A DNA stretch of 36,408 bases from the IMG/VR virus record IMGVR_UViG_3300021963_000347, positions 1 through 36,408 of that record. One strand, written 5' to 3'. Positions 1 through 36,408 of this stretch are shown one piece after another. Under the pieces are notes generated by a model, which did no database searches, was not told where the DNA came from, and saw nothing but the letters and a program-made list of their open reading frames with translations. The translations under genes were made by a program, and so were the position numbers. Within the stretch, counting starts at the first letter, position 1, and each line of letters begins with the position of its first letter. This stretch comes from a virus.

Positions 1-99
1 CTTAAAATGATCTCTCAGTTCGTACTCAATGTGAGGATCAGTATTAACTTTGAGAAATACTTCGTTAGATTTGGATATAACAAGATCTGTTGTTCTCAC
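1..99 (-). CDS. uvsW: UvsW helicase, N-terminal fragment (runs off the window)
   Basis: The frame is open from a GTG codon at 99-97 to the window edge and encodes about 33 residues, beginning MRTTDLVISKSNEVF and continuing with a PHIEYELRDHF motif. This resembles the N-terminal domain of T4 UvsW, which has HELRDFFSF at the same place. UvsW is a superfamily 2 helicase/annealase that dismantles R-loops and branched recombination intermediates late in infection. Its place directly after uvsY matches the T4-like order. In-frame TAA codons lie upstream at 129-124 and no ATG occurs in this frame before the edge, so GTG is the natural start. The helicase motifs are outside the window, so the call rests on about 30 residues plus synteny. 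Confidence 0.68.
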   Translation of the reverse strand, partial: MRTTDLVISKSNEVFLKVNTDPHIEYELRDHFK

Positions 100-120
100 A
101 TGAGTCCATTCATCTAGAAA

Positions 121-128
121 TATTTATT
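121..128 (-). promoter_or_regulatory. Late promoter motif AATAAATA upstream of uvsW
   Basis: The minus strand reads AATAAATA, one base from the T4 late promoter TATAAATA recognised by the gp55 late sigma factor. It overlaps the uvsY stop codon (129-127) and lies 22 bases before the uvsW GTG. Confidence 0.5.
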
Positions 129-564
129 AACCTAATCCAGATTGAAATTTTATAAACTCTATAGAATTTTTGATCTGATACGTTCTGTTTTGAATGACTT
201 TGAGAATACTTTCAATATAGTTCAGCATTGTGTCGTAGTAATCAATTTTTAGACAAACTGTAGAAAGTTTTTCATCTGCATCAAGATACTTTTGCATTGT
301 ATCTTTATCACGAATCTTTTTGGGGAATGGATTCTCAATATAAACATCTGGATCTGCTTTTCCAGAATAATATTCATATCTTTCGTGACGAATATTTCTC
401 TTCTGTTGTTCTGCTTTTTTTCTCAGAAGTACAATGTTATTGTACATCTCAAAGTACTTTGCATGAAGTGCTGGAATTTTTAAAGATTCTGTATGTAGAT
501 TATCAATATCAATTTTGGAATCCTCTTCCCACATCTTTTGAATCATATCAAGATCAAAACTCAT
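127..564 (-). CDS. uvsY: UvsY recombination mediator
   Basis: This 145-residue protein matches T4 UvsY (137 residues) in length and pattern. The clearest match is a YYSGKADPDVY segment near residue 65, where T4 has YYSGRGDGDEF, followed by a helical C-terminal half with a YYDTMLNYIESIL stretch. UvsY is an oligomeric single-strand-DNA-binding mediator that loads the UvsX recombinase onto gp32-coated DNA for recombination-dependent replication and repair. The start ATG (564-562) overlaps the gp3 stop in an ATGA arrangement, so translation is probably coupled. It is followed by uvsW as in other T4-like marine phages. Start choice is supported by the overlap. Confidence 0.88.
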   Translation of the reverse strand: MSFDLDMIQKMWEEDSKIDIDNLHTESLKIPALHAKYFEMYNNIVLLRKKAEQQKRNIRHERYEYYSGKADPDVYIENPFPKKIRDKDTMQKYLDADEKLSTVCLKIDYYDTMLNYIESILKVIQNRTYQIKNSIEFIKFQSGLG

Positions 565-1124
565 AATTTATTGCCACTTAAATCTGTGATATCATAGATA
601 GTATACTTGAAAGTTACCTCAGCAGTCAAATACTCAATATCAGAATCTGTTGCGTCGAATTGTAAATCTGATATTGAGTAAGGCCAAAGATCTTTAAACT
701 TCAATTTAAAGTTTGGCGTGCTGCTACTAGTAAGTATATGTAAAGTTCCATCGGAATAAATGTTCATCAGTTTTGAATCTGATGTATCAACATATTTTTG
801 TTCTTGCTGCAGATCATAAATTTCATCAAGACTATATGGAAATCCAAGTCCACGAATCCAATTCTGAATTTCCATATAGTTTTCAAGATTTTCATCGACT
901 AAAAATCTGATTGTTAAATCATTGAATTGAATTTTATCTCCAGGAGTGTCAATATCTTTCAGATATGATGGTTGAACAGCCACTCCTAAGTTAAGTCCAG
1001 GAATATTTGCACTATTCGAAAAAAATGCAACCTTTGGACACCTATTCAAAGTAAACTTAAATCCTACAGGAGAAAGAAAATTCCTGTTTTGGATTTGATT
1101 TGCAAATGCGTTTCCGACTGCCAT
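561..1124 (-). CDS. 3: gp3-type tail completion / tube terminator protein
   Basis: The 187-residue product begins MAVGNAFANQIQNRNFLSP and contains NIPGLNLGVAVQPSYLKDI and a NYMEIQNWIRGLGFP segment, a pattern I associate with the protein annotated gp3 between gp23 and uvsY in T4-like cyanophages. T4 gp3 (about 176 residues) caps the tail tube and stabilises the sheath end. The NIPG and Phe/Tyr-rich beta pattern also recalls tail tube folds such as gp19, so a tube-related protein is secure while the exact gp3 label depends partly on synteny. It is the first gene after the gp23 terminator, with a late motif only 12 bases upstream and no clear Shine-Dalgarno. Its stop overlaps uvsY by ATGA. Confidence 0.72.
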   Translation of the reverse strand: MAVGNAFANQIQNRNFLSPVGFKFTLNRCPKVAFFSNSANIPGLNLGVAVQPSYLKDIDTPGDKIQFNDLTIRFLVDENLENYMEIQNWIRGLGFPYSLDEIYDLQQEQKYVDTSDSKLMNIYSDGTLHILTSSSTPNFKLKFKDLWPYSISDLQFDATDSDIEYLTAEVTFKYTIYDITDLSGNKL

Positions 1125-1135
1125 CTTTTTTTAAC

Positions 1136-1142
1136 TATTTAG
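1136..1142 (-). promoter_or_regulatory. Late promoter motif CTAAATA upstream of gp3
   Basis: The minus strand reads CTAAATA directly after the U-run of the gp23 terminator and 11 bases before the gp3 ATG. With T4-type spacing the transcript would start only about six bases before the gene. Its position, in place of read-through from gp23, suggests it restarts transcription for gp3-uvsY. Confidence 0.5.
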
Positions 1143-1145
1143 AAT

Positions 1146-1169
1146 AAAAAAGGGGTCCTTTCGGACCCC
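1146..1169 (-). terminator. Intrinsic terminator after gp23
   Basis: On the minus strand a perfect 7-bp stem GGGGTCC / GGACCCC closes a GAAA tetraloop and is followed by six T residues. It is a textbook rho-independent terminator 22 bases past the gp23 stop codon, and it would insulate the highly expressed capsid gene from gp3 and uvsY. Confidence 0.93.
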
Positions 1170-1190
1170 CCAGAAACCTGTGAGAATGAC

Positions 1191-2612
1191 TCACATGAGG
1201 TTCTTGATAGCAACTCTTCTGTAGTAGCGGTTGCTGTTAACACGAAGACGACCCAGACCCTGATCAGTACCTTCTGCAAATGGGTTTGCAACGATACCGT
1301 AACGAGTCTTGAATCCGATTTTTGGCTGGAAGGAATTCTCACCAACCGCACGTACCATCTGAAGAGGAACGTATGGGCAGTAGAACAGACCAGCGTCATA
1401 AGGCGAAGAACCCTTATAACCAACAACGTAGTACTGGTTGGATCCTTGTGCCAGACCGCTGTTGTCAGCAGCCAGGTTTGCCGAATATGGGTCAATGTAA
1501 ACTCTGTACTTACCGTTGATTGTACCAGCGAAGGTGTTGCCGGTGTCATCAACGTTCAGGTTTGCATTCAGTGCAGGGGTGTAATCCAGAACACCAGCCA
1601 TGGTCAGTGCTGAAGCAACGTCAGCAGAGCACATGATGATGTTGCCCTTACCGCGACGAGTTCTCTGAGCGATTCTGTTTGCATCTCTTTCGATTTGGAA
1701 CAGAAGACCCTTGAACTTTTCAACGGACCAACGACCGTTGGAGTCGATGTCGAGGTCGAATACACCTGCGGTTGCAGTGTTCTCGATTGCGCCTTGCTCA
1801 GCGATCTTGTAGATAGTACGGATAACTTCACGGTTAATCTCAGCAAGAATTTCGCTAGACAGAATGTTAGCGAGTTCTGCTTCTGCATTCAGACCGTGAA
1901 TTGCCTTGAGGTCTTGTGCGAGTTCCAGTGAGTACTCAGCCTTCAGAGCTCTTGACTTTGCAGTAACGGTGACTTTCTCGATTGAGAATGCCATTTGGTT
2001 GAAAGCATTGCTTCCAGTACCATCAAGGTTCTCAGCATCGCCAGTAGGCATTGCGCTACCAACGTTATATGCTGTTGATGTTGCGGTTCCAACTGGGTTG
2101 AGGATCGCTGGGTTGGTGCCGCTTTGTGCGGTTGTACCAATACCAGCAGCGGCATCAGCGAAACCACCGGTAACATCGAAACCTGCATCCTGACCAGAGA
2201 ATGCGGTATCAACTTCGTTGAAGAATGCTTCGGTTCCGCTCTGGTTGTTGTAGCGCGAACGCATTGCGAAGATCAGGCCGGTAGGACCGTTCATTGGTTG
2301 AACGCCAGCGAGATCATAAGCAACCAGGTTTGGCATCGAACGACGGATCAGCGAGATCAGTACGGGATCGAAACCAGCGGTAGGACCAGCAGCAGCTGAA
2401 CCACCGGTGAAACCACCAGTACCAGCTGAGTTGGTTGGGGATTCCATCAGGTTCATACCTGATGTAAATGCTTGCTCCTCACGGAGGAACTTTTCTTGGT
2501 TTTCGAGCAGGACGGCGGTTACAGCTCTTCTGTGCGAATCTTTGATTGGATCAAGACCCTCATAGTTCAGAAGGGGAGCCCACTTTTCCTGCAACTGTTC
2601 GGAATGGAACAT
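1191..2612 (-). CDS. 23: Major capsid protein gp23
   Basis: This 473-residue protein has the gp23 layout. A charged N-terminal delta region of about 57 residues precedes a Ser/Gly/Ala linker and then the capsid core, which starts near a DPVLISLIRRSMPNLVAYDL segment typical of T4-like capsid proteins. An LME57/S site fits the (L/I)xE rule for cleavage by the gp21 prohead protease, so the mature subunit probably begins at Ser58. T4 gp23 is somewhat longer (521). It forms the hexamers of the head. It sits after scaffold gp22 and is closed by a strong terminator. A modest AAAGG Shine-Dalgarno lies before the ATG. I see no late promoter motif in the 45-base gap, so it probably shares the gp22 transcript or uses a divergent site. 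GC content looks higher than in neighbours, in line with high expression. Confidence 0.96.
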   Translation of the reverse strand: MFHSEQLQEKWAPLLNYEGLDPIKDSHRRAVTAVLLENQEKFLREEQAFTSGMNLMESPTNSAGTGGFTGGSAAAGPTAGFDPVLISLIRRSMPNLVAYDLAGVQPMNGPTGLIFAMRSRYNNQSGTEAFFNEVDTAFSGQDAGFDVTGGFADAAAGIGTTAQSGTNPAILNPVGTATSTAYNVGSAMPTGDAENLDGTGSNAFNQMAFSIEKVTVTAKSRALKAEYSLELAQDLKAIHGLNAEAELANILSSEILAEINREVIRTIYKIAEQGAIENTATAGVFDLDIDSNGRWSVEKFKGLLFQIERDANRIAQRTRRGKGNIIMCSADVASALTMAGVLDYTPALNANLNVDDTGNTFAGTINGKYRVYIDPYSANLAADNSGLAQGSNQYYVVGYKGSSPYDAGLFYCPYVPLQMVRAVGENSFQPKIGFKTRYGIVANPFAEGTDQGLGRLRVNSNRYYRRVAIKNLM

Positions 2613-2657
2613 TTGCTTTTACCTTTGGGGATGTTTACGTTTGATTTAATGTTAAAT

Positions 2658-3755
2658 TCAGTTCTTAGCGACTTGCTGAAGGGTTCTGAGGTATGCAGCC
2701 ATTGTGCCTGAGACGGACTCAGAAGCACTGTCTACACCTTCAGACAGAGTTTCAGTCTGTGCTTTTGGAGACTTTTGCGCTGAGAAGTATGACTCTCTCA
2801 GCATCTCCAGTTTTTCACGATATTGGGTTTCACTTTCAAACTCAACACTTTCGGAAAGTGAAGCGAGCTTTTCCTTCTGAGTAGCAGCGAGGCCCTCAGA
2901 AACTTGATCTAAGATTCCGTCAGCAACCGACTCTGCGAGACGCTTGTTGAGTGAAATATTTCTTTCAATTTGCTCGTTGAGTTTTTCTTCCATTTCATCA
3001 AGTTTTTCTACCATGCTCTCTAAAACATCATATTTATCTTCAGGGATTGTTACATAATGATCTTCAAAAAGTTGCTTCATTCCACCGAGGAATGATTCAG
3101 TCATTTCGGTCTTCAGACCGTGCTCAATTGCGAGTTCGTTAGCAGAGAACCACTCCTCTGAAACGTACTCAAGGTATGAATCTACACGCTCTGCGAGTTG
3201 AAGTTTAACTTCTTCAACTTCTTCTGCCAGAGCTGCAGCATATGCTTGCTCAATTTCTTCTCTGATAGTAGCAACCTTAGCATTGATTGCTGCTTCAAAG
3301 ATAGTCTTTGCTTTTTCTTTGAATCCTTCGGAGAGTTCTTCACCACCGAGGAGAGCATTGACATCTTCTTCGATGTCATACTCTTCTTTCTTCATTTTCT
3401 TTTCTTCTTTCTCCTCCTCTTCTTCTTCTTCTTCTTCGTGCTTGGCTTCTAAGATCTCTTCTGCTTCTTCTTCTGCCTCTTCTTTAACAGACTTCATAGA
3501 ATCAGCAGACTTTGCACCTTTGTTGACAACATCTCTGACTTGCTTCAGGGTTGCACCTGGAGTCTTCAGCTTTGCTGAATCGTCATCAGATCTGTAATTT
3601 TCTGGGGTAGGACCACCCAGATCTTCTACAGAACCCAGTTGTGTACCAGGATCTGCCAAACGTGGCATTGGATCCCCTGCCTTTGCAGTTGCATTTACGG
3701 CAGTTTTGGATTGCTTAGTGCCTACTTCCATTTCTTGTAAATCTCCACGAGACAT
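2658..3755 (-). CDS. 22: Prohead core scaffold protein gp22
   Basis: The 365-residue product is acidic, alpha-helical and rich in Glu, Lys and Ala, as expected for the T4 gp22 assembly core, which is later degraded by gp21. Around residues 104-130 there is a long Glu tract followed by a Lys-rich turn. Further on are a GEELSEGFKEKAKTIFE segment typical of marine gp22, long coiled-coil heptads and several LxE tripeptides that could serve as protease sites. T4 gp22 is shorter (269); the extra length here is mainly the low-complexity N-terminal third. The gene stands between gp21 and gp23 as in T4, with a perfect TATAAATA late motif 39 bases upstream. Confidence 0.9.
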   Translation of the reverse strand: MSRGDLQEMEVGTKQSKTAVNATAKAGDPMPRLADPGTQLGSVEDLGGPTPENYRSDDDSAKLKTPGATLKQVRDVVNKGAKSADSMKSVKEEAEEEAEEILEAKHEEEEEEEEEKEEKKMKKEEYDIEEDVNALLGGEELSEGFKEKAKTIFEAAINAKVATIREEIEQAYAAALAEEVEEVKLQLAERVDSYLEYVSEEWFSANELAIEHGLKTEMTESFLGGMKQLFEDHYVTIPEDKYDVLESMVEKLDEMEEKLNEQIERNISLNKRLAESVADGILDQVSEGLAATQKEKLASLSESVEFESETQYREKLEMLRESYFSAQKSPKAQTETLSEGVDSASESVSGTMAAYLRTLQQVAKN

Positions 3756-3793
3756 TTGAACTCTCCGTTTAACCTTAAGTTATAAACTATATT

Positions 3794-3801
3794 TATTTAT
3801 A
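3794..3801 (-). promoter_or_regulatory. Perfect late promoter TATAAATA upstream of gp22
   Basis: The minus strand carries an exact T4 late consensus TATAAATA, with an overlapping second copy AATAAATA at 3790-3797. It lies between gp21 and gp22 and probably drives gp22 and gp23, the two most abundant assembly products. Confidence 0.75.
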
Positions 3802-3811
3802 ATTTAACAAA

Positions 3812-4462
3812 TTACAGATTATTCAGGAAATCATTGAACAGATTTAATTTCTGCTCATCTAATTTCTTCTGATCAACCAGTGTGTTAATTCTCTTATATG
3901 TTTTTGAAGCATAATTTTCACGAAGGATGCCTCCATCCCATACCCACTCTTTACCTTCCATAATTCCAGAAACAAATGCATCTGGAGCTGAAGGATCTGC
4001 AACAATATCTGCTGCAGTAGCGAGCATGAAATCTTCAGCAACTTCGTTATAACCTTCTCTAGTCATTCTGATGGAACCAACTCCACGAGAAGAAACTCCG
4101 AGTTTTACTCCTTCACCAATCAAAGACTCAGCAATTTTTCCCATAGGGGTGCTAAGAATTTTTGCTTTACCAATAAAGTTAGATCCACTCTCTTTTAATG
4201 AGACAATCTTGTGTGAAACTCTATCAAGATTTACGGTAGGGCCATCTGGGTGACCGAGTTCTCCAAGAGCTCTACCTTGTTGAATATGGTTCTCGTTATA
4301 TCTTAAAACTTCACGGCGGAGAGTTTCCATTGGATATACACGACCATTGCGGTTTTTGATATCTCCCTGAAGGAATACCCCTTCAATAAAGAGAGACTTT
4401 TTACCGTTGCGTTCTTCAACGATAAATTCTACCGATTCGATTTCTTCTCCGAAGAGTTTCAT
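3812..4462 (-). CDS. 21: Prohead core protease gp21
   Basis: The 216-residue protein matches the T4 gp21 protease (212) in length and motifs. It has a GELGHPDGP motif with the likely catalytic His71, and GVSSRGVGS, where one of Ser124/125 is the likely nucleophile. This is the His/Ser arrangement of herpes-type assembly proteases. It cleaves scaffold, core and capsid proteins after (L/I)xE and matures the head. The ATG overlaps the stop of the upstream gene as TAATG, implying translational coupling and explaining the lack of its own promoter. Downstream lie gp22 and gp23, its substrates. Confidence 0.95.
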   Translation of the reverse strand: MKLFGEEIESVEFIVEERNGKKSLFIEGVFLQGDIKNRNGRVYPMETLRREVLRYNENHIQQGRALGELGHPDGPTVNLDRVSHKIVSLKESGSNFIGKAKILSTPMGKIAESLIGEGVKLGVSSRGVGSIRMTREGYNEVAEDFMLATAADIVADPSAPDAFVSGIMEGKEWVWDGGILRENYASKTYKRINTLVDQKKLDEQKLNLFNDFLNNL

Positions 4463-5016
4463 TACGCTTGTCCTGAAATTTGAACTTGTTGGGTATAAAG
4501 AACTCCGCTACCAGTATCTGTGATAGCTGCAACTTTAATTGAATTTCTCAAAATTGTATCTGGATCAGAAAATGCAGTTACAATTCCACTTGTGTTGGTT
4601 GCAACACCAATTCTGGATGAATAATATCCATTGTAATTAGATGAATTAAACACCTCAACAACAGGAGCATGTGTAAAATTATAATAAGACTGACTAGATG
4701 TAGTGAGAGTTACATAATCACCAATTCCAAATGGGGATGATTGACCCTCTGGAAAAGTTAAGTATGTTACTGTTGCTCCAGTTGTTACTCCAACAATTCT
4801 TGCAGAACCATTGTCAATTGCAAGAGTTGCAGAAGTTCCAGAAGGAACGCAATAATCACTTGAAGTTGCGGTAGGCTCTGTTCCAATTGCAACAAATGCA
4901 TTTGCACCAGTAGCAACTACTCTGAGAGTGTTAGTTCTCCCAGAAAAAGCTGCAGATTTTGATGATGTTGTAGATGTGACGAAAGAAACGCCAGATCCAA
5001 CTGGTCTATGAGTCAT
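4462..5016 (-). CDS. Beta-rich structural protein in the gp68 slot
   Basis: This 184-residue protein is rich in Ser, Thr, Val and Gly with almost no helix-forming stretches. It contains an AFSGRTNTLRVVATGANAFVAIG...PTATSSDYCVPSGT pattern seen in small beta-sandwich proteins of many marine phages. It stands between gp67 and gp21, where T4 encodes the small acidic core protein gp68, but does not resemble gp68. A head decoration or other head-associated structural protein is a reasonable inference; function is otherwise unknown. It has its own late motif (5041-5048) and ends in a TAATG junction with the gp21 start, so its translation probably sets gp21 output. Confidence 0.8.
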   Translation of the reverse strand: MTHRPVGSGVSFVTSTTSSKSAAFSGRTNTLRVVATGANAFVAIGTEPTATSSDYCVPSGTSATLAIDNGSARIVGVTTGATVTYLTFPEGQSSPFGIGDYVTLTTSSQSYYNFTHAPVVEVFNSSNYNGYYSSRIGVATNTSGIVTAFSDPDTILRNSIKVAAITDTGSGVLYTQQVQISGQA

Positions 5017-5040
5017 TATTCTTATAATACATTTAATAGT

Positions 5041-5048
5041 TATTTATT
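5041..5048 (-). promoter_or_regulatory. Late promoter motif AATAAATA upstream of the 184-residue gene
   Basis: AATAAATA on the minus strand lies 25 bases before the ATG at 5016 and five bases past the gp67 stop. It would drive the 184-residue protein and coupled gp21. Confidence 0.55.
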
Positions 5049-5052
5049 AGTT

Positions 5053-5241
5053 TTAAATCTCTTCGTCTTCTTCTGATTCGTATTCCGATTCTTCCTCGTC
5101 ATTTCCAAATAAAGAAGATGCAACTGCTGGTTTAAAAGCATCGATTCTCTCTGCCGATTTTGCAAAAAGAAGTTCTTTGATCTTATCACTGATTTGCGAA
5201 GGACTTTCATCAGTAACAATCATATCCATTAATTCATCCAT
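5053..5241 (-). CDS. 67: Prohead core protein gp67 (PIP)
   Basis: The 62-residue product starts MDELMDMIVTDESP, has a short amphipathic helix with SDKIKELLFAKSAERIDAF, and ends in a strongly acidic tail. T4 gp67 is an 80-residue protein with the same plan, a helical N-terminus and a Glu/Asp-rich C-terminus. It is a core component cut into internal peptides by gp21. Position directly after the portal gene gp20 matches T4. Despite its size it has a dedicated late motif, overlapping the gp20 stop. Confidence 0.85.
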   Translation of the reverse strand: MDELMDMIVTDESPSQISDKIKELLFAKSAERIDAFKPAVASSLFGNDEEESEYESEEDEEI

Positions 5242-5265
5242 GAGTCTAAAATTTGTGATCGTTTT

Positions 5266-5273
5266 TATTTATT
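5266..5273 (-). promoter_or_regulatory. Late promoter motif AATAAATA upstream of gp67
   Basis: The motif overlaps the TAA stop of gp20 (5274-5272) and is 25 bases from the gp67 ATG, the same spacing as the next motif at 5041. Confidence 0.55.
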
Positions 5274-6957
5274 AAATTTCGCCACCCTTGGGCATTTCAA
5301 TTTGTTTACCACTTGCAACTGTTGCTTGTCCTTGAGAATCAAGATCTGGTTCCATGACTGGAGCTCCAAGATCTCCTCCCCCCATTCCTGGCATTGGTTG
5401 TCCTGTTGTTGGATCAATCATCATTTGAGCCGGATCTGGAATAGTTCCATCTTTAATTTCTTTTTCGATTAATTTATCTTGATCAATTATTTCTTCATCT
5501 GTTTGACGAAGAATCTTACGACGAATATAATCTTGTGAGTAATACTTGCCAACATATGGTTCTGCTTGGGCAACCATATTTAATCTTTCAGTTAAAAGTT
5601 CAGTTTCTTTGAGTTCTGCGAAGTGATTGTCATATAAGAAATCATATTGAATATGCTCACTCATTTTTTCCCAGTCTTCTGGAGTAATAATGTTCTTAAG
5701 AATCAACTGAGTTTTGAGCATATCATTGAACATATTTGAGAATCTTTTTCTCAAACGTCCCACAAACTTACTGAATTTAACTTCATCACGAAGAATTTCT
5801 GAAGATCTGCCAAGATTAAATCCACCATCTCCACCGATTCTAGATACTGGAACATTCAATGAACGATATAATTTATCTTGGAAATACTTAATATCTGTGA
5901 TTTCTCCAAGATTTTGACCACCTGGGAGTGTAGTGATTTCAGTTCCTCTACCACCTTCACGGCGAGGAAGCCAAAAATCTTCAAGCATTGACATGTATTT
6001 GCGATCATCACGAACTTCACCAGTTGATGCATCATAAACAACTTTGTTGCGATAACGCATCATAACATCACGCAGATATTGTTCTGCTTTAATCTTAGGA
6101 AGATTGCCAACATCAATATAAAAAATACGACGTTCTGGAGCTCTTGACAATCTGTAAATTACCAAACTATCTTCAATCATTCTTAATTGATTGAGAGACT
6201 TGATTGCTTTTTGTAAATATGAAAGAGTAGTTCCTTTATTTCTATCTACCAATCCAGATGTGCAATACGTAATTGCATCTCTTGCAATTTTGATACCCTT
6301 TGAATCTCCATTTGTAGATGGGTTTCCAACAGGATACATTGATTTTGGAGTATAAATGAAATACTCTTCAATCTCAGGAAAATCATAGTCTAATGGATTA
6401 TCCTTATTGTAGTTTCCTAATCTGATTCGATCATCTTTATCAGTCTTCTTAGTTTGCCTTACATATTTTATTTTTAAAGAATCAACATATCTAAGTTCTT
6501 GAATTCCTTCTTGTGGATTTTTTAAATCGATAATTTTATGGTAGTAAATTCTACCATCAATATACCAATTTCTATAAATCTCATGACACTTTTTATCAAA
6601 ATCTAAAAGATCTAAGATATGTTTAAACTCTTCTCTAATTTTTTTCTTAATCCCATCACTTGCATTTAAGTTTGACAACTCAACTTTTACCGGAGTGTCA
6701 TCAGTATCAGATACAATTGCCTCATTTACAATATCTTCAATAGCACTATCAACTTCTGGATGAAGAGCCATCTCACGATATCTTTTGATTAAATCAAATT
6801 CGGTTCTATAGATACCTTCAATATCTACATACGAACCAAAAAATCCACTGGTTAAGTAATGATCAACCCCGTCCTCATTATTAGGAGGAACGGGGGATAA
6901 TACACCAGGGGATAATGGTTCTTTATCTTCAATCGAGAAACCAAAAAGTTTTGCCAT
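5272..6957 (-). CDS. 20: Portal vertex protein gp20
   Basis: The 561-residue protein fits gp20 (T4: 524). It has HPEVDSAIEDIVNEAIV near residues 86-105, the RMIEDSLVIYRLSRAPERRIFYIDVGNLP stem region, and a DNTGGQ-like GGNLGEITDIKYFQDKLYRSLNVPVSRI variant of the classic portal signature. The C-terminus is a Pro/Gly/Met-rich tail. The portal is the dodecameric ring at one head vertex that nucleates prohead assembly and binds the terminase and neck. The gene lies between tube gp19 and core gp67 as in T4. An N-terminal codon stretch at 6867-6895 can fold into a GC-rich hairpin. A GATAAATA motif lies upstream. Confidence 0.96.
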   Translation of the reverse strand: MAKLFGFSIEDKEPLSPGVLSPVPPNNEDGVDHYLTSGFFGSYVDIEGIYRTEFDLIKRYREMALHPEVDSAIEDIVNEAIVSDTDDTPVKVELSNLNASDGIKKKIREEFKHILDLLDFDKKCHEIYRNWYIDGRIYYHKIIDLKNPQEGIQELRYVDSLKIKYVRQTKKTDKDDRIRLGNYNKDNPLDYDFPEIEEYFIYTPKSMYPVGNPSTNGDSKGIKIARDAITYCTSGLVDRNKGTTLSYLQKAIKSLNQLRMIEDSLVIYRLSRAPERRIFYIDVGNLPKIKAEQYLRDVMMRYRNKVVYDASTGEVRDDRKYMSMLEDFWLPRREGGRGTEITTLPGGQNLGEITDIKYFQDKLYRSLNVPVSRIGGDGGFNLGRSSEILRDEVKFSKFVGRLRKRFSNMFNDMLKTQLILKNIITPEDWEKMSEHIQYDFLYDNHFAELKETELLTERLNMVAQAEPYVGKYYSQDYIRRKILRQTDEEIIDQDKLIEKEIKDGTIPDPAQMMIDPTTGQPMPGMGGGDLGAPVMEPDLDSQGQATVASGKQIEMPKGGEI

Positions 6958-6982
6958 TATTAAAGTGTAGACTTAGATGTAC

Positions 6983-6990
6983 TATTTATC
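6983..6990 (-). promoter_or_regulatory. Late promoter motif GATAAATA upstream of gp20
   Basis: GATAAATA on the minus strand overlaps the gp19 stop codon (6991-6989) and is 26 bases from the gp20 ATG. Confidence 0.55.
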
Positions 6991-7603
6991 AAGCACCAGA
7001 ACCAGCAGCCTCAGGATAGAAGTACTGAATCTGGAACTCAACAGTGAATTCTTCAATTGTATCTCCAGTGTCATATGACAGAGGAATATCCGAAACTGAA
7101 GTTGGGAAAATATCTACAAACTTATATTGTGCCAGAATATTTGCTGGACCAGAAGTTGTACCTTCACCTTGCTGAGAAGCAGCAGTTCTTCCAAGTTGAT
7201 AGACTGTAGCATTACCCATATAATCTGCTGGATTTACTAAACCTGAACTGTCGCCATATTGAGCAACATTTTGCATCCACGCTTCAAATGCTCTTCTGTG
7301 ACCAAATGCTTCATCGTTGATGATTGTTACAGTCCAAACATCAAATGATCTATCACCAGCAACTTTTAAAGTTCTTCCTCTGAAAGGAATGTCAATTGCA
7401 GCAACAGTCGATGCAGGCAGAGCAGCTGCCTTGCACATAAATCTGAAGTTTTCAGAATCAAACGTTCCTGTACCATCAGCTTGAATTCCAAGATTTACTC
7501 CTGTTGGGAACGTAACACTAACCTCAAACAGGTTAGGGCGAGCACCACCACCAATGAGTTTTGACTTGAACTGTGAGATGTTTCTTGTTGGGATTTGTGC
7601 CAT
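6989..7603 (-). CDS. 19: Tail tube protein gp19
   Basis: The 204-residue protein carries typical gp19 tube features. These are an N-terminal segment followed by GGARPNLFEVSVTFP, then MCKAAALPASTVAAIDIPFRGR, and DVWTVTIINDEAFGHRRAFEAWM. The C-terminus is a beta-rich segment ending in a Tyr/Phe-rich strand. gp19 hexamers stack to form the inner tail tube. T4 gp19 is 163 residues; the extra length is near the C-terminus. It directly follows sheath gp18 and has an unusually strong Shine-Dalgarno (TAAGGAGG). I find no late motif in the short gp18-gp19 gap, so it is probably co-transcribed with gp18 and its high output is set by translation. Confidence 0.95.
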   Translation of the reverse strand: MAQIPTRNISQFKSKLIGGGARPNLFEVSVTFPTGVNLGIQADGTGTFDSENFRFMCKAAALPASTVAAIDIPFRGRTLKVAGDRSFDVWTVTIINDEAFGHRRAFEAWMQNVAQYGDSSGLVNPADYMGNATVYQLGRTAASQQGEGTTSGPANILAQYKFVDIFPTSVSDIPLSYDTGDTIEEFTVEFQIQYFYPEAAGSGA

Positions 7604-7612
7604 TTTTAGGGT

Positions 7613-7620
7613 CCTCCTTA
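7613..7620 (-). promoter_or_regulatory. 19: Strong ribosome binding site TAAGGAGG for gp19
   Basis: The minus strand reads TAAGGAGG nine bases before the gp19 ATG. It is the best Shine-Dalgarno I noticed in the window and fits the high copy number of tube subunits. Confidence 0.85.
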
Positions 7621-7636
7621 GTAATTAATTATATGA

Positions 7637-9826
7637 TCAAACAGTTCCTGCAACTTCCTCAAAGCTGACCCCAGTTCGAGTCGCTACGAAAGTTAGAGTT
7701 ACGTAGTTAATTGACTTTGTTGGTTTCAGATAAATGTCAGCTCTGAATTCGTTATTGTCAATAACATCAGGAGTATTATTTGTTTCATCACAAACAACTA
7801 AGAAGTCGTAAAGACCACGTTTTGCTTGGATGTCTCTCAGATATGGTTCAACAATGTTCACAAAGTTAGATCTTGTAATTTGATCGTTCAGTTCAAAGAG
7901 TTGAGCATTTGCAGTTCTTTCAAGTGCTTGTTCTACTGTTAAGAAAAGACGACGAACATTGATTCTATCAAATGCCGAAGCGTATGCCAGCGCGGTTTTA
8001 TCTCCATAAAGAATAACTCCTACTCCTGGTTGATTAATAATTGAGTTTACTCTCAGTGGATAAAGTTGATCTCTCTGCGCTTTAGATGGATTGTATGCAA
8101 GTTTAATTGCATTGTTTAACACACCTCTTTGTTGACCAGCTGGTGAGAACCAAGGATAAGCGGTAATTGAAGTTCTCACCATCAATCCAGCAACGTCTCC
8201 ATTACATGGAATGTATCTAAATTGATTGTTAAATCTATCATAGGTGTACTTATAACCACTATCAAATACTGCAAACGAAGAAGATGAAATTGGTGAGAAA
8301 AATTCAATCAGGTTCGTTGTTTGTGTAGTGGAATTTGTTACATTAACCACATCAGCTCTATGAGGAGAAACAACCGCGATGCAATCTTTTCTTGCATTGG
8401 CAAGAGAGACTAAGTAATTTGCTTTGGCTTGAGATTCAAATTTATTATTTAAACCTGGACCCATAAGGAAGTAGTCTACAGCGATCTCATCTTTATTTGA
8501 GAATAATCCATAAGAAGTAACAAGATCTGCTAATGTTGCTGTCATTCCGTTTGTTGCGGAATAGTCAACGCCAGCACTCAAAGTATATGCAACGTTTCCA
8601 ATGGCACTAAAGGTTTTTCCTTGTGCAGGAAGATTCCACTGACCTTGAGACTCTGTATTTGCTGTAAACGAAGTTGAGAACCCTGTCGCTCTTGGGGTCG
8701 TTACGTTATAGCTGTCAGACCCTACAGAAGGATTGTCTCCAGCATAGACATTTTCCGAGAAATCTGCAATATAGTTCTTCCAGAAAATTTTCTGTGGAGA
8801 ATTAATTGCTGAAACAGCATCTGTAGATTTAGAGAGTCCAATATGCTTTTCTAAGAGATTGCCTTGAATACCAGTAATAGTTCCTCTGTCATCGTAAACT
8901 ACAACATGAATTTCATCATACTTGCAGTTTCTTTCTGAAGCATATGAAGAAGTACCTGGTTTTGGTGCTAAAGACTTCCAATATACTGTTTGGTTGGAAA
9001 GACCAAGAGTTTGTTGATCATACCAATCAAGAACGGATGTTGCTGTATTAGTTGTTCCAGTTTGAATACCACTAGTATTAATAAACTTAACAGAGTCATT
9101 TACCGTAAATGAAGATGCTCTTTCTGATTGTTTGTAATCAATTGTAGTCTCTGTTCCTGCGGAAGAAACTCTGGAGAATATTTTTACATCAATGCTACTA
9201 TTGCCGTTAGTTGCGTCTGTGGTAACTCCAGTGATTATACCCTTTAAGTAACCAGTGAATGTATTTGTTGCGCCATCTCCTGGGATAGTTGCACTAGTTA
9301 AAGCAACAGTAACTCCAACACCAATCGTAGCACCAGCATTTCCAGGGCTTGTCGTATTAATTCCGATTATTTGATCTGCTTTGCTGTCAATAACACATAT
9401 CTTTAAATTATTTGCCCAAGATCCAGGATTTTTTGCAGCAAAAACAAATGGAGCTGAGTCTGCAGAATGGTTTGCAGTATAATCATCGTAGTTATCAATT
9501 TGCAAAGCTGTGGTTGCAGCATATCCAACTGCAGCATTAGCATTGTTTAATGTAGAACCACCAGTTCTGACAACTTTTAATACTCCACCATAACTTAAGA
9601 ATGATGATGCTGACATCCAATACTCATATTGAGCATCAGTCGATAATGGTTTTCCAAATGTATTGATTAATTGTGCTTCCGTTGCAATGTCAATTGGTTC
9701 ATTAACTGGTCCTTTTGTAAAAGGTCCTGCAATTGCTCCAATGTTATCGAGAACATTATCAGCTCTCCCTACAGTTAAATCAACTTCCCTGATAAGTACA
9801 CCAGGAGATAATTGAGGAGTCGCCAT
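7637..9826 (-). CDS. 18: Contractile tail sheath protein gp18
   Basis: The 729-residue product starts with the sheath signature LSPGVLIREVDLT and ends in the conserved sheath C-terminal domain. That domain includes GVGVILYGDKTAL, RINVRRLFLTVEQALERTA and a strand RADIYLKPTKSINYVTLTF, which in T4 interlocks with neighbouring subunits. T4 gp18 is 659; the extra length is in the middle, where sheath proteins carry variable, outward-facing domains. It is followed by tube gp19 and preceded by the packaging genes. A GATAAATA late motif and an ACGGAGAA ribosome site lie upstream. Confidence 0.96.
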   Translation of the reverse strand: MATPQLSPGVLIREVDLTVGRADNVLDNIGAIAGPFTKGPVNEPIDIATEAQLINTFGKPLSTDAQYEYWMSASSFLSYGGVLKVVRTGGSTLNNANAAVGYAATTALQIDNYDDYTANHSADSAPFVFAAKNPGSWANNLKICVIDSKADQIIGINTTSPGNAGATIGVGVTVALTSATIPGDGATNTFTGYLKGIITGVTTDATNGNSSIDVKIFSRVSSAGTETTIDYKQSERASSFTVNDSVKFINTSGIQTGTTNTATSVLDWYDQQTLGLSNQTVYWKSLAPKPGTSSYASERNCKYDEIHVVVYDDRGTITGIQGNLLEKHIGLSKSTDAVSAINSPQKIFWKNYIADFSENVYAGDNPSVGSDSYNVTTPRATGFSTSFTANTESQGQWNLPAQGKTFSAIGNVAYTLSAGVDYSATNGMTATLADLVTSYGLFSNKDEIAVDYFLMGPGLNNKFESQAKANYLVSLANARKDCIAVVSPHRADVVNVTNSTTQTTNLIEFFSPISSSSFAVFDSGYKYTYDRFNNQFRYIPCNGDVAGLMVRTSITAYPWFSPAGQQRGVLNNAIKLAYNPSKAQRDQLYPLRVNSIINQPGVGVILYGDKTALAYASAFDRINVRRLFLTVEQALERTANAQLFELNDQITRSNFVNIVEPYLRDIQAKRGLYDFLVVCDETNNTPDVIDNNEFRADIYLKPTKSINYVTLTFVATRTGVSFEEVAGTV

Positions 9827-9861
9827 GTTTTTCTCCGTTAGATCTCAGTTTATCTAAAAAA

Positions 9862-9869
9862 TATTTATC
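9862..9869 (-). promoter_or_regulatory. Late promoter motif GATAAATA upstream of gp18
   Basis: GATAAATA on the minus strand sits in the 82-base gap before gp18, 36 bases from its ATG. The rest of this gap shows no gene or hairpin. Confidence 0.6.
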
Positions 9870-9908
9870 AAAAAGTTACTTTTCACTGGGAAAACAATGC
9901 ATGAACAC

Positions 9909-10133
9909 CTACCAGTCAGGATATTCCCATAAAATGTTTTGATTTTTTAACTTTCTATTTGCTAGAACTCGATTCTTCGTACACTCTTTGCATTCATAAG
10001 AATACGCGGAAACTGAAACACCTTTTCTAATTCTATAAAAATCTTCGATTAAATTTTTTTCTTTATGGCAAGTCCTACACTTTCTTTCGGTAAAAAATAA
10101 ATGTCCAAGTCTCAACTGGCCATCTAAGTCCAT
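9909..10133 (-). CDS. Small zinc-binding protein, endonuclease VII-like Zn module
   Basis: The product is 74 residues when started at the ATG at 10133-10131, which overlaps the gp17 stop as TAATG. An upstream in-frame ATG at 10148 would add five residues but lies inside gp17. The core is CRTCHKEKNLIEDFYR...YSYECKECTKNRV, two CxxC pairs about 24 residues apart. This resembles the zinc-binding part that precedes the HNH core in recombination endonuclease VII-type proteins. No HNH His/Asn motif follows, so nuclease activity is not supported. It could be a truncated nuclease, a regulator, or a packaging accessory coupled to terminase synthesis. Confidence 0.75.
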   Translation of the reverse strand: MDLDGQLRLGHLFFTERKCRTCHKEKNLIEDFYRIRKGVSVSAYSYECKECTKNRVLANRKLKNQNILWEYPDW

Positions 10134-11776
10134 TACCGATATTCCCACATAAATGCCCGATCACCATATTCATCGGTAAACCATCTATCACCTTCTTCAT
10201 CAATAAAACTATTTTCATCCGTACCATCAACGATAAATCCAAAGGGTGACATGTCTTGTTCTATCTGGTTCTTCTGTTCTTCATAGAGACGTTTACGAAC
10301 ATCTTGATCTGTAAGTTCTTTGAAGTAATCTTGTGCAACCAACCAAGCATAGATCACAAGACACATTGCTAAGTCATCATTACAACCTTCTTCTGCCTCA
10401 AAAGAATTATGCTTCTGAATGAACGTTGTAAGTTCACTCATAATCTCATAATCATTGAAAATAAGTTTATCTTCTTCAATCATCGTCTTTAAATTAAGGC
10501 ATCCTACTTTTTTAACTGCCTTAGACATCTTGACTCCAAGTTGAGTCTTCTTACCAGAAAATCCCTGGCCCACAATTTGTCCTGCACGACCACGCATTGA
10601 GCACATCAAAAGATTATTATACTCTAGATCATAGTGAATAATCGATGCTACCTGATCTCCAACGTCGTTGACTTCACAAAGAATAAACGCATCATTATAA
10701 CTCTTAGCTAAGTCAACAATAACGCTTGGGAAAAGCATCGGTTTGATTTCATTATTTCGATATTTTGCAACTACCCTATGTGGAAATTGTGTAATGTCTA
10801 CAACGGTAAACGCTGAGTAATCGTTTCCTACGCCTCTGGCTACGTCTACAGTCATCAAATAGTCATGTTCCTCAATAGGGTCTACATATACATCTAAACC
10901 CGCGCTACGGGTCTTAGGATGGTCATAGACTAAGGTTCTAAGTTTACTTGGAGAAATAAGAGTATCAACAGATCCAAGGAACTCACATTCAAATTCAACT
11001 TTGAACTGTTGCTCTGAAGTGTTTGCAATCGTTTGTTTTTTCCACTCAGCATCACGACCAGGAACTTCAGACCAATGAACATCAGTAAAAATATATTCAT
11101 TTTTACCACGCTCAGCATCATGCCACATACGGTAGAAGTGATTCATACCGTGTGGAGTAGAAACAATGATTACTTTTGTACTTTTACCTGAAGTAATTGT
11201 AGGATAAACCGATGCAAAGAATGAATCTGCGATGTGATTTGGAACGAACGCAAATTCGTCCAAAAAGAGAATATTGAAAGACATACCACGAACCGCAGAA
11301 GCAGAAGTAGAAGCAGCCAAGATTTTACTTCCGTTTTCCAATTCCAAAGATCCTTTGTTCCAAGCGATGATTCCCTGTTGCATCCATTTTGGTAAATTTT
11401 CATACGCTGTCTGCAAACGATCTAAAAGTTCTCTTGCTGTTGCGGCTTTGTTTGCAAGGATACCTATATTTACATTATCATTGAATACTGCGTAATGTAA
11501 AAGAAATGATACCACGGTTGTAGACTTACCAGTCTGTCGAGGCATCTTGCAAATATTAAAGCGATGTTGGTGGAAATTGTTAACTAACCTTTCCTGAAAT
11601 GGATACATCGCAAAAGGTTGAAGACCCTTATCAAGAGTCACGATCTTTACATAATTTTTTGCAAAATATACAGGATCATTTTTACAGCGAACAAATTCAC
11701 GAATCTGATCTTCAGTAAATTCAATTGGTGTATTGGCTTTCTTTAATAGTGGATTACCAAGATATACGTCACTCAT
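10133..11776 (-). CDS. 17: Terminase large subunit gp17
   Basis: The 547-residue protein has both halves of the packaging motor. The ATPase half shows a Walker A motif PRQTGKST (residues 79-86), Walker B ILFLDEF (169-175, Asp173/Glu174) and the coupling motif STP (206-208). The RNase H-like nuclease half shows Asp311 in MTVDVARG, Glu368 in ILCEVNDVGD and an acidic pair at 467-468 in CNDDLAM, matching the three catalytic acids of T4 gp17. Length is below T4 (610), mainly at the termini. It translocates DNA through the portal and cuts concatemers. It is separated from its small subunit gp16 by the fibre region. Confidence 0.97.
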   Translation of the reverse strand: MSDVYLGNPLLKKANTPIEFTEDQIREFVRCKNDPVYFAKNYVKIVTLDKGLQPFAMYPFQERLVNNFHQHRFNICKMPRQTGKSTTVVSFLLHYAVFNDNVNIGILANKAATARELLDRLQTAYENLPKWMQQGIIAWNKGSLELENGSKILAASTSASAVRGMSFNILFLDEFAFVPNHIADSFFASVYPTITSGKSTKVIIVSTPHGMNHFYRMWHDAERGKNEYIFTDVHWSEVPGRDAEWKKQTIANTSEQQFKVEFECEFLGSVDTLISPSKLRTLVYDHPKTRSAGLDVYVDPIEEHDYLMTVDVARGVGNDYSAFTVVDITQFPHRVVAKYRNNEIKPMLFPSVIVDLAKSYNDAFILCEVNDVGDQVASIIHYDLEYNNLLMCSMRGRAGQIVGQGFSGKKTQLGVKMSKAVKKVGCLNLKTMIEEDKLIFNDYEIMSELTTFIQKHNSFEAEEGCNDDLAMCLVIYAWLVAQDYFKELTDQDVRKRLYEEQKNQIEQDMSPFGFIVDGTDENSFIDEEGDRWFTDEYGDRAFMWEYR

Positions 11777-11782
11777 AATAAA

Positions 11783-13057
11783 TTACCTTTGTTCAATCCA
11801 GTTCAATACTGCAAGTGCTGCTTTATTCGTATTGGGACTTGCACAAGCGAGTGTATAAGTATCACTGATTGTTCCAATACCACTTCTACCAATTTGTAGT
11901 TGTGCTTTATCATCAATATCAATCAATGCTGCACCACCACCAACAACAAATCCATTCAATAAAGTAGTTCCACCAGTCGTTGCAGTTTCAGTAATATTAT
12001 ATTGCATAAAGGAGTTTGGATCTGGATGATCTACCCAAGTTCCACCTGTGTTTGTTGCATTCTCAAGAAGTTTCCAATATACATTTGTATTATCATTCGT
12101 TGCCGCTTGTAATGATCTCAAAATCATTACTGCAGATAATTGTGTAGATTTTAGACGAATACTTACAATGGGGTAAAATGTATTTGCAGAAGTCATTGTT
12201 GTCCCTGTAATAGGATTTGCGATACTTACAAGAGTTCCAAGTTTTTCTGGTTCTCCTTCTTGAATCAAAGAATTAGAACCCTGATATATGTAATGAGTTC
12301 CTGCGACACCAGTTACATTTTCTATTTCAACTCTGATTGGTAAAAATGGCGTGGAACACCAAACTTTATCATTTGTATTTCCATTATCAAAAGTATGAGA
12401 TGCGATGGTCTCATTCTTCATCAACCAATTAAACTGGACGATACCTGCACCATACCATTCATAGTTGATGGAGATCATTTGTTGTTTTGTTGGATCTGCA
12501 GTTACTCCCGTCCAACCATTACCATCAAACTTTTCACCATTCCAATTATCTCTGGTTACTCTAGTTTCAGTAGCAATACCTGATGTATTGCTGCGAATTA
12601 CATAAGAATATGTTCCTCCATTATCCTCAAAGTATGCACCATTATTATCATCAAACAATCCAAATCTTCTACGAATACCTACCTGTGGGGTATCAAGACG
12701 AATTGCAAATGCAAGTGTTGCAGATCTACCAGGAATGTATCTCATTACCTGTTTGGTTTGACGAATAACTTTACTTCCTGCAGTTGATCCAACTTGCATC
12801 ACAACATTGCTTGATGATGCATTATGAGTTGCAGTTCCAACTCCAACTATTCTTTCATCCCATACATCAGTCTCTTTACCGTACTGGAAGGTGTTGAAGA
12901 ATACTGTTTGATATGGAGAAACTTTGAGACGATTGTTACCAGTAAATTGTGGCCTCCACTCCGTTTGATTTCCCCAGTGATCCGCAATATTAAAGACCTC
13001 AAAGAGACTTCTCTCTTGATCTAAGAAGTCCTGTGTTTTCTTATTCCACTGTGCCAT
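11783..13057 (-). CDS. Virion structural protein of the gp16-gp17 interval
   Basis: This 424-residue protein begins MAQWNKKTQDFLDQERSLFEVF and is dominated by beta-strand sequence. It has NTFQYGKETDVWDE, GRSATLAFAIRLDTPQVGIRRRFGLFD and a Gly-rich tail ending in ALAVLNWIEQR. I recognise it as a type found beside gp17 in marine T4-like phages, where it is annotated as a structural protein, but I know of no assigned role. The central part, with Trp-rich segments such as INYEWYGAGIVQFNW, looks like a lectin-type jelly roll. That suggests a tail or head appendage. It is packed between neighbouring genes with gaps of three to six bases and has no promoter motif of its own. Confidence 0.75.
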   Translation of the reverse strand: MAQWNKKTQDFLDQERSLFEVFNIADHWGNQTEWRPQFTGNNRLKVSPYQTVFFNTFQYGKETDVWDERIVGVGTATHNASSSNVVMQVGSTAGSKVIRQTKQVMRYIPGRSATLAFAIRLDTPQVGIRRRFGLFDDNNGAYFEDNGGTYSYVIRSNTSGIATETRVTRDNWNGEKFDGNGWTGVTADPTKQQMISINYEWYGAGIVQFNWLMKNETIASHTFDNGNTNDKVWCSTPFLPIRVEIENVTGVAGTHYIYQGSNSLIQEGEPEKLGTLVSIANPITGTTMTSANTFYPIVSIRLKSTQLSAVMILRSLQAATNDNTNVYWKLLENATNTGGTWVDHPDPNSFMQYNITETATTGGTTLLNGFVVGGGAALIDIDDKAQLQIGRSGIGTISDTYTLACASPNTNKAALAVLNWIEQR

Positions 13058-13060
13058 AAA

Positions 13061-13378
13061 TCAAATCCAATCTAATTTTGCTGGGTGGTATCGTTTTGAA
13101 TCTGTAATTTTAACTTTTTCTTCGATTGCAGGATAAATTTGATGCACAATTGCTCCTGGATACTGATCTTGCAATTGTTCTGATAAACCATTTAAAGATG
13201 GTAAACCATTATCTGTTTCTATTTTCATTCTATATAGACTTCCTCGCCAAACCACATCCGCATAAAACTCCTCAGAAACTCTTTGCTGTTGCTGAGAGTC
13301 ATTTCCAATAATTAAAGTACCGTTAAAATCTCCAGAAATGTTAACGCTTTCGGAGAGAAATTGATTAAAACTTTTCAT
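13061..13378 (-). CDS. Small protein sharing the WRG-YPG domain of its neighbour
   Basis: The product is 105 residues from the ATG at 13378-13376, which overlaps the upstream stop as TAATG. An ATG 12 bases further up is possible but lies inside the neighbour. It opens with MKSFNQFLSE, a head-like tag seen at the start of several small cyanophage proteins. It then carries a domain with ADVVWRGSLYRMK and a later QLQDQYPGAIV. The same domain occurs in residues 410-475 of the 565-residue neighbour, as TWRGKSYMAK and QIQKVYPGSTV. The two genes thus contain a duplicated domain and are translationally coupled. Function unknown. Confidence 0.78.
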   Translation of the reverse strand: MKSFNQFLSESVNISGDFNGTLIIGNDSQQQQRVSEEFYADVVWRGSLYRMKIETDNGLPSLNGLSEQLQDQYPGAIVHQIYPAIEEKVKITDSKRYHPAKLDWI

Positions 13379-15075
13379 TAGCAGTTCCAAGCTCTGAGTG
13401 ATTTGTTAATACGTGAATCTGGGTCTCTTGCGGTTTTAGAAGAAGTGAGTTTCTTTTTCATACCCTTCATTCGAGCACAAAAACTCTTCCTGCGGGGATT
13501 TCCAACCTTCTTTGAAGGTGCCTTAAGATCGCTTCCAGGATTCTCACGCTCATAAGACTTACGTCCTTTTTCATTGAGACCACCTGATTGATTTTTACCT
13601 TCTTTGCGTTGCCATGCTGCAACTTCTTCGATTTTCTCTTCAGTTACTTGAATCAGTGGTTCTCCAGGTTGTACTTTAGATACCTCATAAGAAAGAACGG
13701 TTGAACCTGGATAAACTTTTTGAATTTGATCATTAACTTCCCTTCTTGTTGGCATCTTAGCATTAGGGAAGAACATCTTTGCCATGTAAGATTTCCCACG
13801 CCAGGTCAGGATGATTGATAATACATTTCCATAAATTGCAGGAATCTTGATTGCCTCAGAAAACTCTTCGTTTGTTGGGTGAATTTGAGCTATACTATAC
13901 TTGGCTGAGTTATCTTTTAGTGCAGTTGGAAGTGAGAACATAGCCCAGGATTTATGTCCATATTTGCATTGATAGTAATGCTCTTCTCTTTGGCATTTTG
14001 GACAATATCTTTTTTCATCATCATTAAGTGGTGCATCCCAGTCTGGTAAATAATCAGTAGATTCTGATTTATTACCCCAATTTGCAGCACCTTTTTTGCG
14101 ACACTTGACAAGTGCTCCAGATGCATAAGCACTTGGCCAAACTTTATATCTTGACTTTACTTTATGATAGCAAGCATCTTTTTTGCCTTCCTCTTCTTTC
14201 ATTGTTTTAGGTTTTTTACCTGCCTTTTTCATTGCAATAGCAATCGCGGCTTGTTGAGCTGGATTTGCTGCTTCTGAAATTTTCTCATCACTTGCCATAT
14301 AATCAGCAGCAGTATCAATAAAATCCGCTGCTCTAGTAATTTTTGACTGAACCCAAGCAGGAATTTGTTGATCTCCTTTTTTAATATGCTTTCTTAACAT
14401 CGCAATAGCTCTTTCGATTTGATCGAACTCTACCATTGCCATGTATCCTTCTTCATCCTTCATCTTTCCAGATGCGATCTCCTTATGATCTTCACTCACA
14501 GGAACACAATTTGGAACAATTTTCTTACCTTTCTTCTTCATTCCAACTTGCTTATATCCTACCCAGCATTTCTCATCAATCTGAGTTTCTTCTGTAGCAA
14601 CATTGATTGCTTTTCCACTTCTTTCTGGATTTGGATCTTTTTTATTCTTACGACGAAACGCTGCTTCCTCTTCGCTTTTCGATAAGTCTCTCTTCATTTT
14701 ACTTGATCCACACTTTGGTTTTGTTGTTTGTCCTGGTTGTTTTGCACAAGGTTTACCTGCATATTTTCCACCTAATTGAACCCATCCAGGTTTTCCATCA
14801 GAAGACTTTGATTTTGAAAACCAATCATGAAGAGAACTATCTCCTGATTTATTTTCTTCTTTCATTGCCTCTTTTTCCATTTTCTTCAGACGTGTATAAT
14901 AATCTGGAATTTCATCTAAATGCTGAAGTGCAATGTCCATAGCAAGATCATGATCTTTCGTATGTTCATGTTCAATAGGCTCACCTATTTTCAGTTGCTT
15001 CTTAATGAAAGAAACATCGACACGATGCTTCTTTGCAATTTGTTCAACTGTTTTATGTGACTTCAGATTAAGCAT
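13378..15075 (-). CDS. Mosaic lysine-rich zinc-ribbon protein (DUF5661...DUF6321 type)
   Basis: The 565-residue protein is a string of short modules, several of which I know from separate marine phage proteins. Residues 5-68 are a DUF5661-like helical unit (HDLAMDIALQHLDEIPDYY). About 80-155 is a DUF5872-like unit (PGWVQLGGKYAGKPCAKQPG). About 168-192 has a CWVGYKQVGMKKKGKK...NC element. About 215-262 contains IPAWVQSKITRAADFIDTA. About 300-335 is a CYHKVKSRYKVWPSAYASG unit. Residues 358-374 form a zinc ribbon CPKC-x8-CKYGH. About 410-475 is the WRG-YPG domain, and about 495-565 is a DUF6321-like end (RRKSFCARMKGMKKK...RAWNC). It is strongly basic with 12 Cys. No catalytic motif is visible. 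A DNA-binding or head-internal protein is possible but unproven. A late motif lies only nine bases before the ATG. Confidence 0.85.
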   Translation of the reverse strand: MLNLKSHKTVEQIAKKHRVDVSFIKKQLKIGEPIEHEHTKDHDLAMDIALQHLDEIPDYYTRLKKMEKEAMKEENKSGDSSLHDWFSKSKSSDGKPGWVQLGGKYAGKPCAKQPGQTTKPKCGSSKMKRDLSKSEEEAAFRRKNKKDPNPERSGKAINVATEETQIDEKCWVGYKQVGMKKKGKKIVPNCVPVSEDHKEIASGKMKDEEGYMAMVEFDQIERAIAMLRKHIKKGDQQIPAWVQSKITRAADFIDTAADYMASDEKISEAANPAQQAAIAIAMKKAGKKPKTMKEEEGKKDACYHKVKSRYKVWPSAYASGALVKCRKKGAANWGNKSESTDYLPDWDAPLNDDEKRYCPKCQREEHYYQCKYGHKSWAMFSLPTALKDNSAKYSIAQIHPTNEEFSEAIKIPAIYGNVLSIILTWRGKSYMAKMFFPNAKMPTRREVNDQIQKVYPGSTVLSYEVSKVQPGEPLIQVTEEKIEEVAAWQRKEGKNQSGGLNEKGRKSYERENPGSDLKAPSKKVGNPRRKSFCARMKGMKKKLTSSKTARDPDSRINKSLRAWNC

Positions 15076-15084
15076 TTTTATTAT

Positions 15085-15092
15085 TATTTATA
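15085..15092 (-). promoter_or_regulatory. Perfect late promoter TATAAATA fused to a terminator
   Basis: The minus strand reads an exact TATAAATA whose first T is the last base of the U-run of the terminator at 15092-15116. The ATG of the 565-residue gene follows after nine bases, so with T4 spacing the leader would be about four bases long. Confidence 0.7.
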
Positions 15093-15116
15093 AAAAAAGG
15101 GGCAGTTGCCTGCCCC
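15092..15116 (-). terminator. Intrinsic terminator after the S74 fibre
   Basis: On the minus strand a perfect 7-bp stem GGGGCAG / CTGCCCC closes a GCAA tetraloop and is followed by seven T residues. It starts about 20 bases past the fibre stop codon. Together with the late motif it forms a compact stop-restart element between the fibre and the mosaic gene. Confidence 0.93.
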
Positions 15117-15136
15117 CGTTAGAATCTAATCAAGAA

Positions 15137-18100
15137 TCACTTCTTGAGTTCTTCAATTTCTGCCTTAAGCGCAGCGATCATTTCGCCTTGCTCACGTACA
15201 GCAGCAATCAGAACACCAACAAGACCGTTATAGTTAACAGTCTTATGATCCTCTCCAGTGTGTACCAGTTGTGGCAGATACTCTTCGATCTGCTGAGCGA
15301 TGACACCGCAGGTTTCAGCTCCACTTGACTTCCAAGTGAAGTGTACACCCTCCAGTTTTCCAACCAGTTCGGATGCGTTCTCAATGACGCGGATGTTATC
15401 TTTCAGGTTTCTATCCGAAGATGAGTTGAAGTCAGTTGCAGTGACAATTCCACTAGAGTTGACATTAGCACAAGTCAATTGACCAGTGATAGTCATTGTT
15501 GTTTGTGCTTGAACATCTCCACTGAATGTGGAAACACCTGCATTGCTAATAAGCAATGAGTTGAAAGTGTTTGGTGCGTAACCCAGAGCGGTCTCAAGAG
15601 TTGCAACGGTTGTAGCGTCAACAGAGTTGATGCCAACAAGAGCGAAGGAATTAATCCATTCGCCGGTTGCACTATTATATCTCAGAAGTTGACCATTAGA
15701 AGGTGATGTTAAGGTAACATCGCTAAGGTCATTCAGAGAGTTGATTGCACCACCATATGTTTGAGTATTGTAAGCATAGAATTCGACAATATCTCCTGCA
15801 TAGGCAGCCTCACCAAGCGTAACAGTGGTTCCATTGGTTGCAGTAAACTCACTAGGAGCAAGTTTAACACCATTGACATAAATGTCAAGGTAACCAACAG
15901 TATAAGTTACTGTAAATGCGGTTTGACCAGCAGTTGCAGTTTGAACAGAAGTTGTTCTCAAGTTTGGAAGAGAACTTCCAAGAGTCGTCCAAGAAACACC
16001 TGCTCCAGTGCTTGATAAGACATAAGATGCAGTACCAACCGAATTATTACTATCAGTCAGAGTTCCATTGATCTTAATATTATTGAATGTAGAAATGCCA
16101 GTGGTAGCACTTACATTACCATTCAAATATCCAGTTACGTTACCAGTGACATTACCAGTTACGTTGCCAGTCAGAGCACCTACAAATCCACCAGTTGAAG
16201 TTGTAACACCAGAAGCATTAATATTGGTAATGGTTAAGGAGTTTGCACTTAAAACTGGTGTTCCATTAATTTCATACTGTTTACCTGATGCAAGGTTCCA
16301 ATCTTCACTTGAAGTTAATGCTGATGCAGTATTATTCCAAGTAATAGTCTTACGAATGTTATCAGAACCGATTCCAATACCTGCTCCATCAAGAAGTGTA
16401 TTGGTCGATGCTGTTGTAGCAACACCAACAATAAAGTCTGCAAGTTGAATTGTAGCCGAGTTTACAACAAACTGAGTACCATCAACATATAAGTCACCCT
16501 TAACTCTTACCGCACCAGTATTATCACCAACACCAGCTGGGTCAATTGTGATTACAGAAGGACCAGTAATTGTATTGGTGTTGATTCCGATTGCAGAACC
16601 AGAAGCACCAGTTGTAAACTGAGTAGCAGTTACAATACCAGTTGAGTTAACGTTAACCGCAGTAATAGAACCAGTTGCAGTAACAGCAGCAACAGATGCT
16701 GTTCCAGTAACGGTTGGAGATGCTAATGTTGGTGAAGTACCAAATACAAGAGCACCAGAACCAGTCTCATCGGTTACAGCAGCCGCTAAGTTAGCAGAAG
16801 ATGGAGTTACTAAGAATGCAGTTACACCAGTTCCAGCACTAGCAATGTTTGCTGCAATATAACCAGTACAGTTTGTCAAAGTACCACCAGAAGGAGTACC
16901 AAGAGCAGGAGTTACCAGAGCTGGGCTATTTGCAAATACAAGAGCACCAGAACCAGTCTCATCGGTTACAGCAGCCGCTAAGTTAGCAGAAGATGGAGTT
17001 GCTAAGAACGTTGCTACGTTAGCAGCGAGACCAGAAACACCAGATGAAATTGGCAGACCAGTACAGTTGGTAAGAGTACCAGATGTTGGAGTTCCAAGAA
17101 CTGGGGTTACGAGTGTTGGAGTATTTGCAAATACAAGTGCTCCAGTTCCAGTTTCATCAGTTACTGCAGAAGCAAGGTTTGCTGATGAAGGAGTCCCTAA
17201 GAATGTTGCTACGTTAGCAGCGAGTCCAGAAACACCAGATGAAATTGGCAGACCAGTGCAGTTAGTCAGAGTACCCGAAGAAGGAGTACCAAGAGCAGGA
17301 GTTACCAGAGTTGGTGATGTAGCAAATACAAGAGCACCAGAACCAGTTTCGTCGGTTACAGCAGAAGCAAGGTTTGATGAAGATGGAGTTGCAAGGAAGG
17401 TAGCAACGTTAGCACCAAGGCCAGTAACATTGCCCAGAGCAAGGTTACCACTTAATGTTCCTGCAGTAACTGCAAGACCAACAGCGTTAATACCACCAGA
17501 GGTGATTGTTACTCCAGAACCAATTCTAGCTGAAGTTGATGAAGTTACTCCACTAACATTCAAGTTGGTGATTCCAGCACTGGTATAAGTAGCATTAGTA
17601 CCACTCAGAGTTGTAACAACACCAGTAACAATGTTACCTGTTGCAATATTAGCAGTTGTAATATTATCAGTGGTGAAGTTACCAGTTGTATAAGTTGCAG
17701 TTGTACCACTAATTGTGGTAACAACACCAGTAACAATGTTACCAGTAGATGCATTCAGAGTTGTGGTATTTGCAGTTGTACTGTTAAAGTTTGTACCAGT
17801 TAAGGTATCAGTTGTTGAGTTATAAGTTAATTCTGCATCTGTAGCTGCAGTTGTCATTACACCAGAAGTTAAACTGGTTAATACAACTCTTTGTGAACCA
17901 GATCCAGCACTTAAAGTAGCACCAGTGTTTGTTAAGTTAGAACCGTCACCAACAAATGATGTTGCAGTAACAACACCAGTAACTCTAATACCACCAGAGG
18001 TGATTGTTACACCAGAACCAATAATTGCTGAAGTTGATGTTGTAACACCAGAAACATTCAAGTTGGTGATTCCAGCACTGGCATAAGTTGCGTTAGTACC

Positions 18101-20491
18101 ACTTAAGGTTGTAATCGTACCAACACCAGTAACGTTCAGGTTAGTGTGAGTTGTATTGGTAATAGTTGCGTTAGTACCACTTAAAGTTGTAACAACACCA
18201 GTAACAATGTTACCAGTGGTTGCATTCAGAGTTCCTAAGTTACCAGTTGTGTATGTAGCAGTTGTACCTGATAATGTAGTTACAACACCAGTAACAATGT
18301 TACCAGTTGTAAAGTTACCAGTTCCATAGGTAGCAGTTGTACCACTCAAAGTTGTAACTACACCAGTAACGATGTTACCAGTGGTTGCATTAAGTGTACC
18401 AACATTAGCAGTTGTACTCTGGAGAGTAGGAATTGTTCCTATACCAGAAGCATTAATATTGGTAATGGTTAAGGAGTTTGCACTTAAAACTGGTGTTCCA
18501 CCAATTTCATACTGTTTACCAGATGCAAGGTTCCAATCTTCACTTGAAGTTAATGCTGATGCAGTATTATTCCAAGTAATAGTCTTACGAATATTTGCAG
18601 AACCAATGCCAATTCCAGCACCGTCAAGAACAGTATTTGACGCAGCAGTTGATGCAACACCAACAACAAAATCAGCTAATTCAATTGTGCCTGAGTTTAC
18701 AATAAACTGAGCACCATCAACATACAGATCACCCTTAATTCTAACAGCACCAGTATTGTCACCAACAGCAGATGGGTCAATTGTGATAACTGCGGGACCA
18801 GAAATTGTATTAGTATTAATACCAATTGCAGAACCAGAAGCACCAGTTACAAACTGTGCTGCAGTAACTACACCACTATTGTTAATGTTGGTGGCATTTA
18901 GACTGGTTACAGTTGCGTTTGTACCACTCAGGTTAGTAAGTGATAAAACATCTGTAGTTGAGTTATAAGTTAATTCCGCATCCGTAGCTGCGGTTGTCAT
19001 TACACCAGAAGTCAGAGTTGTTAATACAACTCTAGATGCTCCAGAACCAGCACTTAAAGTAGCACCAGTGTTTGTTAAGTTAGAACCGTCACCAACAAAT
19101 GATGTTGCAGTAACAACACCAGTGACATTAACTCCAGTTGAGTTAGCTCTTACATTACCACCGCCTGCTAATAAAGTAGATGTTGTGGTAACACCAGAAT
19201 TATTCAAGTTTGTTGAGTTAACACTCGTATAAGTTGCATTAGTACCACTCAGAGTTGTAACAACACCAGTAACGATGTTACCAGTAGTTGCGTTGAGTGT
19301 ACCAACGTTAGCAGTTGTACTCTGAAGAGTAGGAATTGTGCCAACACCAGAAACATTCAGGTTTGTGATTCCAGCACTGGTATAAGTTGCGTTAGTACCA
19401 CTCAGAGTTGTAACAACACCAGTAACGATGTTACCAGTAGTTGCGTTGAGTGTTCCTAAGTTACCAGTTGTGTATGTAGCTGTAGTACCACTCAGAGTTG
19501 TAACAACACCAGTAACGATGTTACCAGTAGTTGCGTTGAGTGTTCCTAAGTTACCAGTTGTGTATGTAGCTGTAGTACCAGATAATGTAGTAACAACACC
19601 AGTAACGATATTGCCCGTGGTTGCATTCAGAGTTGATAACCCACCAGTTGTACCCTGAAGGTTGGTTAATGATAAAGTATCAGTTGTTGAGTTATAAGTT
19701 AATTCTGCATCCGTAGCTGCAGATGTCATTACACCCGAAGTCAGAGTTGTTAATACGACTCTAGATGCTCCAGAACCAGCACTTAAAGTAGCACCAGTAT
19801 TTGTTAATTGTGAACCATCACCTTTAAAACTAGTTGCAGTAATAACACCAGTAGCATTAATACCACCAGAAGTGATTGTTACACCAGAACCAATAATTGC
19901 TGAAGTTGATGTTGTAACACCAGAAACATTCAAGTTGGTGATTCCAGCACTGGTATAAGTAGCATTAGTACCACTCAGGGTTGTAACAACACCAGTAACG
20001 ATGTTACCAGTAGTTGCATTAGCAGTTGTAAAATTACCAGTAGTACCGTTAAGATTTGTATAAGTTGCAGTAGTACCACTTAAGGTTGTAACAACACCAG
20101 TAACAATGTTACCAGTTGCAATATTAGCAGTTGTAATATTATCAGTGGTGAAGTTACCAGTTGTATAGGTAACAGTTGTACCACTTAAGGTTGTTGCAGT
20201 AGAAACGCCGGCAGCGTTAATATTACCAGTTACGTTACCAACAACGTTACCTGTTACATTACCTGAAACGTTACCAGTTACGTTACCAGTCAGAGCACCT
20301 ACAAATCCACCAGTTGAAGTTGTAACTCCACTGATTCTTACGTTACCAACAACGGTAAACTTTGAATCTGGAAGTGCTGTACCGATACCGACTTTAGTTG
20401 AAGCTGAGTTGGAAGTAATTCCAATATAATTCGAACTTGCGTCCAGCTCCAAGAACGACGCAAATTGCGATAGTTCTCTGTTAAATGCCAT
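15137..20491 (-). CDS. Long repeat tail fibre with S74 self-cleaving chaperone domain
   Basis: This is a 1784-residue fibre. The first ~1030 residues are Thr/Asn/Gly/Val repeats (GNVTGNV runs, then 30-residue units with TTGNIVTGVVTTLSGTTATY). Residues about 1031-1256 are units of about 65 residues around GTPSSGTLTNCTGLPISSGV. About 1531-1592 holds a VNGVKLAPSEFTATNG module followed by LNDLSDV. The C-terminal 97 residues form a Peptidase_S74 intramolecular chaperone with SDRNLKDN. Ser1692 and Lys1697 have the Ser-x4-Lys spacing of the endosialidase autocleavage dyad, so about 92 residues should be released after trimerisation. It lies in the variable gp16-gp17 interval and is probably a host-recognition fibre. 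It has an AAAAGGAG ribosome site, an upstream hairpin and its own terminator. Confidence 0.93.
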   Translation of the reverse strand: MAFNRELSQFASFLELDASSNYIGITSNSASTKVGIGTALPDSKFTVVGNVRISGVTTSTGGFVGALTGNVTGNVSGNVTGNVVGNVTGNINAAGVSTATTLSGTTVTYTTGNFTTDNITTANIATGNIVTGVVTTLSGTTATYTNLNGTTGNFTTANATTGNIVTGVVTTLSGTNATYTSAGITNLNVSGVTTSTSAIIGSGVTITSGGINATGVITATSFKGDGSQLTNTGATLSAGSGASRVVLTTLTSGVMTSAATDAELTYNSTTDTLSLTNLQGTTGGLSTLNATTGNIVTGVVTTLSGTTATYTTGNLGTLNATTGNIVTGVVTTLSGTTATYTTGNLGTLNATTGNIVTGVVTTLSGTNATYTSAGITNLNVSGVGTIPTLQSTTANVGTLNATTGNIVTGVVTTLSGTNATYTSVNSTNLNNSGVTTTSTLLAGGGNVRANSTGVNVTGVVTATSFVGDGSNLTNTGATLSAGSGASRVVLTTLTSGVMTTAATDAELTYNSTTDVLSLTNLSGTNATVTSLNATNINNSGVVTAAQFVTGASGSAIGINTNTISGPAVITIDPSAVGDNTGAVRIKGDLYVDGAQFIVNSGTIELADFVVGVASTAASNTVLDGAGIGIGSANIRKTITWNNTASALTSSEDWNLASGKQYEIGGTPVLSANSLTITNINASGIGTIPTLQSTTANVGTLNATTGNIVTGVVTTLSGTTATYGTGNFTTGNIVTGVVTTLSGTTATYTTGNLGTLNATTGNIVTGVVTTLSGTNATITNTTHTNLNVTGVGTITTLSGTNATYASAGITNLNVSGVTTSTSAIIGSGVTITSGGIRVTGVVTATSFVGDGSNLTNTGATLSAGSGSQRVVLTSLTSGVMTTAATDAELTYNSTTDTLTGTNFNSTTANTTTLNASTGNIVTGVVTTISGTTATYTTGNFTTDNITTANIATGNIVTGVVTTLSGTNATYTSAGITNLNVSGVTSSTSARIGSGVTITSGGINAVGLAVTAGTLSGNLALGNVTGLGANVATFLATPSSSNLASAVTDETGSGALVFATSPTLVTPALGTPSSGTLTNCTGLPISSGVSGLAANVATFLGTPSSANLASAVTDETGTGALVFANTPTLVTPVLGTPTSGTLTNCTGLPISSGVSGLAANVATFLATPSSANLAAAVTDETGSGALVFANSPALVTPALGTPSGGTLTNCTGYIAANIASAGTGVTAFLVTPSSANLAAAVTDETGSGALVFGTSPTLASPTVTGTASVAAVTATGSITAVNVNSTGIVTATQFTTGASGSAIGINTNTITGPSVITIDPAGVGDNTGAVRVKGDLYVDGTQFVVNSATIQLADFIVGVATTASTNTLLDGAGIGIGSDNIRKTITWNNTASALTSSEDWNLASGKQYEINGTPVLSANSLTITNINASGVTTSTGGFVGALTGNVTGNVTGNVTGYLNGNVSATTGISTFNNIKINGTLTDSNNSVGTASYVLSSTGAGVSWTTLGSSLPNLRTTSVQTATAGQTAFTVTYTVGYLDIYVNGVKLAPSEFTATNGTTVTLGEAAYAGDIVEFYAYNTQTYGGAINSLNDLSDVTLTSPSNGQLLRYNSATGEWINSFALVGINSVDATTVATLETALGYAPNTFNSLLISNAGVSTFSGDVQAQTTMTITGQLTCANVNSSGIVTATDFNSSSDRNLKDNIRVIENASELVGKLEGVHFTWKSSGAETCGVIAQQIEEYLPQLVHTGEDHKTVNYNGLVGVLIAAVREQGEMIAALKAEIEELKK
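16205..16625 (-). repeat. Long cassette duplicated within the fibre gene (copy 2)
   Basis: About 140 codons (residues ~1290-1429) containing GTQFVVNS...LADFIVGVAT, LLDGAGIGIGS, IRKTITWNN and EDWNLASGKQYEI. They closely repeat the cassette at about 18444-18860 (residues ~544-683). Long stretches are identical at DNA level; boundaries are approximate. Confidence 0.85.
16725..17400 (-). repeat. Tandem 195-bp units (GTPSSGTLTNCTG type) in the fibre
   Basis: Three to four units with a period of 195 bp (65 residues); for example the cagatgaaat word recurs at 17041 and 17236. Each unit encodes TLVTPxLGTPxSGTLTNCTG followed by VATFLxTPSSANLAxAVTDE. The sequence type is widespread in phage fibres and suggests a repeated shaft element. 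Confidence 0.85.
18444..18860 (-). repeat. Long cassette duplicated within the fibre gene (copy 1)
   Basis: Partner of the cassette at 16205-16625, about 2.24 kb away. It is bounded by GTP-VLSANSLTITNINASG on one side and ATQF/AAQFVTGASGSAIGIN on the other. Confidence 0.85.
19401..19580 (-). repeat. Perfect 90-bp tandem duplication in the fibre
   Basis: Positions 19401-19490 and 19491-19580 are identical base for base. The unit encodes 30 residues around TLNATTGNIVTGVVTT. Partial, diverged copies flank it at about 18200-18320 and 19240-19340. Identity points to a very recent expansion by slippage or unequal recombination. Confidence 0.95.
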
Positions 20492-20510
20492 TTTCTCCTT
20501 TTAAAAAGTT

Positions 20511-20542
20511 GGATGGGGTTTTTTAGATCTAAAAAGCCATCC
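20511..20542 (-). other. Leader hairpin upstream of the S74 fibre
   Basis: GGATGG (20511-20516) pairs with CCATCC (20537-20542) around an inner palindrome TTTTTAGATCTAAAAA, with a small asymmetric internal loop. It lies between the late motif at 20572 and the ribosome site at 20495-20501. A T5 run follows on the minus strand, so it could be a weak attenuator or an RNA stability element. Confidence 0.55.
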
Positions 20543-20571
20543 TCATGCCCAAAGACACTAGGCTATGCAAT

Positions 20572-20578
20572 TATTTAG
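20572..20578 (-). promoter_or_regulatory. Late promoter motif CTAAATA upstream of the S74 fibre
   Basis: CTAAATA overlaps the stop codon (20577-20575) of the 233-residue gene. The leader to the fibre ATG would be about 75 bases and contains the hairpin at 20511-20542. Confidence 0.5.
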
Positions 20579-21276
20579 AAACTGCTTAAAGAAACTCTTT
20601 TCCAACTGTTCGTGGCAACACAAACGTAAAGATATGAGGAATCGTATGACATTTGACCAGCTAATCCATTTGATGATGATGTTGCTGGTGGGTTGTGTAA
20701 AACGTTTGGAGATACTCCAGTTGATGGTGTATTATATGCATGAAAATCTACTACTTCTCCGCCATAAGTAGATTCATTAAAAATTACCGATGTACCATTG
20801 GTTGCAGTAAAATCTGAAGGTGCTAATTTTACTCCATTAACATATACATCTAAAAACCCAACAGTATAATTTAAAGTAAAAGTATTTGTTCCTGCAATAG
20901 CAACTGTTGAAGAAGTATTTCTTAAAACACTAGCAGATGCCCAAGTAACTCCAACTCCAGTGGACTGCAAATATTGACCATTTTGGCCCGTTGAAGAAGC
21001 AGCACTTACAGTTCCACTGACAACAAAATTCTGAACAGTAAGCGTAGATCCAATGGATACATTATTTGCATAAGAAATTGAATTACCACCGTAGTTCTCC
21101 TTCCAAGGAGTAAGCGATGCTACGGTTGTTGCAATTCCAACTCCGCCAGTATCAACCTGAGCGAATAGTTGTCCATCATACGTGTTTAAACCAAGTTCGC
21201 CCAGAGGCAATTGGTCCGTTGTCGGTCTTTTGCCGGGTACGGCTGACCGTTTAATTTTGATATTCGGATTTGCCAT
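20575..21276 (-). CDS. Short fibre / adhesin-like protein
   Basis: The 233-residue product begins with an IKRSAVPGKRPTTDQLPLGELGLNTYDGQLF motif (residues ~7-37), resembling the N-terminal repeat of phage tropism-type and fibre proteins. A beta-rich middle is followed by VNGVKLAPSDFTATNGTSV, the same module found near residue 1535 of the 1784-residue fibre. The end is a compact GLAGQMSYDSSYLYVCV...WKRVSLSSF element typical of fibre tips. It is probably a small receptor-binding or fibre-connecting protein. An upstream leader of about 70 bases holds a 20-bp palindrome. Confidence 0.8.
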   Translation of the reverse strand: MANPNIKIKRSAVPGKRPTTDQLPLGELGLNTYDGQLFAQVDTGGVGIATTVASLTPWKENYGGNSISYANNVSIGSTLTVQNFVVSGTVSAASSTGQNGQYLQSTGVGVTWASASVLRNTSSTVAIAGTNTFTLNYTVGFLDVYVNGVKLAPSDFTATNGTSVIFNESTYGGEVVDFHAYNTPSTGVSPNVLHNPPATSSSNGLAGQMSYDSSYLYVCVATNSWKRVSLSSF

Positions 21277-21310
21277 CAGGTCAAATTAACATTGTTGGTA
21301 TATACCGTAA

Positions 21311-21330
21311 AATCCAATATATATTGGATT
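21311..21330. other. Perfect 20-bp palindrome in a gene leader
   Basis: AATCCAATATATATTGGATT is its own reverse complement. It lies between the late motif at 21348-21355 and the gene start at 21276, so it would form a hairpin in the mRNA leader or a symmetric protein site in DNA. No T-run follows. Confidence 0.7.
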
Positions 21331-21347
21331 GTAACTAGCATTAAAAA

Positions 21348-21355
21348 TATTTATT
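21348..21355 (-). promoter_or_regulatory. Late promoter motif AATAAATA upstream of the 233-residue fibre gene
   Basis: AATAAATA on the minus strand lies 72 bases before the ATG at 21276 and just past the stop of the 61-residue gene. A TTAAATA variant overlaps it. Confidence 0.55.
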
Positions 21356-21361
21356 TAAGTT

Positions 21362-21547
21362 CTAATATGTCGTCTCTGAATTGTGATCAGATTTTAACTC
21401 ATATTGTTTTAACTTTTCTTCCAACTCAATTATTTTTGCAAGTGCTTGTTCTAACTTAGTTTCTGCAACAACGAGTTGTGTAAATAAATCCATTACTTTT
21501 TTCTGGTAAGTATTCAATAGATACTTCAAATCAGTTTCAGATGCCAT
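21362..21547 (-). CDS. Small coiled-coil protein
   Basis: The 61-residue product is almost wholly one amphipathic helix, with Leu/Ile heptads through VVAETKLEQALAKIIELEEKL, and no other motif. It is packed nine bases behind the 397-residue fibre gene and before the next late motif, so it is probably co-expressed with fibres. An oligomerisation or fibre assembly role is a guess from size and context. Confidence 0.65.
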   Translation of the reverse strand: MASETDLKYLLNTYQKKVMDLFTQLVVAETKLEQALAKIIELEEKLKQYELKSDHNSETTY

Positions 21548-21556
21548 AATTTAAAA

Positions 21557-22750
21557 TCAGAATGAGCCTCCATCAATAGTTATGTTGATCAGATTTCTAG
21601 TTGATCCAGCACAAGAAATTACCTGAGTTTGTCCTGCACAGTCATTCAGATAAAGTGATCCGATTTCCAATGCTGCGTATCCAGAAGGAGTTAAAACACC
21701 AGAAGACTCTGATACAGCAGAAGCAAGAACAATTCTTGATGCGCTCTCATCCCAATAAACTGCGGCTTTCTTGGCAGTTCCATCATAATAATTTAAAAGT
21801 AATCCAAGATCAAGATCTAGATCAGTAGATGGTGCAGATCCATTTACCAAACCAACCTCAATTAAAGCATCTTCAACAGTTAATGTTTGAGTATTAACTT
21901 GAGTTGTTGATCCGTTAACAAAAAGATTACCACCAATTGTAAGATTACCTGTAATATTTCCAGTTGTAGCAGTAGCAACACCACTAACCACAATACCTGA
22001 TGGATTTGTATCAAAAGCAGTAGAATTGACTTCTCCAGTTAAGTCACCAACAAAAGATGATGATGTAACAATTCCTGCAAATGATGCATTTTTCCATCTC
22101 TTAGCACCATTACCTAAAGTGTACGTATCATCATCAGTTGGAATTAATCCAGAAGCAAATTCTCCCCCAACAACAACATTATCACCATCAGTATCACCAA
22201 GTCCAATCGTACCTCCACGGAAGGTTACGACTCCAACAAATTCTGAATATCCTTGTACGTTTAAATTTTCACCAACTGTAAGATTTTTATTAACTCCAAG
22301 ACCACCGTCAATTTGAACTGCACCACTATCAGCATTTCCAAGTTGATTATTGGTTGTGTCAGTGAATGATGCAATGCCACTAAAAGTTGGACTTGAAGAT
22401 CCGCTAGCCCAACTTAAGTTTCCATTACCGTCATTGGTTAAAACTGTACTTGCATTTCCTTGAGACCCAGGGAAATAATAAGTTACAATTCCAGCAAGAG
22501 AAGCAGGAGATGCAAGTGTGATAAAACTTGTACCATTATCAGTTCCTTCTACAAGATTAACGCCGCTACCTGTTGTAGAAGTATTTTTAGTCCAATATCT
22601 ATGAGAACCTACAAATTTATTTGTTGCTGTTGAAGATGTTAATCCAACATACAAGTCATAACTATCAGTTGTAAATCCTGGTTCGCCTGCTTGCAACCCA
22701 GGAAGATTTGTAAATAATCCTCTTTTAAACTGAATAACCGGTGCAGGCAT
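21557..22750 (-). CDS. Fibre-like protein with tropism-type N-terminus
   Basis: This 397-residue protein starts PVIQFKRGLFTNLPGLQAGEPGF..DLYVGLTSS, the QFKRG...LxxGEPGxxTD pattern of Mtd_N-like domains that attach fibres or adhesins to the tail. Beta-rich repeats follow (NLTVGENLNVQG, GIVTSSSFVGDLTGEVNS, TIGGNLFVNGSTTQVNTQTLTVEDALIEVGLV). The VNGSTTQVNTQTL piece is a common fibre shaft element. It ends in a small C-terminal domain with ALEIGSLYLNDCAGQ. There is no S74 domain. It is probably a side fibre or a connector in the same fibre set as its neighbours. Confidence 0.83.
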   Translation of the reverse strand: MPAPVIQFKRGLFTNLPGLQAGEPGFTTDSYDLYVGLTSSTATNKFVGSHRYWTKNTSTTGSGVNLVEGTDNGTSFITLASPASLAGIVTYYFPGSQGNASTVLTNDGNGNLSWASGSSSPTFSGIASFTDTTNNQLGNADSGAVQIDGGLGVNKNLTVGENLNVQGYSEFVGVVTFRGGTIGLGDTDGDNVVVGGEFASGLIPTDDDTYTLGNGAKRWKNASFAGIVTSSSFVGDLTGEVNSTAFDTNPSGIVVSGVATATTGNITGNLTIGGNLFVNGSTTQVNTQTLTVEDALIEVGLVNGSAPSTDLDLDLGLLLNYYDGTAKKAAVYWDESASRIVLASAVSESSGVLTPSGYAALEIGSLYLNDCAGQTQVISCAGSTRNLINITIDGGSF

Positions 22751-22776
22751 TTGTCTAAATTATCTTTTACTTAATA

Positions 22777-22783
22777 TATTTAG
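22777..22783 (-). promoter_or_regulatory. Late promoter motif CTAAATA upstream of the 397-residue fibre gene
   Basis: CTAAATA lies 27 bases before the ATG at 22750 and three bases past the stop of the preceding gene. Confidence 0.5.
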
Positions 22784-22785
22784 TT

Positions 22786-23136
22786 TTAAAAAGTTCCTGC
22801 ATCTACATCAATACGATCATCAAGATCGATGTCCATCTGATCAAGAAATGAAGTTGCATAACCAACCAATCCAGGTTGATTTGGTTCTGTAGCAGCTGCA
22901 TTTAAAACTTGATCTGGATTTACAAGTTTATATTTTTGTGTTCCCGCATCATAAACTAAAACATACTGATCTTTACTTGAAAGATCGGAAACTGAAACAT
23001 CGCTAAGATCTGAAAGTTTTTCGGCCACGACGGTTTTCTCTACAGAAACTGCATAAGGTTTTGAAACCAAATTTTTTGTGGATACAAGGAAAGCATTAGT
23101 TCCATTGCTTTCTAAACTTACATTGTATTCTGGCAT
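22786..23136 (-). CDS. Small fibre-associated protein with LSDLSDV module
   Basis: From the ATG at 23136-23134 the product is 116 residues, starting MPEYNVSLESNG. A TTG nine bases upstream would add three residues but has no better ribosome site. The middle has EKLSDLSDVSVSDL followed by QYVLVYDAGTQKYKLV, the linker-like module that in the big fibre reads LNDLSDVTLTSPSNGQLLRY. The end, DQMDIDLDDRIDVDAGTF, is acidic. It is probably a short connector or adaptor for fibres. It has a CTAAATA motif upstream that overlaps the stop of the preceding gene. Confidence 0.75.
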   Translation of the reverse strand: MPEYNVSLESNGTNAFLVSTKNLVSKPYAVSVEKTVVAEKLSDLSDVSVSDLSSKDQYVLVYDAGTQKYKLVNPDQVLNAAATEPNQPGLVGYATSFLDQMDIDLDDRIDVDAGTF

Positions 23137-23159
23137 GGATATCAAAACCCATTTAAAGA

Positions 23160-23166
23160 TATTTAG
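23160..23166 (-). promoter_or_regulatory. Late promoter motif CTAAATA
   Basis: Overlaps the stop codon (23165-23163) of the 111-residue gene and lies 24 bases before the ATG at 23136. Confidence 0.5.
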
Positions 23167-23498
23167 GTTGAGACAGAAGGTGACACCAAAACCATTCCTT
23201 CAATCACTCTTGTTTTTTTAGATGTTGAATTATTTGTCAATACAATATCATAATAATATCTACCGGGATCTAAAGAATTTGTCACCGTATTTCCCATTGA
23301 TATTGTCACTTTTCCAGTAGCAACAGTTAAAGATGAAGAAAACGAATATGATGTTGTAGATGAGGGAAATTTTTTTAATTTTGCAACAGCACTTTGATTA
23401 TTTAAATCGTATGCAGTACCATCTGCATTTGTGATTGTAAACGTCGATGAATGATCAGAACCTTTTTCTATTGAAATATTTACTGATGGAACTGCCAT
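23163..23498 (-). CDS. Ig-like small virion protein
   Basis: The 111-residue protein reads VNISIEKGSDHSSTFTITNADGTAYDL...PGRYYYDIVLTN...TRVIEGMVLVSP. That is the strand pattern of a single Ig-like or BppU-N-like beta-sandwich, common in marine phage baseplate or fibre-adaptor proteins. It lies directly after gp16 and opens the fibre region, suggesting a structural adaptor. The GATAAATA motif upstream overlaps the gp16 stop, so its transcription is separated from that of the packaging gene. Confidence 0.78.
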   Translation of the reverse strand: MAVPSVNISIEKGSDHSSTFTITNADGTAYDLNNQSAVAKLKKFPSSTTSYSFSSSLTVATGKVTISMGNTVTNSLDPGRYYYDIVLTNNSTSKKTRVIEGMVLVSPSVST

Positions 23499-23511
23499 AG
23501 CATTTTTTTAA

Positions 23512-23946
23512 TTATTTATCTGGGGTGTTTAGTCCATCCTTTAAAAGTTTTGAAAGTTCCGCAGTGGACCCAACAAACAAAGCATTAGTGACGTTTGTTG
23601 GTCCACGAACTTGCTTAGTTTCCTCAATATCTTTTAATTTTTTCTGAAGATCCATTAACTTATCAGTAGCATCGGAAACATTTTTGATCAATTGACCAGC
23701 AACTTCATATGCTCTAGGCATTTCACTTTCTGCTGCAAGTTCAAGAATACCATTGATTGCTTCTTGTCCCTTTTCAATAATAGAATACAAATTTCCTCGC
23801 GTATATTCATAATCTTTTCTAATATCTTCTACTGAAGAAGCTATGGATTCTACTTTTGAATCTACAATTTCTGGTTTTGATTCGACAATTTCACTTGAAA
23901 CATCAAAGGTCTCATTCAGTTTGTCGAATTTCTTTGTCATCTTCAT
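23512..23946 (-). CDS. 16: Terminase small subunit gp16
   Basis: The 144-residue protein aligns by eye with T4 gp16 (164). DYEYTRGNLYSIIEKGQEAI matches the T4 DYGVVRRNMHFQQQMLMDA region. ESEMPRAYEVAGQLIKNVSDATDKLM follows, and then ALFVGSTAELSKLL matches T4 ATVFMGSPTELMDEI. gp16 oligomers recognise DNA and stimulate the gp17 ATPase. The ATG overlaps the gp15 stop as ATGA. It is unusual relative to T4 in being about 11.7 kb away from its partner gp17, with the fibre module between. Confidence 0.92.
   Translation of the reverse strand: MKMTKKFDKLNETFDVSSEIVESKPEIVDSKVESIASSVEDIRKDYEYTRGNLYSIIEKGQEAINGILELAAESEMPRAYEVAGQLIKNVSDATDKLMDLQKKLKDIEETKQVRGPTNVTNALFVGSTAELSKLLKDGLNTPDK
23513..23520 (-). 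promoter_or_regulatory. Late promoter motif GATAAATA upstream of the Ig-like gene
   Basis: Overlaps the gp16 stop codon (23514-23512) and is 15 bases from the ATG at 23498, so the leader would be only about ten bases. Confidence 0.5.
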
Positions 23947-24944
23947 GATCCACTAAATCCAAAATCATCACCAATATTGATCAGAGCATTGTCTGCTGCT
24001 GTTATTTTCTTAACAGCAGTTCCTCCAACATGAGGTGCGATAAGTGTATTATCAGATCCTCTTGTTACTTTAAGTGTATTTCCAGTCTTAGATTCCACAT
24101 ACATTTCTTCACTATCAAGAACGATATATGTTTGTGCTGATATATTTGATGCATCGGCAACTTCAACAAAAATAGTAGTGTCTAATGCATCAATGTCTCC
24201 CACAAGGGTTGTAGTTACAGTTCCTGTATAGTTTTTGATAGCCCTTGGTTCTACACTGTAAGAAAGATCTCTTGATGGACTTGATGTTTGATCTCCACCA
24301 ATATAACCGATAGTAACCTTTTTGACAATATCTTTTGATACATCTGCAATTGGTCCGAAAAGATATGTCTTTGCAGTAAATCTGAGTGTATATATTAAAG
24401 ATCTTCTTGTTTCAAAATTTCCCTCATAATCATCCTCCATTGTAATACCTTCAAAAACTACAGGAATATCTCTTTTCTCTCCAATAGTTTTTACTAAATC
24501 GACAGATAATGTATATGCGGGTTGAAAATATGGTAATATCTGCTCTATAATTTGTAGCATGTCATCATTTAGCTTTGAGTAAATTGCTAACTCAAAACGC
24601 ATATTATATGGAACTGGCATATAAGTTTTTCTAGGTTTTGTTCCATCAGAATCAAGACCCGACACAAATGATTGTGTTGTTGTAACTTTTCTTGAAGGAT
24701 CGTAAGTTAATCCAGTAAATTCAAAAGACATTCTTGGAAGAGAAATCTGAACCGGTTTATTCAGATTTGGAACTTGCTCAAGTCTTGCCAAGAATTTTTG
24801 TGTTGGACCATAGGCTAAAGGAACTTTAATAACACTAGTGGTGTTATCGGAATCATCAGTATGTTTAATTGAAATATCATTAAAGAGTGATCCAAACGAT
24901 ACAATGGTACTCCTCAATATTTCGTGATAAAAATATTCAAACAT
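23943..24944 (-). CDS. 15: Tail terminator / sheath stabiliser gp15
   Basis: The 333-residue product has the gp15 start MFEYFYHEILR (T4: MFGYFYNSSFR), followed by LFNDISIKH, PVPYNMRFELAIYSKLNDDMLQIIEQILPYFQP and a RRSLIYTLRFTAKTYLF strand, all close to T4. gp15 forms the hexamer at the top of the tail that joins the neck. T4 gp15 is 272. The extra C-terminal part (about 240-315) is a small beta module with IVLDSEEMYVESKTGNTLKVTRG. Its ATGA overlap couples it to gp16. A CATAAATA motif lies upstream. Confidence 0.95.
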   Translation of the reverse strand: MFEYFYHEILRSTIVSFGSLFNDISIKHTDDSDNTTSVIKVPLAYGPTQKFLARLEQVPNLNKPVQISLPRMSFEFTGLTYDPSRKVTTTQSFVSGLDSDGTKPRKTYMPVPYNMRFELAIYSKLNDDMLQIIEQILPYFQPAYTLSVDLVKTIGEKRDIPVVFEGITMEDDYEGNFETRRSLIYTLRFTAKTYLFGPIADVSKDIVKKVTIGYIGGDQTSSPSRDLSYSVEPRAIKNYTGTVTTTLVGDIDALDTTIFVEVADASNISAQTYIVLDSEEMYVESKTGNTLKVTRGSDNTLIAPHVGGTAVKKITAADNALINIGDDFGFSGS

Positions 24945-24986
24945 GTTAGCAATTCCTTATATAATCTATTTAACAAAAAGATAATC

Positions 24987-24994
24987 TATTTATG
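24987..24994 (-). promoter_or_regulatory. Late promoter motif CATAAATA upstream of gp15
   Basis: Overlaps the gp14 stop codon (24992-24990) and lies 43 bases before the gp15 ATG. It is the first late motif after the long promoter-free run starting at gp8. Confidence 0.55.
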
Positions 24995-26375
24995 GTGTCC
25001 CAAAAGGATTTTTCTCGGAAAAATCAATTATTGAATCTGCCTCAGACTCAATATTATCATTATCTGCATATTTATCTTTAATATCATCTGTTGTATAGGC
25101 TCTTAATTTATATGACGCTGAAGATCCCGCTCCAGTTATAACATCACCATCTACAAAATTACCATCAATTTTGTAGACATCAAGTTGATATGTTGAGGCA
25201 TTCCATGACCTTACAATTGCGGTTGTACCACTGATACTTCCAGTAACTGTTTCATTATGAATAAATGTTCCTATACCAGATGAAGTTGGTGTAGAAATAG
25301 TAATTGTTGGGGCAACAGTATATCCTGCACCCGCATTGGTAATTCTAATCGAAGTGACAATACCTGCAGTGCTAATATATGCTCTAGCAGTTGCGTTAAT
25401 GCCACCAGCAGGAGCTGCAGGAATAGTTACAATCGGTGTAGTTGCATAACCGCCGCCGCCATTTGTAACAGTTATTACTCCTACAACACCATTTCCAATA
25501 GTTGCTGTTGCAGCTGCTCCAGCGCCACCACCGCCTACAAACACAACTCCCGGTGCAACTGTATATCCATAACCTGGATTTACTAATTCAACTCCTTGTA
25601 TTTTAGTTGATTGTGTACCATTACAATCAACAATATTATCAATAAATGTTACAATTCCAACTGCAGTCAATCCTCCCGCAGGAGCTGATGAAATTGCAAC
25701 TTGAGGAAGTGAAGTATACCCATATCCCCTGTTTGTAACTGTGATTAATCTTACAGCACCATTCAATATTCCAGTAACTGCAGTTGCTGTTGTTCCTATG
25801 CCAACCAACTGAAGTGTTTGAGTATATCCACCACCAGTAATCATAGTGTCATCAATAGCATCAACACCAGTATTGAGTTCTTCATCTTCATATCTGAAGA
25901 GTTCACATTTCAATTCATAAGTATATGTTTTTTGTAATTGATAAAATGGTTGCTCATGCTCAACAAATTTGATTTCAAATATTCTATCTCCAAGAGGAAA
26001 ATATATTAAGTCGCCTTCTTTTGGTCTACTTATGAGTTCAATATTAGTTAATTTTTCAGCTAAAGGTGTAATATAAGTTTCAAATCTTTCTCTTGATATT
26101 GTAACCGTCAAATCCGTCAGTGGTTGAATACCAAATTTTGAAAGTATTGTTCCTTGCCCCTCATATCCATCATAAGTGTTTACATATGCTTCAATTGGAT
26201 ACGCATTATTAAATGTCGATTCAATGACTTCTCTTATTACAGTTTTCTTAGTAACAAATTTTCTTGGAATATAGTAAATTTCAACACCATACATTCTGAT
26301 CTGTTCGTTAATCAAATCTTGAATTAACGACTGCTCAGTTTTGGATCCTTGAAGAAAGAAAGGATTTAATGCCAT
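24990..26375 (-). CDS. 14: Neck protein gp14 with inserted GxGY repeats
   Basis: The first ~175 residues match T4 gp14: NPFFLQGSKTEQSLIQDLINEQI, MYGVEIYYIPR, DLTVTISRERF, PKEGDLIYFPL, YTYELKCELFRYEDEE. The last ~25 (DNIESEADSIIDFSEKNPFG) look like the gp14 end. Between them, about 180-435 holds four to five beta repeats of the form ITVTNxGxGYxxxPxVxI with Gly/Ala-rich linkers. T4 gp14 is 256, so nearly all the excess length is this insertion. gp14 builds the neck with gp13 on top of the tail. The repeats could protrude from the neck, in the place where T4 carries the wac collar. Four bases separate it from gp13. Confidence 0.93.
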   Translation of the reverse strand: MALNPFFLQGSKTEQSLIQDLINEQIRMYGVEIYYIPRKFVTKKTVIREVIESTFNNAYPIEAYVNTYDGYEGQGTILSKFGIQPLTDLTVTISRERFETYITPLAEKLTNIELISRPKEGDLIYFPLGDRIFEIKFVEHEQPFYQLQKTYTYELKCELFRYEDEELNTGVDAIDDTMITGGGYTQTLQLVGIGTTATAVTGILNGAVRLITVTNRGYGYTSLPQVAISSAPAGGLTAVGIVTFIDNIVDCNGTQSTKIQGVELVNPGYGYTVAPGVVFVGGGGAGAAATATIGNGVVGVITVTNGGGGYATTPIVTIPAAPAGGINATARAYISTAGIVTSIRITNAGAGYTVAPTITISTPTSSGIGTFIHNETVTGSISGTTAIVRSWNASTYQLDVYKIDGNFVDGDVITGAGSSASYKLRAYTTDDIKDKYADNDNIESEADSIIDFSEKNPFGTP

Positions 26376-26379
26376 ATCT

Positions 26380-27216
26380 TTATCCTATCATGTCTAATGG
26401 AGGTAACTCATAAGTATTAGACATCTTCTCCATAATCGCATCTATTTCTTTTTGTGCGTCATCGTACATTTGTCTTCCATTTAACTCAACGCCACCAGGA
26501 AGTTTAACGCCAGTAAATTTCATCATATTTTGCCCCCACTGACGTTTGATGAGAGCTGTCAAATATGGTTTCAGGAAGGAATCATTCCAAACTCTTGAAT
26601 ACTCACTTGGATCCAGAAGACGATAGCAATCAATAATTAAATACTGACCTACACTTACACTACTCCAGTCAATATCTAAGTAAAGTCTATCTTGTCTTTT
26701 GTTGAATCTAATTTGCTTATCTGTATTCAGTAAGAAATCAATATCTTCGAGATATGTTTTTACCATTGCATATGTTAAAAGTTCTACCGAACCCCAATAG
26801 TAAATATCATTCAAGAAGAGTTGATATTTAATACTGAACATATTATGGGTAATGGTATTTGCCCCATCAAATTTGAAAATTTTATTGACCCCAATTACAG
26901 AAGGATGAACAGGAAGATAATTTCCATTTTCCTCGAATTGAAATGATGTACTATTACCCAGGTTTTGAGATACTGTTGTGGTAGTTACTCCTACACCACC
27001 AGTTCTAGCTCTACCACGATCAATATCGTCCTGAGTAATTCTATACTTCATGTACGTTTGATAAACACCATCAAAATGGCGTTCTTGAAAATACTGAACT
27101 GCATCATCAACAAGATCTTCAATTTGCTCATCAGCAACATTAATTTCTAAAACTGGATAACCCAGTTTTCTTTTACAATAATCAATCAGTTCTTGTCTAG
27201 TGCTGGGTTGTGCCAT
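26380..27216 (-). CDS. 13: Neck protein gp13
   Basis: The 278-residue protein follows T4 gp13 (309). The start has RQELIDYCKRKLGYPVLEINVADEQIEDLVDDAVQYFQERHFDG (T4: [33 protein letters not shown]). Later come YLTALIKRQWGQNM and KLPGGVELNGRQMYDDAQKE (T4: [20 protein letters not shown]). gp13 binds the portal and seals the head-tail joint with gp14. It overlaps the upstream 64-residue gene by 31 bases. Confidence 0.96.
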   Translation of the reverse strand: MAQPSTRQELIDYCKRKLGYPVLEINVADEQIEDLVDDAVQYFQERHFDGVYQTYMKYRITQDDIDRGRARTGGVGVTTTTVSQNLGNSTSFQFEENGNYLPVHPSVIGVNKIFKFDGANTITHNMFSIKYQLFLNDIYYWGSVELLTYAMVKTYLEDIDFLLNTDKQIRFNKRQDRLYLDIDWSSVSVGQYLIIDCYRLLDPSEYSRVWNDSFLKPYLTALIKRQWGQNMMKFTGVKLPGGVELNGRQMYDDAQKEIDAIMEKMSNTYELPPLDMIG

Positions 27217-27380
27217 TTGAGTTCAGATAAAACTTCTTCTTGCTTTAGGTATAGTTTTGCAAACGATTTAGCGAGATTTTTTAATTCATCAATATCGCTT
27301 ATACTATCTATATCACGGGCAACCTTTTCATATTCAAAACATTTATTTAAGTTTGTAAGTTCAATACTATTTGGATTCAT
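27186..27380 (-). CDS. Small helical protein upstream of gp13
   Basis: The 64-residue product has a predicted helical hairpin with YEKVARDIDSISDIDELKNLAKSFAKLYLKQEEVLSEL. This pattern is familiar in small conserved proteins of marine T4-like phages, but I know no function. It overlaps gp13 by 31 bases and the next upstream small gene by 14 bases, as is typical of genuine packed phage genes. Codon use and coding context agree. Confidence 0.75.
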   Translation of the reverse strand: MNPNSIELTNLNKCFEYEKVARDIDSISDIDELKNLAKSFAKLYLKQEEVLSELKWHNPALDKN

Positions 27381-27600
27381 AAGTTAAAGCCTTTAAAAGA
27401 TTTTTAATTTCATCAAGATCGTTTTTCATTCTACTCATATCATCTTCGAGTTTTTGAAGTTTTTGACCCTCAGATTCCTTTGCTTGTCTTAAATTTTTAT
27501 AATTTTGATAGTCACTCATATTAGTATTTAAGATTGCATTTGTAGAATTGTCTCGAATTAATCCACTATAACCTTCAACCTTAGAAAATTTTGTATTCAT
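27367..27600 (-). CDS. Small coiled-coil protein with VEGY-LIRD start
   Basis: The 77-residue protein has KVEGYSGLIRDNSTNAILNT followed by YQNYKNLRQAKESEGQKLQKLEDDMSRMKNDLDEIKNLL. It is a short beta-like head and a C-terminal coiled coil. This form, VEGxxxLxRDxxTxAIxNxxxxxYxxY plus coiled coil, recurs in marine T4-like phages beside neck or baseplate genes. Role unknown; a small virion or assembly factor is plausible. It begins two bases after the giant structural gene. Confidence 0.8.
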   Translation of the reverse strand: MNTKFSKVEGYSGLIRDNSTNAILNTNMSDYQNYKNLRQAKESEGQKLQKLEDDMSRMKNDLDEIKNLLKALTYESK

Positions 27601-27602
27601 AA

Positions 27603-30600
27603 TTACGCAAGAGCGATAACTCTCAAGTCTTTTAGTCTTGGTGGATGAGCCATATCAGTTGAAGATCCAATCAATTTGATGCTAAAGTATCTAAAGTCTG
27701 TTAAGTTATTTGTAGTAAATGTGTATTCTTTATAATCAAGGTTCTGACTCAGATTAGCAAGATTATCAGTTTTAGCAATCTTAATATCTGAAAGACCATC
27801 ATTATTTGCGATGTCAATTACGTTACCGAGACTATCAAGATTGTCATATCCTGGGAATGGATAATAAATTGGTTTTTCTGTAGGATCTCCCATAATTGCA
27901 TAGAATGCTCTTAAGTCACTAATTCTATTGACGTATGCACTTACTAAAACTCTGAGAGAAGAGGCAGGAACTTCAAGTGCAATTGCATTTGATGCATATA
28001 CAAAAGCTGATGGATCATCTTCGAGAGTGGAAATTCTAAAATCAGTTGCATAATTTTCAATTGGACTATTTACTCTGTTGCTTACTAAAATTGCAGATAC
28101 TCTATCAAGATCAACCACTGGAGATACATTTCTATCAAAAGTATTCATTCTTAAATTTAATGTAAATGATTTATTTCCGGGAAGAGTGGTCAGTGCAGAA
28201 GTTTCATTAACGGATGCAGCGATAATTCTTGGTGAATTCAGATAATTATTTGTTGTTAATGAAATTGGTTCATATCCAGCGTCAGTATAAGACTCTTCAT
28301 TTCCATCAACACTTGATCCTGTTACAGTTCTAATTGAAGCAGAAATACCAGTTCCAAGTAAATTCATAGTTTGAATATTTGGTCTGATAATCTCAAAAGG
28401 AATATTCTGAGTTGCATAAATGTTAGGTCCACCAGCAGATTTTGTTTCATTAACATAAAGTGGTGGGAATGATGTAGCAACACTTCTATTAACTTGTCCT
28501 TGTGGAAGAGATGCTGCATTACCCGCAGAACTTGTATCAATTTTTAGATAATAATAGTCAAGGTCAAAAGTTCTCGCTGATGAGAAACCAACATCTTGTA
28601 ATGTGTGTGTCTTATTAATTCTTCTTAATGAAATGCCATTCAATTCATATTTGAATACTGGTGTTCCAGCAGTGTATGAGAAAGCTTTTGTTTGATCTAT
28701 TTGTCTAGTGATTCCTGTCAGATTATTTCCACTTACTCCATTATATGCGATAATTTCATCTCCAATCAATACATATCCTGGATTTGTTGACGCAACACCG
28801 ACATTTTCAAAAGTAGAAAATCCACTAGCATTTGTAAGTACAATGTCTCCAGAATCTTCTTTTGCATATGCTGTATTTAATGTTGTTGGAGTAATATCCG
28901 AGTATACTCCAGAAATAACAACATTATTGTTCAGAGCATACATACCATGATTTTTATGATTGACTTTGATGTGAAGTCCATCAAACTCTTCAGAATCAAC
29001 CGTAACATAACTTACATTTACATTACCACCATTTAGGTCAGTAACTCCAATTCCAGATGCAACATAAGCAATGGTGCTTCCAGCTCCAGTTGTAAAGTTT
29101 CCTTGAACTTTGTCAAGAATAATCTCATTGATACCAGTTATTTGACCAACAGAAAGTCTTAAATTGGATCCAAGGGTGCTTCCATTTAATCCCGATACAA
29201 TTAAAACATCACCAACTCGATAACCAGCACCACCAGCACTAATTGTTGCTGCGACAGCTACATTTCCGGAAATTGTGATATTTGCTGTTGCGTTAACACC
29301 AGATCCAGTTACATTTGTCAAAGAGACTGCACTATATGACCCATCAGAGTACCCAATGCCAGAATTTGTAATCGTAAGATTTCCAGTTGCTGATCCAGCC
29401 GCACCAACATAATTACCAGTTGCATTTGAGTTTATTTGTGAGACTGTAGTTCCTACAATAAAGTTTGTACTAGTAACAGTAGTTCCCAATCCAACACGAA
29501 TTTTTCTTGAATTCATATCAAGAGGATTTTTCAATAGATTTGCAATTTGATTGTTGCCAATTGCAAGTTGTGGATTATAGAAACTAATATCACCAACTTG
29601 ATCGGTAAAGACTGCCTGATACATTGTAAATTTAAGATCTTCATACTGGCTTGGAGTCCAAGTAGAAGCATTTTGGGATTTAAATAAAGATCCTAAAAGT
29701 GGTTGTTCAGTTACGAATATTTGTTGCGACTCTGCCAAACCTGCAGTTGTAATATCTGGTTCACCGAGTCTAGAAATCCAAACCTGATAAGAAGTTGACT
29801 CTGATAAAAGAACAATCGAATGCTCTTGACCACCTCTTAAATATACTGGAGATGGGAATGTTACGGTTGTAACAGCACTTCCATCTTCAGAAATGTTGAC
29901 ATTTTCTGGATCGATAACGACTTCACTGAATGGATATATTTCAGTCGTTGGTAATCCAAGTTGCATTGGACGAAGTTGAACTGTTACTGGAAGAACGTCG
30001 TCTTTTGTTCTGAAATACAAATCAACTTTAGTTACAAATAAACCATTTCCATCTGGTAATAAGAATGATTGTGCTAAAGGATCGGGGCGCGGCGCAGGAG
30101 CTTGTACAACAATAGTATTTGTAATGAATACAGGTTGAATTCTTGTTATTGAAGATGAAGTCGTAGAATTTGATTGAGTTCTTGTGTCCGAAAGTGTTGT
30201 TGATTCAAAACGAGGACTTCTTACTGATGCAATTGTTTCTTGAATATTATTCAATAAACCTTGTGCGTAGTAAGTTACTTCACCTTCAGTAGAAACAGCT
30301 CCAGGAACTAAAGAATTTGTTGAACTATTTGTTAATTTAAATGTCTTTACTCCAGTTTCAAAAGTTGGATTTGTTGGTACATTTGGATTAGGAATAAGAT
30401 AAGAACCAATGACTGTTCCAACGTGATCAGTTACTAATCTGACATTGGAAATTGTAGCTTCTGCTCCACTAGTTAATCCTCTTAATTTTAATCCACTTGC
30501 AACTCTTCCAAAAAATTGTCCTTGAGTTTGTTCTGAAAGACTTGCAATGTCTACATTAAGGATCGTTGAAGTTGCAGAATAAGTGGAGGTTAAAGTGCCA

Positions 30601-33600
30601 GTCGCTTGTTGATCGTATGGATTTCTTGTATAAACATCAGTTGGAGAGTTAAAAGTTCCATATCTGTGATTTGCAGTTGCAACTCGGAATCTAATTTCTG
30701 TTGGGGTAACCCCAGGCGTATTGTTTTGATTAATTGGTGATAATGCAAAACTTCCTACTACTGTTTCTCCGACCTGGAATATTCCGGACTCCATTGTAAC
30801 TTCAAGAAGTTTAGGAACAATAAATGAGTTAACATCTTCACCATCAAAAAATGCATAAACTTGAGTAAATGGTCTAAAACGTTTTGCAACAAATTCAATG
30901 TTCCTTGATCTCATGAACGTTGCAAGTTCAGAAGCAACTAAGGAATCTCCTTGAGAAGTATTTGTTACTTGTTCAGTGAGTCTTAATTGAGTCCCTGCTC
31001 TTCTTTGCTGTTCAGTAGTTGTAGTAGTTGTAAATGTTGTTGTCGTATCACCAGCATTTTCTACCCTTTGTGATGTTGATTGACCTGCCCAAGTGGTTTC
31101 CCAAGCACCCCAGTTTACAGGTCCAAGACCAGTTTGAGGATCAAACCCTTCAGCAGCCAATTGTTGTTGAGTTGCTGTAAAATTATCTTGGTTTATAATT
31201 CTTGGTTCTAATCTAACTTGATCTGTCCATACATCAGATGATGGAGTTAATCCAATATTTCCAACATAATTTGTTACAAGATAAGGAGTTACATTTTCAA
31301 TTCTTGTTGCATATGGTTGAGATATGAAAGAAGCATCAGTATAATCTAATGTGATTACCTGTCCAGTTCTTCTAACATTATTACCAATCAAATCTGTAAC
31401 AAATCTAGGATCTGCAGTCGGATCAACTGATGCGCCAATTCCAACTAAAGATTTTGAACCAATCAACAAATCAACTTCAGTTACATATGGAGATGGTCTT
31501 AACTCCTGATTTGATTGGTCAATTGAGTTTTTAATTCGTGTAGTTGTATTTTGTGAATTTAAATTTCTAAAATTGTCAACAAAGAATCCAGATTTAAATC
31601 TATCCAGCCCGTTTACATCTTTAATACTTAATGCTTGTGTGTTAGTTTCTAAAAGATTTAATGTAGTATAAGATTCTAAATTCTTAATTCTATCTTCTAA
31701 TCTTGAAATATCTTTCATTTGATATCTCTTGTGATCAAGAAGCTGAATTGATACCTTTTTCACATCACAAAGATATGGTGGAAGAACTGCAGAAGCAATT
31801 TCAAGAGCATCATCTAAAGATTTTGGTGGTCTTGGAGTCTCTGCAGGATCTCCAGGAACTAACTGCAATGCACCCGTTTTTGTTAAGAAAATTCTATCAA
31901 TTCTACCAAGATAATGATCAAAAGATAAAAGGATAGATTCATCAGATGCTAAAATATTTTTTCCACAATTTTGCGATTCTGAAAAAGTTCTAGATAAAAA
32001 CTCAAAGGGAGAACGAGATCCTGTTGTTACCGAATATTCAGATACTCTTGGACGAATATCCAAAATATCACTATTTGCAACTCTACCTTCTATAGGAGCT
32101 ATATCACAATAATCAAAATTACCATAAGAGTTTACTGTTGTTAAATCTCCAAGATCTGATGAGGAAAAACTAGCAGATTCAAAAATAATTTTTATTTGTT
32201 TTGCTGGTTCTTTTGATACTGGATTTCTTACTATTCTGGAATAATCATAAATTGTATTTTTTTGTGAGGAATCTAAAGTATAATTTTCTGTAATATTTTT
32301 ATCTGATAATGTAATAGAAGAAACTACTGCTCGAATTCCACTTTCATTAAACAACACAGTTTCACTTGTTTGGAATGACTTATCATTTAAGTAAACAAAG
32401 TTAATTTGTAAATCATTAATTTTGTTTGTATAAACTGCTATCGCTCCAGAAGTTTGACCAACAAAAGTTTCTCCAACCAATAAATCTCCGGTTTTATTAG
32501 TCGGACCAGTTAAAGAACTAAATGTAACTGAAGATAAACTTGCCTCTGATGTTGATGACGATTCAAATATTCCATATATTTTTGTAACATCTGGTATATT
32601 TAAACATATCTCTTCATCTTGAACTCTTGTTCCATATGGATAAGTTCCATATGTCAATCCATCATTGATTGATGTTGATCCAATTCCAGAATAATCATAT
32701 TTTGATTTATCTACAATTAATGTCTTTATTCTATTTCTATTTTTGACTTTTGATTTTATTTTAGTTTTTCTTAAAGTAGCAATCAATCTTGCTCCACTGT
32801 CGTTTCCACCTAAACCATAAATGGTTAATTGTGTAGAAGTTGCATTAAATGAAAATTTATCAGATCTTAAAGTTTCAAAAGAACCATCAGATCTTACTAA
32901 AGTATATCTTTCTTCATCAAATGGTAAAAATGTTTCATTAGATTCTGCAGTTATAGTGCTACTCTGATTACTTGTAATAGTAATTGCAAATTCTTTTTTA
33001 ATTGTAAGATTTGAATCTGTAAGATCAACAGAATTTATAAAGTTTTTAGGAAGTTTTGTATATAAGTTATTATCTACAGAAGTTTGGAAAGAAGAGCCAA
33101 GAATGCTTAAATCACTTACAGTCTTTGCGGTTGATGGAGGAGATCCTTCACATATGCCAGTAACGGTTGTAACTCCTGTTACTGTAATAGAGTTCTGAGA
33201 TACACTCAAAACTTGATTGTATGTTGGAACTGTAGATCCTGAAACTGTATATTGTACTAAACCACCAACTTTTACATTATTTGTGAATGCAAAGTTGCTG
33301 TCCGCTCTATCTAAACTGATACTACTAATACCAGTTGCAGATCTTGCAGTAATTGACGCTAATCCAACATTATACGTTATGGATGGAACAATATCAGCAG
33401 TAAAAGAAGTGCTAGAAGTACTAACGTTTGTTATTGATTCTACATTTTGTATAGAATATTCAGTAATTGCTGTAGACACTCGACTTGTAGTTTCTACACC
33501 ATTAAAAATAAATTTCTCATTTGCTGCAAAAGATCCCTTTACTCCATACGCAGTGAGAATACCTGTATTATTGACATCAAATCTAAGATAACCAGTTGCT

Positions 33601-35075
33601 CCACTAGATTTGCCTTTAATATGAACTGGTGTAGTAAGAGTTACGTTTTGATTTAAGACGATTTCTGTATATGTTTCTACATCAAATAAAGCAATATCCC
33701 ATTGATTGAGATTTAAATTTGAAGTATTATATGACCCAGACTCTAATGCATAATCATATACTCTCGCAAGACCAATTTCTTTTCCTGGTAAAGCTGATGA
33801 TGCAATACCAACTCTAGAATCTCTTAAACTTACGATGAATGGGCTTCCAAGATTTAAGTTTGGGGCACCATATGCTCGATTTACAGTAAATGTTGGACCA
33901 GTTACATATGCAATACTCGCATCAATTACATTCTTAGTTGTTCTTGGTTTTTCAAAATCTAAGAAATTTGCAGATAAAGATTCAACCTCATATCCTCTAA
34001 CATAGGCTTTTCCAGCACCAATTTTATAAGTTCCTAAACTTTCTCTTGGTACATTATTATTATAAGTAAGAGAGTCTTTTTGGAAAACTCCATTATTCCC
34101 TAAATTGTCATTTAGAGTTTCTTTTGCAATTACATCAAAAGGTCTTATATAATAATCTCCAGACTCATCTGATGTTCTTCTCGCAAATTCATTTGCAAGA
34201 ATATTGTATTGTGTGGTTGTAGTAGTATTGCTTACTAATTCTCCGTTTCTAATTTCCAATAAACCAACAAAATTTTCTGCTGATATATCTGTTATTCCTT
34301 TTTTGCTAAGAAGTGTTGTTACTTTAAATCTATCTGCTCCAGGAGCTGCATAATTTGAAAATCCTTTTGCATTATCTGTTAATGTATCATCTTCATCAGA
34401 TGTGATCGTTTCTTCAATTATATCAAATCCAACTTTACAACTAGTTGTATTTGAATATGGATCTAAAACTAGTGTTTGATCAGATACTTCAATAAAATAT
34501 CCTCTTAAAAAATAAACTCCATTACTAAGAATTGCAGCAGACCCATTTCCAGTAGCATTTGAAGTCGTATTCGCAAATCCTTCACCAGTCTGAATAATGA
34601 TTGAATTATCTGTGTAAGTTGAATTAAGTGTTAACTTTTCATTGTCAGAAAATACATTTTGATCGTTTAATCCAGATGCAAGATAATTTACATATAGTGT
34701 AGTATATTCGTTTTCTAATTCATTTTGTGGAAGAACATATAGAATTTGCGCTTCTACTTTTGATTGATCACCAGTAATTTTTTTGCCAACTAAATTATTA
34801 ACATAAACACCAACATCAACGCCAAGATATGAATTTTCAATTTTTACATATCTAAATTCATTGGTATAACTTAACTGTCCAGGAATAACTACGGATCCTT
34901 CCTTGAATAAATGATTACCAAATTTTTCAATTTGATCCTGAAGTATCGATTGTAAGGTAGTTAATTCTCTAGCCTGAACAGGATATCCAGGTTTGAATAA
35001 AACCTTATGATAATTTTTTGTTGAATCAAAATCGTCAAAATATGGAGAAACGTTAAGATTAGTTGACTCTGGCAT
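27603..35075 (-). CDS. Giant virion structural protein, DUF4815-type N-terminus
   Basis: This 2490-residue protein starts MPESTNLNVSPYFDDFDS and continues VLFKPGYPVQARELTTLQSILQDQIEKFG, the hallmark of DUF4815-type structural proteins in marine T4-like phages. A coiled-coil segment near residue 1119 (MKDISRLEDRIKNLESYTTL) is followed by GLDRFKSGFFVDNFRNL. Around 1890-1980 are GxGY beta repeats like those in gp14. Near 2080-2150 a small module resembles the end of gp15 (LIGDEIIAYN..GNNLTGITR). The C-terminus, ending PPRLKDLRVIALA, looks like a beta sandwich. It lies between gp8 and gp13, where T4 has gp9-gp12 and wac, so a baseplate-peripheral or fibre-bearing role is likely by position. No promoter motif was seen before it. 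Confidence 0.92.
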   Translation of the reverse strand: MPESTNLNVSPYFDDFDSTKNYHKVLFKPGYPVQARELTTLQSILQDQIEKFGNHLFKEGSVVIPGQLSYTNEFRYVKIENSYLGVDVGVYVNNLVGKKITGDQSKVEAQILYVLPQNELENEYTTLYVNYLASGLNDQNVFSDNEKLTLNSTYTDNSIIIQTGEGFANTTSNATGNGSAAILSNGVYFLRGYFIEVSDQTLVLDPYSNTTSCKVGFDIIEETITSDEDDTLTDNAKGFSNYAAPGADRFKVTTLLSKKGITDISAENFVGLLEIRNGELVSNTTTTTQYNILANEFARRTSDESGDYYIRPFDVIAKETLNDNLGNNGVFQKDSLTYNNNVPRESLGTYKIGAGKAYVRGYEVESLSANFLDFEKPRTTKNVIDASIAYVTGPTFTVNRAYGAPNLNLGSPFIVSLRDSRVGIASSALPGKEIGLARVYDYALESGSYNTSNLNLNQWDIALFDVETYTEIVLNQNVTLTTPVHIKGKSSGATGYLRFDVNNTGILTAYGVKGSFAANEKFIFNGVETTSRVSTAITEYSIQNVESITNVSTSSTSFTADIVPSITYNVGLASITARSATGISSISLDRADSNFAFTNNVKVGGLVQYTVSGSTVPTYNQVLSVSQNSITVTGVTTVTGICEGSPPSTAKTVSDLSILGSSFQTSVDNNLYTKLPKNFINSVDLTDSNLTIKKEFAITITSNQSSTITAESNETFLPFDEERYTLVRSDGSFETLRSDKFSFNATSTQLTIYGLGGNDSGARLIATLRKTKIKSKVKNRNRIKTLIVDKSKYDYSGIGSTSINDGLTYGTYPYGTRVQDEEICLNIPDVTKIYGIFESSSTSEASLSSVTFSSLTGPTNKTGDLLVGETFVGQTSGAIAVYTNKINDLQINFVYLNDKSFQTSETVLFNESGIRAVVSSITLSDKNITENYTLDSSQKNTIYDYSRIVRNPVSKEPAKQIKIIFESASFSSSDLGDLTTVNSYGNFDYCDIAPIEGRVANSDILDIRPRVSEYSVTTGSRSPFEFLSRTFSESQNCGKNILASDESILLSFDHYLGRIDRIFLTKTGALQLVPGDPAETPRPPKSLDDALEIASAVLPPYLCDVKKVSIQLLDHKRYQMKDISRLEDRIKNLESYTTLNLLETNTQALSIKDVNGLDRFKSGFFVDNFRNLNSQNTTTRIKNSIDQSNQELRPSPYVTEVDLLIGSKSLVGIGASVDPTADPRFVTDLIGNNVRRTGQVITLDYTDASFISQPYATRIENVTPYLVTNYVGNIGLTPSSDVWTDQVRLEPRIINQDNFTATQQQLAAEGFDPQTGLGPVNWGAWETTWAGQSTSQRVENAGDTTTTFTTTTTTEQQRRAGTQLRLTEQVTNTSQGDSLVASELATFMRSRNIEFVAKRFRPFTQVYAFFDGEDVNSFIVPKLLEVTMESGIFQVGETVVGSFALSPINQNNTPGVTPTEIRFRVATANHRYGTFNSPTDVYTRNPYDQQATGTLTSTYSATSTILNVDIASLSEQTQGQFFGRVASGLKLRGLTSGAEATISNVRLVTDHVGTVIGSYLIPNPNVPTNPTFETGVKTFKLTNSSTNSLVPGAVSTEGEVTYYAQGLLNNIQETIASVRSPRFESTTLSDTRTQSNSTTSSSITRIQPVFITNTIVVQAPAPRPDPLAQSFLLPDGNGLFVTKVDLYFRTKDDVLPVTVQLRPMQLGLPTTEIYPFSEVVIDPENVNISEDGSAVTTVTFPSPVYLRGGQEHSIVLLSESTSYQVWISRLGEPDITTAGLAESQQIFVTEQPLLGSLFKSQNASTWTPSQYEDLKFTMYQAVFTDQVGDISFYNPQLAIGNNQIANLLKNPLDMNSRKIRVGLGTTVTSTNFIVGTTVSQINSNATGNYVGAAGSATGNLTITNSGIGYSDGSYSAVSLTNVTGSGVNATANITISGNVAVAATISAGGAGYRVGDVLIVSGLNGSTLGSNLRLSVGQITGINEIILDKVQGNFTTGAGSTIAYVASGIGVTDLNGGNVNVSYVTVDSEEFDGLHIKVNHKNHGMYALNNNVVISGVYSDITPTTLNTAYAKEDSGDIVLTNASGFSTFENVGVASTNPGYVLIGDEIIAYNGVSGNNLTGITRQIDQTKAFSYTAGTPVFKYELNGISLRRINKTHTLQDVGFSSARTFDLDYYYLKIDTSSAGNAASLPQGQVNRSVATSFPPLYVNETKSAGGPNIYATQNIPFEIIRPNIQTMNLLGTGISASIRTVTGSSVDGNEESYTDAGYEPISLTTNNYLNSPRIIAASVNETSALTTLPGNKSFTLNLRMNTFDRNVSPVVDLDRVSAILVSNRVNSPIENYATDFRISTLEDDPSAFVYASNAIALEVPASSLRVLVSAYVNRISDLRAFYAIMGDPTEKPIYYPFPGYDNLDSLGNVIDIANNDGLSDIKIAKTDNLANLSQNLDYKEYTFTTNNLTDFRYFSIKLIGSSTDMAHPPRLKDLRVIALA

Positions 35076-35081
35076 GATTTC

Positions 35082-36408
35082 TTAGAACTGCAAAATTACC
35101 TTGATATCTTCTTTTTGACTAGACGATCTGGTTACAGATGGTCTATTATCTACATGAATAATGTTTCCAGAGTATTTTTCAACTTCTGGATTTGAAATTC
35201 CATTAATAAAATTTTGTCCAAAATAATATGTCCTACTATTTATTGATGTAGATAGACCAGTAAAGTTTGAATCAATGGACAAATTAACACTTCCACCTTG
35301 AATTAAAGTTGTGCCACCAACTCCAAGAGATGATGTAAACCTATTCATTTTATATCCATATATTGGTGTTGTATCTTTTGTACCATCAGTATTAAATCCA
35401 ACAAGAGTTCTATCTTGCCAATATTTTAAAACTCCAGTGTTTTGATCATATGCAATGACTCTACCAACAGCTGTTGAAGCAACTCCTACGGTTTGTGTTA
35501 TCAAAGAATCTGCAGTAAAAATTGCAGAACTATATCCTGCTCCCACAAGTTTTATTGCATATACTGCACTAGCTTTATCTTCCGTCAAGATTGAATTTGA
35601 ATTGTAGGATAATGGATTTTCAATAACTCCAACTCTTGAAATTTGGTTTCCAGTAATAAAATCTGGATTTTGTGTGTCATTTTCAATTCTTGCATATAAA
35701 ACCGCTTTATTAGCACCAAGTTCTCTGTAAATATCCGCACCGTGGCCACCTTTTGGTGGAATAATAACATCAAAAACTGGTGTTGTTGTTCCAGTAGGAA
35801 CATTGCCAGCCACTAAATTAACGGTTCCATAAGTGTAATCTGAACCACCATTTGAAACTGTTATCGACTCAATCTTTGAATTGTTATTGACAACAATGGT
35901 TGCTTCAGCACCATTTCCATCTCCAGTAATAGGAACTCTTGTATAAGTTGTATTCGCTGTTCCAATACCAACACCACGATTTGTGATGGTTACTATTTTT
36001 ATTTGACCACTTGTTGCAGCATTATTTCTAACTGCAGAATCTGTATCATTTGTTTCCCAGTTTTTTGGAACAGGAATAAAGTTTGAAGTTTCAAATTTTA
36101 TAATGTCACTTGGGGTAATTGTATATAAGTATTTCCAAATATATCCGTCGCCACTTGTGCCAGCGGATCTTGGTTCTAAATCTGTAAAGGTTGGTTCGTC
36201 AAGAGAAGGTCTTCCTTCGGGATTTTCTGGATTTGATCCATTCTGCAAACAAATATAAACTTTATAATCCGAATTTACGACATAATAATTTGCAGCGTAT
36301 AAACTGGTTGCTCCAGATGGTTTTGATGTATTTGTTCTACTAATATCATGCCTATACATATCATAAGTTGTTCCAGAACTCCAAGTTATTTTTCTTACAA
36401 CTTGTTTA
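35082..36408 (-). CDS. 8: Baseplate wedge protein gp8 (5' part outside the window)
   Basis: The frame stays open to the window edge. The first visible residues are KQVVRKITWSSGTTYDMYRHD, so the Met at 36359 is internal and the true start lies beyond. Matches to T4 gp8 include SGDGYIWKYLYTITPSDIIKF..NFIPVP (T4: GDGYVWEYLFEIPPDVSI..EYIVVP) and the end SGNIIHVDNRPSVTR...IKVILQF (T4: SGEMIYMENRPPIIM...INILFTF). gp8 dimers join wedges at the rim of the baseplate. At least 441 residues are present against 334 in T4. The excess includes a GxGY-type repeat (about 35815-36005), as in gp14 and the giant protein. Confidence 0.9.
   Translation of the reverse strand, partial: KQVVRKITWSSGTTYDMYRHDISRTNTSKPSGATSLYAANYYVVNSDYKVYICLQNGSNPENPEGRPSLDEPTFTDLEPRSAGTSGDGYIWKYLYTITPSDIIKFETSNFIPVPKNWETNDTDSAVRNNAATSGQIKIVTITNRGVGIGTANTTYTRVPITGDGNGAEATIVVNNNSKIESITVSNGGSDYTYGTVNLVAGNVPTGTTTPVFDVIIPPKGGHGADIYRELGANKAVLYARIENDTQNPDFITGNQISRVGVIENPLSYNSNSILTEDKASAVYAIKLVGAGYSSAIFTADSLITQTVGVASTAVGRVIAYDQNTGVLKYWQDRTLVGFNTDGTKDTTPIYGYKMNRFTSSLGVGGTTLIQGGSVNLSIDSNFTGLSTSINSRTYYFGQNFINGISNPEVEKYSGNIIHVDNRPSVTRSSSQKEDIKVILQF

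Follow-up and report, generated by a model that had tools for sequence, protein, structure and literature searches.

Can a phage end the transcription of one late gene and begin that of the next inside an intergenic gap of only 61 nt? The window (the whole 36,408-base virus record analysed here) belongs to a T4-like cyanophage. It has profile matches to sheath gp18, portal gp20, capsid gp23, scaffold and UvsY homologues, its large terminase is 86% identical to that of the Kyanoviridae member Synechococcus phage SynMITS9220M01, and all of its assigned genes lie on the minus strand. The gap in question separates a fibre-like gene from a gene for a 565-aa protein and contains a terminator hairpin fused to a late-promoter sequence (Table 1). 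The fibre-like protein matches Pfam PF13884 (E 1.3e-12) and PHROG tail families; its gene is highly repetitive, with recurring TGNIVTGVVTTLSGT units. The 565-aa protein carries DUF5661 near its N-terminus and DUF6321 at its C-terminus, and its place among structural genes suggests that it is expressed late.

Table 1. Features at the two fused junctions of the window
Feature	Position	Strand	Basis
Fibre-like gene, 1784 aa, repetitive, C-terminal Peptidase_S74 chaperone domain	15137..20491	-	ORF
Terminator hairpin GGGGCAG/CTGCCCC, GCAA loop, seven Watson-Crick pairs and one G-U	15098..15117	-	sequence, fold
U-tract, seven T	15092..15098	-	sequence
Late promoter TATAAATA joined to U-tract; core ATAAATA 15085-15091	15085..15092	-	sequence; core enriched by strand and by position
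Predicted +1 at 15079 and 4-nt leader AAAA	15076..15079	-	by analogy with T4 TATAAATA, placed at -13 to -6 (PMC1524935)
565-aa gene downstream of fused element	13378..15075	-	ATG at 15075; ORF
gp23 major capsid gene, upstream of second module	1191..2612	-	PF07068 E 1.2e-146, phrog_138
Second module: hairpin GGGGTCC-GAAA-GGACCCC, six T, ATT, CTAAATA (1142-1136)	1136..1171	-	next-gene ATG at 1124
Tail-tube-like gene, downstream of second module	561..1124	-	phrog_45 E 2.4e-40

Terminator and late-promoter sequences in one element

On the minus strand, the hairpin arms GGGGCAG (15116-15110) and CTGCCCC (15105-15099) flank the GCAA loop (15109-15106), and the G-U pair closes this stem as an eighth pair. 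The G+C-rich hairpin (eight pairs, of which the scan counted six as G-C) leads into seven T, the composition of an intrinsic terminator, and the RNA 3' end would be expected near 15092, within the U-tract. The last T of the tract doubles as the first of TATAAATA, which has the (N/T)ATAAATA form of a late promoter and lies on the coding strand upstream of the presumed late gene. An earlier, sequence-only reading had described a perfect GGGGCAG/CTGCCCC hairpin whose U-run passes into TATAAATA with one T shared, and both the letters and the coordinates proved correct. A 76-nt stretch containing the hairpin folded at -20.4 kcal/mol (z -3.2), and 0 of 200 shuffles were as good. Perfect 7-bp hairpins with at least four G/C pairs and then at least four T occurred twice in the window, compared with 0.047 per shuffle; ATAAATA abutted one of the two, and the joint element appeared in 0 of 1000 shuffles.

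The promoter motif occurred in the window at chance frequency, both as TATAAATA (2 found, 2.8 expected) and as ATAAATA (14 found, 12.2 expected). All 14 ATAAATA sites were on the minus strand, as are the assigned genes, and 9 of them fell within 60 nt upstream of the 27 gene starts, regions that make up 4.4% of the window (binomial P 1e-9). A sigma-70 reading was unsupported, as a consensus scan of positions 8000-24000 gave 47 sites against 48.3 expected.

By its motif, its strand and its place in front of structural genes, the window's promoter resembles the T4-type late promoter, which has the form TATAAATA in T4 and, as published, NATAAATA in cyanophages (PMC2984593). Cyanomyoviruses carry gp55, gp33 and gp45 (PMC2984593), and late promoters are described as having no -35 element (PMC2988020). 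Across eight reference cyanophages, 397 ATAAATA sites lay on the plus strand, which carries most genes, versus 36 on the other; CTAAATA was also strand-biased (242 versus 54 in 11 records) and had the same spacing peak. The ATAAATA-to-ATG distance, scored up to 96 nt with the window and one relative included, peaked at 20-27 nt, where 114 of 278 fell; the seven control words also peaked at this distance and together averaged 23, about a fifth of the ATAAATA height. The window differs from the usual arrangement, in that ATG 15075 stands only 9 nt behind the promoter box, and the 8-11 nt bin held just 5 of the 278 distances, two of which were the window and its relative L285. This ATG is the likely start, because an in-frame TAA upstream of it falls within the promoter box and residue 11 is the first of DUF5661. 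Six related loci (L001, L456, L457, L010, L056 and L475) keep the 9-nt gap.

What of the shared base? Among 481 promoter-like sites in 11 reference cyanophages, ATAAATA was preceded by A at 184, C at 64, G at 104 and T at 129, so the shared T, present as the sequence-only reading had it, means little in cyanophages and was rejected there as a functional overlap. T was commoner at this position in T4, RB49 and KVP40 (47 of 80). Promoter-like sites overlapped an upstream stop codon or sat within 5 nt of one in 175 of the 481 cases, with gene starts and stops in these promoter counts taken from our own ORF calls. Overlap with a tRNA gene was also seen: the 3' end of a tRNA-Ala is the first A of ATAAATA, a one-base overlap, in SynMITS9220M01 (L219 8975-9053) and S-SCSM1 (L277 7370-7448).

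Corresponding junctions in related phages

Junctions of three kinds bear on whether the arrangement is maintained. First, at the fibre junction itself, the 26-base stretch from the T-run to the ATG was identical in three other IMG/VR contigs (L458, L470 and L476), each time with the hairpin in front. The GGGGCAG/CTGCCCC hairpin is present in L455, L456 and L457, and a homologous start of the 565-aa gene in L001, L010 and L056. The fibre C-terminus, used as a query, matched 47 loci, and after exclusion of L471 and L495, which are cut before the stop, the other 45 represented 30 distinct downstream sequences. Eight of these 30 had a hairpin, a T-run and an abutting ATAAATA, namely the three contigs with the identical stretch and L459, L463, L473, L475 and L480. 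The genes behind the fused element begin MLNLKSH, MHKLKAH, MQKLKYH, MDEQRYC or MSNIREL, depending on the contig, with the start not clear in L459; fibres related to the window's can keep the fused element before different genes. The abutting element was absent from the other 22 of the 30 sequences, most of them from more distant fibres; L498 had none, and in L472 a spacer separates the T-run from the promoter. L010 and L056, which are alike here, have CATAAATA with the same promoter core and the same 9-nt gap before the homologous downstream gene, and no terminator before the promoter box. In both, ATAAATA contains the TAA that closes an upstream frame of 81 open codons (L010 5985-5991, L056 3286-3292). 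Because the box stands in these two loci without a terminator, the terminator and promoter halves are separable, and the joint lies at the promoter box. The S-SRM01 homologue lies in a different upstream context, behind a terminase small subunit gene and CTAAATA.

Second, the best 80 of 520 loci for the phrog_3086 gene, whose function is unknown, gave 64 distinct upstream sequences, and ATAAATA was present upstream of the gene in all 64. A T-tract of at least five, with one other base allowed, reached the ATAAATA box in 45 of these, and a hairpin at least as stable as -10 kcal/mol stood at the tract in 42, compared with 1.95 expected from dinucleotide shuffles. At a hairpin threshold of -8, a hairpin and a T-tract of at least five abutted ATAAATA in 41 of the 64, with 40 distinct hairpins. 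These hairpins vary in length and register, and a consensus fold of the window with 37 of the 42 junctions that bear a hairpin found no common pair. A pair table drawn from self-folded hairpins is circular, and we relied on the shuffle control only.

Third, the element is not unique within the window: a second module lies behind gp23 (Table 1), and T4 has three similar junctions. Among the matches listed for gp23 ends we took the best 80 loci, of which 2 were too short and 3 were duplicates. All 75 counted loci had a terminator, scored as five T and a hairpin of -7 kcal/mol. [AC]TAAATA began 7-12 nt after the start of the T-run in 49 of the 75 and at 13-60 nt in 16, and the remaining 10 had a terminator and no [AC]TAAATA within 60 nt. 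The 49 abutting promoters were CTAAATA in 42 cases and ATAAATA in 7. For the distance to the next gene, a slightly different fused pattern gave 56 gp23 junctions, 54 of them with an identifiable start; the promoter-to-start gap was 9-13 nt in 29 of these 54, and four of the 54 starts (three GTG and one TTG, with gaps of 0 or 7 nt) are probably wrong. Such spacing suggests a class of late mRNAs with predicted leaders of about 4-8 nt. The gp23 junction was fused in 4 of 11 reference cyanophages (P-TIM68, SynMITS9220M01, S-CAM9 and S-SRM01), and CTAAATA did not stand directly behind the gp23 terminator in the other 7. In S-SCSM1, the sequence behind the gp23 terminator resembles a TTGACA/TATAAT promoter whose two boxes are 17 bp apart, so an unchanged stop may be combined with a different restart. 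A search of related genomes for the fused element, which the sequence-only reading had proposed, thus found it to recur (three contigs, 41/64 phrog_3086 junctions and 49/75 gp23 loci).

Genome-wide spacing and junctions in known phages

The excess of abutting pairs across whole genomes was modest. In eight cyanophages, the window and one relative, ATAAATA lay within 12 nt of the tract start at 14 of 129 perfect-stem terminators, two of the 14 being the window and its relative. The commonest of 20 other A5T2 words scored 7 and 6, which could be shifts of the same sites, and the rest scored 0-4. Eleven cyanophages contained 80 strong terminators with a same-strand gene 20-120 nt further on; 13 of these had ATAAATA before the next gene, and in 10 it abutted the terminator, versus 4.2 expected from genome-wide spacing (P 0.0004, 5000 draws), with 6 of the 10 cases coming from one phage, S-SRM01. 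T-tracts lacking a good hairpin abutted ATAAATA in 12 of 216 cases versus these 10 of 80 (Fisher P 0.077, leaving out 17 tracts of middle strength, 3 of them abutting). As hairpin-poor tracts also abut ATAAATA, the hairpin-specific excess is weak in the 11 cyanophages. T4, RB49 and KVP40 showed no significant abutting excess (5 versus 3.8 expected, P 0.31), and in a scan of 15 records with a looser pattern, the control matched about as often in some, for example P-SSM2 and S-PM2. The case therefore depends mainly on the orthologous junctions, whose related sequences do not count as independent cases.

Individual junctions of known phages resemble the window's. T4 has a hairpin, a T-tract and ATAAATA before genes 9, 36 and alt, at the 8/9, 35/36 and alt.1/alt junctions, and ATAAATA starts 4-9 nt after the start of the tract. 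The tracts differ from the window's unbroken T run, being TTTTTCTTT at 8/9 and 35/36 and AATTTT before alt. Of 6 genomes, all are reported to have a predicted terminator between 35 and 36, and 5 to have one upstream of alt (PMC1524935); the terminator section of that paper is silent on late promoters at the 35/36 and alt terminators. In S-PM2, psbA is followed by the hairpin GGAACTC-TTCG-GAGTTCC, seven T, ATAAATA and the gene for the homing endonuclease F-CphI (L371, 136000-137400), an arrangement like that of the window except that the promoter lies 23 nt from the ATG rather than 9 nt. The same hairpin occurs in S-SRM01 between a gene for the photosystem II D1 protein and one for a homing endonuclease (L506, 209000-210500), where about 800 unannotated bases lie behind the D1 gene. 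We recognised no account of fused terminator-late promoter elements among the papers listed for our searches, which covered a minority of the subscription journals.

S-SRM01 also contains three near-identical blocks of hairpin, TTTTCTTG and TATAAATA, at 51305, 56017 and 62468 (L505, 50800-62900). Each block stands at a gene start, and one of the genes carries the annotation nuclease-associated modular domain protein, which raises the possibility that mobile genes carry the block.

A probable transcription boundary and the alternatives to it

These results make it likely that the element is a compact transcription boundary, which would terminate the fibre gene, restart transcription from a late promoter and insulate the two units from each other. 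The case is made at the level of sequence, by both signals, their fusion, their recurrence and the arrangement kept at orthologous junctions; we infer that termination and initiation actually take place here, that the leader is 4 nt long and that the arrangement brings a benefit. A polymerase finishing the fibre gene would make the GGGGCAG/CTGCCCC hairpin and release its RNA in the seven-U tract near 15092. Polymerase bearing gp55, together with gp33 and the gp45 clamp, would then open the A-T-rich late promoter directly behind and restart near 15079, leaving about 4 nt ahead of the AUG of the DUF5661/DUF6321 gene. Because a late promoter consists of a -10-like box only, the terminator can occupy the place of a -35 element. 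The element may be kept because it insulates the units, so that read-through would neither occlude the new promoter nor raise the dose of the next gene; insulation plus compaction is the simplest reading of the mechanism. The compact stop-restart switch proposed by the sequence-only reading is partly supported and is the best reading, since the arrangement is kept at orthologous ends while the letters of the hairpin change, the motif is that of the published late promoter and there is no -35 element for a hairpin to disturb. The short distance of 9 nt to the start codon, with the leader of about 4 nt that it predicts, was absent from that reading.

A further step, in which the polymerase stays on the DNA after releasing the fibre RNA, picks up gp55 and restarts at the late promoter, seems unlikely. 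Close spacing would then serve the hand-over, and this step would add to a transcription boundary without excluding it. E. coli polymerase mostly remains DNA-bound after intrinsic termination, diffuses and can reinitiate at promoters close by, and added sigma increases this reinitiation (PMC6978380; PMC6978322). The predicted RNA end and new start would be 13 bp apart, and the 7-12 nt spacing at 49 of the 75 counted best gp23 loci is also in keeping with a hand-over, but the 175 of 481 late promoters packed against upstream stop codons indicate that packing alone can explain such spacing. An extended version is unlikely to the same degree: a selected relay block of ~45 bp, comprising terminator, late promoter and near-leaderless start, at which polymerase is recaptured by gp55 and the clamp and which forms a cassette boundary for exchange of downstream genes behind fibre genes and gp23.

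It is quite improbable that only the terminator works, with the A-T-rich TATAAATA arising as a by-product of the U-tract and the downstream gene expressed by read-through. Motif counts at chance in the window and a 9-nt gap in the short tail of the distance distribution (8-11 nt, 5 of 278) speak for this reading, but in L010 and L056 CATAAATA and the 9-nt gap persist where there is no terminator, 42 of the 49 abutting gp23 junctions use CTAAATA, which is not a U-tract product, and gaps of 9-13 nt recur in 29 of 54 gp23 junctions. That the hairpin mainly protects or processes the 3' end of the fibre mRNA and does not terminate transcription is very improbable: stable GNRA-looped hairpins can block exonucleases, and this one has a GCAA loop, but stabilisation needs no T-tract, and tracts of at least five T accompany the hairpin in 41 of 64 phrog_3086 junctions and, by the search criterion itself, in all 75 counted best gp23 loci.

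Read as a transcription boundary, the element combines known parts in a fused arrangement that recurs and is maintained, and the compact stop-restart design at several gene junctions looks like maintained punctuation built from familiar parts. This suggests a conserved rule by which T4-like cyanophages merge the end of one unit with the start of the next at some late junctions. If so, operon limits would become easier to predict from sequence, places of gene swapping would be marked, a class of nearly leaderless late mRNAs would be predicted, and these junctions would provide natural templates for the study of post-termination polymerase recycling with a non-sigma70 promoter.
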